Assembly (NCBI GenBank): GCA_017429505.1
Contig: JAFROW010000005.1
Coordinates: 1 to 64,000, forward strand
Length of the DNA: 64,000 nucleotides
DNA from: Clostridia bacterium
GTDB taxonomy: Bacteria > Bacillota > Clostridia > TANB77 > CAG-508
Reading direction: 5' to 3'
Below are positions 1 to 64,000 of the stretch, in pieces. Under the pieces are notes generated by a model that saw only the letters and a program-made list of their open reading frames with translations, ran no database searches and was not told where the DNA came from. The translations under genes and the position numbers were made by a program. Positions within the stretch are counted from its first letter, which is position 1. The number at the start of each line of letters is the position of its first letter.

Positions 1-3000
1 CTGATGTGAATACTACTGCTGTACTTGCTGTTCCTCCTTCTCCTGTTACACTTGCTTCTGCTGTCGTAGTTGCATTATATGCTAATTTGTCTGATGTTGG
101 TTTTGTAAATTCTACTATTCTTGTATATTTTTGTACTGTTACTGTTACGTCTACACTCTTTTCTGCATAATTTGCATTTCCTGCTGCTTTTATTGTTACT
201 ACTACTGTTTGGTCATTATCATTGTCTAGGCTCATTGCTCCTGCTGTTAATTTGCTTCCATTTATGCTAGATTCACTTGTCGTTCCATTTGTTTTTATTG
301 TGTAGCTAACTGTTCCTTGGGCATCACTTACCAATGTACTTAAATCTGTTACACTTAATGTTTTTACTGTTATTGCTGTTTGGCTTACTTTCATTGGATT
401 ATTAGCTTCTTCTACTTTTATTTTTTTAGATATAACATTTCCTGCTTCATCCTTTGCCCAAATATAGTGTGTTCCTACTTCTAATCCTGTTTTTGTTATA
501 GTTGTGTCTTTTGTAGATGTTATAGTTGTCCATCCAGTTGTTGGCTCTGTACTACTTTCATTTATTTGCCATGCTACTACTCCACTTAAAGCATCTTGTA
601 GTCTAATATTTAATGTTTCTCCATATTCTATATTATCTGCAGTTATTGTTGGTTTTGCTGTATCATATTTTATATTAAATGGATCTGATACTTCTGATAT
701 ATTTCCAGATTCATCAATTACTCTAAAATATATTGTATCGTTTATTCCGTTTGATACTTCCCAGTTTTCTTGTCCATAATATGAATCTCCGTCTTGTTTA
801 ATTCCTCCACTCTTTTCTAATGTTAATTTTTTCCATGTATTTTGATTATCATTTGAATATTGGATTTCTTTAACTCCACTTCCTTTTTCTGTTGAAGTTA
901 TTGTAGTATATACTTGTTTATTTGCCCATGTTCCACTTGTATAATTTGCATTACCTTGGCTAAATTTTGCTACATAAGTTGGTTTTGTAGGTTTTATATC
1001 ATCTACATAATTTGCTATATAGTTTTTATCTCCTGTTGATCCTTTTTCAATTGTTACTTGTTTTTGTGGATTATCTCCATTACTTCCTGTCCATCCTGCA
1101 AATGTATATCCTTCTTTTGTTGGCTCAGGTAAAGTAAAGTTATCACTTTCTATTGTATAATTTTCTGGTTTATTTGTTAATGTTCCTCCATTTAAATCAT
1201 AAGTTAATGTATAACTTACTATTTCCCATTGTGCATAATACTCTACATTTCTTCCTGGCATTGTAGTATCTTTTGTTACTTGTTGTCCACCTGTTTTACT
1301 TGTAAACCACCCTTTGAATGTATATCCATTTCTTGTTGATGTTGGTAATTCTCCTAATTTTTCTCCATATAGTTTTCTAATTGATGTACCATTGCTTCCA
1401 CCATTTCCATCAAATGTTGCTGTATAACTTTGTTTTGTCCATTCTGCATATAGAGTTGTATCTCCCTTAAATTCTCCTAATTTATCTTTATCTATATGTG
1501 TTTCTGTTCCATCTGCTTTAGTATTCCAACCATTAAATTCAAATCCCTCTTTTGTTGGATTTACATTTGGCATATTTATACTTGCACCTTTTATGTTATC
1601 TAGATTTGAGCTATTTACTTTTATGTTTGCTTTTTGTGGTGTAGGCGTTTCAGCTCCTGTTCCTCCATTTAAGTTATATGTTATTGTTATTTCTTTTGTA
1701 TAAATTGCATAATAATTTGTGTTATTCTCTATATTTGAAATTGTTCCTTTGCTTGCTATTTTATTTGTTGTTCCATCTGGCTCTGTTGAAGTTGTCCAAT
1801 AAGGTGTTTCTTTAGTCCATCCATCATATCCTGTTATATCTGGAGCTGTTGCACTTCCTTTGTTATTATTCCATATTGTCACAGGATGAGGAACTCCATG
1901 TTTTTCTCCACTTGCATCTTTAAATGATAATGTTATTTCTTTTTTGAATATTGCATAAACTTTAACTCCTTCTGTTGTCATTATAATATCGCTTGTTTGT
2001 GCATTTATTGCATCTTTGTTTGTATTCCATCCTAAAAATGTATAACCTTCTTTTGTTGCTGTTACTTTTGATAAATCTACTTTTGTCCCATATTCAACTT
2101 CATCTGTTTCTTTTGTACAACTTGTTCCACCATTTGTTGTATAATCATATGTTACTAAATACTTATTTGTTTTCCATTTAATTGTTAATGTTTCTTCTCC
2201 ATTTTTTGTATATGTTGGTGTATATTCATCTCCTGGGCTTCCGACTTTTGTATCTCCATTATAATATCCTTCAACTGAATTTCCTTCTTTTGATTGTGTT
2301 GGTAATGTTATTGTTTCTACAGAGTATTGTGCAACTAACTTTGCTTGCCCATTTTTAAATGTAAAATTATTTTCTGATAAAACTCCAGAGCCATCTAAAT
2401 TCCATTTTGTAAAATTAATATTTGATTGTATTGTTTGTACTAAATTATCTCCATCTTTAAACTTAATTTCATAATTGCTTTGTGGTATTGGGTCATCAAT
2501 CTTAATTGAACTTTCTGGTTTTCCTTTTACTTCTGTAATGTTTCTGCTATCGTTCCAAGTTCCTCCATTAGGATCTACTGCTAATTTTACTGCTGCTTCT
2601 CCTATAGCATATGGTCCAAATGTCTCTGTTATCACTTCTCCATCATCTTTTGTTACTTGTACGTGTAAATAATAATTGCCTTCTGTAGTATTCTCAAGTA
2701 TTATAGGTGTCTCTGTTATTTTATCATTTTCTGTTCCATTACTTTTTAATTGCATTTCATCATCGTAATTGATTGGTTCTTCTTCTGAATTTGTCCACAC
2801 ATACTTTACTTTATTTATGTTGTTATGTACGAAGCTTTTTATTGTTATGTTAACCGAGTATTGTTTATTAAGTGATATACTTCCTCTTGGATCGGCATCT
2901 ATCATTATTGCATCATCTAATATTCCTAAATATTTTGCATATCCATTTCTATGTACTTGGTAAACTCTTCCAGATGACTTAAATGTAACACTATACATAT

Positions 3001-3319
3001 TGTTTTTTTGGTAATACTTTAAAATAGTTTTACCTTTTCCAGCATTGGTGTCTAATGCATCTAAGAAGTGTCTTTCCTCCAAATCTCCATATTTGTTTAA
3101 ATTTCTTGCTGAATTTGAAGATACTCCTATTATCTTCATCTCAGCATTTATTTCTGCTTGTTCTTTAGCTTTTCTTGAATTGCCAATTATATTATTTCCA
3201 GATATCGCAGAAATTGTGATTGTGGCAAGAATTAATAAGACAATAACTGTTATAACTAAAGCCATTATGGTTATTCCCTTATTTCTGTTGTTTCTTTCGT
3301 TTACTCCGTACTTGTTCAT
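1..3319 (-). CDS. Giant secreted InlB B-repeat protein, prepilin-like N-terminus (partial)
   Basis: The frame starts at the ATG ending at 3319, behind an AGGAGG site, and stays open to the window edge, so at least 1106 residues are present and the C-terminus is missing. The N-terminus has a short basic segment, then GITIMALVITVIVLLILA, which resembles the prepilin-type cleavage and membrane segment common in clostridial pseudopilins. A mid region carries about five Listeria-Bacteroides (InlB B, Flg_new) repeats, recognisable from motifs such as GYTFLGWNT, GFEFNGWNT, GYTFKGWFT and GYTFAGWTG between roughly 2050 and 1100. After these come Ig-like segments, including a 'DESGNISEV' stretch. The family is extracellular, and a role in surface adhesion is inferred. 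No anchor can be seen because the end is missing. It shares its promoter layout with the three large A genes downstream. Confidence 0.8.
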   Translation of the reverse strand, partial: MNKYGVNERNNRNKGITIMALVITVIVLLILATITISAISGNNIIGNSRKAKEQAEINAEMKIIGVSSNSARNLNKYGDLEERHFLDALDTNAGKGKTILKYYQKNNMYSVTFKSSGRVYQVHRNGYAKYLGILDDAIMIDADPRGSISLNKQYSVNITIKSFVHNNINKVKYVWTNSEEEPINYDDEMQLKSNGTENDKITETPIILENTTEGNYYLHVQVTKDDGEVITETFGPYAIGEAAVKLAVDPNGGTWNDSRNITEVKGKPESSIKIDDPIPQSNYEIKFKDGDNLVQTIQSNINFTKWNLDGSGVLSENNFTFKNGQAKLVAQYSVETITLPTQSKEGNSVEGYYNGDTKVGSPGDEYTPTYTKNGEETLTIKWKTNKYLVTYDYTTNGGTSCTKETDEVEYGTKVDLSKVTATKEGYTFLGWNTNKDAINAQTSDIIMTTEGVKVYAIFKKEITLSFKDASGEKHGVPHPVTIWNNNKGSATAPDITGYDGWTKETPYWTTSTEPDGTTNKIASKGTISNIENNTNYYAIYTKEITITYNLNGGTGAETPTPQKANIKVNSSNLDNIKGASINMPNVNPTKEGFEFNGWNTKADGTETHIDKDKLGEFKGDTTLYAEWTKQSYTATFDGNGGSNGTSIRKLYGEKLGELPTSTRNGYTFKGWFTSKTGGQQVTKDTTMPGRNVEYYAQWEIVSYTLTYDLNGGTLTNKPENYTIESDNFTLPEPTKEGYTFAGWTGSNGDNPQKQVTIEKGSTGDKNYIANYVDDIKPTKPTYVAKFSQGNANYTSGTWANKQVYTTITSTEKGSGVKEIQYSNDNQNTWKKLTLEKSGGIKQDGDSYYGQENWEVSNGINDTIYFRVIDESGNISEVSDPFNIKYDTAKPTITADNIEYGETLNIRLQDALSGVVAWQINESSTEPTTGWTTITSTKDTTITKTGLEVGTHYIWAKDEAGNVISKKIKVEEANNPMKVSQTAITVKTLSVTDLSTLVSDAQGTVSYTIKTNGTTSESSINGSKLTAGAMSLDNDNDQTVVVTIKAAGNANYAEKSVDVTVTVQKYTRIVEFTKPTSDKLAYNATTTAEASVTGEGGTASTAVVFTS

Positions 3320-3364
3320 AATGTTTCCTCCTAAAAAAAATTTTGTGTTTTTTCTTATATATAA

Positions 3365-3393
3365 ATACTATCTTCTTTAAAGTTCAAAGTCAA
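3365..3393 (-). promoter_or_regulatory. Promoter of the InlB-repeat gene
   Basis: On the minus strand, TTGACT (3388-3393) and TAGTAT (3365-3370) are separated by 17 nt. This sits about 45 bp upstream of the start codon. Confidence 0.6.
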
Positions 3394-3560
3394 TGGCACT
3401 ATTTGCCTATCTTATGCAAACATAAAAAAAACATTTACGGAAACAGAATTAGAAACTTTTTAGTAATATTATTAAATTTCTGTTACTTTTTTATTACAAA
3501 TATAAAACATTTTTATTAGCTTTATTAGGGAAAAATACACTTTATGGTCATTTTATGTCT
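3394..3560 (-). promoter_or_regulatory. Upstream box region shared with the A-gene promoters
   Basis: This gene-free stretch holds the octamer TTACGGAA (3435-3442, plus-strand reading) exactly 41 bp upstream of the -35 box. A TTAC-T-run-ATTACAA element starts 40 bp further upstream at 3483. The same elements and near-identical spacings precede the genes starting at 29206 and 38835. A second TTACGGAA copy lies at 3734-3741, too far away for the same role. Confidence 0.55.
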
Positions 3561-3688
3561 ATTTTTAATTGATAAAATTCTATTCAAAAATGTAAATATA
3601 TTTGAAAATAAAATTTCTGCCTTAAATATTATAAAATTAAAAAGTACTTCAAATTTTCTATTCCGAAAGATATAACGACTTTTTTACA

Positions 3689-3735
3689 CAAAAAAAACAC
3701 TTTAGAAATAATTTCTAAAATGTTTTTTTACCTTT
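3689..3735 (-). terminator. Terminator after the G5/3D protein gene
   Basis: On the minus strand a hairpin with about 13 bp of stem (ACATTTTAGAAAT paired with ATTTCTAAAGTGT, with G-U pairs) is followed by a T run. It lies just past the stop codon at 3761. Confidence 0.7.
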
Positions 3736-3760
3736 ACGGAATACTTAAATTACTAAACTA

Positions 3761-4729
3761 TTAATCAATTACTTTTACCGGTAAATATTTAACTCCCCAT
3801 CTTAAAGCTTCACTATGAGAATTAACATACATATCTATACGATTTCCTTTTATAGCTCCACCTCTGTCTTCTACAACATAAGTCTTTCCATTTATAGATA
3901 GTTTTGTTCCAAATGAGAAACCACGAGGTGCTGCAATTGTTCTTCCAGCTTTAGCTTTTTTACCACATGCTGTAATTCCATTTGATTTACCACAACATTT
4001 TGCACATGAACAATATGCTGTAATTTTGTAAATTTTTGTTTTTCCACTTGATGATTCGGATTTAGTAGATTTGATAGATGTACTAGGTAAATCTGAACCT
4101 CTTATTGTATCTGAAGATCTTGATGTGACATTACTTCTGACTTGTACAATCTTATCTGTTGGCTTTTTGATTATTTTTTCTGATATTTTTGTTCTTTTAA
4201 TTTCTGTGTTGTTTTGATATTTAACTTTGTAAGTAATCTCTTTTATTCCATTTTCCCCTTCTTGCAAAACCTTGTTTTTTGTAGATTTTGCACCATCTGA
4301 GATGTCTTTTTTTATTGTTTCGAATGGAATTTCTTCTTTTTTTACTTCTATTTTTTCTACTACATCATCATAAGCTTGAAGTAAAGAATCTAGTGTTGTT
4401 TCTATCCCACTTTCAGAAACTTTTGCAACTTGTATTTCTTGTTTTGATTTGTTTGAAATTACTATTTTTCCCTCATCAGTAATGTTTTCATTTTGTTTAG
4501 GTGAAACTTTTTCATCTTCACCAACTAATATATTGTTGTCTTTTAAAATATCTGCAACTTTTGTCTTACTTGTTAAAACAGTAAGCTTATAACCGTCTGA
4601 TAAAGTAATGTCTACACTATTTACTTTAGTGTTCATTGCCATTACTCCAGCTCCAGACATCGCAATTAATGCGATTATTGTTAAAGTAATTCTTATCATC
4701 GAGAAAGTTTTTTTATTTCTTTTTTTCAT
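3761..4729 (-). CDS. YabE-like cell-wall protein with DUF348, G5 and 3D domains
   Basis: This 322-residue protein begins with a membrane or signal segment at about residues 11-31. DUF348-like sequence follows (about 36-75, 'VDITLSDGYKLTVLTSKTKVADIL'-type strand pattern), then a G5 domain (about 135-215). A C-terminal 3D domain (about 230-322) carries the acidic motifs VEDRGG and NRIDMYV and the typical AYCSCAKCCG cysteine cluster. Family members such as B. subtilis YabE and the Rpf-like Sps proteins act on peptidoglycan outside the cell, and the 3D fold resembles the lytic transglycosylase MltA. The start is an ATG behind a GGAGG site. The gene is monocistronic, with its own promoter and terminator. 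Catalytic activity is inferred from the family. Confidence 0.85.
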   Translation of the reverse strand: MKKRNKKTFSMIRITLTIIALIAMSGAGVMAMNTKVNSVDITLSDGYKLTVLTSKTKVADILKDNNILVGEDEKVSPKQNENITDEGKIVISNKSKQEIQVAKVSESGIETTLDSLLQAYDDVVEKIEVKKEEIPFETIKKDISDGAKSTKNKVLQEGENGIKEITYKVKYQNNTEIKRTKISEKIIKKPTDKIVQVRSNVTSRSSDTIRGSDLPSTSIKSTKSESSSGKTKIYKITAYCSCAKCCGKSNGITACGKKAKAGRTIAAPRGFSFGTKLSINGKTYVVEDRGGAIKGNRIDMYVNSHSEALRWGVKYLPVKVID

Positions 4730-4767
4730 AAAAATTATGAACCTCCTTTTTCCCTAACGACATTTCC

Positions 4768-4796
4768 ATTATACCTCATTTTTCTTTTTTTGTCAA
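4768..4796 (-). promoter_or_regulatory. Promoter of the YabE-like gene
   Basis: Minus-strand TTGACA (4791-4796), a 17-nt spacer and TATAAT (4768-4773) form a consensus vegetative promoter about 40 bp before the start codon. Confidence 0.8.
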
Positions 4797-4884
4797 ATTT
4801 GGAATAAATTGGAATTTTGTTCTAAAAGAATTCTCTTTACTATATTATATGATTTGTCCCATTTTTTATGAAAAAATTTTTTTC

Positions 4885-4913
4885 TTGATTTTTATTTTTT
4901 TTTAATGTACAAT
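4885..4913 (+). promoter_or_regulatory. Promoter of the exonuclease III gene
   Basis: TTGATT (4885-4890), a 17-nt spacer and TACAAT (4908-4913) precede the start at 4942. Confidence 0.55.
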
Positions 4914-4941
4914 TGTTTATAAAAAAAGGAATGTGATAAAA

Positions 4942-5698
4942 ATGAAATTAATATCGTGGAATGTAAATGGAATTAGAGCTTGTCTAACTAAAGGATTTGA
5001 AGACTTTTTTAAAAAGATAAATGCAGATATTTTTTGTATTCAAGAAACTAAATGCCAAGAAGGACAAGTTGATTTAGAATTTAATGGATATATTAGTTAT
5101 TGGAATAGTGCAGAAAAGAAAGGATATTCAGGTACTGCAATTTTTACTAAGAAAAAGCCTATGAATGTAACTTACGGAATTGGGATTGAAGAACATGATA
5201 AAGAAGGACGTGTAATTACATTAGAATTTGAAAAATTTTTTATGGTAAATATTTATACTCCAAATTCTAAAAGAGAATTGGAACGTCTTCGGTTATAGAC
5301 AGATTTGGGAAGATGCGATTCGTAACTATTTGCTAAAACTTAATAAAACTAAGCCTGTTATTATGTGTGGTGATTTAAATGTTGCACATCAAGAAATAGA
5401 CCTAAAAAACCCTAAAACAAATCACCATAATGCTGGATTTACAGATGAAGAAAGAAACAAAATGACAGAACTTCTTACTTCAGGATTTACAGATAGTTTC
5501 AGATATTTATATCCTGACAAGGAAAATTGCTATTCTTGGTGGTCTTATATGGGGCATGCTCGTGAAAAAAATGTTGGTTGGAGAATTGATTATTTTATTG
5601 TTTCTGATAGAATAGCCCCAAAAATAGATGAAGCCAAAATTCATGATCAAATTTTTGGAAGTGATCACTGCCCTGTTGAACTTGAAATAAATATTTAA
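4942..5698 (+). pseudogene. xth: Exonuclease III (AP endonuclease), frameshifted
   Basis: The first frame (from ATG 4942) gives the canonical start MKLISWNVNGIRA and the metal-binding motif IQETKC, and ends at a premature stop at 5298. The second frame (about 5290-5698) continues the same protein: GYRQIWEDA, CGDLNVAHQEIDLKNPKTN, the SWWSYM segment, GWRIDYF and the catalytic GSDHCPVEL. Joined, the product has the normal length of about 250 residues for the ExoA/Xth family, which repairs abasic sites and has 3'-5' exonuclease activity. One extra base near 5289 (the C in 'cttcggttat') accounts for the break. All catalytic motifs are intact, so a sequencing or assembly error is as likely as a real mutation. 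An upstream in-frame GTG at 4933 is rejected because it sits too close to the ribosome-binding site. Confidence 0.85.
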
Positions 5699-5705
5699 AA
5701 AAATA

Positions 5706-5734
5706 TTGAAAAAATCATAATAATATGATAATAT
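5706..5734 (+). promoter_or_regulatory. Promoter of lemA
   Basis: TTGAAA (5706-5711), a 17-nt spacer and TAATAT (5729-5734) lie 34 bp upstream of the lemA start codon. Confidence 0.6.
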
Positions 5735-5767
5735 ATTAATATACTATATAGAAACGGAGGAATTAGT

Positions 5768-6325
5768 ATGTGGATTGCAATAATTATAATAATAGCAATT
5801 ATTGGATTTATTATTTCATTGTATAATGGTCTTGTACAACTAAGAAATAAAGTTCAAAATGCTTGGAGTCAAATTGATGTACAATTACAAAGAAGATTTG
5901 ACTTAATTCCAAACTTTGTTGAAACAGTAAAAGGGTATATGACTCATGAGAAGGAAACTCTTGAAAAAGTTACAGCACTTCGTACATCATGGGCAAATGC
6001 TACAACTGTAAAAGACAAAGCAGACCTAGATGGAGAGTTATCTTCTGCTTTAAAAACAATAATGGCTGTTTCTGAAAATTACCCAGATTTAAAAGCAAAT
6101 CAAAACTTTATGCAATTATCTGAAGAGCTTCGCAATACAGAAAATAAAATTGCATTTTCAAGACAATTCTACAATGACACAGTTACAATGTACAATACAA
6201 AATTACAAGTATTTCCATCAAATATCATAGCTGGAATGTTTAACTTTACACCATCAGATTTATTTAAAACAGATTCTGATGAAGCAAGACAAAATGTTAA
6301 GGTTGATTTTGGAAATAATAACTAG
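5768..6325 (+). CDS. lemA: LemA family membrane protein
   Basis: This 185-residue protein has one N-terminal transmembrane helix (about residues 1-18) and then the LemA helical-bundle signature: [31 protein letters not shown] and [15 protein letters not shown]. LemA proteins are membrane-anchored with the bundle outside or in the periplasm-equivalent space, and their precise role is unknown. The downstream neighbour is htpX, which is the usual pairing in Firmicutes and suggests a shared membrane-stress function. An intrinsic terminator separates the two genes, so they are probably transcribed mostly independently here. Start: ATG behind GGAGGA. Confidence 0.92.
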
Positions 6326-6366
6326 TTTTAAGTTATGGGAAATGCAGTTTTCTATAACTATAGATT

Positions 6367-6398
6367 GCAACCCTATATTTTTTAGGGTTGCGATTTTT
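6367..6398 (+). terminator. Terminator after lemA
   Basis: The inverted repeat GCAACCCTA / TAGGGTTGC with a short T-rich loop is followed by a T-rich tract, 40 bp after the lemA stop. Confidence 0.8.
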
Positions 6399-6447
6399 AT
6401 ATTAATTACTATTACAAAATACACTTATTATTATATAGGAGGCAATT

Positions 6448-7335
6448 ATGTTTGATACAATTAAAAAAAATAAAAGAGAATCATTTCTTATAGTTTCTAT
6501 TTTTATTGTTGTTATAACATTAATAATATATTATATATGTATGGCATTAGATATGGGCGCTATTTCAATAGCTATTGCACTTGGTTTTTCTATAATTACA
6601 GCTTGGTCTAGTTACTATTATAGTGACCAAATTGTGCTTAAACTAAATAATGCAAGACCTGCAACTAGAGAAGAAAATTTACAATTAGTAAATATTTTAG
6701 ATTCATTAGTAGTAGCTAGTGGATTAAATGTCACACCAAAGCTTTACGTTGTTGATGATCCTCAGCCAAATGCATTTGCAACAGGAAGAAATCCAGAACA
6801 TTCTGCAATTTGTGTTACAACAGGCCTTCTAGAAAAGCTAGATTACTATGAATTAGAAGGTGTGGTTGGTCATGAATTAGGTCATATAAAAAATTATGAT
6901 ATTCGTTTATCTGCTGTAGTTACTGTTATGGTTGGCTTTGTTGTTATGCTTTCTGATATGTTCTCAAGATATATGTTTTATGGCGGAAGTCGAAGAAGAA
7001 ATAATGATGAATCTAAAGGAAATGCAATTTTTATGCTAATTGGTCTTATATTTTTAATACTTTCACCTATTTTTGGCAAACTTATGCAACTAGCAATTTC
7101 TAGAAAAAGAGAATACATGGCAGATGCAACCTCTGTACAGTTTACTCGTAACCCAGATGGACTTATTTCTGCTTTACAAAAAATATCTAGTGATCCGAAC
7201 GAGCTTAAAACAGCAAATAATTCTACTGCTCACATGTATATTTCCAATCCTTTTAGAAAAAAGAAATCTTCAAGTCTTTGGTCTACACATCCTAGTACTG
7301 AGGATAGAATTAGTGCTTTAAAAAATTTGAAATAA
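6448..7335 (+). CDS. htpX: Zinc metalloprotease HtpX
   Basis: This 295-residue integral membrane peptidase of family M48B has two N-terminal transmembrane helices (about 15-33 and 37-55), the zinc-binding HELGH motif (about residues 141-145, within GVVGHELGHIKNYD), two more hydrophobic segments, and the downstream glutamate region REYMADA that supplies the third zinc ligand. HtpX degrades misfolded membrane proteins at the cytoplasmic face. The upstream AGGAGG site and ATG are clear. The last codons (…NLK, stop) and the following 15 bases match, in inverted orientation, the end of the cysteine desulfurase gene at 16610. This matters for the history of the island between them. Confidence 0.94.
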   Translation: MFDTIKKNKRESFLIVSIFIVVITLIIYYICMALDMGAISIAIALGFSIITAWSSYYYSDQIVLKLNNARPATREENLQLVNILDSLVVASGLNVTPKLYVVDDPQPNAFATGRNPEHSAICVTTGLLEKLDYYELEGVVGHELGHIKNYDIRLSAVVTVMVGFVVMLSDMFSRYMFYGGSRRRNNDESKGNAIFMLIGLIFLILSPIFGKLMQLAISRKREYMADATSVQFTRNPDGLISALQKISSDPNELKTANNSTAHMYISNPFRKKKSSSLWSTHPSTEDRISALKNLK

Positions 7336-7344
7336 AAAAGTGGC
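7323..7344 (+). repeat. 22-nt exact inverted repeat, left copy
   Basis: The 22 bases covering the end of htpX and the following AAATAAAAAAGTGGC are the exact reverse complement of 16601-16622 at the end of the cysteine desulfurase gene. The two copies bound the accessory island. Confidence 0.8.
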
Positions 7345-7397
7345 TAAGGGAGAATTTAAATAAGGACAAAAATCCTTATTAAGTTCTTCCTTATTTT
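7345..7397 (+). terminator. Terminator-type palindrome after htpX (left flank of the island)
   Basis: An inner stem AATAAGGA/TCCTTATT and an outer imperfect stem AAGGGAGAA/TTCTTCCTT are followed by a T-rich run. It is related in sequence to the palindrome at 16551-16602, in the opposite orientation. Confidence 0.65.
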
Positions 7398-7478
7398 ATT
7401 GAAATAGAAATCGATTAGATGATATAAATTAAAACAAGTTAATTTGTAGTGAAAATCAAATTTAGGAGGATTTTTATT

Positions 7479-7841
7479 ATGAGTTATGAAATTACATATA
7501 CCAAAAAAGGAGATTATTATATTCCAAATTTAACGCTTGCTAAAAATAAGTATTCTGATTACAAATTAAGTAAGTATGGAAGAATGAGAGCAAGATATTT
7601 AAAAGAATACAAAAAGGCAGAGTATACTATTTTACTTATTGATGGTAAATTAGATGAACATTTATATAATACAGATATAGAGTGTAAAAAGAGATATGAC
7701 CTTTTGATGAAAAAATTTGCAGAAAAAGAAAATATAACAGAAGAATTAAAAGCAAATAATCAAATGGAATGGGTACAGAAAATGAATAATATTAAAAATT
7801 CAGTTGAAGAAATTATTTTTAAAGAATTAATATTTGTATGA
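7479..7841 (+). CDS. tnpV: TnpV family transposon-encoded protein
   Basis: The 120-residue product matches the TnpV family of Tn4451/Tn4453-type and related mobilisable elements. Visible signatures are ITYTKKGDYYIPNLTL at the N-terminus, KYGRMRARYLKE at about 35-46, and the C-terminal NNQMEWVQKMNNI…EIIFKELI. TnpV is a small accessory gene of these elements and its molecular function is not established. I chose the ATG at 7479 behind AGGAGG over an in-frame start at 7449 because the family begins M-S/T-x-x-I-T-Y. It opens the accessory island directly after the htpX terminator and appears intact. Confidence 0.85.
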   Translation: MSYEITYTKKGDYYIPNLTLAKNKYSDYKLSKYGRMRARYLKEYKKAEYTILLIDGKLDEHLYNTDIECKKRYDLLMKKFAEKENITEELKANNQMEWVQKMNNIKNSVEEIIFKELIFV

Positions 7842-7858
7842 GAAAAGAGGTATAGAAA

Positions 7859-8179
7859 ATGGAAGATTTTAAATTATATGATTTAGATTCTGCTGAATTA
7901 ACTAAATTAATAGATATTAGTAGAATTAAGTTAAAAGAAAAGAGTTCACAGTATAAAGAACTTACAGAAAAAGTTGTAGAAATTATTGAGAATTATCCTA
8001 ATGTTTTAGCACTTATTGAAGATAATGAGGTTAATAGCTTAAATGAAGAAGAATGCAAAATGTTATAAAAATTGATTACTTTAAATATAAAAATGACAAC
8101 CTATGAAGATAGAGAAATTTTCTTTTTAGGTGCTGGAGAAAACTATTTTGATTTCAAAAAATTAGAAATATTAAAATAG
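7859..8179 (+). pseudogene. DUF6664-like element protein with in-frame TAA
   Basis: The ATG at 7859 opens a 69-codon frame (MEDFKLYDLDSAELTKLID…) that ends at TAA 8066-8068. The same frame continues without a shift for another 37 codons (KLITLNIKMTTYEDREIFFLGAGENYF…LEILK). Both halves resemble one small protein of about 107 residues commonly found beside tnpV and mob genes in clostridial elements, which I recall as DUF6664-like. A single nonsense change would explain the structure. A shorter restart at ATG 8093 (28 codons) is possible. The function of the family is unknown. Confidence 0.6.
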
Positions 8180-8185
8180 AATTTT

Positions 8186-8218
8186 AGAAGAAATTTCAGA
8201 GCGAAGTTTCTTCTTTTT
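8186..8218 (+). terminator. Intrinsic terminator after the tnpV operon
   Basis: AGAAGAAA and TTTCTTCT form a stem around a loop of about 13 nt, followed directly by a T run. Confidence 0.7.
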
Positions 8219-8322
8219 TTGCACAATTTTTTGATGAAAAGTGGATAACTAGGAGCAATTTTCTTAACTTGAAATATTAAAAGCAAGCGACGCATTTTTC
8301 CTCCCGTCTAAATACAGCTTGT

Positions 8323-8364
8323 CAGTTTTGATGCAAAACTGAACTTATGGGGAAATCTTTCCCC
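8323..8364 (+). other. Putative oriT / hairpin pair upstream of mobC
   Basis: Two back-to-back hairpins lie here: CAGTTTT/AAAACTG (8323-8341) and the perfect GGGGAAA/TTTCCCC (8349-8364). They sit 40 bp upstream of the mobC remnant. Origins of transfer commonly lie directly upstream of mobC-relaxase pairs, so an oriT is the likely reading, but no nic consensus is claimed. Confidence 0.45.
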
Positions 8365-8404
8365 AATCCCCTTAAAAAATTTTGAGAAAGGAGCTAAAAA
8401 AATT

Positions 8405-8724
8405 ATGAGAGCAAGAACAATAAAACAACAATTTTATTTAAATACAGAAGAAAAAAATATTAAAAGAAAAATCTAAAAGAGCAGGGTTTAAATGAATCTG
8501 AATTTATACGAAGTATGATTAAAGGTTACAAGATAAAAGAACAACCAACAGAAGAGATTAGAGAATTTACAAAAGATATATCTGGAATAGCAAATAATAT
8601 AAATCAAATTGCAAGAGCAGTTAATACCACAAGATATATTAGAGATGAGGATTTAGAATATATAAAGAATGCTATTTCAAAATTTATTTTAGAGTTCCAA
8701 AAAAAAATATATTCAAGAAATTAG
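8405..8724 (+). pseudogene. mobC: MobC-like relaxosome protein, two frameshifts
   Basis: Three pieces in shifted frames together form a MobC-type protein. They are MRARTIKQQFYLNTEEKNI from ATG 8405, then LKEKSKRAG, then LNESEFIRSMIKGYKIKEQ…DISGIANNINQIARAVN…. The last segment carries the conserved GIANNINQIAR motif of MobC. Each break needs one surplus base (near 8461 and in the GGGTTT at about 8488-8493). MobC binds DNA near oriT and helps the relaxase open it. It directly precedes the relaxase remnant and is clearly non-functional unless these are assembly errors. Confidence 0.75.
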
Positions 8725-8741
8725 AAAGGAGATTTTAAGCA

Positions 8742-9387
8742 TTGGCAGTTATAAAAATAAAAACTATTAAAAGTAATTTACAAGCTGTTATAAATTATGG
8801 TAAGAATGGAGATAAAACTGATAATGGTGTTTTAGTTTCAAGTGCAAATTGTTCTGTTGATACAGCTTATGAAGAAATGGCACTTACTAAAAAGTTTTTT
8901 CACAAAGAAGATAAAACATTGGGCTATCATATAATACAATCTTTCAAAGGAAATGAAGTTTCTCCAGAAAGAGCAAACCAAATTGGAAAAGAACTTGTGG
9001 AAAATGTCAAGTGTTTTTGGTTCTTCTACAATACTAATCAAATAAATTGCGGAAGAATCAGTTTTATTATACACTTTCCATTCAGTTCAAGAAGTTTCAA
9101 ATTATATGGAGAATTTAGAAAAGCAACTGTCAAAATTAAAAGGAGAACGAGAAATTTTGTGGAGAAAGCATAAATCTGCAAATGAAACTGATAAAACCAC
9201 TATTTTAAAGGAAATCAATGAGCTTAATGATAAAATTGATACTATTCAAGCACATAAAAATGCTTGTAATAGAATTATTGTAAGATGCGAGGAATTTAAG
9301 GGAGATTATAAAAAAGAGATTGAATATAAAGAAAAGGCTAATGAATTGATAAAAGAGGCTAAACAAAAAAAGGTAAAAAATGGATAA
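8742..9387 (+). pseudogene. MobA-type relaxase remnant (internal deletion)
   Basis: Starting at TTG 8742 behind AAAGGAG, the first 90 codons match the N-terminus of family PF03432 relaxases, including VIKIKTIKSNLQAVINYG, KKFFHKEDK and GYHIIQSFKGNEV. After ELVEN at about 9008 the homology stops, and the catalytic histidine cluster expected next is missing. From about 9062 another frame supplies the family's usual C-terminal coiled coil, with NYMENLEKQLSKLKGERE, ACNRIIVRCEEFK and Lys-rich sequence, ending at 9387. A normal member is about 450 residues or more, so roughly half to 1 kb of the middle has been lost. Nicking activity is therefore excluded for this copy. Confidence 0.8.
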
Positions 9388-9724
9388 TTTTTTCAAAAAT
9401 TTATAAATCAATTTTGCAAAAGTTTGATTTTGTTGATAAAATAAATTATTAATTCAAAAGTGGTATTTTTTATATATTTAAAAGCAGTAATTAATTACTG
9501 CCTAAAATAGTTCTAAAATATACTCCCTTTCGCTAAAAGCTACTAACAAGTATATTTATCTATTTTCCTTTATAGCATTTGCTAATGGACATATACTGTT
9601 TCTACATTATCTCTTATATCCCCTTTTTTTGCCATACTCTCGAGGAGACCAAAGGTCTCCCTGAAGATAAATTTCTTTTTTATGCAAACTCCATTTTAGC
9701 AATCTACTCTTCATAGTACTCTTA
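9388..9724. other. Gene-free spacer between relaxase remnant and variable pilin
   Basis: I see no gene in these 337 bp. It contains a small palindrome (GCAGTAATTAATTACTGC, near 9483-9500) and the triloop hairpin listed separately at 9644-9660. Confidence 0.5.
9644..9660 (-). repeat. Triloop hairpin downstream of the variable gene
   Basis: GGAGACC-AAA-GGTCTCC is a perfect 7-bp stem with a 3-nt loop, 64 bp past the pilin-like gene's stop on its downstream side. No T run follows in either direction, so it is not a typical terminator. DGR target sites often carry a hairpin shortly after the variable region, but usually closer than this. Confidence 0.5.
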
Positions 9725-10943
9725 CTATTTCTTGTTCAATTGGACTTCAGATCCTAGAGAAACTATAGGACGAGCTGGGATAGGTTCGCTGTCCTCTACA
9801 TAAGCATAATCCGTGTACGAATAGCAGTAGTGACTGCCGTTCGAGTACACATAGCCATAGCCCACATAAGCCACACTGAAGCCAGCACCGGTGGAAAATC
9901 CCATAGACTGAACGAGAGCCAACCGCATATAGATAGTCATTACTTTCTCCTATTACATATTTCATATTTTCACTTGTATAAGTTGAACTATCATAATAAT
10001 ATTCCAGATGTATCTCTGTTGCTGTGAATGTCTTTTCAGATTCTCCTGTTGCTTTTTTCCAATATTTATAAACCTTTGGACTTGCACTTGTATTTGTATT
10101 TTGATTTTTTGCATCTATCGTTGGATAATAATAATTATATTCTCCAGTTCCAGTTCCAAATGTAATTGGTGTAAAAGTAGGTTCTGTATATCCTGTTACT
10201 CTATTTATATCTTCTAATGTTATACTTCTTGCTTTTCCTACAGTTCCTCCATTATCTGAATATAATTTTGCGCAGAATTTGTTTATATTATTTGTCTCTG
10301 TACATTCAGCATCTGTATATCCTGTATCTGTATCTTGCAAATCATAGTATAGCCAATTTTTTGCTGAATTCTCTATTATTTTTGAACTATCTGGTTGTTC
10401 GTTCATTGTAAATGTTTCCTTTACTGGTTTTGCTGTTGTTACTAAATTGTTTCCACTATCATCTTTACCAAAATATATCCATTCTATGTCTTGGTTTTCT
10501 GAATCTTTAAATTTTGCCAATCCTGTTGCTTCTACTACATCTCCTATTTTTAGTACTGTTGGTACAGAACTTCCTGCATAAACTTCTTCGCTTACTCCAT
10601 CTATCGTTACTGTCCAAATTCCTACTACACTAGTATCTATTGTGTTATCATCTACTTTACTTGCTCCAAATTCTTTTATTAATTCTGCCTCTAAGCTTTC
10701 CTTTGTATAACTGCCCTTTCCTCCTGCTATAGCTGAATGATATGCTAATTGTATTCTTTCTTTTATTTGAGCTTCATCACTTTTGGTTTTAGCATCTGTT
10801 GCTTTTTGTAAAATACCGTTATCACCCGAAAGCATTGAAATACTTATCCCAGCCAAGATTAAAAGCACGATTATTGTAACGACTAAAGCTATCAAAGTTA
10901 TACCATTACTGGCTTTTAAAGATTTTTTTATATGATTTTTCAT
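9725..10943 (-). pseudogene. Prepilin-like protein with DGR-type variable C-terminus, frameshifted
   Basis: The start is the ATG at 10943 behind GGGAGG (the GTG at 10955 abuts that site). The N-terminus has the prepilin-like segment NGITLIALVVTIIVLLILAG followed by a polar pilin-like helix. The C-terminal half ends 'YAVGSRSVYG' in the first frame, corresponding to the family's usual YWLASRSV motif. The reading then shifts, and the true continuation GFSTGAGFSVAYVGYGYVYS…ARPIVSLGSEVQLNKK runs in the next frame to 9725, matching the typical RPVVSL…V ending. Without correction, the first frame ends at 9747 with nonsense sequence. One surplus base in 'tatgggatttt' (about 9897-9903) explains the break. 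The last 170 bp are about 49% GC, far above the surroundings. Confidence 0.75.
9771..9903 (-). other. Candidate DGR variable region
   Basis: In the frame ending at 9725, 27 of 34 consecutive codons starting at GGATTT end in C or T. They encode mostly Y, G, S, A, F, T, N, H, C and D, which is the expected product of random change at AAY codons in a template repeat. Local GC is about 49% in a 28% background. No reverse transcriptase or template repeat is in this window. Confidence 0.5.
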
Positions 10944-11180
10944 TTTTAAATTCACCTCCCATGGTTTATAAAATTTATTAATATATTAAAACATTAATAA
11001 CACACAAAAAAGACTATGATTACACATACATTTTTGAGTTTCTCAAAAATGCACAAGAAACAATAGCCTTGTACTTATATAAATTTCTTATTAAATTAAA
11101 ACCTGCAATATATACAGTATTAATATTTTTTGCGATTTTGTTCATTTGTTTTGCGGTCCTTTGTTCTTTAATTTTACAAT
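10944..11180 (-). ncRNA. Long structured leader of the pilin-like gene (possible attenuator)
   Basis: Transcription from the promoter at 11185-11213 would give a leader of about 230 nt. It contains a perfect 10-bp stem CATTTTTGAG/CTCAAAAATG (11029-11051). An outer stem AAGGCTAT/ATAGTCTT flanks it and is followed by a T6 run, which together form an intrinsic terminator ahead of the gene. No known riboswitch consensus was recognised. It could be an attenuated leader or an independent small RNA. Confidence 0.5.
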
Positions 11181-11184
11181 TTAT

Positions 11185-11213
11185 ATTATAGCAGTTATCT
11201 ATTTTTCTTGCAA
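11185..11213 (-). promoter_or_regulatory. Promoter of the pilin-like gene
   Basis: Minus-strand TTGCAA (11208-11213), a 17-nt spacer and TATAAT (11185-11190). Confidence 0.7.
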
Positions 11214-11315
11214 GAATATTTTTTTTATTTTTCTAAAATTATTATAGTCAAAATATAACTATTTGTCAATAGTCATTTCATAACTTTTTTATAATGCTTT
11301 TAGAGGTGAAAATAA

Positions 11316-11534
11316 ATGCTAAGAATTAAAGATATGAGAGAAGACAAAGACTTGTTACAAAAGGATGTTGCAGAATTTCTAAATATTTCATAAACTAATT
11401 ATAGTAAATATGAATTAGGTAAAATAAATATACCTATAAGCACATTAAAGAAAATGGCTATATTTTTTGATACTTCAATAGACTATTTATTAGGATTAAC
11501 TGATGAAATTAAACCATATCCAAGAAAAAAGTAA
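11316..11534 (+). pseudogene. XRE-family HTH regulator with in-frame TAA
   Basis: From ATG 11316, behind GAGGTG, the frame reads MLRIKDMREDKDLLQKDVAEFLNIS, then TAA (11391-11393). It continues in the same frame with TNYSKYELGKINIPISTLKKMAIFFDTSIDYLLGLTDE to 11534. This is a complete 72-residue XRE/Cro helix-turn-helix protein. The stop occupies the position of the highly conserved Gln of the recognition-helix motif 'S-Q-x-x-Y-x-x-Y-E', so a CAA to TAA change is the simple explanation. Such regulators usually control element excision or transfer, and its loss may leave the downstream promoter unrepressed. Confidence 0.8.
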
Positions 11535-11972
11535 AAGAATTTTTAATAAAATTATGTAAATCATTATTGACAAAGCCTATATTTAACGATATATTATAAA
11601 TACCATTTGATATGGTAACTGAAAAATTAAATAATGACGCATATAATGAGCTACTCGGCAGAAGGTATTAAGTTATTTTCGCAGTTCCGGGTTTAACTCG
11701 CTCCGACAAGCCAAAAGTGAGGAATATATATAATAATAGTAAAAATATCCATAGAAATTAAATCGGCAGGAGATGTGCAAGTAAAATTAGTACAAAGCTA
11801 TATTCTGTATAGCATTTGTTTTGTTGCTAATTTTATTTGTCATTCCTAGTCGATTTTTTGTTGTGTTTATAACATAGCAAAAAATCGCTGAAAAAATTTA
11901 TATAGCAGGTAGCTAGATAAAATTTTCCAGTATCAAAATAATATTTGAACTAAAGTGAAAATGTTATTTTGA
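11535..11972. promoter_or_regulatory. Regulatory spacer upstream of MobV relaxase: promoter and operator-like palindrome
   Basis: TTGACA (11571-11576), a 17-nt spacer and TATATT form a good plus-strand promoter. Immediately downstream, TACCATTTGATATGGTA is a near-perfect palindrome of the size bound by XRE dimers. A short frame beginning in that palindrome (MVTEKLNNDAYNELLGRRY) has no ribosome-binding site and is not called. The remaining sequence shows no gene. Confidence 0.5.
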
Positions 11973-12112
11973 CTTTGGCGAAGCCAAAGCATAAATTATT
12001 GAGTGTAAACGAGATAATTTATGAGCTCTCCGTTAGGAGCCCACTGATATGTTTGCAAACGAAGTTTGAAACTATCATAGTGGGTTATGCACTTTCAAAG
12101 AAAGTTGCATAA
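11973..12112 (+). other. Hairpin array, candidate oriT of the MobV relaxase
   Basis: Consecutive stem-loops fill this 140-bp stretch. They are CTTTGGC-GAA-GCCAAAG (11973-11989), CATAAATTAT/ATAATTTATG (11990-12023), an imperfect GCTCTCC/GGAGC (12025-12040), CCCACT/AGTGGG enclosing GATATGTTT/AAACTATC and CAAAC-GAA-GTTTG (12040-12084), and TTATGCACTTTC/GAAAGTTGCATAA (12085-12112). They end 48 bp before the relaxase start. In Tn4451 the transfer origin lies directly upstream of tnpZ, so an oriT is the best guess. A structured leader RNA is the alternative. Confidence 0.5.
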
Positions 12113-12160
12113 CAGCTCCCTTTGGTCGCTCCTCTTGCTACCTGCAAGGAAGGATTTTCT

Positions 12161-13522
12161 ATGGATGATTTTAAAACAAATTATTCAGTAGCTCGAGTAG
12201 TTACTCATACTAGAGATAATATTAGTAAATTTGAAAAACACAATGCAAGAAAAAATGAAACCTATTCTAATATGAATGTGGATCTATCACAAACACACAA
12301 TAATGTGTATTACAAACAATGTGATACTACATTGAATGAAAATGTAAAAGATATGGTTGCAAATGATCAAATATCACTTAGAGGATTAAAGAAAGATGCA
12401 AAAATATTTGATGAATTAGTATTTGATATTAACTCTGAATATTTTGAACAGAATGGTGGTTATGAGTTTGCAAAAGAATTTTATGAGAAGGCATTTCATT
12501 TTGCAGAACAAGAAATGGGTGCAGAAAATATCTTACAAGCAGTTATGCACGCAGATGAGTTAAATGTTGCTCTTACTGAAAAGTATGGAAAGCCAATATA
12601 TCATTATCATTTACACGTTATAGCCCTCCCTATTATAGGAAAAGAAATAAAATATTCTAAAAGATGTAAAGATAAAGAACTTGTAGGAAAAGTAAAAGAA
12701 GTTATAAATCAAGTAAGTCATAGTAAAAAGTGGAAGTCTGAAAAAGCAACAGATAATTTTGGTAATCCTCTATATGATAAAAAAGGAAAACCTATTCTAA
12801 TTAAATCATATAGTTTATTGCAAGATAGATTTTTTCAATATATGTCAGATAGTGGTTATAGAGGATTTATAAGAGGAATTAAAGGCAGTACAAATGAACA
12901 TTTAGATAATTTGAATTATAAAATAAAAAAAGAAAATGAGAGATTAGAAAATTTAAAAGAAAAGGCTGATAATAAAGAAATAGAAATCGAAAACAAACAA
13001 TTAGAATTAGAAAATAAGCAGAAAGAACTTAATAATAAGCAATTTGAAATAGATAGCAAACAAGAAGAAATTACTAAAATAGAAACAAAACTAGATGAAT
13101 ATGCAAATTATACTACAACTATTGAAGAATTGGACAACTTTGGAAAGCAAAAACGATTTTCTAAAAAGGTAGAACTTGAAAAAGATAAATTTGATATTGT
13201 TATAAATCTTGCTAAAAAAGGAATATCAGCAGATAGAATAATTAAAAATCTTGAAACAAGAGTAAATAACCTTGTAGAGTCTGTTTACTCTTGGAAACAG
13301 AAATTTGAAGACCTACAAGAAAAAACAAAAGATTTTATTGAAGCAGTTAAAATTGCACCACAAAAAGTTACAGACTTTTTGAAAGATATAATATTTAGAG
13401 AACAAGAACGAATTAGAGAACTTGAGCAAGAAAGATTAGAAAAATTATATAATTCACGAAAGCCAAAGACATCTCCTAAATTAGAGAAATCTAAGAAAAG
13501 GAGGTCGCGTGATGCAAGATAA
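12161..13522 (+). CDS. MobV/Mob_Pre relaxase (TnpZ-like)
   Basis: This 453-residue relaxase starts at ATG 12161 (AAGGAAGGA upstream); an in-frame GTC region upstream lacks a start. Its N-terminus YSVARVVTHTRDNISKFEKHNARKN matches motif I of the MobV/Pre family. The catalytic/metal motif appears as HADELNVALTEKYGKPIYHYHLHV, with the expected HxDE and HxH pattern. Residues of about 255-330 form a strongly charged coiled coil, and the C-terminus is Lys/Arg-rich. MobV enzymes nick oriT and mobilise elements using another element's conjugation machinery. Followed by TnpW-like and TnpX-type genes, it corresponds to TnpZ of Tn4451-like elements. Unlike the first mobilisation module it appears intact. 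Confidence 0.88.
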   Translation: MDDFKTNYSVARVVTHTRDNISKFEKHNARKNETYSNMNVDLSQTHNNVYYKQCDTTLNENVKDMVANDQISLRGLKKDAKIFDELVFDINSEYFEQNGGYEFAKEFYEKAFHFAEQEMGAENILQAVMHADELNVALTEKYGKPIYHYHLHVIALPIIGKEIKYSKRCKDKELVGKVKEVINQVSHSKKWKSEKATDNFGNPLYDKKGKPILIKSYSLLQDRFFQYMSDSGYRGFIRGIKGSTNEHLDNLNYKIKKENERLENLKEKADNKEIEIENKQLELENKQKELNNKQFEIDSKQEEITKIETKLDEYANYTTTIEELDNFGKQKRFSKKVELEKDKFDIVINLAKKGISADRIIKNLETRVNNLVESVYSWKQKFEDLQEKTKDFIEAVKIAPQKVTDFLKDIIFREQERIRELEQERLEKLYNSRKPKTSPKLEKSKKRRSRDAR

Positions 13523-13778
13523 TATTGTTTATAAATTAGAATTAACAAGCGAAGAATATAAGCATATAGAAAAAGCAAAACAAGAGTATTATTTAAAATT
13601 AAGCCAAATGACAAAAGAGCAAAGATTACAATACTTTAGAGATAAAATTCTTATAGAAAATAAATTGAACTTTGAAAAAGAAATAAACGGCACTGTATAT
13701 AAAGTAACTGCCTATTTTAATGATAGTTCTCAAGAAAGTATTTTGAAAAAAATTGAGAGAATGATAAAAAATTCTTAA
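13512..13778 (+). CDS. TnpW-like transposon-encoded protein
   Basis: This 88-residue product overlaps the end of the relaxase gene, indicating translational coupling. ATG 13512 is preferred over GTG 13509 because it sits 7 nt from AGGAGG. The N-terminal half is a charged helix. The C-terminal half (NKLNFEKEINGTVYKVTAYFNDSSQESILKKI…) resembles the short TnpW proteins of Tn4451-family and CTn elements, which have an 'IGNTTYIVSxxF' core. Function is unknown. The position between relaxase and recombinase fits this assignment. Confidence 0.6.
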   Translation: MQDNIVYKLELTSEEYKHIEKAKQEYYLKLSQMTKEQRLQYFRDKILIENKLNFEKEINGTVYKVTAYFNDSSQESILKKIERMIKNS

Positions 13779-13796
13779 AAATTTTTTTATAGGCTC

Positions 13797-15567
<1,771 letters not shown>

Positions 15568-15619
15568 ATCTCTGTTATTATAAAATTACCAAAAAATTAC
15601 ATTTATTTACAAAATATAC

Positions 15620-15648
15620 TTGACAATCACAAACAACTGTTTTATAAT
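15620..15648 (+). promoter_or_regulatory. Promoter of the KilA-N gene
   Basis: TTGACA (15620-15625), a 17-nt spacer and TATAAT (15643-15648) form a perfect consensus promoter, giving a leader of only about 13 nt. Confidence 0.8.
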
Positions 15649-15667
15649 AGATGCAAATTTTAAAGAG

Positions 15668-16546
15668 ATGGGACGTGATATTTATGAAAAAGAAATTATA
15701 AAGACTCAACTAAAAGTAAAAGATACTTTAGTAGGAATTATGAGGATTGGTGATGTAGATTATATTTCTTTGACAGATTTAGCACGATACAAAAATCCAT
15801 TAACTCCTGGAGATGTAATTATTAAATGGATGAGTAATAAAAGTTCTTTTGATTTTTATTGTCTTTGGGAAGAATTATCAAATCCAAATTTTAAACTAGC
15901 GGAATCCCACGAGTTTAAAAATGACTCTGCTACACAATCTTTTACAATGAGCCCATCAAGATGGATTAAAGAAACAAATGCAATAGGATTTGTTTCTAAA
16001 AGAGGAAAATATGATGGTGGAACTTTTGCACACCCAGATATTGCTTTAGAGTTTGCATCTTGGGTAGATACTGCTTTCAAGCTTCATTTAATAAAAGAAT
16101 TTGAAAGGCTAAAACAAAATGAAAGCTATCAAAAGAAAATTAATTGGTCTGTTAGAAGAGAACTTGTAAAAACAAATTACAAAATACACACAGACAGCAT
16201 AAAAGAAAATTTAGTTCCAACTTTAACAGAAAAACAAAAACAATATGTATACGCAAATGAAGCCGATGTTTTAAATGTTGCATTATTTGGAATGACAGCA
16301 AAAGAATGGAGAGATAATAATTCTGACTTAGATGGTAATATGAGAGATTATGCTAATATTTTACAACTTGTAATTTTAAGTAATTTAGAAAACTTAAATG
16401 CTGAAATGATTAAACAAGGGATTGAACAAAAAGATAGATTACAAAAACTTAATGAAATTGCTAAAAATCAATATACTATTTTACAAGGAAATAATAGTAT
16501 TAAAAAAATTGAAGAGCTTGATAATAAAAAATTATTAGAAGTTTAA
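15668..16546 (+). CDS. KilA-N domain protein
   Basis: The 292-residue product carries an N-terminal KilA-N DNA-binding domain: VGIMRIGDVDYISLTDLARYKN at about 20-40, WMSNKSSFDFYCLWEEL, and the WIKETNAIGFVSKRGKYDGGTFAHPDIALEFASWVDT-type core, ending in LIKEFERLKQNE. The C-terminal half (about 160-290) resembles segments seen with KilA-N in Firmicutes mobile elements. These proteins are typical of phages, plasmids and integrative elements and probably bind nucleic acid. The start is uncertain: ATG 15668 is the first in-frame ATG after the promoter but has no clear ribosome-binding site, so near-leaderless translation is possible. It has its own promoter and terminator and looks like element cargo. 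Confidence 0.75.
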   Translation: MGRDIYEKEIIKTQLKVKDTLVGIMRIGDVDYISLTDLARYKNPLTPGDVIIKWMSNKSSFDFYCLWEELSNPNFKLAESHEFKNDSATQSFTMSPSRWIKETNAIGFVSKRGKYDGGTFAHPDIALEFASWVDTAFKLHLIKEFERLKQNESYQKKINWSVRRELVKTNYKIHTDSIKENLVPTLTEKQKQYVYANEADVLNVALFGMTAKEWRDNNSDLDGNMRDYANILQLVILSNLENLNAEMIKQGIEQKDRLQKLNEIAKNQYTILQGNNSIKKIEELDNKKLLEV

Positions 16547-16550
16547 AAAA

Positions 16551-16611
16551 GCCTTAGGAGCATTTTTAATAAGAATTGTCCTTATTAAAATGCTCCTAAG
16601 GCCACTTTTTT
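16551..16611 (+). terminator. Strong bidirectional terminator (right flank of the island)
   Basis: A 22-bp stem (GCCTTAGGAGCATTTTTAAT… at 16551-16573 with its complement at 16581-16602, one bulged A) has T runs on both outer sides. It serves the KilA-N gene and the convergent cysteine desulfurase gene. Confidence 0.88.
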
Positions 16612-16622
16612 ATTTCAAATTT
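16601..16622 (-). repeat. 22-nt exact inverted repeat, right copy
   Basis: This is the reverse complement of 7323-7344. It covers the last codons of the cysteine desulfurase gene and the base of the adjoining terminator. Confidence 0.8.
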
Positions 16623-17794
16623 CTTAATTTCATTACACATTGTTTTAAATTCTGTAATAAATAATCCACTTCAGCCCTAGTATTAAACTCTCCGAAAGTA
16701 ACTCTTAATGCTGATTTTGCAGTTTCACTATCTAAACCTATAGCAGTTAAAACGTGTGAAGGTGTAGCTTCGCTAGAATTACAAGCTGAACCACTTGAAC
16801 AACAGACCCCTGCCTTATCTAATTCTAACAAAAGCGCAGTCGAATCAATTCCAATAAAAGAAATATTTGCATTTCCTGGAAGTCTATATTTCATAGAGCC
16901 ATTTATTTTTACATTTTTTATATTTTTCAAAACTTGTTCTATATAATAATCTCTTAATCCTCTAACATGTTTTATATGATATTCTAAATTCTCTTTTGCA
17001 AGTTCACAAGCTTTGCCTAACCCTACTATTCCTGCTAAATTCTCTGTTCCTGCTCTTTTATTTTTTTCTTGATGACCTCCATTCATAAAACTATCAAATT
17101 CAATTCCTTTCCTTACATATAATGCTCCTATCCCTTTTGGCGCATGTATTTTGTGACCAGAAAGAGATAACATATCTATTCCTAGTTCTTTAACATTTAT
17201 TGGAGTATTCCCAATAGCTTGAACCGCATCTGTATGAAAAATTACATTTTTTTGTTTTGCAAGTTCTGCTATTTTTTCTATTGGCTCTATTGTACCAATT
17301 TCATTATTTGCAAACATTATACTTATCAAAATCGTTTCTTCTTTTATTGCATTTTCTAATTCTTGCAAATTAATTAAACCATCTTTATCCACATCTAAAT
17401 ATGTAATCTCAAATCCTTGTTTTTCTAAATTTTTGCATGATTCCAAAATTGCATGATGTTCAATTTTAGTTGTAATAATATGATTTTTTTCTGATTTTGC
17501 TTCATCTGTATTTTTAACATCTTTATTCCACGAATCTTTAAACCTATATGCAATTCCCTTTAAAGCAGTATTGTCACTTTCTGTACCACAACCTGTAAAA
17601 TATATTTCGTATTTATCACAATTAATTAATTTTGCAACTTTCTCTCTTGCAGTATCTATCGCTCTTTTTGCACTTCTGCCAATTCCATACAATGAAGATG
17701 GATTGCCATACTCCTCTCTTAAATATGGCATCATTTCACTTAACACTTCTGGCTTTATTTTTGTTGTAGCTGCATTATCAAAATAAAAAGTCAA
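16610..17794 (-). CDS. Cysteine desulfurase (NifS/IscS family)
   Basis: This 394-residue PLP enzyme has the N-terminal YFDNAATTKIKPEV motif, the EIYFTGCGTESDN cofactor-binding segment, EHHAIL, the Schiff-base lysine in SLSGHKIHAPKG (about 205), the RAGTENLAG motif and the catalytic cysteine in GVCCSSGSACNS (about 330). The short loop around the cysteine fits the NifS/IscS class, which supplies sulfur for Fe-S clusters or tRNA thiolation. The start is TTG at 17794, nine bases after GAGGTG. No IscU or MnmA/ThiI gene is adjacent in the window, so the sulfur acceptor cannot be named. It ends at the shared bidirectional terminator. Confidence 0.93.
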   Translation of the reverse strand: MTFYFDNAATTKIKPEVLSEMMPYLREEYGNPSSLYGIGRSAKRAIDTAREKVAKLINCDKYEIYFTGCGTESDNTALKGIAYRFKDSWNKDVKNTDEAKSEKNHIITTKIEHHAILESCKNLEKQGFEITYLDVDKDGLINLQELENAIKEETILISIMFANNEIGTIEPIEKIAELAKQKNVIFHTDAVQAIGNTPINVKELGIDMLSLSGHKIHAPKGIGALYVRKGIEFDSFMNGGHQEKNKRAGTENLAGIVGLGKACELAKENLEYHIKHVRGLRDYYIEQVLKNIKNVKINGSMKYRLPGNANISFIGIDSTALLLELDKAGVCCSSGSACNSSEATPSHVLTAIGLDSETAKSALRVTFGEFNTRAEVDYLLQNLKQCVMKLRNLK

Positions 17795-17883
17795 AATAAC
17801 ATCACCTCTAATTAGTATATGCTATTTTGACTTATATTGTTATTATTACATATCATGATTGATTTTTACTTACTTACCATATT

Positions 17884-19407
17884 TTACTCATAAAACACAT
17901 CATCTAATGTAATTTGTTGCTTTTTATAATTTCCTATTTTTTCAGGCAATTTCTTTTTTAATTCATTTTGAACTATTTCAGAATTTTCGTCAATTTTGTT
18001 TCCATCTTTGTCTAGCAAAACTAATTCTTTTTTATTATGTATTTTTACAAAATTCTCTTCATTTTGTATTACAGCAGACTTCAATGAAACTACTTCTTCC
18101 AATTTAGAAGAATATAATGTGATTTTGTCATTTTTTCTTGATGAAATTTGCAAAATGTTTTTGTTTCTTATTTTTTGTATTAAGTCATACTTAGTATCTA
18201 TAAAAGTTCTTCCATTCGCATTTATAACACCATATTTTTCGTCTTTATTTTCTACTATAAAATATTCTCCAAAGGCATATTCAATATAGTTGTAACTATT
18301 CTCTACCAATGTAAGCCCTTGATTATTTTCTATGCCATAATATGTTACATCATTATTTATAATTGTGGTAATTCTGTAATTTTTGTTTTCTGTTTCAAAT
18401 ACACTTTTGCTAAAACTAATATCTTGCTTATTTCCTTCTGAATCATATACATCATTTTCTCTTGAACTTTGTGCATATAAATAAATTCCATTTTGCTCAA
18501 TTTCAGCATATTTTGGTTCTACTTTTATTTCGCCTTTTTTGTTTGCTATACCAAATTGTCCGTTTTTTTCTATTATTAAAGCACCATTTTCTGTGTAAAT
18601 GATAGACTGATAGTCAGACTTTATTATTTGTTTTCCACCTTTATATAGACCATATTGTCCATTTCTAGAAACAATTAAGTATAATTCTTTTTCTTCTTTT
18701 ATTCTTATTATATTGTTAAATTCTGCTTTCAATATATTTTTACCATTGTAATCTATATAACCATATCTATATCCATCATTTGTTGTGTTTGATACTATAA
18801 ATCCTGCTTCTGAATAATTTGTTTTTTCAGAATAATACTCATCTGTTTCAATTTGGTCAAATTTTGGTTCTACTAATACAACACCATTCATATTAATAAC
18901 TCCAAATTTATCATTTTTACCAACTAAAAATTTCCCTTCAGTAGATTGCAAATTTTCGATTAAACTATATTCATTTTTTGTAATTTGTTTACCATTAAAG
19001 TCTATTAACCCATACAAACCATCTTTTTTGTATTTTAATACAGATTTTTCAAAACATAAAGTACTTGCTATATTTTTTATTTTTATAGGTTCAACTTTAT
19101 CATATTGTGAAAATAACCTTTCTTTTTTTGAATTTAGAACTTCTATATTTTCTTCATCTTTATAGCATATAAATATATCTTTTTCAGGATTTGGAATTTC
19201 TATATTATTGTACATTGCTTCTATTATAATGTTTCCATTTCTATCAATTACACCAAAATTGTCTCCATTTTTATATTTAACATATTTATATACTTCAATA
19301 TTTGAAATTGTATATTCTAACTCTCTATTCTTTATTTTATTTTTTATAAAGAAACCTAAAACTACTAAAATCACAAGTAAAAATAATACTATAAGTCTTT
19401 TTTTCAT
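17884..19407 (-). CDS. WG-repeat protein, membrane anchored
   Basis: The 507-residue product begins with a signal-anchor segment (KKRLIVLFLLVILVVLGFF). Most of the rest is a run of WG repeats of about 30-40 residues, visible as recurring units like YKNGDNFGVIDRNGNII, YKKDGLYGLIDFNGKQIT, NDKFGVINMNGVVLVEPKFD, RYGYIDYNGKNIL and GQFGIANKKGEIKVEPKY. WG repeats (PF14903) form beta-propeller-like or solenoid surfaces thought to bind ligands or proteins, and no enzymatic residues are expected. The protein is probably tethered outside the membrane. It has its own GGAGG site and lies 89 bp upstream of the cysteine desulfurase gene, which may be cotranscribed. Confidence 0.85.
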   Translation of the reverse strand: MKKRLIVLFLLVILVVLGFFIKNKIKNRELEYTISNIEVYKYVKYKNGDNFGVIDRNGNIIIEAMYNNIEIPNPEKDIFICYKDEENIEVLNSKKERLFSQYDKVEPIKIKNIASTLCFEKSVLKYKKDGLYGLIDFNGKQITKNEYSLIENLQSTEGKFLVGKNDKFGVINMNGVVLVEPKFDQIETDEYYSEKTNYSEAGFIVSNTTNDGYRYGYIDYNGKNILKAEFNNIIRIKEEKELYLIVSRNGQYGLYKGGKQIIKSDYQSIIYTENGALIIEKNGQFGIANKKGEIKVEPKYAEIEQNGIYLYAQSSRENDVYDSEGNKQDISFSKSVFETENKNYRITTIINNDVTYYGIENNQGLTLVENSYNYIEYAFGEYFIVENKDEKYGVINANGRTFIDTKYDLIQKIRNKNILQISSRKNDKITLYSSKLEEVVSLKSAVIQNEENFVKIHNKKELVLLDKDGNKIDENSEIVQNELKKKLPEKIGNYKKQQITLDDVFYE

Positions 19408-19492
19408 CTTTCTTTATTTCCTCCAATTCATCTTTTTTCTATTTGTATTTTACTATATTTAATACAAAATATCAAGATAATTTTTCAAAAAA

Positions 19493-19525
19493 AGAAAAAG
19501 GGCTCCTATTTAGGATACCCTTAAA
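19493..19525 (-). terminator. Terminator after adhesin B3
   Basis: On the minus strand AAGGG…TCCTA pairs with TAGGA…CCCTT across a short loop, followed by a T-rich tract. Confidence 0.75.
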
Positions 19526-19531
19526 AATCTA

Positions 19532-22500
19532 TTAAAGAACTTTTTTCTTTATTATCACAATTCCTGTTGATAATATAATTAATGACATAATTCCTGCTAT
19601 TGCATATAATGTAATCATACTTCTATTTTCTCCTGTAGGTGGAGTAATTGTAAATTTAGCCTTTACCATTCCATTTGTATGAACCTCTTTTGGTGCTATT
19701 TTTACTTGTTCTTCTTTTTCAGCTTGAGGAGTACTATCGTTTGAATCTGGTGTAGGTATAATTCCTTTTATTTCTGCTCTACTTACAACCTCCATGTCAT
19801 CATCTGTATTTGATAATAGTCTATTTGCAACAATTTTTACTTTATCTGATATTGGGTGTTTAGCATCCCTATTTGTAATTTTGTTTGTATATATTGCTTT
19901 CCAACCAACTAAGTCAAGCTCTTGTGCATTTAGTTCTTCACCATCAACTTGAATTATTGAATTTGCATTTCTTTCTATAATTCTATCTTTGTCAGATTTT
20001 TCTTTCAAATAAGTTAATGTTTTATCTAAATAATCTTTTACTAATGTTGGAGTTAATGTAACTTCCTTATTTATATTTCTATCTCCAAACCAATAGTATT
20101 CATTATTATAGTAATTTATATCAGATTTATTAGTAATTTTTACTTCATAAGTTAATTCTAAGTTTGTTCCATATAAGCTATTTTCAAGCATTTCTGTTCT
20201 AACATATGTGCTTCCACCATTTTTCTCATTATCTAAGTCACTTAATGCAACTATACCTTCACTTGGTACATTTTCTGGATTTCCATCATATAATAATTGT
20301 CCACTTGTATTTGTAAGTCTAACATTTGTTATTAATTTTTCAATCTCTGAATCTTGTTCTGGCATTACTATTATACCAAAGCTTAGTCCATTAAATGTTG
20401 TTGCAACTTGTGTATTTAAGTTCTGTACTTCTTGTACTTTTCCATTATCTTTTTGATTTACATTTGATGAAGTTCCTGTATTATCATTTTCTATTGTTAT
20501 AGAAACCTTTGCTGTTCCTGCCATTGAAGTTTGTGTTTTTCCTTCATTTACATTTTTTCTTACACTTAAATTGTCTACTGCTACAGAATCATTTTCACTT
20601 GTTATTTTCTTATACCATTCTTCTCCTTCTTTTCCTTGTAAGGCTTTTTTAGCTGCATCATTAGTTACAATTGTAGATTTGTAATCTTTAGCTACTATTG
20701 TTTTAAGCTCTTTTCCACTTACATCACATATCTTTTGAGTTCCATCCCCATAAGTAAATCTTAGGAAATATCTTCCTGGAACAATTCCATTTAGTGTATA
20801 ATTTCCGTTTTGATCTGTAACAACTTGTGCTGGTTTTGATATAACTGTTCTTTGTGTGTTTCCACTACCTTGTGCTTCATATAAATTTGAAACTTTTAAT
20901 TTTGTAATATCTGTTTCTGTTCCTGTTGCATCAAGTAATTCAACTTTAGCACCTTTAACTACATTTTCATTATTGTCATATTTACCATTTCCAAGTTTTT
21001 GTCCATCTGTTGTCACTACCTTATCTTCAAATACTTTTCCTTTAAGAATTCTTTCTTGTCCCAATTTAAAGATTAAGTATGGTGCATCAGCATTCATTGT
21101 TGTATCTGATGTTATATGTGTTTGTTTGTTTTTAGATTTTATATTATAATCCCATCCATAGTCATACCTTACATAATTATGATTTCCTATTGTTGTAACT
21201 TTTGTTGGATATTCTTCTATAATTCCATAAGGATGATTTAGAATATCTAATATAGCATCTCTATTTACTTTAAATTCAATACGTTTTGTAGCTGTTTTAT
21301 TTGAGCCAATACTTTCGATTCCTTTTGTATATTGAGCGTTAGCTTTTGCTTTATCACCATTTGTTACTTTCCAATTTTTTTCATTCTCACTTAATGAATA
21401 TCTTTTTGCATCAAATTCATTTACTAAAGATGATATATTTAATTCTTGTTCTTGATATAATTCTTCATAGTTTTTCGCCGCACTTCCAGTTCCTATTGTA
21501 GTTGTATTTGTTATATCAATTCTATATCCTACATATACTTTTAACTCTTCTTTTCCATTTTTTGCTTCATAAGCAATATCTGATGGATAGATATCTGCTG
21601 TGTATCCAGAAATAGTTCCTTTCTTTTGGAAATTAACTCTTGGAGCTGCAACACTACTTGAATTACCTCCAGAACCATATTTATACGTATAAGTATATCC
21701 TCTCATAACTATTTTTACATATTCTAAATTTTCGTTTACAGTATAATCTGCATTAGGAATTTCTTTAATTCCTAGATTAATATTATTTACTGTTAAATTA
21801 GGTTCATCAAAAGTTCCACATTTCATAAATCCATAAGTATCTATTGCTGATGTTCCTGTATATGTTGTAGCAATTCCAGATAAATCATCATCTTTTGTTG
21901 CAACATTTTTCATCATTGCTTTTGAACCATTTTCTGCAGTTGCGTTAAATGCTACTGGAATATATTTTTTTCCTACTGCATCATTATAGTTAAATTCTAC
22001 ATAGTACTTCTCTAACTCTGATAATTTTATTAAACTATCAAATAAATATTTTCCTTCTGAATCAGTTGTAGCTGTTCCAACAGGTGTATTATCTCCTTTT
22101 TTCATTAGTCTTACAGTTACTCCACTAATCTTCGATTCTCTTGAACTATCATATAAACTATTAAATGCTCCATCTTTAGTTGCTTGTGTATCTTCCCATA
22201 TAAAGCCTTCAATTGATACTTTCTTAATATTTGTAATTGTTGTATTTACATCATATATATCATTGTCTGATGATATTGTTACCTCTTTTTTAGTATCTGC
22301 ATATCCCTTTTCAGCATCATATCCTTCTTGATGTTTTAATAAATATCCTGTAGGTGGTTCAACCTCATATATATGATATGTTCCATCATCTAATCCATCT
22401 ATTTTTAGACCATTTTCGCTTGGATAAATTACATTGTCTTCTGATGAATATTCATTTTTAAATCTATATATTGTAGCACCTTCATAAGATGCATTATATG

Positions 22501-24625
22501 TGTATGGTGCTTGTGTGCCCTGTAACCAACCATTTGGAGTTTTTACTTTAAATCCTGCACCTTCTATATTTTGATTAGTTTCCACATCTTTTTTATAAAT
22601 TGTTATAGAACCTTTTCTTAAGTTTTTAAAATCAGATTTAGGATCTCTATTTGAACTATTAATTTTCATATCTATAGAAGTTGTTGGTTGTACAGCTAAT
22701 ATATATCCTTTTGGTGCACCAACTTCTTTTATAGTATATGTACCATACAATAATCCATCTATATATAATTTTCCATTAGTTGTTGAATATACTTTAGCAT
22801 TTGACTCACTACTTGTATAAGTATTTATATCAGTTAACCATCCTCTTCCAGATCTATATATTTTAAAATCTGTTGGATCTGTAATTACATAATTTTTCTT
22901 TAAATCTCTTTTTGTTACTGTAAGGCTTCCTGTTGGTGTATTATAGAAATCCATTGCTGATGGTGTTGGATTAGAACTACTAATCGTTCTTCTTTCTGTT
23001 TTTGAAGATAATAAATATCTACTTGGTGCCTGTATCTCTTTTGCTATATAAGTTCCTTCTTCTAATCCTTCAAATGCTCTTGTTCCATAAACATCATATC
23101 GTTCTGCTTGACTATAAAGATTGTCATACTTATATGATCCTTCTGAACCACTTAAATATCCTTTTGATGTTCTTATTACAAATGTTGCTGCTGAATTTGA
23201 AATTAATTTTCTTGTAACTGAATCAAATTTATTAATAACTATACCATATTCAGTACCTTCATTAGGTTCATCTGGTTCATCTAGTTCATCTGGTTCATCT
23301 GGTTCATCTGGTTCGTTATAAAACACTAATGCAGAAGGATTTAAATTTGAACTAGTAATTGTTACATTCTTGCTTGATGTTGATATTGTGTAATTTTTTG
23401 GAGCTTTTGTTTCTTTTATTGTATATGTTCCAAGTTCTAGTCCTTCTAAATTTATTTCTCCATTTTTATCTGTTTTATATGTTGATCCTGTTTTATCATC
23501 ATATGTATATGACCCTTTTGTACCTTTTAGCCATCCACTTGATGTTTGTATTTTAAATTGTGCTTCCATATCTTCAGAAGTATTTTTTATAGGTTGATTA
23601 GTTCTTGAATCTTTTTTTACAATTTTTATACTACCTAATTTTTCAGTAATTGAAACACTAATTGGATCTGAAACAGGCCAAGCTTGTCCTGTTTCTGCTA
23701 TCATAAAATCTTGACCTTCACCATAATAGCAAAACCACATCTCTGCTTTTAAAACAGTATTTTTACTTTCAGCCTGTACACTTGTTACATTTCCACCATT
23801 ACTATTCACTATATATACTTCGTCTCCAGATTTTATATCTTCAAGAGAAACTGTTTTATTATTTACTTTGTACGAAATATTTTTTATCTCTGTGCTGCCA
23901 TTCCAAAGCTTTAAATAATTCAGCTTACCATTAAATGTAAACTTTAGTGGTCCTATTAACTTCATAGATTCAACTTGTAACTTTTTTTTATTAGAGCTTA
24001 TTGTTGGATATTTATTATCAGCTTTATTACTATAAGCATTTGCACGATTTATGAAATTTATAATACTACTATCGCTAAAATAAGCACTATGCATCACAGC
24101 CCTTGAAATACCTAGCTTAGTTCCTACGCTTGAAAACCAACTCCCATTATTATCTAAATACCCATGAACTGCTCTTGTACGAATTTTATCAGTACCTGAA
24201 CCACTATATCCTAAACGATACCCTTCTTGAGAAAGTAAATATGCTAAAGCAACATTCTTTTTATTCTCTACAGGTGTTCCTTCTGATTTTGTACTATATG
24301 CTCTATCTCCTTCTATTCTTGCATACCCCACAATATTATAAAGTGCTGATACTGAATCAGTATTAGCATGATGGTGAATACAGTAAACATGATCTGATTC
24401 TCTTAATTGATTTATTACACCATCATTTCCACCATTGTGAATCCATACTTTCTTTCCAACAGCCTTTTCCCCTGCTGCTATAAGAGCAGCTCTTGTTTTA
24501 TAATCAGATTTTTTATACTTTGGATTACTAGTGTCTGTGGCATTTATTCCCTTTGACAATAACATTACAAATAACATAATAAATAATAAAATTAAAATTA
24601 TTACTTTGTTAAATTTCTTTATCAT
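19532..24625 (-). CDS. Adhesin B3: SpaA/SdrD-type surface protein, TPPTG sorting signal
   Basis: This 1697-residue protein starts at an ATG behind AAAGGAG, 18 bp after A3. It has a signal peptide (about 1-27), then an N-terminal domain with a VYCIHHH motif and the ALAYLLSQEGYRLGYSG segment, which is reminiscent of thioester-type surface domains but not assignable. From about 328 to 800 run four to five SpaA/Cna-B-like repeats (such as KIVKKDSRTNQPI…FKIQTSSGWLKG…GTYTIKETKAP). SdrD B-like modules follow at about 803 (GFIWEDTQATKDGAF) and 1190 (KGKVFEDKVV). The C-terminus is TPPTGE, a hydrophobic helix and KKKVL, a sortase-type signal with Thr in place of Leu. An Asp-Glu-Pro repeat lies at about 437-454. 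The role is probably a wall-anchored adhesin or pilus-like stalk. Confidence 0.85.
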   Translation of the reverse strand: MIKKFNKVIILILLFIMLFVMLLSKGINATDTSNPKYKKSDYKTRAALIAAGEKAVGKKVWIHNGGNDGVINQLRESDHVYCIHHHANTDSVSALYNIVGYARIEGDRAYSTKSEGTPVENKKNVALAYLLSQEGYRLGYSGSGTDKIRTRAVHGYLDNNGSWFSSVGTKLGISRAVMHSAYFSDSSIINFINRANAYSNKADNKYPTISSNKKKLQVESMKLIGPLKFTFNGKLNYLKLWNGSTEIKNISYKVNNKTVSLEDIKSGDEVYIVNSNGGNVTSVQAESKNTVLKAEMWFCYYGEGQDFMIAETGQAWPVSDPISVSITEKLGSIKIVKKDSRTNQPIKNTSEDMEAQFKIQTSSGWLKGTKGSYTYDDKTGSTYKTDKNGEINLEGLELGTYTIKETKAPKNYTISTSSKNVTITSSNLNPSALVFYNEPDEPDEPDELDEPDEPNEGTEYGIVINKFDSVTRKLISNSAATFVIRTSKGYLSGSEGSYKYDNLYSQAERYDVYGTRAFEGLEEGTYIAKEIQAPSRYLLSSKTERRTISSSNPTPSAMDFYNTPTGSLTVTKRDLKKNYVITDPTDFKIYRSGRGWLTDINTYTSSESNAKVYSTTNGKLYIDGLLYGTYTIKEVGAPKGYILAVQPTTSIDMKINSSNRDPKSDFKNLRKGSITIYKKDVETNQNIEGAGFKVKTPNGWLQGTQAPYTYNASYEGATIYRFKNEYSSEDNVIYPSENGLKIDGLDDGTYHIYEVEPPTGYLLKHQEGYDAEKGYADTKKEVTISSDNDIYDVNTTITNIKKVSIEGFIWEDTQATKDGAFNSLYDSSRESKISGVTVRLMKKGDNTPVGTATTDSEGKYLFDSLIKLSELEKYYVEFNYNDAVGKKYIPVAFNATAENGSKAMMKNVATKDDDLSGIATTYTGTSAIDTYGFMKCGTFDEPNLTVNNINLGIKEIPNADYTVNENLEYVKIVMRGYTYTYKYGSGGNSSSVAAPRVNFQKKGTISGYTADIYPSDIAYEAKNGKEELKVYVGYRIDITNTTTIGTGSAAKNYEELYQEQELNISSLVNEFDAKRYSLSENEKNWKVTNGDKAKANAQYTKGIESIGSNKTATKRIEFKVNRDAILDILNHPYGIIEEYPTKVTTIGNHNYVRYDYGWDYNIKSKNKQTHITSDTTMNADAPYLIFKLGQERILKGKVFEDKVVTTDGQKLGNGKYDNNENVVKGAKVELLDATGTETDITKLKVSNLYEAQGSGNTQRTVISKPAQVVTDQNGNYTLNGIVPGRYFLRFTYGDGTQKICDVSGKELKTIVAKDYKSTIVTNDAAKKALQGKEGEEWYKKITSENDSVAVDNLSVRKNVNEGKTQTSMAGTAKVSITIENDNTGTSSNVNQKDNGKVQEVQNLNTQVATTFNGLSFGIIVMPEQDSEIEKLITNVRLTNTSGQLLYDGNPENVPSEGIVALSDLDNEKNGGSTYVRTEMLENSLYGTNLELTYEVKITNKSDINYYNNEYYWFGDRNINKEVTLTPTLVKDYLDKTLTYLKEKSDKDRIIERNANSIIQVDGEELNAQELDLVGWKAIYTNKITNRDAKHPISDKVKIVANRLLSNTDDDMEVVSRAEIKGIIPTPDSNDSTPQAEKEEQVKIAPKEVHTNGMVKAKFTITPPTGENRSMITLYAIAGIMSLIILSTGIVIIKKKVL
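23265..23315 (-). repeat. 9-nt tandem repeat encoding Asp-Glu-Pro linker
   Basis: About six near-perfect copies of a 9-base unit (ggttcatct on the plus strand) encode the DEPDEPDELDEP linker of B3. Copy number could change by slippage without changing the frame. Confidence 0.75.
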
Positions 24626-24643
24626 TGCATTTCTCCTTTCCTC

Positions 24644-27600
24644 TTAGAACGTTGTATTCTCCTTTATAACTTTTTTTATTATCACATAAGAAATAGTAGC
24701 TATTGTTAATGATATTAATAATGTTATTATAATGTATCTAATAGCTATACCTGTGCTTACACTTATAATCAAATCTGCACCAGATATATCATCATATTGA
24801 CTTGAATTTTCGTCAATTACTCCTTGTGAATTATAGTATTCTTCTATTTCTGCTTTATTATTTGTAAGTCCTGTATTTGATTCTGTCATTGTTTTTGTTA
24901 AAACTAATGTTATTTCTTTTGTTTCTCCTGGTTCTATTATTGTATTTGCTAAACTTGTAGTATATAGAGTATTTCCTGATTGATACCAATCTTTGTTAAG
25001 TTTAGAATTGAATTTTAGGTCAGATGGTTTATTGTCTACTATTTTTTTAGCATAACCTGGTAATTCTCCATTATTGGTTACTTTTATTTTGTACTCTATA
25101 AGTACAACTGAACCTTTTAAGTATTTACCTTTTATTTCTACTTTTGCTAAATTTGTATCTGAGTATTTTATACTTTTGTTTCCTTCTGCATTGCTTACAG
25201 TTACTTTTGATATAGTTTTAGATAAACTCAAGTCAAACTTTTTAGCTTCAACTAGTCCTATATCTATATTTCCTATGCTATTTTCATTTAAAGTTAATGT
25301 ATCTGTAGAAGCCACCTTTTTGTTTTCCCCATTTATTTTCATTGTCACATTTTCTGCATCAGAATTATTGTTTGAGTTTGCTTCTTCTGAATGATATTTT
25401 GTTAAAGTGTATTTTCCTTTATCATATTCAAATATTACAACATATTTTCCATTATTAACATTAGTAAAATAATATAATCCATTAGTATTTGTTGTAGTAC
25501 TACCTACTTCTGCATTTTTTTCTATATCAAATAATGTAGCTTTTATTCCTTCTAAATATTTTTCGTTTACGTCTCTTTTTCCATTTCCATTTTCATCTAA
25601 CCATGCTGTTCCTGATATTGCATTTTTATTTGGAATAGTTGTGCTTCCATCTGTCCCTGTTCCACTATTTCCTGCATTATCACCTCTTGTTCCGTTATCT
25701 CCTGTACTATCTCCATCTGTTCCTGTATCGTCTTTTACTATATAATCTTCTGGATTATATTCTTCTGTTTTTGGAACTTCTATGTTATAAGTAATTTCAT
25801 CTGTTTCATCAATTTTTATACCATCACTATAAATTTCTAATTTATTAGTAATTTTTAAATTTTCTTTTTCTGGTAGTTCTTCAATTACTTTACCTACAAT
25901 TTCTAAAGTTATTTCTTTTCCTGCTTTTAACTCTTTTACTATTTCTAATCTATCATATTCTGTATTTTCTGTAGTCAAGACTTCCTTTTCATATTCGCAA
26001 TTTTCTCCATCAATTATAAAGGTTTCTATATTTAAATATTTTGAAATTTCATCTATAATTGTTAATCTTCCAGCATCTTTAATTCCTGTATTTTTTATTT
26101 TAAATACATACTTAATTTTGTCATTTGGTTTTACATATCCTTGTGTAGTAAGTTCTGTTGTTGCTTGTGATGTTGCTTCAATTTTTGCTAAAACCCCAAC
26201 AATTCTCTCTTCTAATTCATTAGATCTATATGTATTTCCTTCTGAGTCTGTTGCCTGAGCATTTATTTTTGTTGTTTTTAATTGATTTTCGTTTTCTTTA
26301 ATAGCATTAGCTGTTGCATTAATAGTAACTTTTATAGTTTGATTAGCAGCTATTGAATCAAAACTTAAAGTATTATTATTTAGTTCTATTATTCCTTGTC
26401 CTTCATCTTCTATATACCAATCAATAATATTTATAGATAAAGCTTCATTTTTATTTAATATTAGTTTTATGTTTCTTTGTTCTTCATTAGTTAAATTAGT
26501 AATTTTTATTTCATATTTGTAATTATAATCTGCTTCTAAATTATCATTTGGTTTTCTATATAATGGTGCACATATAACCTGTAATTTTGCTGGACTTATT
26601 TTGTTAGAAATAGTTTTTTCATCTTTTTTCTCATTATTTTCACTAAATGAGAATTTAGCTTCAATATTTTTTTCCTCTGTTATATTTTCATTTGCCATTA
26701 CCATAAATGAATATGTGTAATCTTTTCCTGCTCCAATACTTATGTTTTCTTGTTTTAATGTAGTAGTTTGTTCTGTTTTACTATAATACTCTTCTCCTTT
26801 TGTATATTCATCTCTTTCCTCGTTATATTTTGGATAATTCGGATTAATCTGTACTAAAGTTGTATTTTCTGGTAAATTTACATCTATTTTTAATCCTGTT
26901 TTATCTGCTGAACTTGGGTTACTTATTGTTGCAGCATATGTAATTACTTCTCCTGCTTTTATTGTGTCTCCTTCTACAATTGCTTTTCCTCCAACTTTGG
27001 CAGAAACTGCATATCTTAAACTTGCATTTTGTTCATTTCCACTTTGGCTTCCAGAGCTTCCTCCTTGGCTTCCGCTTCCTGAATTCCCCCCTTCATTGCC
27101 ATTTTGTCCTTGGTTTCCTGTGCTTCCTCCTTCATTGCCACTTTGTCCTTCGTTTCCTGTATTTCCTCCTTGTGATTGTGCTGCTATTTGTATATTTACT
27201 TTCTGTGTTCCATTGTCTGTATATTTTGTTGCATTTTCGTTTGTATATGTCATAACTATTTCTTCATTACTATTTGTAGCAGTTTGATCTATTTCTACTT
27301 CTGTTTTTATAGATATTGTTGTTCCTGTTATTGCTTCTCCTAAATAATATGTTTGTTCTCCAGTTAATTTTATACTTAATACTTTTTGTCCATTTTCTTC
27401 TATTACTTTGTAATTTCCTTCTGTCAATTCTAATCCATTATCTGCATGCATTAGTTGTGGCATTTGCTTATATGTTACATCTTTTACTTGTTGTGGTAAC
27501 TTTATTTTAAGTTCAGGATTTTTATATAAATCTTGATTATCACCACGTGATTCCAGTACAGCTGTTAAATTTAATTCTTGTTTTTCTGCTGAAGCAATTA

Positions 27601-29206
27601 GTGCTGTTTGTTCACATTGTAAACTAGCTTTTGATTCTGTATCTTTAAGATTTATATTATATGAACTTGTAAATGTAAAAGTATCATTATTATTTTTTGT
27701 ATATTTTATTGAAGAACTATCTTTAAGTTTAGTAAATTCTTTTATTTGTTGTCTTGTATAATCTGTTTTTAATATTCTTTTTGTTGTTTCAACTATAAAT
27801 GTTCCATTATTTACAGGTTTACTTGTTTTTATTGTTATAGTTTTCGTTCCTGCAGGTAATTGTATTATAACATCTCCATTTGAATCTGCTTGGCTTTCAT
27901 TAGTAATTGTTGTTTCTCCTATTGTTAAATTCCATGTATTTCCTAATACACTTGCTACTTTTTCTTTATTTATTTTTAATGTTTTTATGTCTATATCTGC
28001 ATCACTTTCAATTTTATTTATTGTTCCATTTTCTTCTACTTCTTTTATATATTTTGAATTTTCTTCTGATATTTCTATGTCTTTTACTCCATCAACATAA
28101 TCAACATGAACTATAGAATATGAAGTAATATCTCTTCCTCCTGTATATATTTTTCCTTTATATATAGAAGTTTCTCCCTCTTGTTTACTTATACTTGCAA
28201 TTCCGTCTTTTTCTTCACTTAATGAAATTTGTACTTGCTCTGCATTTAATTCACTATTATTTTGTGCTGTTATTTTTTCATTTATTGTAATTTTTTGTGT
28301 ACTTAAATCTGCATTTTCTGAGAATTCATAAGTAACTACAAAAATATCAAGTACATTTTTCATCCAACTAATTTTTCCTTCTTCTTCTGTGTTATTAATA
28401 TTTATTGTTAAAATATCATTTTCTACATTATAATTAGCAGATGTAAATTCTTGTTCTCCATTTGTTGCTTTTGTTGTTCTTTTGTGTACTTCTACATTTG
28501 TAGCTCCTGTTGGTATTGTTGCTGTTATATATGTATTTTTTACAGGATACGCATTATTTGTTAATTTACTAGATGTTAAAAATTGTACAACCTTTTTATT
28601 TGCTTCATTTACTTTATATGTTGAATTTGTTTGGATTTTTGCTGCAAGTTCAGCTTTAACGTTTTCTGGCATTTTCCATGTAACTTTTACACCGTTTCCA
28701 CTATCTATATCAACATTTCCTACACTATTCGTGTATTTACCAACTAATTTTACTATAGTTTTTTGACTTAAAGTTGAAGCTTGTATTTTATCATCTTCGA
28801 AATATTCAATTCCTACTTCTATTGCAGCAGTTTCATTTGCATTAATTTGATTTAAAATTATTTCATTATCTTTTATTTCTTTTATATAGTCATTTGCTGT
28901 AGCTTGACATAATTTAAATCCTGCATCTTGTAATGATATTTTTCCATTAAAATATCCTTCATTTTTTACTGCAACATCAATTTTCAGTTTAATGTCTTTT
29001 GCATCTATACTTTTTTCAATATCTGTAAGCTCTTCCTCTCCATTTTTAAAATATGCTCTAAATTGAACATTGTCACTTTGTGTTGCAAGTAAATCTATAG
29101 CATAAGATGTTGCTAAAAATCCTGTTATTGCATACTGACCTAATAAAATAACTAATATTATCATAATTGCAACCCATTTTTGAATAAATACTTTTACGTT
29201 TCCCAT
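24644..29206 (-). CDS. Surface protein A3: DUF11-like, membrane-anchored partner of B3
   Basis: This 1520-residue protein has an N-terminal hydrophobic segment (about 13-35) and then a family-specific region whose hallmark is VEVHKRTTKATNGEQEFT (about 235-255), shared with the paralogues starting at 38835 and 53255. A Gly/Asn/Gln-rich linker lies at about 675-720. DUF11-like domains follow (about 730-1180, for example TNLTNEEQRNIKLIL and IKNTGIKDAGRLTI), then an SdrD B-like module at about 1197 (SGTAWLDENGNGKRDVNE). A C-terminal DUF11-like domain ends in a transmembrane helix with a basic tail (about 1480-1510). Unlike B3 it has no LPxTG-like motif beyond a residual VSTG before the helix, so membrane anchoring is more likely than wall attachment. 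Confidence 0.82.
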   Translation of the reverse strand: MGNVKVFIQKWVAIMIILVILLGQYAITGFLATSYAIDLLATQSDNVQFRAYFKNGEEELTDIEKSIDAKDIKLKIDVAVKNEGYFNGKISLQDAGFKLCQATANDYIKEIKDNEIILNQINANETAAIEVGIEYFEDDKIQASTLSQKTIVKLVGKYTNSVGNVDIDSGNGVKVTWKMPENVKAELAAKIQTNSTYKVNEANKKVVQFLTSSKLTNNAYPVKNTYITATIPTGATNVEVHKRTTKATNGEQEFTSANYNVENDILTININNTEEEGKISWMKNVLDIFVVTYEFSENADLSTQKITINEKITAQNNSELNAEQVQISLSEEKDGIASISKQEGETSIYKGKIYTGGRDITSYSIVHVDYVDGVKDIEISEENSKYIKEVEENGTINKIESDADIDIKTLKINKEKVASVLGNTWNLTIGETTITNESQADSNGDVIIQLPAGTKTITIKTSKPVNNGTFIVETTKRILKTDYTRQQIKEFTKLKDSSSIKYTKNNNDTFTFTSSYNINLKDTESKASLQCEQTALIASAEKQELNLTAVLESRGDNQDLYKNPELKIKLPQQVKDVTYKQMPQLMHADNGLELTEGNYKVIEENGQKVLSIKLTGEQTYYLGEAITGTTISIKTEVEIDQTATNSNEEIVMTYTNENATKYTDNGTQKVNIQIAAQSQGGNTGNEGQSGNEGGSTGNQGQNGNEGGNSGSGSQGGSSGSQSGNEQNASLRYAVSAKVGGKAIVEGDTIKAGEVITYAATISNPSSADKTGLKIDVNLPENTTLVQINPNYPKYNEERDEYTKGEEYYSKTEQTTTLKQENISIGAGKDYTYSFMVMANENITEEKNIEAKFSFSENNEKKDEKTISNKISPAKLQVICAPLYRKPNDNLEADYNYKYEIKITNLTNEEQRNIKLILNKNEALSINIIDWYIEDEGQGIIELNNNTLSFDSIAANQTIKVTINATANAIKENENQLKTTKINAQATDSEGNTYRSNELEERIVGVLAKIEATSQATTELTTQGYVKPNDKIKYVFKIKNTGIKDAGRLTIIDEISKYLNIETFIIDGENCEYEKEVLTTENTEYDRLEIVKELKAGKEITLEIVGKVIEELPEKENLKITNKLEIYSDGIKIDETDEITYNIEVPKTEEYNPEDYIVKDDTGTDGDSTGDNGTRGDNAGNSGTGTDGSTTIPNKNAISGTAWLDENGNGKRDVNEKYLEGIKATLFDIEKNAEVGSTTTNTNGLYYFTNVNNGKYVVIFEYDKGKYTLTKYHSEEANSNNNSDAENVTMKINGENKKVASTDTLTLNENSIGNIDIGLVEAKKFDLSLSKTISKVTVSNAEGNKSIKYSDTNLAKVEIKGKYLKGSVVLIEYKIKVTNNGELPGYAKKIVDNKPSDLKFNSKLNKDWYQSGNTLYTTSLANTIIEPGETKEITLVLTKTMTESNTGLTNNKAEIEEYYNSQGVIDENSSQYDDISGADLIISVSTGIAIRYIIITLLISLTIATISYVIIKKVIKENTTF
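27045..27180 (-). repeat. Gly/Asn/Gln-rich linker repeat in A3
   Basis: Short repeats of GNEGG, GNQGQ and GSQGG units are encoded here. This looks like a flexible linker between the family-specific region and the DUF11-like domains. Confidence 0.7.
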
Positions 29207-29236
29207 AATTTCTACCCTTTCCTTTCTTATAATTTT

Positions 29237-29265
29237 ATCTTACAACCTTATTTTTTGAAAGTCAA
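29237..29265 (-). promoter_or_regulatory. Promoter of the A3-B3 cassette
   Basis: Minus-strand TTGACT (29260-29265), a 17-nt spacer and TAAGAT (29237-29242), about 30 bp before the start codon. Confidence 0.6.
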
Positions 29266-29420
29266 TACAGACTTTTGGTTCTAGCTTTATAGTGGTAAAA
29301 TTATGTTTACGGAAGGTACTTTGTCGCTTTTTATTGTTTTTTGTTTACATTTTTTTTACATTTTTATTACAAGATTACTCTAAAATTGTTTTTTTCTTAG
29401 GGGCAAGTGTTTTTATAGTA
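29266..29420 (-). promoter_or_regulatory. Upstream boxes of the A3 promoter
   Basis: TTACGGAA (29307-29314, plus-strand reading) lies exactly 41 bp upstream of the -35 box. TTACATTTTT (from 29356) lies exactly 41 bp further upstream. CTTAGGGGCAAG (29397-29408) recurs as CTTAGGGACA upstream of A2. Confidence 0.55.
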
Positions 29421-29497
29421 TTTATATAGAACAAATCGGAACGCATATAATTTTAATTATTTAAATCATCAACACTTTAATGTAACTTAAAAACTAA

Positions 29498-29532
29498 AAG
29501 AATTGAACGATTAATTCGTTCAATTCTTTTTT
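29498..29532 (-). terminator. Terminator after adhesin B2
   Basis: AAGAATTGAACGA pairs with TCGTTCAATTCTT (13 bp), with T runs on both sides. The stem sequence is identical to the terminator at 43737-43766. Confidence 0.88.
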
Positions 29533-29535
29533 ATC

Positions 29536-32500
29536 CTATAATATCTTGTGCTTAATTATTACAACTCCTGTAGCTAAGACAATTAGAGCAAATATTCCTG
29601 CTACTATATATTCTGTATGTATTTGCTTGTTTTCACCTGTAGGAGGTGTAACAGTTACTCTTGCTCTTGCTGGTTGTGGAATAGTTGGCTGTCTTACTAG
29701 TTTTATTGTTTCTTCTGTATCTGAGCCTGCTAGTTCATCTGAAGATTTTCCTTCTATAGAGTTTTTCACTTCTGTTATTTCTATTGTATTTAAAACATCC
29801 ATATCTACGTCATCTGTAGCTAATACTCTAGTCACTGATATTGTAAAGTCTTTTCCTTTTCCTGTTGCAATATTATTTAAATTTAATACTGCAAGTAATT
29901 TTTTAAATGGCTCTCCTCTCTCTTTTTGACTTTCTATAATGCCTTCATTTATTCTCGTATATTCTTTATGTGTTATTGGATCTTTCCATACAGCTCCTAT
30001 TTTTGTTAATTCTGTTATTTCAGCTTCTATTGTTTTTATTTCAACTTTATCGTCTTTAACATATATTGTTGTTGGGTCACAATAGTCTATCATTTCTTTT
30101 ACATCTGTTTCTACTTTCTTCGAATAATTTGGATCTGTTTCCCCATATATGTAATACATTCCTTCGTGTGCTTTATCTGTTTCTGTATATGTATCTTTTG
30201 AAGTATTTCTTATTTCAATTCCATATTCTATTTCTATTGTAGAAGCATATATATAGCTATCTGCAAGCTCTATCCTTGTAAAAGTACTTCCTCCATTTTC
30301 AGTTGAGTCTAAATCACTTACCCCTAACATATCTGTAACTTTTTCAGGATTACCATTAAAAATTACATTTTGCTGAGCATTTGTTAATTTTACATTTGTT
30401 ATTATCTTTTTAAGTTCCGAGGTTCTCTCAGGTAATTCTATAATTCCTAAATTAAATCCTTTAAAAATCTCTTTTACTTCATCTTTGTTTGCTATTGTTT
30501 TGTTTATATCTTTTATTATAGTCGTTTCTTTATTTTCTTCATATTGTATAGTATCTTTTTCTTCTGATTTTGTTATTTCTATAGCTTGAGCTTGATTTTG
30601 TGTTGTATTTTCTATTGTTATATAACTAACAGGTGTATCAGCTTCTATTGTTTTTAAATTTCCTGTTGTATCATAATTTATCTTTTTTCTCTGCTCTAAA
30701 TTATCCACTGCTGTTGAATATAGTTTATTATCTATCTCTGTGTTATTTCCATTTAAAAACTTATACCATTCTTTTCCGTGTTTGTTTTCTCCATTTCCTA
30801 AAGCATTTTTTGCACTCTCTAAAGTTATGATTGTAGATTTATTTTCTTTTACATCATAAATTGTACCATCTCCATAAGTAAATCTTACTACATATTCTCC
30901 AGGTAATACTCCATCAAAACTATAATTGCCTTCTTCAGTTGTCTTTTGTGGATTTTGTGTTCCTAATGGTTCATTTTTTGTATATCTTGTTGCAACCTCT
31001 AAATTTCCATCTTTTTGAGTATATAATTGTACTGTAACATCTTTTATATTTTTCTCACTCTCATCTTTTATTCCGTTTCCTACTACTTCATTCTTATTTT
31101 TGCTTTCCTGTGTTGCCTCGTCTTTAAAAACTGTTCCTGTAATTGTACGTTCTTTGTTATCTGGCAATTTAAATATCATTCCTGGAGCTCTTGCTTGTCC
31201 TAATTTTGCTGGTGTCCTATGTGATTGATTTAGTTTTGATAATGTATTTGCAAACCATGCATAGTCATTTCTTTTATAATCATGATATGCTGTTGTTTTT
31301 GCTATTACTTCAGTTGCATTTACATTTCCACTTAGTATTTTGTTTATTTCTGTTCCACTTACTTTAAATTGTATATATACACTTTTTGTTTCTCCTGGAC
31401 CTAATCCATCATTGAAAGTATCCCCAATATATTTTGTTGTTGTACCTTCTTCAGATATACTTGGTGACTGCCATTTGTTAAAGTCTTCACTTGCACCTGC
31501 ATCAAAAGTAGGATCTATATCTGTTGTATTTAGTTCATATTTTGAATCTATTTTTTCTGTTAGGCCTGTTATATTTAGTTTATCTTCTACATATATATCT
31601 GGTACATTATATAATGATGTATTTTTTATAAATATTCTATATACAACATATACTTTTAGTCTTTCTCCTTTATTTGCATCCATAGACGCCTTATTTGCTA
31701 ATACATCTGATGGATAGATATCTCTTGTATATGAGTTTGTACTTGTTCCCATATTTACTAATGGAGTATCTGCTAAAGTCACATTTCCCATTCCTCCGTA
31801 TATATATTTGTATTTTGAATTGTCAAAATGTACTTTTACATAAGCTATATCTTGTTCAATTCTAAATTCTGGATCTTTTAGCTGTTTTAATCCTAAGTTT
31901 ATTCCATTCATTGTATTATTATTTGGAGTGTATAATTCTGTTTTAAAGAAATGTGATAAACCATAGTTGTCTTCATTACTTTGTGGTCTTTGTCTATATG
32001 TTGTTGCTTTTCCTATGAAATTGCCATCTGTTACAGGTAAAATGTCATCTTTTACATCATCATATATTAAAGCTTTTGATGTATTTACGTCTGTTCCTTC
32101 ATTTAATTGTACTGGAACATATTGTTTATATTGCGTTTTAGAATAATCAAATTCTATATAGTAGTCTTTTAAGAAATTTACATTAACTTTATTAAATTTA
32201 TAAGCTCCGTCATCTCCTGTATTTGCTGTATTATTTGATTCATCTGTATAGCCTTTTACTAGACTTCCATCTGATTTATTTCTTAAAGTTACTATTACTC
32301 CTTTAGGCTTTTCTTCTCCATTATCATATTTGTTATTTGCTATATTTTGTTTTCCATCTGGCTTGTCTATCCATACATAACCTGAAATATCTATTAACTT
32401 TCTGTTTGTAGTATTAAAAATTTTGTTTTGGGCATCTTCTAAATCAAAACTATTTTCTATTAATACATAGTTATTTGTAGCATCATAATTCTCTTGTGCT

Positions 32501-34635
32501 GATAAATAATAATCATCTGGTGCTACAACTTCTACTAATCTATATGTTCCTGCTTTTAAGTCTTTTATCGTTGTTGCTCCTGTTACTGCATCTGTATAAT
32601 ATGGATTCCTTCTTGCTACATCTAATGTGTTTTTATATGTATAATTTCCATTTGTTCCTTGAACATAACCTTTATCTACATAAGAATAAATTGCAAATCC
32701 AGCTCTAAGTTTTTCCTTCGTGTATTGATCTTCTTTGTTAATTGTTATGTCTCCATATCTTTTGTTTGTTCCATTAAATATAATTGTAGCTCCATCTGTA
32801 AGAGTTTGTGAATTTCCTATTTTTACAGATGAATTACTATAGCCATCTTGCCTACTTAAAATATATATTTTTGGTGATGTAGGTGCTTCTACTTCATATA
32901 CCTCATAAGATGATAATTTAAGTTCTTCTAAAGTAATTGAACCTGAATTAGTATAATATGTATCTCCTCTATTCATAGTTGAATTGTTATATTTGTATGA
33001 GCCTTTTGAGCCTGATAGCCAGCCATCACTAGTCTTTATTTTAAATCCAGCTCTTAGCCCTTCTCCTGAATACTCATCTGCCATATTAATTCGCAAATTT
33101 CCAAATTTTCTATTCGTAGTATTAAATGTAATAGTTTCTCCTGTGCTTAGTTGCTTTGTTCCTACTTTTACTTTTCCATTTTCGTATCCTATTTGTTTGG
33201 TTAAATCATAAGTTGATGGTGGTTCAACTTCATAAACTTCATAAGTTCCATCTTTAAGTCCGGATAAAGTTTTACTTCCCCTTAATGTATTATATACATC
33301 TGCTCTTTCTTCTGAATTAGAATATGTATATGATCCATCTCCCTTTAACCATCCTTCTGATGTTTTTACTTTAAATCCTGCATTTAAATTTTCTCTTGTA
33401 TCTTGATCTTTTTTTGTTATTACTAAATTGTTTTCTATTCTAAATTTATATTCTACTTTAGAAGAACTTGAATAACTTTCTCCTGCAAAGACACCTGCCT
33501 GCTGTCCAACTAAACCACTTGATTTTCTTACATCTCCATTGGAGTTTACAGTTCCTATACCAGCGCATAAAAGTAATTTAGCTTTATATAACATCATAGA
33601 ATCTTGTATTATATTTACACTTACATCTTTGTTTACAAGTGAATCTGAATTACTTATTTTTAGGTAAAATTTTTCATTTGATGGAATACTAGATACAGAA
33701 TTATTCCAATTGCTATATCCATTATATGACCAAGAAATATCTGCTTTTTCTTTTACTCTACCAACTTTAACCTCAACAGAATTAATTCCTTTTCCTCCAT
33801 ATTGTACTTCTAATGGTCCTATTATATAATCAGAATCTTGTTTTTCTGCATCAAAATAAGTACTTATTTTTTTTATACTTTCATAGCTTGCTACTTCAGT
33901 AGCATAATTTTCTGCTTCACTCATTAATTGTTTTGCTTTTCTTTTATTAGCAGCACCATCAAAATCTTCACTATCATCATGTGTCATATAATAATGTCCA
34001 GTATCTGATTGAAAAAATTCTGGTTGACTAACATTTATAAAAGCAATACCTCTTCTATTGTCATTGGCGTAATTTGCATATACCGAATTTCTTTTTACTC
34101 TCATATCATAAAAAGTCTCAGCTAAAGCAACATTTCCTGGTGCTGTATAATTCATGTTTTTTCCATCTGATGGAACAGTAGATTGATATTCTATTAAATA
34201 CGCTAGCTTAGGAATATTTCCTTTACCTGCAGAATTTAATCCTGCCTGAGATAAAGTTCTTCCATTTTGTGTTATAGTATATCCATTACTTCCATATTCT
34301 ATAGTAAAAACATCAGACACTTCTCTATATACTTCTCCATTAGGGCTATTAATTGGATGACATAAGCATGTTACATATCTATAATCTTCAGTAAGATAAC
34401 TTACTCCACCGCTACTATCAGATTTAAAAGTTTCTCCATAATAAGTAGAATCATTAGCATTAATAAATGTACTAGTATTTTCTCTAATATACCTTTTAAA
34501 ATCATCAATATGGTCTATAGTATAACTTCCTATTGTAAAGCTAGCATTGCTTGTTCTACTTTTTGACGAAAATACTACTATAAAAACTAATATGGTAATT
34601 ATTATTATTTTTAAGAATATTTTTATTTTTTTCAT
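29536..34635 (-). CDS. Adhesin B2: SpaA/SdrD-type surface protein, TPPTG sorting signal
   Basis: The 1699-residue product has a signal peptide (about 1-30) and an N-terminal domain unlike B1 and B3 except for a CLCHPI cysteine motif and a conserved YLIEYQSTVP-type helix. Four SpaA-like repeats occupy about 402-745 (NLVITKKDQDTRENLNAGFKVKT, AGFKIKTSDGWLSGSKGSY and so on). SdrD B-like modules occur at about 748 (GYVWIDKPDGKQN) and 1162 (TGTVFKDEA). The C-terminus carries VTPPTGE, a hydrophobic helix and KHKIL, a sortase-type signal. The start has no evident ribosome-binding site: the nearest purine stretch is over 20 nt upstream, so translation may depend on coupling to A2, which ends 30 bp before. 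Confidence 0.84.
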   Translation of the reverse strand: MKKIKIFLKIIIITILVFIVVFSSKSRTSNASFTIGSYTIDHIDDFKRYIRENTSTFINANDSTYYGETFKSDSSGGVSYLTEDYRYVTCLCHPINSPNGEVYREVSDVFTIEYGSNGYTITQNGRTLSQAGLNSAGKGNIPKLAYLIEYQSTVPSDGKNMNYTAPGNVALAETFYDMRVKRNSVYANYANDNRRGIAFINVSQPEFFQSDTGHYYMTHDDSEDFDGAANKRKAKQLMSEAENYATEVASYESIKKISTYFDAEKQDSDYIIGPLEVQYGGKGINSVEVKVGRVKEKADISWSYNGYSNWNNSVSSIPSNEKFYLKISNSDSLVNKDVSVNIIQDSMMLYKAKLLLCAGIGTVNSNGDVRKSSGLVGQQAGVFAGESYSSSSKVEYKFRIENNLVITKKDQDTRENLNAGFKVKTSEGWLKGDGSYTYSNSEERADVYNTLRGSKTLSGLKDGTYEVYEVEPPSTYDLTKQIGYENGKVKVGTKQLSTGETITFNTTNRKFGNLRINMADEYSGEGLRAGFKIKTSDGWLSGSKGSYKYNNSTMNRGDTYYTNSGSITLEELKLSSYEVYEVEAPTSPKIYILSRQDGYSNSSVKIGNSQTLTDGATIIFNGTNKRYGDITINKEDQYTKEKLRAGFAIYSYVDKGYVQGTNGNYTYKNTLDVARRNPYYTDAVTGATTIKDLKAGTYRLVEVVAPDDYYLSAQENYDATNNYVLIENSFDLEDAQNKIFNTTNRKLIDISGYVWIDKPDGKQNIANNKYDNGEEKPKGVIVTLRNKSDGSLVKGYTDESNNTANTGDDGAYKFNKVNVNFLKDYYIEFDYSKTQYKQYVPVQLNEGTDVNTSKALIYDDVKDDILPVTDGNFIGKATTYRQRPQSNEDNYGLSHFFKTELYTPNNNTMNGINLGLKQLKDPEFRIEQDIAYVKVHFDNSKYKYIYGGMGNVTLADTPLVNMGTSTNSYTRDIYPSDVLANKASMDANKGERLKVYVVYRIFIKNTSLYNVPDIYVEDKLNITGLTEKIDSKYELNTTDIDPTFDAGASEDFNKWQSPSISEEGTTTKYIGDTFNDGLGPGETKSVYIQFKVSGTEINKILSGNVNATEVIAKTTAYHDYKRNDYAWFANTLSKLNQSHRTPAKLGQARAPGMIFKLPDNKERTITGTVFKDEATQESKNKNEVVGNGIKDESEKNIKDVTVQLYTQKDGNLEVATRYTKNEPLGTQNPQKTTEEGNYSFDGVLPGEYVVRFTYGDGTIYDVKENKSTIITLESAKNALGNGENKHGKEWYKFLNGNNTEIDNKLYSTAVDNLEQRKKINYDTTGNLKTIEADTPVSYITIENTTQNQAQAIEITKSEEKDTIQYEENKETTIIKDINKTIANKDEVKEIFKGFNLGIIELPERTSELKKIITNVKLTNAQQNVIFNGNPEKVTDMLGVSDLDSTENGGSTFTRIELADSYIYASTIEIEYGIEIRNTSKDTYTETDKAHEGMYYIYGETDPNYSKKVETDVKEMIDYCDPTTIYVKDDKVEIKTIEAEITELTKIGAVWKDPITHKEYTRINEGIIESQKERGEPFKKLLAVLNLNNIATGKGKDFTISVTRVLATDDVDMDVLNTIEITEVKNSIEGKSSDELAGSDTEETIKLVRQPTIPQPARARVTVTPPTGENKQIHTEYIVAGIFALIVLATGVVIIKHKIL

Positions 34636-34665
34636 AGACTTTATGTTAGAAAATACTCTCTATTT

Positions 34666-37600
34666 TCAAACATTCTCCTTTCTCCTAAACTCTGAAATTA
34701 TGTTTTTAATGCAATAAACCATAATGCCAGTTAATACTATAATAAATAGATTTGTTATTATATTTTGTATTTTTTCTCCAGTGCTTATTGTTAATATAAC
34801 ATTTGCTTGTCCTAAATCATTTTCTTCTGAATTTTTGTTTCCTGGTATAGAGTTAATATCTTTAACTCTTAAATCATTAAAATCTTCTGTAATTTCTGCT
34901 CTGTTGTTAATTAGCCCTGTATTTGTTGCTGTTAAAGTTTTTGTTAATATTAGTATTAGCTCTTTTGTTTCTCCTGGCTCGATTTTGGTTTTTGATAATG
35001 CCTTTGTATATATTTTGCCATCTGATAAATACCAATTTTTGTTCAATTTCGATTCAAACTTTAAGTCTGTTGGCTTATAGTCAACTATTTGTTTTGCATA
35101 TCCTGCTATATCTCCTACATTTGTCACCTTAATTTTATATTCTATAATGGCTTTTGTTCCTACTAAGTATTTTGATCTTATTTCTACTTTTGCAAGTTCT
35201 GAATCATTAAAATTATATGTTTTATTTCCATCTTCATTTGATATCGCTATTTTAGATACATATTTTTCTAATTTTAAGTCAAAATTTTGACTAGGAGTTA
35301 AGTTGTTTTCTGTAATTGTACTATTATCATTATTGCCATCAGTCCCTTTTTTTGATGTATCTTCGGAAATAGTGTTAGGTATTTGAATAGGAGTTTCTTC
35401 TGGTGTTTGGCTTGGGTTCCCATTTGGTGTTTCTTCTTGTTCTTTATTAGGTTCTTCAGTTGGTTCATTGTTACCATTATCATCATTTAAATCTATCTTT
35501 TTATCTGTATTTAATTTAAATGTTGAATAGAATTTTTGGTTATTGCCTTGAATATCAACTTTTACACTATTTTCAAAAACATTGCTTGACATTACTCCTG
35601 TGTTTATTTTTGTATTTATTCTTATAGTTATTGTCTTTTTAGGCAATAAATCTATTAAAGTATATAAAACACTTTTGGTTACATCTTCTGTAATGTCTTT
35701 TGTCTCCCCATCTGCTTCTAATTTAACTTCTTTTATATCTACTCCTAATGGCGGAAATGTATCACATAATGCTATTGGGATTTTTTTATCTTCTTCATTT
35801 TTTATAGTAATTACAAATTGAACATCTTTGCTACTATCTATTTTTCCATTTTCATTTATTTGTTTTCCATCATTATATACATTTTGGATTAATTCAATAT
35901 TTTCTTTTGCATTATATACCGCTCTATTCATTGTATTTGAATAATATCTATTATTTTCAGCTGTTACTAAATATGCAAGCATTTTTACATATTCAAAATC
36001 ATTTTCATAATTAAAATTAGTAACACATGGCATATTTAATATTTGTATGGTTTCTTTGGGTTCAATTTTTGAAATTTGAAGTGTTAGTATAGATTGTCCT
36101 TGTTCATTTTTTTCTATATTTTTTATAGATATTATATCTTTCCATTTATATAGTCCTAAAAATTTAGTATTTTCGCTATAAGCGTCATAGCCTAAGTTTC
36201 TTGAAGTTACTATTTTAAGTTCTGCATTCTGTATCTCATTTTCTGTTAAATTTGTTATATTTATATTACTCGAAATTGCATCATCATCTTTCCATTTATA
36301 TTGTCTAGTATTTGCTTCTATTATTTGTAATTCCAATTCTGCTTTTTTTATTGTACTTTCAGGCGTTTTAATTGTTTTGTTTATTTCACCACCTTCAGAT
36401 ACAATACTTATTGTTCCATAAGTTGTTTTTGTTGTTTCATTTTCCAACTTGTCTGGTGTAGCTTCATACTCTAATTTTATACTTTCTCCATTTTTCAAAA
36501 TATTTATTTTTTCAAAATTTATTGAATCTTTATCTGTTAATCTATACATATCTTCTGGTTCAACTTCTTCTCCCATTGCATTATATAGTTGAACTTTTAC
36601 TAAATCCCATACTTTACCATTTGTTTGAGTTGCATTAACTTGGATATTATTATAATCTGTTCCAGAATTATTATTTAAAGTTATAGTATATTTTATAGTT
36701 TCTCCCTCATATACTTCGTCTCCTTCTTGTAACTCACTAAAGCCCTTTATAGCTGTTATGTCTGCTTCAAATCCTTCTGAAATAGTTGCTTTTAAAAAAT
36801 GAGGTTGTATTAATTTTGAATTTGCATACATCATTACTTCTTTTGTTTGTGTTGATACTGTTTCATCAATTTCGTTAGTATAATTCATTTCAATTAGATC
36901 TGTTTTATTTTGGTCTAATTTATTTAAATCTATATTTAAATATAAATGTACTTCTGTTCCACCATTAGTATCATACATTAATTGTTGTCCATCAAATTCT
37001 ATATACAATCCTATTCTACCATCTTCTTTTCTATATATTTTTTTATTTCTTACTTCTAAACCATTTTTGTATAGTAGTTTTGCTTGTATTACACTTACTT
37101 TTGAAACTTCTTTAGGAAATATTATATCTATTTTTGGATTTTTATATAAATTTAAATTTTCTCCATTTGCACCTAATTTTGCTATTATTTCTATGTTCTC
37201 ATTTGTATTTGAATCTATAAGGCTTGTTTTGCTTATCTCTAAACTAGCTTTTGTTTCAGTTTCTTTTAACTCTATTTCACTTTCAGCATTGAAAACATTT
37301 TGACTTTGGTAATTTATTTCTGAGGTATTTTTTATTCTTTGTATTTCTTTTATTTTTTCTCTTCCATAATTATTTTCTCTAATTTGTTTTGTTTCTTGAA
37401 TCTCCAATATTCCATTATTATATATTTTGCTTGTTTCTATTTTTAGTCTTTTTGTTCCTTCGTCAAAATTACATGTAATAATTCCATTTTCATCTAATCT
37501 AGCATATTCACTTTCTTGGCTTAGAATTGAGTTTGTTAAAAATATTTCTTTTCCATTTTGATCTGTTATTTTTATTTCCCAATTATTACCTAATAGGTAT

Positions 37601-38835
37601 TCTATGTTTTGTTTATTTAATTTTATATTTTTATAATCTATATTTGCCAAATCTAATCCAGATTCTGTTACATATTTGGATTCATCTTCTGTAATTATTA
37701 AATCACCTACCATTTCTGCATTATCTATAAATACTGTTGTAAAAGAAGTATATTCTCTTTCTTCTCCTGAATATAGCTTTCCCTTATATATTGATGTTTC
37801 TGATTCCCTTTTAGTTATTGTTGCACTTCCTTCAATTTCTTGGATTAATTGTACTTCTTGTTCTTGTGCTATAAAGTTTTTATTATCATAAGTATCTATT
37901 TTGCCTTGTACATTTATTTTCACATCATCTATATTAAGAGTTTCTGGCATTTCATAAGTTAAAACTAATATATCTCTTGTGTTTTTATTCCAACTTATTT
38001 TTCCTTCTATTTCAGGATTATCAATATTGATTATTACTTTATTATTCTCTATTCTATAGTTTTGTTCTGTAAATTGTTTATTACCATTTGTAGCATTTGT
38101 TGTTCTTTTGTGTATTTCTTTTATTATTGCCCCTTCTGGTATATTAGCAACAATCTCTGTGTTTTTTATTGGATAAGAATTATCTGATAATCTGTCTGCA
38201 ACTAAAATTTGTACTATTCTTTTACTACTTTCTTCATTTCTATAGATAGTATTTGTAAGAACTTTGGTCAATAACTCTGCTGTTGCATTTTCAGGTGATG
38301 TCCAATTAACTTTTATTTCTCTTTCGCATGATATTTTTTCATTATTTTTGCTATTATAATATATTCCTGTTAGATTTATTATAGTTGGACTATTTAAACT
38401 ACTTAAATCTATGCTATTTTCTTCAAAAAAATCTATTCCTACTTCTATTTTGGCTACTTCCTCAGTATTAATTGAATTCAAATATATTACGTTATTTTCT
38501 ACTCTTTTCACATACTGATTTGTAAAATCTTCTCTTAACTTAAAATTTGGATTTTCTAAATAGATTTCACCTTCAAAATATCCTTCGTTTTTTACAGCAA
38601 TTTCTATATTTAAACTCAAATCTTTATCATTTATATTTTTATTGATTTCTGTTGTTTCTCCTCCATCTTGTGAAACAAAATATGCTCTAAATTCAACATT
38701 ATCATTATTTGTAGCAAGCATATCTATTGCATATGTAATTGTCGCAACTCCTAATAAATTCAAGTATGTTGATGTCATAACAATAATTAATATGATTGCA
38801 ATTGTTTTTTGAATTATTGCATTTATTATTTTCAT
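34666..38835 (-). CDS. Surface protein A2: DUF11-like, membrane-anchored partner of B2
   Basis: The 1389-residue protein starts at the ATG at 38835, six bases after GGAGGA; the upstream ATG at 38850 overlaps that site. Its N-terminal hydrophobic segment is followed by AIDMLATNNDNVEFRAYF, matching A3 (AIDLLATQSDNVQFRAYF), and the family hallmark EIHKRTTNATNGNKQFT. DUF11-like domains occupy about 700-1100. A Pro/Thr/Glu-rich linker (about 1118-1180) replaces the SdrD B module present in A1 and A3. The C-terminal domain (FDLKLEKYVSKIAIS…TGLINNRAEITED) is strongly conserved with the paralogues and ends in a transmembrane helix with a basic tail, preceded by ISTG. Confidence 0.82.
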   Translation of the reverse strand: MKIINAIIQKTIAIILIIVMTSTYLNLLGVATITYAIDMLATNNDNVEFRAYFVSQDGGETTEINKNINDKDLSLNIEIAVKNEGYFEGEIYLENPNFKLREDFTNQYVKRVENNVIYLNSINTEEVAKIEVGIDFFEENSIDLSSLNSPTIINLTGIYYNSKNNEKISCEREIKVNWTSPENATAELLTKVLTNTIYRNEESSKRIVQILVADRLSDNSYPIKNTEIVANIPEGAIIKEIHKRTTNATNGNKQFTEQNYRIENNKVIINIDNPEIEGKISWNKNTRDILVLTYEMPETLNIDDVKINVQGKIDTYDNKNFIAQEQEVQLIQEIEGSATITKRESETSIYKGKLYSGEEREYTSFTTVFIDNAEMVGDLIITEDESKYVTESGLDLANIDYKNIKLNKQNIEYLLGNNWEIKITDQNGKEIFLTNSILSQESEYARLDENGIITCNFDEGTKRLKIETSKIYNNGILEIQETKQIRENNYGREKIKEIQRIKNTSEINYQSQNVFNAESEIELKETETKASLEISKTSLIDSNTNENIEIIAKLGANGENLNLYKNPKIDIIFPKEVSKVSVIQAKLLYKNGLEVRNKKIYRKEDGRIGLYIEFDGQQLMYDTNGGTEVHLYLNIDLNKLDQNKTDLIEMNYTNEIDETVSTQTKEVMMYANSKLIQPHFLKATISEGFEADITAIKGFSELQEGDEVYEGETIKYTITLNNNSGTDYNNIQVNATQTNGKVWDLVKVQLYNAMGEEVEPEDMYRLTDKDSINFEKINILKNGESIKLEYEATPDKLENETTKTTYGTISIVSEGGEINKTIKTPESTIKKAELELQIIEANTRQYKWKDDDAISSNINITNLTENEIQNAELKIVTSRNLGYDAYSENTKFLGLYKWKDIISIKNIEKNEQGQSILTLQISKIEPKETIQILNMPCVTNFNYENDFEYVKMLAYLVTAENNRYYSNTMNRAVYNAKENIELIQNVYNDGKQINENGKIDSSKDVQFVITIKNEEDKKIPIALCDTFPPLGVDIKEVKLEADGETKDITEDVTKSVLYTLIDLLPKKTITIRINTKINTGVMSSNVFENSVKVDIQGNNQKFYSTFKLNTDKKIDLNDDNGNNEPTEEPNKEQEETPNGNPSQTPEETPIQIPNTISEDTSKKGTDGNNDNSTITENNLTPSQNFDLKLEKYVSKIAISNEDGNKTYNFNDSELAKVEIRSKYLVGTKAIIEYKIKVTNVGDIAGYAKQIVDYKPTDLKFESKLNKNWYLSDGKIYTKALSKTKIEPGETKELILILTKTLTATNTGLINNRAEITEDFNDLRVKDINSIPGNKNSEENDLGQANVILTISTGEKIQNIITNLFIIVLTGIMVYCIKNIISEFRRKENV

Positions 38836-38866
38836 AGCTATTCCTCCCATAATATTTCTACTTTAA

Positions 38867-38895
38867 ATATTAACCTCTAATATTATTGAAGTCAA
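38867..38895 (-). promoter_or_regulatory. Promoter of the A2-B2 cassette
   Basis: Minus-strand TTGACT (38890-38895), a 17-nt spacer and TAATAT (38867-38872), about 30 bp before the start codon. Confidence 0.6.
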
Positions 38896-39045
38896 GAGTC
38901 ACATTTTTGCATTTTTTTTTTATACTAATTAACTACTTACGGAAGGATTTTTGCAGAATTATATAACATTTTTTTTAATTTTTCTTTACATTTTTGTAAC
39001 AATTAAATAAAAAATCAAATTTTTCTTAGGGACATTTCAATTTCT
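38896..39045 (-). promoter_or_regulatory. Upstream boxes of the A2 promoter
   Basis: TTACGGAA (38937-38944) lies exactly 41 bp upstream of the -35 box, and the palindrome TTACATTTTTGTAA (38986-38999) lies exactly 41 bp further. CTTAGGGACA follows at about 39024. Confidence 0.58.
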
Positions 39046-39154
39046 TAATTGTTGTATAAACTAATATAACATCAAAAATAAATGTAACAAATTTATACTC
39101 TAAAGAAGTAAAAATACTGTAACAAAAATGTAATATAATTTCACTCAAAAATAG

Positions 39155-39183
39155 TTGACTTTCAAGCATTTGATTGATAAAAT
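39155..39183 (+). promoter_or_regulatory. Promoter of the protease-VWA operon
   Basis: TTGACT (39155-39160), a 17-nt spacer and TAAAAT (39178-39183). TGTAACAAAAATGTAA lies 21 bp upstream (ending 39133) and another ATGTAAC occurs at 39082-39088. Confidence 0.6.
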
Positions 39184-39199
39184 TAATTTAGAAACACTA

Positions 39200-39304
39200 G
39201 ATAAGAAAAGTGGCTTTGCCACTGCGCAGATTGCAAAGCAATCGCGCGAATATAGGAAACTTTGTCTTTTTATATACGTAAAAATCTGACGATTTTTCCT
39301 ATAT
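39200..39304 (+). ncRNA. Structured 5' leader with three stem-loops
   Basis: The leader folds into GTGGC-TTT-GCCAC (39210-39222), then GCGC-a-GATTGC-AAA-GCAATC-GCGC (39224-39247). A third stem ATATAGGA/TCCTATAT (39250-39304) encloses AAAAATC-TGAC-GATTTTT and ends just before the ribosome-binding site. The first part recurs upstream of 53783. An attenuator or RNA switch is possible, and no known class was recognised. Confidence 0.5.
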
Positions 39305-39325
39305 AATAAAAGGAGGTTTTTTCTT

Positions 39326-41467
39326 ATGAAAAAACATAGTAAAATTATACTTATTTTTATATTAATTTTTATTATTGCTTATACTAATATAAGTTTTTCA
39401 GCAAATCTAAATAATAAAACAATATTAGAATCAAACAATATTGTTCTAGAAGATGGTTTTAAAAAATCAACTTTAAATTATATGTTAAAAAGTGGAGAAA
39501 GCTTACCAAGTTCATTTAATTTAAGAGAAGAATTAAATAATAATATAGAAGTTAAAAATCAATCACCAAATTCCAATTGTTGGGTATATGCTTATACTTC
39601 TGTATTAGAAACTACAATGGCTAGAAAAAATAACATACTAAACACCATTTATTCCCCAATGCATATTGACTATAAAACTAGCGAAATCTTTAATAGACAA
39701 ATTGGAGATGGAGGAGCATTTAATTTAGCACTTGCATATAGCGTTTCTGGATATGGTCCTGTTAATGAGAGTGATTTTCCAAAAGAAAGTGTGTATAATG
39801 GAAATACTCTTAAACCCAAAAATGAAATTAATCTAAACAAAGAAGCAAAAGCTAGAGTATTGGGTGCAAAAGTTTTCCCTTCTATTAATAAAACTTTTGA
39901 AAATTCTCAAATAAATTATACAGATGCTAAAGGAAATGCGTATACAGATTCTTCATTAACTACAACAAGAAATTTAATTAAACAACATTTAGTAGATAAT
40001 GGTGCTGTTTTTTCAGCAATTTATATTCAAAACACTGAAAAATGCAATGAGTCTACATATAACGGAAAGACTGTTTATTCATATTACTACAATGGAAACA
40101 ATGTTCCAGACCATGCTGTTACAATAGTTGGTTGGGATGATAACTTTCCCAAAGAAAACTTTGCTACAAACAATCAACCAATCCATAATGGTGCATATAT
40201 AGTATTAAACTCTTGGGGTAAAAATTTTGGAGATAATGGTTATTTCTATGTCTCTTATGATGATAAATTTATAGAAGAGGCAATGTCTGGAGTAACTGAT
40301 ATACAAGAACTAAATAACACAACAAAATATGATAAATTATATGAATATGATGAATTGGGTCTTACAACTTCTATCTCTGTAAATAATTCGGAGAAAGTAT
40401 ATTTAGCAAATATATTTGAAAGATCTTCAAATTCTTCTGAATATATTTCAGAAATTGGTCTATTTATAAATAAAGCAACAGGAGTAAAAGTATATGTCAA
40501 TCCTATTTCAGATGATAAAACAGTTTCAGAGGACAAGCTAGTTATAGAAAAAACAGGAAACAACGCATTAGAAGCAGGATATCACACTTTGCAATTCACA
40601 CCTGTAAAACTTACAGGCACAAAGTTTTCTGTAATAGTAGAATATATAAATGGTGACTCTAATATTTCCGTACCATTAGAAATGAATTTAGTTGAAAACA
40701 ATTTTAGCGGACAAAGTGCAGAATATAAAACAGCAACAAGTACTGCCAAATCTGAAAGAGGTCAAAGTTATATATACATGGGTAATAGTTGGACAGATTT
40801 AGTAGATTTAAAAGTTAATGGAATTACTATAAAAGACACAAATGCTTGTATAAAAGCTTTTACACGATTTACAAATAATTCTCAAGGAGAAAATCCAGGA
40901 CAAGAGAATCCTGGACAAGAACAGCCTCAGCAGGAACAACCTCAATCAGAAATATCAGTAAAAAATATTTCTCTTAATATGGAAACAGCGTCTATAGAAG
41001 TTGGAAGTAGTACAAATTTAATAGCAACAATTACCCCAAGTAACGCAACAAATCAAAAAGTAATATGGAAATCAGAAAATGAATCTATTGCAAAAGTTGT
41101 AAATGGAATAGTATACGGAGTTGCTGAAGGAACAACAAAAATTGTAGCTACAACCGAAGATGGAAATCATTCTGGATATTGTACAATAACAGTAATAAAG
41201 AAAACTAATACAGCAGATGATATATATAAAGAATCTCCTTCAGGAAATAACTCAAAAACTCCAACAGAAACCACACAAGATAAAACACCAGACACTATAA
41301 CTACTAAAGATATTTCTTCAGTAACAGAAGAAAAAAGTACTCAATCATTGCAAGTTACAAAATTACCATATACTGGTATTAATAAAATTGTAGTATTTGC
41401 AATCATAATATCAGTTATAATTGCAATATACACATACTATAAAAATAAAAAATATAAAAACATTTAG
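39326..41467 (+). CDS. Papain-like (C1A) surface cysteine protease, Big2 domain, LPYTG anchor
   Basis: This 713-residue protein starts behind AGGAGG with a signal peptide (about 1-27). The peptidase C1 domain shows the catalytic cysteine in NSNCWVYAYTSVLET (about 84), the histidine in PDHAVTIVGWDD (about 262) and the asparagine in VLNSWGKNFGDNGYF (about 293). A lectin-like beta domain (about 340-520) follows, as in other clostridial C1 surface proteases. A Gln/Pro/Glu repeat linker leads to a Big2 Ig-like domain (about 545-625) and a Thr-rich spacer. LPYTG, a hydrophobic helix and a Lys-rich tail form a canonical sortase signal. It heads an operon with the VWA adhesin. It could process the neighbouring adhesins or host proteins; this is inference. 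Confidence 0.9.
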   Translation: MKKHSKIILIFILIFIIAYTNISFSANLNNKTILESNNIVLEDGFKKSTLNYMLKSGESLPSSFNLREELNNNIEVKNQSPNSNCWVYAYTSVLETTMARKNNILNTIYSPMHIDYKTSEIFNRQIGDGGAFNLALAYSVSGYGPVNESDFPKESVYNGNTLKPKNEINLNKEAKARVLGAKVFPSINKTFENSQINYTDAKGNAYTDSSLTTTRNLIKQHLVDNGAVFSAIYIQNTEKCNESTYNGKTVYSYYYNGNNVPDHAVTIVGWDDNFPKENFATNNQPIHNGAYIVLNSWGKNFGDNGYFYVSYDDKFIEEAMSGVTDIQELNNTTKYDKLYEYDELGLTTSISVNNSEKVYLANIFERSSNSSEYISEIGLFINKATGVKVYVNPISDDKTVSEDKLVIEKTGNNALEAGYHTLQFTPVKLTGTKFSVIVEYINGDSNISVPLEMNLVENNFSGQSAEYKTATSTAKSERGQSYIYMGNSWTDLVDLKVNGITIKDTNACIKAFTRFTNNSQGENPGQENPGQEQPQQEQPQSEISVKNISLNMETASIEVGSSTNLIATITPSNATNQKVIWKSENESIAKVVNGIVYGVAEGTTKIVATTEDGNHSGYCTITVIKKTNTADDIYKESPSGNNSKTPTETTQDKTPDTITTKDISSVTEEKSTQSLQVTKLPYTGINKIVVFAIIISVIIAIYTYYKNKKYKNI

Positions 41468-41480
41468 GGGTGCTTTAAAT

Positions 41481-43745
41481 ATGCTAAAAAAAATCTTTAA
41501 AAATATAATAACTATTTTAATTATATTAACATTTGTTATACACTTTTCATCTACCATTGTTTATGCTAGCATTGTTGATTCTGCAAGAGGAGAAAGCGGT
41601 CCAGAGCCTCCTCCTGCTACTCCACCTGATGACTCAACATCTCAGCCTACAAATAAAAACAATAATATTAGAATTATATACAACAAAATAGAAGGAAATG
41701 TATATGAAGATTTAGGAACAACATTCTTAAAACCTAATGAAAAAGAATCTAATCATAAATTACAACCCATTTTTGGTGTTATTGTTAATTTATTTGATTC
41801 TAGAAATAATATTGTAAAAAGAACAACAACAAAAGCTGATGGAAGCTACACATTTACTAATCTTAAAGATGGCACATACCATACAGAATTTTGGTATGGG
41901 GACATTACAGGATCAAGCTCAAATGAAGATATAAAAAATAGAATTAAATATAATGGTCATGACTATATAGCAGTAAAAACACCTGCTCAAAAAACTTATC
42001 TTGACTCTATAGGCACAGAAATAAGAAATAGTGGAGAAGGAGCTATACAGGTATATCTTGCTATTGACTGCTCTTATAGTATGAGATATGAGTTCTTTGA
42101 ATCAACTCGTAAGCTAGATTATATTGTAGATGCAGCTGAAGACCTTTGCCAATCTTTGCTTGATTTAAATGATAATATTTATATTGGACTGATATTCTTT
42201 TCTGGAACAAATTATAGAGCTGTTTCTCTTACCAAAAATATTAATAATTTAAATGATGCATTAGAAGATATTAAATCCAATAATTGGTATACTCCAAATA
42301 CAGATATTTTAGGAGCTTTATCTAAAGCACAAAAGTCTTTTTATGGAAAAAATAATAGATATTTAATTTTATTATCTGATGGTATACCAACATCAGATGG
42401 AAAAACAATGGTTTACAACACTGATAATAATAGCACTATTATGAATAAACTAAATACAATTAGTGAAACTACGAAGAAACAATTAAAAAAATTAAAAGAT
42501 GATGGAATTACGAATATTTGTCTATTTACAGCAACAGATGAAGACGAGATTACAATTATAAACAAAGTCTTTAAGAATAATTCAAATGAATTTGGAATTT
42601 TTAATAACATTAATATTACTGTAAAAACAATAAAAGAAACCCTCCATAATTATATAAAGTCAAAAGCAGATAGTAAAGCTAAAGAATATACAACATCTCA
42701 TAATGTATTAGCTGGTTATGAAGATCCAAATAGAAGAAAAGAAGTCGACAATATGTTTGCATCATATGAAAACAAACTTGATTATAATAATACTATTATG
42801 TTTGATCAAATAGAAAACTATAATAATTTTAACACAGCAAAAAAATTAAGTGATGCAACAAAAATGCTTGTAAAAGGTGGAAGCAATTACATTATAAAAA
42901 ACACACTTCCTGAAAAAATAGAAATAAAAGACTCAGATGGAAATGTTATAAAAACAATTGAATATCAATTTGGAACATATACTGGAGACTTATGGTTAGC
43001 AAAAAGACCACAATTTCAGCTTTCAACAAAAATTACTGCAACACATTCTAAAATAATACTACCAGATATGTTTGTAACAGCTGAAGAAAGTAGAAAAGTC
43101 GGTGCTGGCATGAATGACTTTATTTTACACTATGTAGAGCCAGAAATATTTTATGGATCAACATTAGAACTAGAATATACTATTGCAATTCATAACAATT
43201 CTCCTTTTCAAAGTGACTATGCTGAAGTTTTAGTTCAAATTCCTAAAGAATTTGAATTAAAGTCATGCTCTTATCCTTATGAAAAAGTAAACACTCAAGA
43301 GTTGTTAAACAATAATTTAATTACAAGTGATATTAATAGTGAAAAAGAAACTTTCAAAATCACACTTGACAATAAAGGTCAAGGAAAAAATGGATTTTAT
43401 ATTCCGCCTGGAGGTAGCCATAATATTGCTGTTACAATATCTAGAATTACATCTGGTTTTTCTGATGAATCTATAGATAATATAGAACCAATATCTGCTG
43501 AAATTCTTAAATACTCAAATGGTGCAAATAGAAGAATGACATTTAATACTACTTCAACAAAAATGTTAGGTGTATACCCTGGAAATGGAACAGAGGTTGA
43601 TTTTGCAAATACTCTTACAAATTCAAAAATAATCATTATTCCACCTACTGGTGCATCTTTAAATCATATTGCTATAATCGCTGTAATTGCATTATTAGCT
43701 ATAATTATTGTATTATTAATATATAAACATTTAAAAAAGAATTGA
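41481..43745 (+). CDS. VWA-domain adhesin with SdrD B-like module and IPPTG anchor
   Basis: The 754-residue product starts at ATG 41481, 13 bp after the protease gene, behind AGGGGTG; an in-frame start at 41421 lies inside that gene and is rejected. It has a signal peptide, a Pro-rich segment (PEPPPATPPDD) and an SdrD/Cna-B-like module (about 65-130, EGNVYEDLG … DGTYHTEFWYGD). A von Willebrand A domain (about 190-400) shows an intact MIDAS: DCSYS, the threonine in PNTDILGAL, and LSDGIPTSDG. A region related to the C-terminal halves of the B proteins (TLELEYTIAIHNNS) precedes IPPTGA, a helix and a Lys tail. The layout resembles pilus-tip adhesins of Gram-positive bacteria. The stop codon lies inside the shared terminator. 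Confidence 0.87.
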   Translation: MLKKIFKNIITILIILTFVIHFSSTIVYASIVDSARGESGPEPPPATPPDDSTSQPTNKNNNIRIIYNKIEGNVYEDLGTTFLKPNEKESNHKLQPIFGVIVNLFDSRNNIVKRTTTKADGSYTFTNLKDGTYHTEFWYGDITGSSSNEDIKNRIKYNGHDYIAVKTPAQKTYLDSIGTEIRNSGEGAIQVYLAIDCSYSMRYEFFESTRKLDYIVDAAEDLCQSLLDLNDNIYIGLIFFSGTNYRAVSLTKNINNLNDALEDIKSNNWYTPNTDILGALSKAQKSFYGKNNRYLILLSDGIPTSDGKTMVYNTDNNSTIMNKLNTISETTKKQLKKLKDDGITNICLFTATDEDEITIINKVFKNNSNEFGIFNNINITVKTIKETLHNYIKSKADSKAKEYTTSHNVLAGYEDPNRRKEVDNMFASYENKLDYNNTIMFDQIENYNNFNTAKKLSDATKMLVKGGSNYIIKNTLPEKIEIKDSDGNVIKTIEYQFGTYTGDLWLAKRPQFQLSTKITATHSKIILPDMFVTAEESRKVGAGMNDFILHYVEPEIFYGSTLELEYTIAIHNNSPFQSDYAEVLVQIPKEFELKSCSYPYEKVNTQELLNNNLITSDINSEKETFKITLDNKGQGKNGFYIPPGGSHNIAVTISRITSGFSDESIDNIEPISAEILKYSNGANRRMTFNTTSTKMLGVYPGNGTEVDFANTLTNSKIIIIPPTGASLNHIAIIAVIALLAIIIVLLIYKHLKKN

Positions 43746-43770
43746 ACGAGAAATCGTTCAATTCTTTTTT
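43737..43770 (+). terminator. Bidirectional terminator between VWA adhesin and B1
   Basis: AAGAATTGAACGA and TCGTTCAATTCTT form a 13-bp perfect stem with a GAAA loop and T runs on both sides. It serves the convergent genes ending at 43745 and 43777. Confidence 0.9.
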
Positions 43771-43776
43771 AGTAGA

Positions 43777-46700
43777 TTATTTTACTACATATTTTTTTAT
43801 TACAACAACTCCTGCTGATAATATAGCAAGTGCTAATGTTCCAACAACTACATACATTATAATTGTTTGTCTATCTGCACCTGTTGGTGGTGTAATAGTT
43901 GCTTTAGCTTGTGCTTGATTATCTATTTTTGTTGTTTTAATTGTTTTTATGAATGTTTCTTTATCTTCACTATTATCTCTATCATCTGTTCCATTGTTTG
44001 TCGTTGTAATTTGTACATCATTTATATATTCCATATCATCATCTTGAGCAGATAGTAATCTATTTGCAACTAATGAAACTGTATCTGATGTCTTGCAATT
44101 ATTGTCTTTTCTTGTAGTATTTTTCTCTGTGTATAATTTTGTATTCCAATTGCTTAAGCTTATTATTGTTTTGTTAGATATGTCTTCATTTTGTAATATT
44201 GCTGTATCTGTTGATACATTAAATTTTGAATCTGATTTTTCTTTATCAAAGTCTAATACTTTATCTAAGTAATCAGTTAATTCATTTATTACAAGTGTAA
44301 CTTCTTTGTTTTCTTGTGATTCACCATACCAATAATACTCTTTATTATAGTAATTTACATCTGATGTATTTGTAACTTTAATTGCATATGTTAATTCAAA
44401 AGTTGCTCCTGAAATCATATCATCATGTAACTCTGCTCTAACATAAGTACTTCCACCATTTTTTACGTTGTCTAAATCACTTACTCCTTGCAAACTGTCT
44501 GTTTCTGGGTTTCCTTCAAATCCTATGTTGTTTTGTGCATTTACCAATCTTATATTTGTTATAATCTTTTCTATTTTTGCTGATTGAATTGGCATCTCTA
44601 TAACACCAAGGTTTAATCCTTCAAATTTATTGTTTGAAAGTTGTGCTTGAGCTCCATTTTCAGAAACTACTATGTCAGCTGTATTTGTTATTGTATTTTC
44701 AATTGTAATAGAAACTTTTGCTGTTCCTGCCATTATATTTTGTAGTGTTCCGTTATTTACTCCAATTCTTGTATCTAAATTATCTACTGCAACTGTTGCA
44801 TTTGTATTACCAAGTTTTTTGTACCATTCTGCATCTGTTCCGCCTTTTAAAGCTCCTTTTGCAGCTTCATTTGTTACTATTGTAGATTTGTAATCTAAAG
44901 CACTTAATGTACTAATTTCTTTTCCACTAATATCACAAATCTTTTGAGTTCCATCTCCATAGGTAAATCTTATTACATAATATCCAGGAACTACTCCATT
45001 AAATGTATAAATTCCGTCTGCACCTGTAACAACTACTGCTTTATTTGATATTGCTGTTCTTGCATTATCTCCCTCGCCTTGTGCACCATATAAGTTTGAA
45101 ACTGGTAGTTTTGTAATATCTGAAATATTTTCTAAAATATCAAGTAATTCTACTTTTACATCTTTAACAATGTTTTCTTTGTCATCATATACACCATTTC
45201 CAAGTTTTTGTCCATCATTTGTAACTACTTTATCTTCGAATACTTTTCCAGAAAGAATTCTTTCTTGTCCTAATTTAAAGATTAAGTATGGTGCATCTGC
45301 ATCTCTTGTATCATCTACTGTTCTATGTGTTTGGTCTTTTGTTATGTTGTTTTGCCAACTATAGTCTTTTCTTGTATATTCATGATATCCTATTGCCGTA
45401 GCTTTTGTTGGATATTCTTCTATAATTCCATAAGGATGATTTAGAATATCTAATATAGCATCATGGTTTACACTAAACTCGATAAATTTTGTTCCTGTCT
45501 TATTAGAGCCAATACCTGCTTCTTTTATGTCTTTTAAATATTCTTCTTTAATTATTGCAATTCCATCTTTTTCTGTCCAGTTTGAATCGCTTAATTTATA
45601 TCTCTTTGTGTCAAATTTATCTGTTAATTTAGAAATGTGTAATGCTTTTTCTTTGTATAGTTCATTATAATTATTTGCAGCATCTCCTGTTCCTATAGTA
45701 GTTGTATTTGTTATATCTATTCTGTATTTTACATATACTTTTAATTCTTCTGTACTATTTTTAATGTCATACGCTATATCTGATGGATAGATATCTGCTG
45801 TATATCCTGAAATAGTTCCTTTCTTTTGGAAGTTTACTTTTGGTGCTGCAATTCTACTTCTATCTCCTTGTCCTCCATAAGTATATGTATAATCATAACC
45901 TTTCATAACAATTTTTACAGAAGCTAAATTTTCGTCTATATTATAATCTGTATCAGGGATTCTTTTAATTCCTAAGTTAATATTATTTAAAAGATCTCCT
46001 TCTATTAATTTGTTATATAAGTTTCCAGATAAACCATAAGTTGTTTCTTTATCTGTTCCTTTATATGTTGTTGCAACTCCTGATAGTTTTGTATCTTCGT
46101 ATGCAACATTATCCATTATAGCTCTTGAGCCTTCTTTTTTGATGTCATTAGCATTTTCAGAATTGAATGCAACTGGAATATATTTATTTAAATCTTCTTG
46201 ATAATCTTTGCCTGTTGCATCTTTCATTCCAACCTTTACACCATTATAGTTAAATTCTACATAATAGTCTTTTAATTGTGATCTGCTAATTAAGTTTTCA
46301 AATAAATACTCCCCACTTGCATTTGTCTTCGTTGTAGCAATTGCATTTTTAGAAGATTTATCTATTAATTTTACAGTTACTCCTGCAACTTTTGCTTCTC
46401 TTGTATTATCATATAAACTATTAAAAGCTCCATCTTTAGTTGCTTGTGTATCAATCCACACATAACCTTTAATTGAAATTTTTTGTTCATTTGTTATTTT
46501 TCTTGATACTTTAGGTGAATTTGCATTTATTGTTGCTTTTCCATAAGGTACCCAATTATTCGTTTTGTCATAACCTTCTTGTTCTGCTAAATCATATCCC
46601 TTTGGAGGTGTAACCTCATAAATCTTGTATGTGCCAAACTTTAAGCCTGAAAGAGTTATAGGTGATGCATAAGTTTGTGCACCTTCTAAAGAATTATTAT

Positions 46701-48210
46701 AGTTATATGAACCATTTGTTCCACTTAACCATTGTCCTGATGATGTTTGAATTTTAAATCCTGCTGATAATGAAACTCCTGTATCTTTATCAACTTTGTT
46801 TATTGTTAAGCTTCCTGTTTCCGTTTTATAATTTGTATATGTTTTTGTAACTTTAACTATGTTTGCATTTATTGTTGCTGTTCCAAAATATACCCATTTA
46901 TTTGTTTTGTCATATCCTGGTTGATCTTCTAATATATACCCTTTTGGTGGTATAACCTCATAAACTTTGTATATACCAAATTTTAATTTTTTTAATGTTA
47001 TTGGTGATGTATAAACTTCTGCTCCAACAAATGTATTATTGTAATTGTATGAACCATTTTTTCCGCTTAACCATTTTCCTGATGGTGTTTGAATTTTAAA
47101 TCCTGCTTTTAATGCTTTTTTGGTCTTTTTATCTATTTTAGTTATAGTTAAATTTCCTCTTGTTTTGCTGTTTGTAAATGTTTTTTTAACTTTAGCTGTG
47201 TTTGCATTTACTACTGCTGTTCCAAAATATACCCATTTATTTTTTGCATCATATCCCGGTTGGTCTTCTAATATATATCCACTTGGTGCTTTTACTTCAT
47301 ATATTTTATATGTACCAAATTTCAATTTTTTTAAAGTTATTGGAGATGAGTATTCTGTTGCACTTGCAAAGGTATTCTCATAATTATATGAACCATTGCT
47401 TCCACTTAACCATTTTCCTGATGGTGTTTGGATTTTGAATCCTGCTTTTAATACTTTTTTTGTATCTTTGTCTATTTTATTAATTGTTAGTTGACCATTT
47501 GGTGTTTCTATACTATTTGATGATTTTACAAGTAAAAGATTCTGTTTCGCATTTGATTTTACACATATCCACATTTCAGCTTCTATAGTAGTCCTTGGTT
47601 GTGAAGTTGCATATTTTTTTGAATAATCTATTGCTCTATTTACAAAATCTGTTACCTTTTGTTTTCTGCCACTGCTTCTATTTGCACTACTTATATTGAA
47701 ATAATTAATATCACTGCTACTTATTCCTAGTGCAGATCCAACACTAGACATCCATCCTCCTGCTGTCATATAATGCTTTATAGAAAGGTTTCTTATTTCA
47801 TCGTCTCCACTTCCAGCATATCCTTTTCTTAAATTTTCTTGATCTATTAAATATGCTAAAGCAAGGTTTTTATTGCTTGTAACACTTTTTCCTGCTGAAT
47901 TAGTTGCTACATTGCCTGAAATCTTTATGTAATTTTTTACAGTATAATCATAATAATGCTTTTTTATAGTTGTTACATTATGTTGAATACAATATACCTG
48001 ACTGCTTGGGTGATCTTGCTCAAAAGCGTCATTTGCATCAGTACCACTTCTATAAATCCTTACAGTTTTTCCAACAGCATTTCTTCCGGCATTATATAAA
48101 CTTGTTCTTGTATTATAAGTTGCAGCATTTGCTTCTTTTGGAAATACTATTGTAAATAACATTGTAAATAACAAAATTATAATTATTTTTTTGTTAATTC
48201 TGTTTATCAT
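43777..48210 (-). CDS. Adhesin B1: SpaA/SdrD-type surface protein, TPPTG sorting signal
   Basis: I place the start at ATG 48210 (AAAGGAG upstream) because the following MINRINKKIIIILLF aligns with the B3 N-terminus. An earlier ATG at 48252 has an equally good site and would add 14 residues. The 1477-residue product has a signal peptide, an N-terminal domain with VYCIQHN and ALAYLIDQENLRKGYAG as in B3, and three very similar SpaA repeats (about 240-570, each with AGFKIQT, WLSG, GSYNY, ITLKKLKFG or similar, and GY-L-QPGYD). SdrD B-like modules follow at about 580 and 983. It ends with TPPTGA, a hydrophobic helix and KKYVVK. It closely resembles B3 from the SdrD region onward, indicating a recent duplication. 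Confidence 0.86.
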   Translation of the reverse strand: MINRINKKIIIILLFTMLFTIVFPKEANAATYNTRTSLYNAGRNAVGKTVRIYRSGTDANDAFEQDHPSSQVYCIQHNVTTIKKHYYDYTVKNYIKISGNVATNSAGKSVTSNKNLALAYLIDQENLRKGYAGSGDDEIRNLSIKHYMTAGGWMSSVGSALGISSSDINYFNISSANRSSGRKQKVTDFVNRAIDYSKKYATSQPRTTIEAEMWICVKSNAKQNLLLVKSSNSIETPNGQLTINKIDKDTKKVLKAGFKIQTPSGKWLSGSNGSYNYENTFASATEYSSPITLKKLKFGTYKIYEVKAPSGYILEDQPGYDAKNKWVYFGTAVVNANTAKVKKTFTNSKTRGNLTITKIDKKTKKALKAGFKIQTPSGKWLSGKNGSYNYNNTFVGAEVYTSPITLKKLKFGIYKVYEVIPPKGYILEDQPGYDKTNKWVYFGTATINANIVKVTKTYTNYKTETGSLTINKVDKDTGVSLSAGFKIQTSSGQWLSGTNGSYNYNNSLEGAQTYASPITLSGLKFGTYKIYEVTPPKGYDLAEQEGYDKTNNWVPYGKATINANSPKVSRKITNEQKISIKGYVWIDTQATKDGAFNSLYDNTREAKVAGVTVKLIDKSSKNAIATTKTNASGEYLFENLISRSQLKDYYVEFNYNGVKVGMKDATGKDYQEDLNKYIPVAFNSENANDIKKEGSRAIMDNVAYEDTKLSGVATTYKGTDKETTYGLSGNLYNKLIEGDLLNNINLGIKRIPDTDYNIDENLASVKIVMKGYDYTYTYGGQGDRSRIAAPKVNFQKKGTISGYTADIYPSDIAYDIKNSTEELKVYVKYRIDITNTTTIGTGDAANNYNELYKEKALHISKLTDKFDTKRYKLSDSNWTEKDGIAIIKEEYLKDIKEAGIGSNKTGTKFIEFSVNHDAILDILNHPYGIIEEYPTKATAIGYHEYTRKDYSWQNNITKDQTHRTVDDTRDADAPYLIFKLGQERILSGKVFEDKVVTNDGQKLGNGVYDDKENIVKDVKVELLDILENISDITKLPVSNLYGAQGEGDNARTAISNKAVVVTGADGIYTFNGVVPGYYVIRFTYGDGTQKICDISGKEISTLSALDYKSTIVTNEAAKGALKGGTDAEWYKKLGNTNATVAVDNLDTRIGVNNGTLQNIMAGTAKVSITIENTITNTADIVVSENGAQAQLSNNKFEGLNLGVIEMPIQSAKIEKIITNIRLVNAQNNIGFEGNPETDSLQGVSDLDNVKNGGSTYVRAELHDDMISGATFELTYAIKVTNTSDVNYYNKEYYWYGESQENKEVTLVINELTDYLDKVLDFDKEKSDSKFNVSTDTAILQNEDISNKTIISLSNWNTKLYTEKNTTRKDNNCKTSDTVSLVANRLLSAQDDDMEYINDVQITTTNNGTDDRDNSEDKETFIKTIKTTKIDNQAQAKATITPPTGADRQTIIMYVVVGTLALAILSAGVVVIKKYVVK

Positions 48211-48272
48211 AATTTTTTCTCCTTTCATTTTTAATTTATTTTTTATAAACATTTATAATCCTCCTTTCACCC

Positions 48273-51200
48273 TCATATCTCAATTTTATCTAAAAGTAAC
48301 TTTTTATTAACCAAATATGCAAGTCCTAAAATCACTATTATAGTAGTTAGTGTAAGTGCTACATAATTTGCTGCTGTACCTGTTTTTACACCTATAATTG
48401 CATCTGCTGATCCTATATCTGTTGTTTCATTGTTATTTTTATCTGTTGTGGTATTTGGTATTCCCATACTATTATAAGCTGATTCTATCTCCGCTTTATT
48501 GTTTGTTAAACCTGTATTTGACTCTGTCATTTTCTTTGTAAGAGTAAGTATTACTTCTTGCGACTGTCCAGGTTCTATCAATGTATCTGAAAGACTTGAT
48601 GTATATATATTGTTTCCTTTTCTATACCAATTGCTATTTAATCCTGAATTAAATGTTAGTGATTTTGGTAGATAGTCTACTATTGTCTTTGCATATCCTG
48701 CAATTTCTCCAACATTTGTAACTTTTAATTTGTACTCTATTACAACACTTGAACCACTTAGCTCTTTTGAAGAAATTTCAACTTTTGCTAAATCTTTGTC
48801 TTCATAATCGTAAGTTTTTGAACCATTTTTGTTTGTTACAATTATTTTATTTATTGTTTTATCAAGTTTTAAACTAAATATTTTTGCTTCCGCAAGACCT
48901 AAGTCAATGTCTATTTTATCATCTTCAAGATTTATGCTATCTGTAAATGCTGCTGTTTTTTCTTCGCCATTTACAATTCTTGAGGCTTTTATAGCATCTG
49001 AGTTTATAGATTCATCTACTCCTTCAGTTTGATAGCTTGTTACCATAAATTTATCTGTGTCATATTCAAATGCTACTATATAGTTACCTTCTTGTAAGTT
49101 TGCTAATTCATATCGTCCATCACTTCCTGTAGTTGTTGTTATTTCTTCATTATTATATGTTGCTATTTTATTTGTTTGTACATTTATTGCATATACTTTT
49201 ATTCCACTTAGAAGTTCTTCTTCATCATCTCTTAGTCCATCATTATTTTCATCTTTCCATACAATTCCAGAAATTGAATATGTATTAGTGTTAGTATTTT
49301 CTTCGTCATCTTCATCAATATATTCATCTTCTTGTTCCTCATCTTCTAGTTCATCACCTTCTAGTTCATCATCTTCTAGTTCCTCATCTTCTGGTTGTTC
49401 ATATTCTGGTTCATCATCTTCTAAATCATCATCTTCGTCTATCTTTATTTCTATATTATAGACTTTTTCACTTTTTTCCGCTAGCTTAATACCCTCATCA
49501 AGTATTGTCATATTATTTATAATTTTTAGGTCTCCTTTGTCATATGGCAAATCATCATCTTGAACTTTTCCTATAATTTCGATATTCATCTCTTTATTAG
49601 CTTTTAACTCTTTTTCTATTGTTATAGTATCATATTCTATGTCATCAGAATCAATTACTTCTAATGTATAGGTGGCATTATTTCCATCTATTTTAATGCT
49701 TTCTAAACTTAAATATTTTGAAAATTCATCTGTAATTGTTAATTTATCTACATCTGTAATTCCTTCATTTTTTATTTTATATACATATTTAATTTGGTCT
49801 CCTGTTTTAACATAATTGCCTTTTGTAGCATTTTCTGCAGTTGATGTAGATTCAATTGCAACTAAAGCTCCAACAATATTCTCATTTAGTTCATTTGATC
49901 TGTATGTCTTACCATTAGAATCTGTAACCTGTGCACTTAATCTTGATGGAATTAAATGGTCATTTTGTTTAATAGCATTTACTTTTGCATTTATAAGAAC
50001 TAGTATAGTTTTGTTTTTAGGGATTGAAGCAAAAGTTAATGTATTGTTATTTTCTAATTGAATTTCATATTCGTCTTTATCGCTTTCTTCATCTCCCCCT
50101 TCGCCATCTATAGACCAATCAATTGTCTTAAATTGTATTGCATCACTTTTTTCTAATAAAACTTTTATGTTTTTTTGCTCTTCATTTGTTAAGTTTGTAA
50201 TTTTCAATCCATATATATAGTTACATCCTGATAATAAATCTGTATTAGGCTTTCTAAAATATGGCATACATATTATCTTTAATTTTGCTGGGCTTATTTT
50301 GCTTGTAAATATAATTTCTTCTTTTTTCTCATTATTTTGACTAATTATAAACTTTGATTCAATATTTTTTTCTTCAGTTATATTTTCATTTACTACTACA
50401 CTAAATGAACGGCTAAATTCTTGTCCTGATTTTATAGTTATATTATCTTGAACCAATGTATTCTTGTTTAGTATTGTATTAAAGTACTCTTCACCATCAA
50501 GATATTCTCCTTTATTTTCATCATATTTTGGATAATTAGGATTAATCATAATTAATGTGGTATTTTCTGGAATACTTGCTTCTAATTTAGCATTTGTTAA
50601 ATCTGTGGCACCACTATTTACCATTTTTACAATATATGTTACTATTTCTCCTGCTTTAACTTCATCACCTTGTTTTATCTCTTTTCCCTGTACTTTAGCT
50701 GTTAAACTTGTTTTTAATTCTGCAATTTTTCCTGTTGATAAAATTATCTTTGTAGATTCTGCTTGCTTTTTTGTATTGCTTAAGTTATTTGTATATGAAA
50801 CATTATAAAAGGTTTCTGTACTTAAATTATATGGCAAATTTTTTCCAATATTTACGTCATAACTAAAGTTTAATTGTGCTCCATTTGCAAGTGAACTAAT
50901 TACTATTAAATAATATTTAGAATCTTTTGAAGCTTCTTCTTTCCAATTGTTTTCTGCTTTACTAATACTTGTTGTAGGATTATCTACAGATGTGTAATAA
51001 ACTTTTGCGTTTTCAATGTTTGTTCTTATTTTGCTTGTTCTTTCTATCTTTCCTTCTATATTTGCTATTTTTCCAAATATTGCTATATTTGATATATCTG
51101 ATTCTTCATTATTTACTACTTGCATTTTTATAGTTGCATTTTTAGTTTCTGCATTATTACTAAGTGCAATTTCTTTATCAGTTTCTTTTCCAAATGTAGC

Positions 51201-53255
51201 AACATTGTACTCTTCTATATTGTTGGTTAAAATCATTGAGTTTTCTGATACAATATTTATTTTTACTTTTTCTTCTCCGTTATCTGCATATTTTACTGCA
51301 TTTTCGTTTGTATATGTCATAGTAACTTCTTCTGTACTATTTGTAGCTAATTTGCTTAATTCAACATTTGCAGTAATATTTAGTGTTGTTCCTTTAACAG
51401 CATCACCTTCATATTTTTTTTGCTCTCCTATTAAATTAATTATTATAACTTCTTGTCCATTTTCTTGGTTTATTTTAAAATTACCTTGTTTTATCTCTAA
51501 TCCATTACCATACATTAAACTACATTTTGCAGATATTTTATTTATTTGTTTTGGTAACTTTATTTTTACAACTGGATTTTTGTATAAGTCTCTAGATTCA
51601 CTATCTGTTTCTAGTACTGCTGTTATATGCATTTCTTGTTCTGCTGATGTTGTAAGAGTAAGTGGCTCTACTTTTATACTTGCTTTTGATTCTGTTTCTT
51701 TTAATGTAATTGTAGAATTTGCTTTTGCAGTATTTGTTGAACTATCATTTTTGGTGTATGTTACTTGATTTGAATCTTTTATTTTGCTAAGCTCTTTAAT
51801 TTGTTCTCTTGTATAATTTGTTTTTACAATTGTTTTTGTGACTTCATATTTTAAAATTCCATTATTTGAAGGTCTTGATGTTTCTATATTAAGTACTCTT
51901 GCACCTGCTTCAAAATTAACTATAATGTTTCCGCCTTCATCAGTTTTTTCTTCATTTGTAATTGTTTTTACATTATTTGCTTGATCTCTTATGCTCAAAC
52001 TCCATGTATTTCCTAATACACTCTCAATATTTCCCTTATTAAATTTAATGCTTTTATAGTTAACTGCCAATTCTTTTTCTTCTTGTTCCTTTAATGCTTT
52101 TACTTCTTGTTCATTGATTGCTAATTTTTGTAGCATTTGGGCATAATCTACAAATATTTGTGTTTTTGTAACATAATCTTTTTGCTCTCCAGCATATAAT
52201 TTTCCTTTGGCTATTTCTGCTTGAGCTTCTGTTTCTGTTATAGAGACAAAATTTTCTTTATTTTCTGTAATAGTCACTTCTGAGTTTTGTGTTAATTCTT
52301 TATCATTATATGTTGTAACTACAGCTTTTGTTGTTATTTTTGAATTTATAATTTCTGCTGTTTCTGGATATTTCGCTGTAACTACAAATACATCACTTGC
52401 ATTTTTTATCCATTCTATTTTATTATTCTGTCCATTTTGAACTCTTATATTTAACTTTCCATTCTCATAATTGTAGTTTGAGGTTGTAAATTCTTTATCT
52501 CCATTTGTTGAAGCTGTCGTCCTTTTATGTACTACAACTGATTCTGGCTCTCCTGGAACACTAACTTCTATATTTGTTTCTTTTACAGGATAAGAATTAT
52601 TTTCTATTTTACTTGCAACCAATAGTTGAACTATCTTCTTGTTTACTCCGTCTTCACTATATGTTGAATTAGTTAAATATTCTGTACTTAATAATAAATT
52701 GATATTTTCAGGATATGTCCAATTTAGATTTAATTCAGCTTTTCCTTTTATTTGTGTACTATTCTTGCTATTTACATAATTTCCTGTTAGATTTATTACT
52801 GATGTTTTACTTAAATAATCTACATCGAATTCTTCCAAATTTGTATATTCAATTCCAACCTCTACTTTTTTTGTGTCACCCTCATTTATTTGCTTGAATG
52901 TAATTGACTTTTCGTCTATGCTACTTATATAATCACTTTTTATATCTGTTTTAAATTTAAAATTTGCATTTTCTTCTAGCTCTATTTTTGAATTAGATAA
53001 ATATCCATCTTTTTTTACACCTAATTCAAATGCAACTTTTAAGTCTTTTTTATCTATGGCAGCGGTGGTATCTAGTGACTTGTTGTTGTTTAAAAAATAT
53101 GCATTGAATTCAATATTTTGGTTATTAGTTTCTGCTGTATTTATTGCTAAGCTTACTAAATTTGCACCAACTAGGCTCAAATCTGCCATTGACATTATAA
53201 AAATAATAGCTATGGCACAAAACTTTTGTATAATTCTTCTTCCAGTAGTATTCAT
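48273..53255 (-). CDS. Surface protein A1: DUF11-like, membrane-anchored partner of B1
   Basis: At 1660 residues this is the longest A paralogue. After an N-terminal hydrophobic segment it has AINTAETNNQNIEFNAYF and the family hallmark VVVHKRTTASTNGDKEFT. DUF11-like domains occupy about 790-1240 (VKAGEIVTYIVKMVNSGATDLTNAK; TNLTNEEQKNIKVLL). An almost purely acidic linker (about 1272-1315) precedes an SdrD B-like module (SGIVWKDENNDGLRDDEE). The conserved C-terminal domain (KLDKTINKIIVTNKNG…TGLTNNKAEIES) ends in a transmembrane helix preceded by VKTG. Start: ATG behind GGGAGG. B1 follows after a short gap, so the two are probably one transcript. Confidence 0.82.
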   Translation of the reverse strand: MNTTGRRIIQKFCAIAIIFIMSMADLSLVGANLVSLAINTAETNNQNIEFNAYFLNNNKSLDTTAAIDKKDLKVAFELGVKKDGYLSNSKIELEENANFKFKTDIKSDYISSIDEKSITFKQINEGDTKKVEVGIEYTNLEEFDVDYLSKTSVINLTGNYVNSKNSTQIKGKAELNLNWTYPENINLLLSTEYLTNSTYSEDGVNKKIVQLLVASKIENNSYPVKETNIEVSVPGEPESVVVHKRTTASTNGDKEFTTSNYNYENGKLNIRVQNGQNNKIEWIKNASDVFVVTAKYPETAEIINSKITTKAVVTTYNDKELTQNSEVTITENKENFVSITETEAQAEIAKGKLYAGEQKDYVTKTQIFVDYAQMLQKLAINEQEVKALKEQEEKELAVNYKSIKFNKGNIESVLGNTWSLSIRDQANNVKTITNEEKTDEGGNIIVNFEAGARVLNIETSRPSNNGILKYEVTKTIVKTNYTREQIKELSKIKDSNQVTYTKNDSSTNTAKANSTITLKETESKASIKVEPLTLTTSAEQEMHITAVLETDSESRDLYKNPVVKIKLPKQINKISAKCSLMYGNGLEIKQGNFKINQENGQEVIIINLIGEQKKYEGDAVKGTTLNITANVELSKLATNSTEEVTMTYTNENAVKYADNGEEKVKINIVSENSMILTNNIEEYNVATFGKETDKEIALSNNAETKNATIKMQVVNNEESDISNIAIFGKIANIEGKIERTSKIRTNIENAKVYYTSVDNPTTSISKAENNWKEEASKDSKYYLIVISSLANGAQLNFSYDVNIGKNLPYNLSTETFYNVSYTNNLSNTKKQAESTKIILSTGKIAELKTSLTAKVQGKEIKQGDEVKAGEIVTYIVKMVNSGATDLTNAKLEASIPENTTLIMINPNYPKYDENKGEYLDGEEYFNTILNKNTLVQDNITIKSGQEFSRSFSVVVNENITEEKNIESKFIISQNNEKKEEIIFTSKISPAKLKIICMPYFRKPNTDLLSGCNYIYGLKITNLTNEEQKNIKVLLEKSDAIQFKTIDWSIDGEGGDEESDKDEYEIQLENNNTLTFASIPKNKTILVLINAKVNAIKQNDHLIPSRLSAQVTDSNGKTYRSNELNENIVGALVAIESTSTAENATKGNYVKTGDQIKYVYKIKNEGITDVDKLTITDEFSKYLSLESIKIDGNNATYTLEVIDSDDIEYDTITIEKELKANKEMNIEIIGKVQDDDLPYDKGDLKIINNMTILDEGIKLAEKSEKVYNIEIKIDEDDDLEDDEPEYEQPEDEELEDDELEGDELEDEEQEDEYIDEDDEENTNTNTYSISGIVWKDENNDGLRDDEEELLSGIKVYAINVQTNKIATYNNEEITTTTGSDGRYELANLQEGNYIVAFEYDTDKFMVTSYQTEGVDESINSDAIKASRIVNGEEKTAAFTDSINLEDDKIDIDLGLAEAKIFSLKLDKTINKIIVTNKNGSKTYDYEDKDLAKVEISSKELSGSSVVIEYKLKVTNVGEIAGYAKTIVDYLPKSLTFNSGLNSNWYRKGNNIYTSSLSDTLIEPGQSQEVILTLTKKMTESNTGLTNNKAEIESAYNSMGIPNTTTDKNNNETTDIGSADAIIGVKTGTAANYVALTLTTIIVILGLAYLVNKKLLLDKIEI
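49300..49440 (-). repeat. Low-complexity acidic linker repeat in A1
   Basis: Irregular short repeats of a ttctagttcatc-type unit encode runs such as DEELEDDELEGDELEDEE. Contraction or expansion in frame would be tolerated. Confidence 0.65.
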
Positions 53256-53309
53256 TATTTTTCCTCCCTTAAAAGTGTATATAAAAATTTTTAAAATATG
53301 TCTATTCTT

Positions 53310-53337
53310 ATTATAATAAAGTATTTTTTATTGTCAA
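53310..53337 (-). promoter_or_regulatory. Promoter of the A1-B1 cassette
   Basis: Minus-strand TTGACA (53332-53337), a 16-nt spacer and TATAAT (53310-53315), a near-consensus promoter. Confidence 0.75.
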
Positions 53338-53430
53338 TATGTGATTTTCTAAGTATCTTCTAACTTCTTACGGCTTTTCATTTCTTATATTATGTTACAT
53401 TTTCATTACATTTTTGTAACATAATAAATC
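53338..53430 (-). promoter_or_regulatory. Upstream boxes of the A1 promoter
   Basis: TTACGG (from 53368) lies 30 bp upstream of the -35 box, and the palindrome TTACATTTTTGTAA (53406-53419) starts 30 bp after that octamer. Both gaps are 11 bp shorter than the 41 bp seen at A2 and A3, about one helical turn. Confidence 0.52.
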
Positions 53431-53699
53431 AAAATATTTAATCTTCTTATTTTATAAAAGAACATAATTAGACACCCTATTATTATTATACCTTTTTTTT
53501 CCTTTTTTTGCAAGTTTTTTTACTATTTTTTTAAAGTTTTTATGTAACTTTTTTTCAATTCCAATTTATAATTAAGTTTGAATTCTAAAAAAAATTATAA
53601 AATTCAATAGAAATGTTACTTTCTTTTTATATTAAAAAATTTTACTCTCAATTCTTGTAACAAACTTAATTTTTTTTCATATAATAATATATAAAAAAT

Positions 53700-53752
53700 A
53701 TATATTATTAAGAAAAGTGACTTCGTCACATATTTAGGTTGCTTTGCAACTG
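53700..53752 (+). ncRNA. Two-hairpin leader of the small-protein operon
   Basis: AAGAAAAGTGAC-TTC-GTCAC (stem 53717-53729) and GTTGC-TTT-GCAAC (53738-53750) lie just upstream of the first gene. The layout and the AAGAAAAGTG prefix match the leader at 39203-39243. The rest of 53431-53700 holds only AT-rich sequence with a TATAAT at about 53684. Confidence 0.45.
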
Positions 53753-53782
53753 AATGAATAAAATACTAGAATGGAGGTTAAT

Positions 53783-53938
53783 ATGAATAACAACGATATT
53801 TCTGGCTTAATTAATATGTTAAGTAAAATGGATAAAAATCAGTTAACAAGCGGATTTAATCAATTAAATCAAATGCTTAGTAACGAAGATAAACAACGTA
53901 TTATACAAGCTTTGAATAATTATAATAAACAACAATAG
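53783..53938 (+). CDS. Small hydrophilic protein of unknown function (51 aa)
   Basis: ATG 53783 follows ATGGAGGTTAAT and opens a 51-codon frame: MNNNDISGLINMLSKMDKNQ…FNQLNQMLSNEDKQ…. It is a charged, helix-forming sequence without a signal peptide. The 'LINMLSKMDKNQL' stretch resembles the N-terminus of the next gene's product (MINNLINMLKNDPNN), so the two may be related. Family and function are not recognised. A good ribosome-binding site, 23-bp spacing to the next gene and the structured leader support a real gene. Confidence 0.7.
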   Translation: MNNNDISGLINMLSKMDKNQLTSGFNQLNQMLSNEDKQRIIQALNNYNKQQ

Positions 53939-53961
53939 TAAGAAAAAAGGAATGATACAAA

Positions 53962-54375
53962 ATGGCTGATAATTTAAATATTTCTCCTGATATGATTAAT
54001 AATTTAATAAATATGTTAAAAAATGATCCTAATAATCAATCTGCTCAAAACACTCAACAAGAAAATCAAACAAATACTAATCAGAGAAATCAATATGAAA
54101 CTAACATAAATAATCAATCTAATACTAGCTCTAAATCTGCTAGTTCATCTGTTAATATTGATTTTGAAACAATTATGAAAATGAAGTCTATAATGGAGAC
54201 TTTAAACAATTCTAATAATCAAGATAGCAATCTACTCTATTCTTTAAAACCATATTTGCGTAAGAGTAGACAGGCAAAATTAGACCAATACATAAATATT
54301 CTTAAGATAACTCAAGTTTCAAAATTCTTTAATACAAAAAACGAGAAAAAATCAGATAATAATAATATTGTTTAA
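53962..54375 (+). CDS. Conserved clostridial hypothetical protein (137 aa)
   Basis: The 137-residue product has a short N-terminal helix (NISPDMINNLINMLKN), a Gln/Asn/Thr-rich linker (about 25-65) and a C-terminal domain with the pattern DFETIMKMKSIMETLN…NLLYSLKPYLRKSRQAKLDQYINILKITQV. The 'SLKPYLR-SRQ-KLDQYI' core is familiar from small uncharacterised proteins of Clostridia. I cannot give a function. It is cytoplasmic by appearance and cotranscribed with its neighbours. Confidence 0.75.
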   Translation: MADNLNISPDMINNLINMLKNDPNNQSAQNTQQENQTNTNQRNQYETNINNQSNTSSKSASSSVNIDFETIMKMKSIMETLNNSNNQDSNLLYSLKPYLRKSRQAKLDQYINILKITQVSKFFNTKNEKKSDNNNIV

Positions 54376-54425
54376 AAAAATTCACACTCGCGAAAAATTA
54401 AAAAAAGAATTGGAGATGATATTGA

Positions 54426-54797
54426 ATGCCTTTTTATCCACCTTTTAATATGCCTTTTTTTTATAATAAATACAGATATCCTAACAATTTTTTTACTCAA
54501 AACAATCTTACACAAGAAAAAAATAATTATAAAAAAAATGTAAATTATTCAGCTCCAAAAGATTCAACTAAATACTATCTAGAACAAAATAGCTTAATAC
54601 AAAATGTTTTAGATCAAAAACAAAAAGCTTCAGAAAATCCTGAAAATTCTGAATCTTCTGAAGCTTTTTTTGAAATATTTGGTTTAAAACTATATTTTGA
54701 TGATATCTTAATCATGTGCATTCTGTTCTTTCTTTACACAGAAAAAGTACATGATGATGAATTATTTATTTGCTTAATTTTATTGCTCCTTACATAA
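54426..54797 (+). CDS. Small membrane protein of unknown function (123 aa)
   Basis: The product has an aromatic/Pro-rich N-terminus (MPFYPPFNMPFFYNKYRYP), a polar linker and a C-terminal hydrophobic region with one or two membrane helices (GLKLYFDDILIMCILFFLYT … DDELFICLILLLL). It follows the 137-residue protein by 50 bp and has GGAGATG upstream. The combination recurs in clostridial genomes as I recall it, but the role is unknown. It could tether the two soluble upstream products to the membrane; that is speculation. Confidence 0.7.
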   Translation: MPFYPPFNMPFFYNKYRYPNNFFTQNNLTQEKNNYKKNVNYSAPKDSTKYYLEQNSLIQNVLDQKQKASENPENSESSEAFFEIFGLKLYFDDILIMCILFFLYTEKVHDDELFICLILLLLT

Positions 54798-54861
54798 TTT
54801 TTATATACTCTAATTATATTATTAGTATTAAAGTAAATTCCCTCTTATTTAAATAATAAAT

Positions 54862-55476
54862 CTACTCTATAATAATTTTGTCTTCATCAATATATGCATA
54901 AGCCAGTTTTCGAAGTGGCTCTTCTTCTCTGTTAAACTCTTTAACTATATTTGCTATTCTCATTTGAACTGTATCTAATCTTCCTGCAGCTATAATGGCT
55001 TGTTTATTACCTTTAGCTCCTGCATGTGCAAGTCCTCTTAAAGCTCCTAAAACTACAATATTATCCGAAGCAATAACTTCTGCACCCGAATTCACATCTC
55101 CAAGTATAACAATACTTCTTTCTTCTTCTAATCTTTGACCTGACCTTAATGATCCTCTATGAAATTTTGTTTCAGATGTAGAAATTTCGCTTGTAAATGT
55201 TCTTCTTATATTAGACAACCCCATTTCCCTAGGCATATCAAACTCAACATCTACATTTAATATTTCTTTTATAATTGTTTCAATTTGCTCAATTTCTTTA
55301 TTTTTTAATGTTCTTCCAATTACTTTTATAGGTGTTTTATCATCTTTATATATTTTTTTCAATTGAGTAACTTTCTTTTTTACTTCTTTTTTTATATCTT
55401 CAAATTCTGATCCGTCATTAATTTTTATCACAACACAATTATTTCTTTGAAATACATTCAAACAACTACTTTTCAT
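54862..55476 (-). CDS. minC: Septum site-determining protein MinC
   Basis: This 204-residue division inhibitor has an N-terminal MinC_N domain (about 1-95, including VVIKINDGSEFEDIKKEV) and a C-terminal beta-helical domain whose repeats read RSGQRLEEERSIVILGDV, GAEVIASDNIVVLG and LRGLAHAGAKGN. MinC blocks FtsZ assembly away from midcell and is normally recruited by MinD. It is the last gene of the mre operon, 38 bp after PBP2. The usual minD and minE do not follow: the next genes are on the opposite strand. MinD must be elsewhere, or MinC acts differently here. Confidence 0.92.
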   Translation of the reverse strand: MKSSCLNVFQRNNCVVIKINDGSEFEDIKKEVKKKVTQLKKIYKDDKTPIKVIGRTLKNKEIEQIETIIKEILNVDVEFDMPREMGLSNIRRTFTSEISTSETKFHRGSLRSGQRLEEERSIVILGDVNSGAEVIASDNIVVLGALRGLAHAGAKGNKQAIIAAGRLDTVQMRIANIVKEFNREEEPLRKLAYAYIDEDKIIIE

Positions 55477-55514
55477 TTTATAATTCTCCTCAATTACTAT
55501 TATTTAAAATCTAA

Positions 55515-57605
55515 TTAGTTTATACTCTCCGTATATTTTTCCGCTTTATTATTCTCTTGTATTTCATTTGATTTAATATTCATTCCAAAGTATTCTGCTA
55601 TAATTTCTCTTACGACTTCTGCTGTATAATTACCGTGCCCACCATTTTCTACCATAACAACAACACATATTTCAGGATTATCATAAGGTGCAAAACCTGT
55701 AAACCATGCGTTTACTTTATTTCCAGGTGCTTCAGCCGAACCTGTTTTTCCACCTATTTCTATTTCAAAATCCTTAAATATATTGTATGCTGTACCACCA
55801 TCTTGTGCAACTGATTTCATTCCTTCTAAAACAATTTTTATATTATCTTTTGAAATCTTTAAATCTTTTGAATCATCTTTTGGTAGATTTAGTTTTTCTT
55901 TAACATATTTTTTTACTTGACTTTTACTTTCTTCTGTTCCATCTGAATTTAATATATTCTTCACCAATGTAGGATTAATTTGTTTTCCACCATTTGCTAC
56001 TATCGCTGTATATTTGGCAATTTGTAAAGGAGAAAACGTACTTTGCTGTCCTATTGCTGCTTGCAAAGTTCTTCCTCCTGACCAATTTTTAATTGTCTTT
56101 TTAGAAGCCATTATTCCAGATGTTTCGCTTGGAAGTTCTATTCCTGTTTTGTTTCCTAATCCAAAATATTTAGCATATTTTTCTAAATCATCTATTCCCA
56201 TTCTATATGATGTTTCAAAAAAGAAATAATTACATGATTTTTGAATAGCCTGTTTTACATTAACAAATCCATGACCATGATGAGATTGATTATATATCCA
56301 ACATCTTGGTTGATAATCTTTATACCTTGTATAAATACCTGTATCATTTATTTTTTCTGTTTTTGAAATAGCACCTGTCTCAAGTCCTGCTATTGCTGTT
56401 GCCATTTTAAAAACAGATCCAGGTTCATAAGCTCCAGATACAGCTTTATTAAATAATGAATTTTGGTCTTTTATCTTTTTATAATCTTGTGCGCTTATTC
56501 CTCCTACCCATGCATTCGGATTATAATCAGGATAACTTGCCATTGCTCTAACCTCTCCTGTTTTTACATCTAAAACAACAACACTTCCTCCTTCAGCATT
56601 ATATTTTTTACCAAATCCACCTTTTTTAATTTTATTAATATTATTCTTTAATGCATCTTCTGCAATTTTTTGAAGTTTCGCATCTATTGTAAGTACTACT
56701 GTAGACCCCTGTATAGCATCTTTTGTCACAGTACTTCCTGTAACAGTTCCATCTACAGACATTTCTATTTCTTCTTTTCCATCCTTACCTCTTAAGTAGC
56801 TTTCAAACATATTTTCAATTCCAGTCTTGCCAACATAGTCATCATTTTTATATGGATTATCACTTTCTTTGCTAGCATTATATTCATCTTGTCCTATTCT
56901 TCCTATATAGCCTAAAATATGAGAAGCAAGATTATCATATCCGTATATTCTTTCAGAATCTGTAGATATTGTTATTCCTGGGTAATCTGTATTTTTTTCA
57001 CTTATTTGTGCAACTACTTCTCTTGATACATTTTTTGCAATTAATAAAGATTTTGTACTGCTATATCCTTTTGTTGTAATTTCGTATCTTATTGCTATTA
57101 TTTTTTTTATATCATTCCAATCTTCATTTGTAATTTTATATTTTTTTACAAAGTAATCTATAACATCTTGTTCTTTTGAATTTTCATTTAATTTAAAGTT
57201 TTTTAGCCATTTTTTTAGCTCATCGCTTTTTAACGTAAATTTTTTATCCTTATTTATTGGAAAATTATCTGGATATTCTGCTTTATTCTTTGTCAATAGT
57301 TTTGTTATATTTAGTATACATCTATTTAATGTTTCATCATCTGATTTTGTTTTGTATAATGATAAATTAAAAGTTGTTTTTGTGGTAGCTAGTACATTTC
57401 CTGTTCTATCTAAAATATCTCCTCTTGTTGCTTCTAGAGTACTTTCTCTTGATAATCTTGTGTTTGATGTTTCTCTATATTCAGCTCCATGAACTATTTG
57501 TAAGTTAAACAATCTTACAAGTAAAATAATACCTACAACATAAACTATTACTGTTAAAACATTAAATCTTAAATTTACATTTTCTTTTTTGATTCGTTTT
57601 TTCAA
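55515..57605 (-). CDS. mrdA: Penicillin-binding protein 2 (peptidoglycan transpeptidase)
   Basis: The 696-residue class B PBP has one N-terminal membrane helix (about 14-36), a dimerisation/pedestal domain (about 50-300) and a transpeptidase domain with the catalytic SVFK tetrad (in AYEPGSVFKMATA), SCN (in QKSCNYFF) and KTGS (in GGKTGSAEAPG). It builds side-wall peptidoglycan with the elongasome encoded upstream (MreB, MreC, MreD). The start codon is TTG at 57605, preceded by GAGGTG. It lies between mreD and minC, the common clostridial order. Confidence 0.93.
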   Translation of the reverse strand: MKKRIKKENVNLRFNVLTVIVYVVGIILLVRLFNLQIVHGAEYRETSNTRLSRESTLEATRGDILDRTGNVLATTKTTFNLSLYKTKSDDETLNRCILNITKLLTKNKAEYPDNFPINKDKKFTLKSDELKKWLKNFKLNENSKEQDVIDYFVKKYKITNEDWNDIKKIIAIRYEITTKGYSSTKSLLIAKNVSREVVAQISEKNTDYPGITISTDSERIYGYDNLASHILGYIGRIGQDEYNASKESDNPYKNDDYVGKTGIENMFESYLRGKDGKEEIEMSVDGTVTGSTVTKDAIQGSTVVLTIDAKLQKIAEDALKNNINKIKKGGFGKKYNAEGGSVVVLDVKTGEVRAMASYPDYNPNAWVGGISAQDYKKIKDQNSLFNKAVSGAYEPGSVFKMATAIAGLETGAISKTEKINDTGIYTRYKDYQPRCWIYNQSHHGHGFVNVKQAIQKSCNYFFFETSYRMGIDDLEKYAKYFGLGNKTGIELPSETSGIMASKKTIKNWSGGRTLQAAIGQQSTFSPLQIAKYTAIVANGGKQINPTLVKNILNSDGTEESKSQVKKYVKEKLNLPKDDSKDLKISKDNIKIVLEGMKSVAQDGGTAYNIFKDFEIEIGGKTGSAEAPGNKVNAWFTGFAPYDNPEICVVVMVENGGHGNYTAEVVREIIAEYFGMNIKSNEIQENNKAEKYTESIN

Positions 57606-57675
57606 TCTTTTATTTCACCTCAATCTTTAACATTTTGCTAATAGAATTCACATGTATTTCAGCTATTTTTTAGTT

Positions 57676-58209
57676 TTAAAAATATCTAGTCAAAATTTTA
57701 TTTCCCTTATACTCATTTTCTACTTTATTTCCTAAATTACGCATTATAGGATACAAAATAATTGTAAGAATTGCATTATAGATACACTCTATTAAAAGTA
57801 TCTCTATAAAAGGTAAAAAATCTATAAACACTCTGTTTATTATGTACAAAATCAAACATTTTCCAAGTTCAAAAACAAAAGTCGCAATAACCACCATTAT
57901 AATTAAAGTTATTCTATTTTCTTTTGAAAAGTTTTTATCAAATGCTGTTCCAATTACTCCGACAACACCAAGCATAATTGCTGTAATTCCAATCTTTTTA
58001 GAAATAAATAAATCTATCAATAATCCAAAAATTATTCCATAAGTTACTCCCATATATTTATTTGAGTATAATCCTATGAATAGCACTAAAATTACAAACA
58101 AATTTGGCATTACTCCAGCTATTTTAAACCATGTAAAAAGATTTGATTGCAAAAAATATAAAACCAAAAATGTTATTACTAAAATAATATTTATTATAAT
58201 TTTTTTCAC
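57676..58209 (-). CDS. mreD: Rod shape-determining protein MreD
   Basis: A 177-residue protein that is almost entirely hydrophobic, with about five transmembrane helices. Motifs include an N-terminal LQSNLFTWFKIAGVMPNLF, which matches the MreD family pattern Q-x-x-x-x-P-N, and GLLIDLF at about 65. It is a membrane component of the elongasome, located between MreC and PBP2. Gaps of 57 and 70 bp on either side support one operon. Confidence 0.9.
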   Translation of the reverse strand: MKKIIINIILVITFLVLYFLQSNLFTWFKIAGVMPNLFVILVLFIGLYSNKYMGVTYGIIFGLLIDLFISKKIGITAIMLGVVGVIGTAFDKNFSKENRITLIIMVVIATFVFELGKCLILYIINRVFIDFLPFIEILLIECIYNAILTIILYPIMRNLGNKVENEYKGNKILTRYF

Positions 58210-58266
58210 AATTCAAACCTCCTCGTTTAATACTATTAAATATATATGCGCACAAAAAATATTTTA

Positions 58267-59085
58267 CTAGTTATTTGTAATTACTAAAACTGTTTCCAAC
58301 TTTTTAAAATCTACTGCAACAGAAACTAATGCATATCTATTAGTTAAATCTGTAGTATTTTCTACCTTCTCTACTGTTCCAATATAAATACCTTTTTGAT
58401 AAATACCACCTAGTCCTGAAGTTTCAATTGTATCTCCTTGTGAAACTGTTGCATCCATTGGTATATACATTGCTTTTAAATTTTTTTCATTGTTTAAAAT
58501 ACCTTTACAAACAATACTATCTCTAGATGTACTAATAAGAGAACTCGTAGAACTTGAGCTATCTATTATAGTTTGTACTTTTGATGTTGAATCTGTTACT
58601 GAAATAATATGTCCAACCAATCCTTCTGCTGCAATAACAGTCATTCCTTCTCTGATCCCATCTTTAGCTCCTATATTAATAACTATATTTTTTGAATAGT
58701 TACTTATATCTCTATTTATTACATCTGCTGGAATAGCAGCATAATCACTATATTTTTCTTTTAAATTAAGATATTGTTTTAAGCTTTCATTTTGAGCTTT
58801 AATACTTTCTAATTCTCTTAATTTTTCTTCTAATTCTGTATTTTTCTTTTGTAAATTTTCATTTTCTTGCTTTAGGTTGTTCACATTAGCAAAAAAAATC
58901 GAATTACCATTCACTTTGTTTTTTAAATACGTTAAGCCATTTTGCAATGGCATAACAATTTTATTTGCTATATTCTCAAAATAAGATAATTTACTATTTT
59001 GAATATTTGTTAACGTAAATAGTATAATTAAAACAATTATAGCTATTATAACTCCTACTATTCCATATTTCTTTTTATTATACAT
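58267..59085 (-). CDS. mreC: Rod shape-determining protein MreC
   Basis: The start is ATG 59085, six bases after AAAGGA; a TTG at 59100 overlaps that site and is rejected. The 272-residue product has one N-terminal transmembrane helix (about 9-28), a coiled coil (about 65-105, LKQENENLQKKNTELEEKL) and a beta-rich extracytoplasmic domain containing VINRDISNYSKNIVINIGAKDGIREGM and GLVGHI, typical for MreC. MreC bridges cytoplasmic MreB and the wall synthases outside the membrane. Confidence 0.92.
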   Translation of the reverse strand: MYNKKKYGIVGVIIAIIVLIILFTLTNIQNSKLSYFENIANKIVMPLQNGLTYLKNKVNGNSIFFANVNNLKQENENLQKKNTELEEKLRELESIKAQNESLKQYLNLKEKYSDYAAIPADVINRDISNYSKNIVINIGAKDGIREGMTVIAAEGLVGHIISVTDSTSKVQTIIDSSSSTSSLISTSRDSIVCKGILNNEKNLKAMYIPMDATVSQGDTIETSGLGGIYQKGIYIGTVEKVENTTDLTNRYALVSVAVDFKKLETVLVITNN

Positions 59086-59135
59086 TTTAAATCCTTTCAA
59101 ATTTTTTTCTTATAGTTAATATGAATACTTTTACC

Positions 59136-60170
59136 TTATCCTCTTCTTTTTCGATTATTTATTAATACTGGTTTTAGTCTTTCAAGTTCTTCTAAAACTT
59201 TTCCAGTTCCCCTTACAACACATTCTAATGGTTCATCAGCAATATATACTGGCATATTTGTTTCTTCGCTTAATAGTTTATCTAGATTTTTAAGTAAAGC
59301 TCCTCCACCTGTTAAAACAATTCCTTTTTCTACCAAATCTGCTGCTAGTTCTGGAGGTGTTTTTTCAAGAGTTAATTTAACTGTTTCTACAATTTTTGAA
59401 ACTGATTCTTTTATAGCCTCCATAATCTGAGTAGATGTAATTGTTATATTTCTTGGAAGTCCAGTGTTTAAATCTCTTCCTCTTATTTCCATACTTTCTT
59501 GTGTCATAAGAGGAGACGCGCATCCAAGTTCCATCTTTATTTCTTCTGCAGTAGTATATCCTATTGAAAGACTATGTTCTTTTTTTATATAATTAATAAT
59601 ATCTTCATCAAATTCATCACCTGCAATCCTTAAAGAATTGCTAACAACAATTCCTCCTAAAGAAATAACCGCGACTTCTGTAGTTCCTGCTCCTAAATCT
59701 ACAATCATGTTTCCACTTGGTTCTTCTACGTGTAACCCTGCTCCAATTGCAGCTGCCATTGGCTCTTCTACTAGATATACTTCTCTTGCTCCTGCAAAAA
59801 TTGTAGATTCTTCCACAGCTCTTTCTTCTACTTCTGTTATTCCATATGGAACACCTACAACAGCCCTTGGTCTTCTTGAATTATATTTTTGATTCACTTT
59901 TTTTAATATATTTTTTAATAAAAGTCTTGTAGCTGTATAATCTGCAATAACTCCGTCATTCATAGGTCTAACAGCTTTTATAGTTTCTGGAGTTCTTCCA
60001 ATCATTTCTTTTGCTTCAAATCCTGTAGCTAAAATTTTGCCTGTTTTTAGATCTGTAGCAACAACCGCAGGTTCTTTCAGTACTACTCCTTTGCCTTTTA
60101 TAGTAACTAAAATATTTGACGTTCCTAAATCGATTCCCACATCTTTTGAATTTAAATTAAATAAACCCAT
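59136..60170 (-). CDS. mreB: Rod shape-determining protein MreB
   Basis: The 344-residue actin homologue shows phosphate-1 DVGIDLGTSNILV, VGVPYGITEVEERAV, phosphate-2 IVDLGAGTTEVAVIS and the adenosine motif GIVLTGGGALL. Full family length is present. MreB polymerises at the membrane and positions elongasome complexes; with mreC, mreD and PBP2 it supports a rod-shaped cell. Start: ATG with GGAAAGGAT upstream. Confidence 0.96.
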   Translation of the reverse strand: MGLFNLNSKDVGIDLGTSNILVTIKGKGVVLKEPAVVATDLKTGKILATGFEAKEMIGRTPETIKAVRPMNDGVIADYTATRLLLKNILKKVNQKYNSRRPRAVVGVPYGITEVEERAVEESTIFAGAREVYLVEEPMAAAIGAGLHVEEPSGNMIVDLGAGTTEVAVISLGGIVVSNSLRIAGDEFDEDIINYIKKEHSLSIGYTTAEEIKMELGCASPLMTQESMEIRGRDLNTGLPRNITITSTQIMEAIKESVSKIVETVKLTLEKTPPELAADLVEKGIVLTGGGALLKNLDKLLSEETNMPVYIADEPLECVVRGTGKVLEELERLKPVLINNRKRRG

Positions 60171-60229
60171 TTTTACAATTCAATCCTTTCCAAATCTCTA
60201 CTAACATTATACCCTCAATAATTTTATTT

Positions 60230-60907
60230 TTAACGTAATATACTTTTATATTTCATATTTCCAATAACAATATGATCTAACAATTCTATTTTTAAAATTT
60301 CTGCTGCTTCTTTTAGTTTATTTGTAACCATAAAATCTGCATTTGATGGAGTTGGATCTCCACTTGGATGATTATGAACCAATATTATCTTTGGAGCATT
60401 TATTTTTATGGTTTCTGAAAGTATATATCTAATATTTAAATTCGAAAAATTTCCTGAGCCTATAGCTACATCTAGTATTTTTATAACTATATTTTTGTTA
60501 TTTAAAAATAATACTTTAGCTATTTCTCTTTTTTCAAATCTTAAATCATTCATTAGTAGTCTTGCAACGTCATTTGGACTTTTTATCTGAACTTTTTTGT
60601 AATTGCTTGGTTTACCCATTCTTGTAGCTAATTCGCATATTGCTTTTATTTGTATAGCCTTAACTCTTCCAATTCCTTTTAAATTCATCAGTTCTTCTAA
60701 ACTAATGTCTCTTAAAAAATTCAAGTCTCCTCTATCTTCATTTGTATTTAAATTTAGAATTTCGTTTGCTATCTCTACAGATGTTTTCTCTTTTGTTCCA
60801 TTTTTAATTATTATTGCCAATAATTCAGCATTTGACAATGATTTTTCTCCATATAATTCTAATTTTTCATATGGTCTTTCTATTTCAGGTAATTCTTTTA
60901 TTTTCAA
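60230..60907 (-). CDS. radC: RadC family protein (JAB/MPN domain)
   Basis: The 225-residue product has an N-terminal helix-hairpin-helix part (LMNLKGIGRVKAIQIKAICELA) and a JAMM metalloprotease-like domain with VHNHPSGDPTPSNAD and the upstream glutamate region. The name reflects an old link to DNA repair that is not supported; the biochemical role is uncertain. The start codon is TTG at 60907, seven bases after AAAGGA. It sits upstream of mreB as in many Firmicutes, but the maf gene often found next to it is absent. Confidence 0.92.
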   Translation of the reverse strand: MKIKELPEIERPYEKLELYGEKSLSNAELLAIIIKNGTKEKTSVEIANEILNLNTNEDRGDLNFLRDISLEELMNLKGIGRVKAIQIKAICELATRMGKPSNYKKVQIKSPNDVARLLMNDLRFEKREIAKVLFLNNKNIVIKILDVAIGSGNFSNLNIRYILSETIKINAPKIILVHNHPSGDPTPSNADFMVTNKLKEAAEILKIELLDHIVIGNMKYKSILR

Positions 60908-61014
60908 GTCTACATCCTTTCTGCCCCTATACCCCTTTTTATAACTCTACAAATTCTATAATTTGTTATTATTTATTAACAGTCATTATATAATTTAACT
61001 ATTAATGTATTCAT

Positions 61015-61272
61015 CTATACTTTTCTATATACTACTAGCGAAATTATTACACCAATTATACTTGCTATATTAATTCTTATAGTTAGACCTAATGTCAATG
61101 TTATTACATTTAAATCTAAAATTATAGGATCTCTAAGACCAAATTCTTCCCCATAAGCAAGCCAACCTAGTCCATTAATTCCTGATGCAAAATTTCCTAT
61201 TAGTCCACCAATTACTAATCCTGCTAAAATAAATAATATTGAAACAATTCTTCCTCTATCTTTTACTGCCAT
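61015..61272 (-). CDS. DUF4321 family small membrane protein
   Basis: The 85-residue product has two hydrophobic segments: one N-terminal (IVSILFILAGLVIGGLIGNFA) and one C-terminal (ITLTLGLTIRINIASIIGVIISLVVY). This matches the small DUF4321 proteins that commonly head the radC-mre cluster in Clostridia. Function unknown. ATG 61272 is taken as the start; GTG 61281 is an alternative very close to the ribosome-binding site. Confidence 0.8.
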   Translation of the reverse strand: MAVKDRGRIVSILFILAGLVIGGLIGNFASGINGLGWLAYGEEFGLRDPIILDLNVITLTLGLTIRINIASIIGVIISLVVYRKV

Positions 61273-61335
61273 TTTTCTCACGTTCCTCTCTTCAAAAATT
61301 ATTAAATTCGTATACCCGTAAATTTATCTTTTCAT

Positions 61336-61364
61336 ATTATATATTGAAATTTAATTTTTTTCAA
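61336..61364 (-). promoter_or_regulatory. Promoter of the DUF4321-radC-mre operon
   Basis: Minus-strand TTGAAA (61359-61364), a 17-nt spacer and TATAAT (61336-61341). Confidence 0.65.
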
Positions 61365-61422
61365 GTAAATTGTAGATTTTTTTTATTTTTTATGTTATAT
61401 TTTTATTACCAAAAATTGTGTC

Positions 61423-61451
61423 TTTAAATATAATGATAATAGTAGTATAAT
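61423..61451 (+). promoter_or_regulatory. Promoter of mecA
   Basis: TTTAAA (61423-61428), a 17-nt spacer and TATAAT (61446-61451), divergent from the mre operon promoter. Confidence 0.5.
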
Positions 61452-61486
61452 ATAATTAGATTAATTAATTTAAATTGGAGGCATTT

Positions 61487-62119
61487 ATGAAAATAGAAAA
61501 ACTTACAGATAATAAAATAAGAATTATATTCAATATAGATGATTTAACGAAAAAAAATATTGATATACATTCTTTAATACAAAACACAGATGGTACACAG
61601 AAATTTTTCAAAAAAATATTAAAACAAGCTCAAAAAGAAGTAAACTTTGATGTGCAGGATTCTAAGCTTTTAATTGAAGCGTTTATTTCTAATGATGGTT
61701 TCTTTATTCTAACATTTACAAAAATAGCAAACGAAATACAAAATAAAAAGGCTTCAATTCCAAAAGTTAAAAGAAAAGATTATGACTTATCATCTAAATA
61801 TGCTATATATCAATTTGATAATTTTAATGAGTTCTGCAATTTTTGTACATATTTAAATAATACAAAACTTGGAAATTTAAAAAAATTCGCAAAAAAAATT
61901 TCGCTTTATGAATATAATTCTAAATATTTTTTAGTTTTTGCAGATATTGACACAGAGTTTAAAAATTCATCTTTAGTTTATGTTTCTATATGTGAATTTG
62001 CAAAACTTGCAAGCAATTCATCTTGTTTTTCTAGTAGATTGTTAGAATATGGAAAACCAATTTATAAAAATAATGCTATACAAAATGGAATAAATTTTGC
62101 GGAGACGAATATACATTAA
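61487..62119 (+). CDS. mecA: Adaptor protein MecA
   Basis: The start is ATG 61487 behind TTGGAGG; the in-frame TTG at 61475 is part of that site. The 210-residue product begins MKIEKLTDNKIRIIF, the MecA N-terminal signature. It continues with FFKKILKQAQKEVNFDVQDSKLLIEAF and a C-terminal domain with YDLSSKYAIYQFDNFNEFCNF and YLVFADIDTEFKN-type strands. MecA delivers substrates to the ClpC/ClpP protease; in B. subtilis its main target is the competence factor ComK. Which substrate it targets here is unknown. Confidence 0.88.
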   Translation: MKIEKLTDNKIRIIFNIDDLTKKNIDIHSLIQNTDGTQKFFKKILKQAQKEVNFDVQDSKLLIEAFISNDGFFILTFTKIANEIQNKKASIPKVKRKDYDLSSKYAIYQFDNFNEFCNFCTYLNNTKLGNLKKFAKKISLYEYNSKYFLVFADIDTEFKNSSLVYVSICEFAKLASNSSCFSSRLLEYGKPIYKNNAIQNGINFAETNIH

Positions 62120-62165
62120 ATAAAATACTATTTAATGGTTTTAGTGTATATTTTCCCTGCATAAC

Positions 62166-62246
62166 GTGATTAATATATAAATTTTTTAGGCACCTCCAAG
62201 TGATACCCACTCGGTTACCTCCTAAAATAATTTATATATTAATCAC
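62166..62246. repeat. Long inverted repeat with two anti-Shine-Dalgarno motifs in its loop
   Basis: The left arm (62166-62190, starting GTGATTAATATATAAATT) pairs with the right arm (62221-62246) over 25 bp, with a single bulge. The loop contains a small AGTG/CACT stem, and ACCTCC occurs twice (62192-62197 and 62217-62222, the second overlapping the right arm). A small RNA, a MITE-like element or a bidirectional terminator of mecA are all possible. Confidence 0.65.
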
Positions 62247-62303
62247 TTGCGCGGGATTTAAGTGAATTTAGTCTAAATAATAACAAAAAATTCTGGCAAG
62301 TAC

Positions 62304-62332
62304 TTGACAAATACTATAATTTCTGTTATATT
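62304..62332 (+). promoter_or_regulatory. Promoter of tRNA-Gly
   Basis: TTGACA (62304-62309), a 17-nt spacer and TATATT (62327-62332), 12 bp before the mature tRNA. Confidence 0.8.
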
Positions 62333-62344
62333 AGTATTTGAGTT

Positions 62345-62420
62345 GCGGGAATAGCTCAGTTGATAGAGCGCTGCCTTGCCAAGGCAGAGGTCGCGGGTTT
62401 GAGCCCCGTTTCCCGCTCCA
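62345..62420 (+). tRNA. tRNA-Gly (anticodon GCC), CCA encoded
   Basis: A complete 76-nt cloverleaf: acceptor stem GCGGGAA/TTCCCGC, anticodon stem CTGCC/GGCAG with loop TTGCCAA, and a TΨC arm with GGGTTTGAGCCC-type sequence. Discriminator T and an encoded CCA end are present. Confidence 0.97.
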
Positions 62421-62504
62421 ATTTTTATTTTAATAATTATTTTCTTGCACTAATCCAAATTCTTTTATATTAAATTATGCAAAATTATGTAATTTATAAA
62501 TTAC

Positions 62505-62578
62505 GGCGACATAGCCAAGTGGTAAGGCACGAGTCTGCAAAACTCTGATCCCCGGTTCAAATCCGGGTGTCGCCTCCA
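62505..62578 (+). tRNA. tRNA-Cys (anticodon GCA), CCA encoded
   Basis: A complete 74-nt cloverleaf: acceptor GGCGACA/TGTCGCC, anticodon stem GAGTC/AACTC-type with loop containing GCA, and TΨC loop GTTCAAATC. The CCA end is encoded. It is probably cotranscribed with tRNA-Gly. Confidence 0.97.
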
Positions 62579-62582
62579 AATA

Positions 62583-62613
62583 AAACTACTACAATTAAGT
62601 AGTAGTTTTTATT
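62583..62613 (+). terminator. Terminator of the tRNA operon
   Basis: AAACTACTAC pairs with GTAGTAGTTT around an AATTAA loop, followed by a T-rich tract. Confidence 0.88.
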
Positions 62614-62618
62614 TTACT

Positions 62619-62702
62619 TTATTTTCTTTTTTTAGTTAAAAATATATTTGATATATTTAAAATTTTTATCACTTCTGTTATTCCATTTTCAAATTCTTCC
62701 AT
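62619..62702 (-). CDS. Possible 27-residue small protein
   Basis: On the minus strand AAAGGAG precedes an ATG at 62702 opening MEEFENGITEVIKILNISNIFLTKKRK and a stop. An acidic start, a hydrophobic middle and a basic tail would suit a small membrane peptide. The frame is too short for coding statistics, so it is listed with low confidence. Confidence 0.25.
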   Translation of the reverse strand: MEEFENGITEVIKILNISNIFLTKKRK

Positions 62703-62764
62703 TTTATCAAATGTCTCCTTTTTTGTTACTTTACAATCACTTTCAAACTATGTCAAGTTTTAGC

Positions 62765-62793
62765 TTGTATTTTTTCAAAAAATAATGTATATT
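62765..62793 (+). promoter_or_regulatory. Possible promoter of the GH30 gene
   Basis: TTGTAT (62765-62770), a 17-nt spacer and TATATT (62788-62793), about 65 bp before the start codon. Weak match. Confidence 0.35.
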
Positions 62794-62859
62794 GTTAAAA
62801 ATAGAGTTTGAAGGAATTATTATATATTTTACTTCAAATAGAGAGGAATAGAATTTTAT

Positions 62860-64000
62860 ATGAAAATAACAAGATATGAAACAAATTTTAATAAAAAACT
62901 ATTTTTTAACAAAAATGAATTAAAAGTAAAAAGAATGCCAAAAAGATTTGAAAGCCACCTTATAAACATATATCCAGAAATAACATATCAAAAAATAATA
63001 GGCTTTGGTGGAGCTGTTACAGAGGCATCAGGATTTGCTTTTAGTAAGCTTCCCAAAGAAAAACAAGAAAATCTTATAAATGATTATTTTTCTACTGAGG
63101 GTATAAATTATTCTATAGCTAGAATTCCAATCGGAAGCTGTGACTTTTCGATTAAACCTTATGCTTATGCATCAAAACGTGACTTATCTGATTTTAGCAT
63201 AGATAAAGATAAACAATATATAATTCCGTTTTTAAAAAATGCTTTTGAAAAAAATCCAAATATTGAATTACTTGCATCTCCTTGGAGCCCACCTTGGTTT
63301 ATGAAAAATACAAGATTAGTTGTTTTAGGAGGGAAACTACGCTTTAGCTATAAACAAAAATGGGCAGACTATTTTGCAAAATTTATAAGTGCATACAAAG
63401 ATGAAGGTTTTAATATAAATTATGTAACAATTCAAAATGAACCAAATGCAATTCAAATTTGGGAGTCTTGTCTATATGATGCGAAGCATGAGGCAAATTT
63501 TGCTATAAATTATCTGTACCCTACTTTTAAAAAAAATAATATAGATACAAAGATTTTAATTTGGGACCATAATAAAGATAGAGTATATACAAGAGCAAAA
63601 GAAGAACTTTCTGTAAAAGATGGTGATGAAGCTATTTCAGGAGTAGCATTTCATTACTATTCTGGAGATCATTTTGAAAATTTAAAACTATTTCATGATA
63701 TGTATCCTGATAAATTGCTAATCCATACAGAATGTTGTACAGGCTACTCTAATTTTAAGCAATGTGACGAAATCCCAAATGGAGAGCTTTATGGACACGA
63801 AATTTGTGGTGACTTAAATTCAGGTGCAAATGCATTTATAGATTGGAACATAATGCTTGATCACGAAGGTGGGCCAAATCATAAACAAAATTTTTGTAAT
63901 AGCCCTGCTATGTTAAATGAAGATTCTTCTGACTATATTAAAAATTTAACATATTATTATATTGGTCACTTTAGTAAATTTATTCAAGTTGGAGCCGAAA
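62860..64000 (+). CDS. GH30 glycosidase (glucosylceramidase-like), 3' end beyond window
   Basis: Starting at ATG 62860 behind GAGAGGA, 380 residues are visible before the window ends. The pattern GFGGAVTEASGFAF, followed by RIPIGSCDFS, LLASPWSPPWFMK, the acid/base glutamate in TIQNEPNA and the nucleophile in LLIHTECCTGY, marks a family GH30 (beta/alpha)8 barrel related to glucosylceramidases and beta-1,6-glucanases. No signal peptide is seen, so an intracellular enzyme acting on an imported oligosaccharide is plausible. Substrate cannot be set from the sequence alone. The C-terminal beta-sandwich and any downstream transport genes are missing. Confidence 0.9.
   Translation, partial: MKITRYETNFNKKLFFNKNELKVKRMPKRFESHLINIYPEITYQKIIGFGGAVTEASGFAFSKLPKEKQENLINDYFSTEGINYSIARIPIGSCDFSIKPYAYASKRDLSDFSIDKDKQYIIPFLKNAFEKNPNIELLASPWSPPWFMKNTRLVVLGGKLRFSYKQKWADYFAKFISAYKDEGFNINYVTIQNEPNAIQIWESCLYDAKHEANFAINYLYPTFKKNNIDTKILIWDHNKDRVYTRAKEELSVKDGDEAISGVAFHYYSGDHFENLKLFHDMYPDKLLIHTECCTGYSNFKQCDEIPNGELYGHEICGDLNSGANAFIDWNIMLDHEGGPNHKQNFCNSPAMLNEDSSDYIKNLTYYYIGHFSKFIQVGAE

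Follow-up and report, generated by a model that had tools for sequence, protein, structure and literature searches.

The stretch analysed here (the window, 64,000 nucleotides of a Clostridia bacterium genome) carries, on its minus strand, a gene for an InlB-repeat surface protein and three cassettes of A and B genes, which are named below by the positions at which they start (Table 1). The C termini of the B proteins and of the papain/Big_2 protein encoded by gene 39326 combine a PPTG or LPYTG motif, a hydrophobic stretch and basic residues, which is typical of sortase substrates. The A proteins (34666-38835, 24644-29206 and 48273-53255) end in TG followed by a hydrophobic stretch with no preceding proline, PPTG being found in the B proteins; these endings possibly represent two sorting classes. 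By eye, the N terminus of the InlB-repeat protein, like those of the proteins at loci L030 and L103, is prepilin-like and not a plain signal peptide. Genes for MinC, PBP, MreD and MreC (54862-59100) adjoin the cassettes, and the region 7449-16546, which encodes TnpV, a relaxase, Mob_Pre, a large serine recombinase and KilA-N, is a probable integrated mobile element.

Table 1. Surface protein genes and upstream elements in the 64,000-nucleotide window.
Feature	Position	Strand	Details
InlB-repeat (Flg_new) surface protein gene	2..3319	-	runs off window; Pfam Flg_new 2.6e-38
Core promoter of gene 3319	3365..3393	-	TTGACT 3388-3393, 17-bp spacer, TAGTAT 3365-3370
TTCCGTAA box of gene 3319	3435..3442	-	41 bp upstream of -35
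WalR-like repeat of gene 3319	3482..3498	-	TGTAAT-N5-AGTAAC, second half-site imperfect
CCCTAA upstream box of gene 3319	3525..3530	-	next letter T, not G
B gene of cassette 1	19532..24625	-	directly after A gene; SpaA repeats; C terminus with PPTG
A gene of cassette 1	24644..29206	-	SdrD_B; DUF11
Core promoter of cassette gene 29206	29237..29265	-	TTGACT 29260-29265, 17-bp spacer, TAAGAT 29237-29242
TTCCGTAA box of gene 29206	29307..29314	-	41 bp upstream of -35
Three WalR-like half-sites of gene 29206	29344..29371	-	TGTAAT-N5-TGTAAA-N5-TGTAAA, 11-bp register
CCCTAAG upstream box of gene 29206	29396..29402	-	
B gene of cassette 2	29536..34635	-	C terminus with PPTG
A gene of cassette 2	34666..38835	-	longest ORF start 38850; no Pfam family at E<=0.001
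Core promoter of cassette gene 38835	38867..38895	-	TTGACT 38890-38895, 17-bp spacer, TAATAT 38867-38872
TTCCGTAA box of gene 38835	38937..38944	-	41 bp upstream of -35
WalR-like repeat of gene 38835	38985..39001	-	TGTTAC-N5-TGTAAA
CCCTAAG upstream box of gene 38835	39025..39031	-	
Upstream region of papain/Big_2 gene 39326	39118..39160	+	WalR-like TGTAAC-N5-TGTAAT; TTGACT 37 bp from first half-site
B gene of cassette 3	43777..48252	-	after A gene
A gene of cassette 3	48273..53255	-	SdrD_B
Divergent block of cassette 3 gene 53255	53310..53421	-	three TGTWA half-sites 53394-53421, CCGTAA 53368-53373, TTGACA 53332-53337

The initial annotation had placed a TTGACT-17-TAnnAT core promoter upstream of each of genes 3319, 29206 and 38835, and all three were found on the minus strand exactly where it put them. 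It had also described a box, TTCCGTAA (TTACGGAA on the plus strand), and, beyond it, a TTAC- and T-rich element at regular distances; we measured exactly 41 bp between the end of TTCCGTAA and TTGACT in all three promoters and a further 40, 41 and 41 bp from the box to the outer element, as had been stated. It had overlooked that the outer element is a WalR-type direct repeat, with TGTAA copies spaced by 11 bp, and that one more box, CCCTAA, is common to the three promoters and starts 87-88 bp upstream of TTCCGTAA. With 0.77 copies expected, the window contains five copies of TTACGGAA, and none of 100 shuffles reached this number. Two of the five copies are away from promoters, one at 5172 (inside ORF 4933-5298) and one at 3734; the latter (3734-3741, minus strand) is flanked on one side by the stop codon of a G5/3D-domain gene (3761-4729) and on the other by a strong terminator-like hairpin (ca. 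3691-3729).

The multi-box architecture, its helical spacing and its association with large surface proteins have held up, but the proposal that all large surface proteins are controlled in this way goes too far. Gene 53255 has a divergent block, also overlooked in the initial annotation, in which the distance from the box to the -35 element is 11 bp shorter than in the three promoters and in which CCCTAA was not found, and the region upstream of gene 39326 contains TGTAA and no TTCC box.

The genome to which the window belongs (1,975,431 bases in 14 contigs, 96% complete) was searched with the composite pattern TTCCSTAA-N39-53-TTGAM-N17-20-TAnnAT, the same pattern read backward serving as a control. 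A TTCCSTAA box followed by a suitably spaced σA-like promoter was retrieved at the three window sites only (control, one match), so that the pair is not scattered at random over the genome. The pattern CCCTAAN{69,99}CCGTAAN{26,56}TTGA returned four rows from the same three places (backward control, one), and TTCCGTAA-N36-46-TTGAC, in which no -10 element is specified, added one place, C8:139062 (control, one).

When the strict TGTAA form, TGTWAYNAAAATGTWA, was used, 16 rows at 13 places were obtained in this genome (control, one). Three of these places precede giant cassette genes (29206, 38835 and 53255), one stands before a secreted ORF that is truncated at the end of its locus (L157), and nine are in front of other genes, including 39326, mreB (MreB_Mbl, 4.5e-142), genes for a CBM25 protein and a small LAYTG protein, and spoIIIAB. 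An exact TTCCSTAA is present at two of the 13. Of the ten places that do not belong to cassettes, six have their best -35 element 27-59 bp from the first half-site, one has it at 92 bp, and three have no convincing -35; the repeats of the window blocks begin farther out, ca. 105 bp from the -35 element, which counts against the explanation favoured below. In view of these sites, TGTAA seems to serve as a general signal of the envelope, with TTCCSTAA as an addition for large surface genes. The "dedicated activator or repressor" of the initial annotation therefore survives in part: TTCCSTAA, the part linked to large surface genes, looks dedicated, but TGTAA fits a WalR-type envelope regulator, and the factor bound there would not be dedicated, since mreB and other genes also have TGTAA boxes in front of them. 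The TGTAA-box promoter of locus L156 (G000 C12:171427) is accompanied by a short frame, prepilin-like by eye, and by a phage-type integrase gene ca. 370 nt from the box, perhaps reflecting integration into a surface gene.

A sequence-only model was built from the three own blocks and six blocks of a relative of the same genus, G013. It matched 93 of 117 congeners at E<=0.01 (best 1.5e-30), and the reversed model, a control run on the genus only, matched five (best 5e-4). Together with the pattern counts in the own genome, these figures rule out chance in an AT-rich genome, which the initial annotation had also considered improbable. No block was found by the model at E<=0.01 in the other 24 congeners, which counts against the explanation favoured below. 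Among 191 genomes of the order, 86 matched at E<=0.001; they represent 22 of 39 genera and are nearly all from the own family, with four genomes from a second family, in which locus L136 has TGTAA repeats and TTCCGTAA with a poor -35 element. Eight of 196 genomes of the class matched, of which four are from the order; in the remaining four, the match is partial and weak, at 1.4e-5 to 5.6e-4. The three window promoters are instances of an architecture whose conservation extends over a family of gut Clostridia.

With the exact pattern CCCTAAN{69,99}CCGTAAN{26,56}TTGA, which is present in six of 55 genomes, G013 gave nine rows at seven places and the other 53 relatives stayed at control level. 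Restriction of the block to G013 was nevertheless rejected as an artefact of the exact pattern, which underestimates the relatives because these often have TTCCCTAA in the middle position or carry TTACGSAA, inverted, upstream. ORFs behind the G013 blocks range from 2,099 to 3,352 aa, and only the longest is not cut by a contig or stretch end. The first gene behind a block is not always giant: on G013 contig C11, it encodes a 410-aa SpaA protein at the head of an operon that includes cohesin/dockerin and InlB-repeat proteins. Several genomes are rich in blocks (14 model matches in G266, 12 in G013 and seven in G258), hinting at expanded sets of giant adhesins.

A strict composite pattern, TGTAAYAAAAATGTAAN{28,56}TTCCSTAAN{32,52}TTGA, was run across 84,980 species and retrieved 61 stretches, whose titles are all Clostridia, Clostridium, Clostridiales, Clostridiaceae or Eubacteriales. 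They are represented by 63 rows, since locus L065 was entered three times. Taking the longest ORF with a start within 300 nt as the downstream gene, we found that it reaches 1000 aa or more in 44 of the 63 rows (42 of the 61 loci); in 17 it is truncated at the end of the locus, and in two (L068 and L085) it is short and closed. Fifty-nine of the 61 proteins were analysed further, each cut to 900 aa, with two of under 150 aa left out. A strongly hydrophobic N-terminal segment is present in 57 of the 59, and single linkage at E<1e-10 divides them into nine clusters of 36, 13, 2, 2, 2, 1, 1, 1 and 1 members. Their Pfam families include DUF11 (12 proteins), the thioester domain (seven) and SpaA (three), and Cna_B, LRR_5, RCC1 and others occur in single members.

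The distance between the TTCC box and the -35 element is 40-42 bp in 31 of the 63 rows and 49-52 bp in 28, four rows deviating; the two classes differ by one helical turn. In loci preselected to have TTGA 32-52 bp after the box, the best -35 element in a scan of 20-79 bp lies 39-43 or 49-53 bp past the box in 57 of 60 non-identical cases. On the other side of the box, TGTWA half-sites peak near -36, -46, -57 and -67 relative to TTCC. Distances from TGTAA to TTCC fall into classes of 45-48, 55-58 and 65-68 bp, which are no independent evidence of phasing because the strict pattern may match different members of an 11-bp repeat array. The spacing to the -35 element is cleaner, apart from the preselection for TTGA. 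In a search blind to TGTAA, made with TTCCSTAA and the promoter only, all 17 matches, from five genomes, have TGTWA at -55 to -58; ten of them are G013 copies, and the independent number is therefore smaller.

Further upstream, the blocks are less uniform. Sixteen of 60 loci have an inverted TACGNAA at -45 to -48 from the TGTAA pair, and eight have a forward TTCC[CG]TA or CCCTAA at -30 to -33; neither pattern detects an upstream copy in 36 loci, which also counts against the explanation favoured below. When positions are counted from the TTCC box, -95/-96, -103 to -106 and -115 to -118 account for 21 of the 25 inverted matches. In these 21 rows, the four out-of-position rows having been removed by hand, the letters of the upstream and middle boxes co-vary (9/3 versus 2/7, p=0.03, relatedness ignored), which is a hint only. 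In L067, L093, L036, L041 and L128, the upstream copy, TTCCGTAAG or TACGCAAA, appears by eye to lie inside terminator-like hairpins of the preceding gene.

The repeat was compared with the WalR consensus TGTWAH-N5-TGTWAH and its VicR refinement, TGTWAHA-N4-TGTWAHA, as they appear in excerpts of two papers (PMC9210968, PMC4168254). The match to TGTWAH-N5-TGTWAH is exact at genes 29206, 38835, 53255 and 39326; at gene 3319 it is not, the second half-site being AGTAAC. Of the OmpR-type regulators encoded in the own genome, four are full, and one further frame is short. One regulator, on contig C1 (L119), has YycF as its best family (308.7 bits with a cut-off of 340; next family, 242.8), and its DNA-binding domain, with the helix GDIRTVDVTVRRIREKIE, is closest to the PDB structures of VicR, YycF and WalR. 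The WalR-like regulator is found, with one match each at E<=1e-60, in 107 of the 117 congeners. By eye, the neighbours of L119 code for a pilin-like protein and an RNase HII-like protein. The score below the cut-off counts against WalR identity, as do the lack of a kinase gene (walK) in the 3231-base locus around L119 and the similarity of the PhoP-type box to the TGTAA repeat. No regulator that could be linked to the block was seen among the window proteins scanned for families (sets of 4, 10 and 10).

The blocks resemble the WalR (YycF/VicR) regulons of Bacillota, as these are described in the excerpted sources, in having tandem TGTWAH-N5-TGTWAH repeats upstream of the -35 element, often with A at position 7, in the presence of envelope genes among the targets and in the presence of a WalR-like regulator in the genome. 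They differ in the greater reach of the repeats in the window, in the second conserved element, TTCCSTAA, and the further upstream box, in targets that are large adhesin-like proteins, and in a regulator that is below the YycF equivalog cut-off with no adjacent kinase. A sortase substrate with WalR-type sites upstream is also known from Clostridioides difficile: according to the excerpted text, CD630_27680 (NlpC/P60) has two predicted sites ca. 100 nt upstream of the start codon and is down upon WalR overproduction (PMC9210968). That case differs in being a single hydrolase gene repressed by WalR overproduction, and a second element of the TTCCSTAA type is not mentioned in the excerpt (PMC9210968). 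In the literature searched, partly seen as excerpts, we found no description of such a block or of how these giant surface proteins are controlled, which is weak evidence of novelty, and none of the listed matches to the four box words has a bacterial promoter context. Composite promoters in which tandem sites for an OmpR-family regulator are joined by the site of a second factor, at distances shifting by whole helical turns, are known in general; the blocks described here differ from these in being spread across a family of uncultured gut Clostridia and in having a second factor that is putative.

We consider it somewhat more probable than not, from the sequence features above, that a WalR-type regulator and a second factor act together on a σA promoter through a composite, helically phased block that serves large adhesin-like proteins. 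The tandem TGTAA half-sites would be bound by an OmpR-family response regulator of the WalR/YycF type, probably the WalR-like protein of contig C1, and TTCC[C/G]TAA, which in part of the loci is repeated further upstream in either orientation, by a putative second DNA-binding protein. From the same face of the helix, both proteins may act on the promoter TTGAMW-17-TAnnAT, either directly or via a short loop. The long distance from TGTAA to the -35 element (ca. 105 bp), the fixed register and the shift by a whole turn suggest either a bridge between WalR and the polymerase, formed by the protein at TTCCSTAA, or a short loop held by both. Transcription would more likely be raised than lowered. 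All WalR-type sites of the blocks are upstream of the -35 element, as at WalR-activated genes, and activation is the better guess because such sites accompany activation in Staphylococcus aureus, according to the excerpted report (PMC10746227). Repression is possible because, again in excerpted accounts, CD630_27680 falls on WalR overproduction (PMC9210968) and S. aureus sasD is under negative control by WalR (PMC10746227). Large surface proteins would in this way be coupled to signals of cell-wall growth and to one further input.

A clade-specific regulator other than WalR that binds both the TGTAA and the TTCC boxes, close to what the initial annotation proposed, is in our view unlikely, though it deserves consideration. 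It would account for the linkage of the blocks to large surface genes and for their occurrence mostly within one family among the sampled genomes, but not for TGTAA boxes that stand without a TTCC box in front of mreB and other genes, and the agreement of the repeat with the WalR consensus and the wide presence of the WalR-like regulator in the genus speak against it.

We also asked whether TTCCSTAA could act in RNA, where an intrinsic terminator or attenuator with the box in its loop would stop upstream read-through before the promoter of the surface gene. In L115, L112, L062, L076 and L072, long inverted repeats carry TTCCSTAA at their apex or close to it, several of them with T runs behind them in the manner of intrinsic terminators, and at eight of 60 loci an unusually stable hairpin (z<-2) is predicted at the box, an observation that two proteins bound to DNA do not explain. 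Over the 60 loci, however, the median z is -0.26; folding at the window boxes is weak (-7.5, -2.2 and -3.2 kcal/mol), and none of these boxes is terminator-like. The box is upstream of the main -35 element, a conserved transcribed hairpin was not found, and helical spacing to the -35 element is not expected of a terminator, so that we regard this possibility as quite improbable. Inheritance of the similarity by duplication of whole promoter-gene cassettes, with no function of its own, would fit the many near-identical copies in G013 and the G055 genes whose N termini resemble those of 3319 and 29206, but it is very hard to reconcile with proteins in nine clusters unlinked at E<1e-10, with diverged sequence between the boxes and with a box-to--35 length that shifts by about one helical turn and not freely.

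Returning to the two-protein reading, one can extend it to the family as a whole: an enhancer-like promoter of ca. 140 bp (about 13 helical turns), occupied by two proteins on one face of the DNA, may bring unrelated giant adhesins under one logic, and new adhesin genes may be captured by gaining the block. We hold this wider view tentatively. The gut Clostridia concerned, represented here mostly by metagenome assemblies, encode very large surface proteins. With a well-defined block, much of their giant-adhesin regulon could be listed from DNA alone; the block also allows one WalR-like regulator to be predicted and directs attention to a further putative protein.
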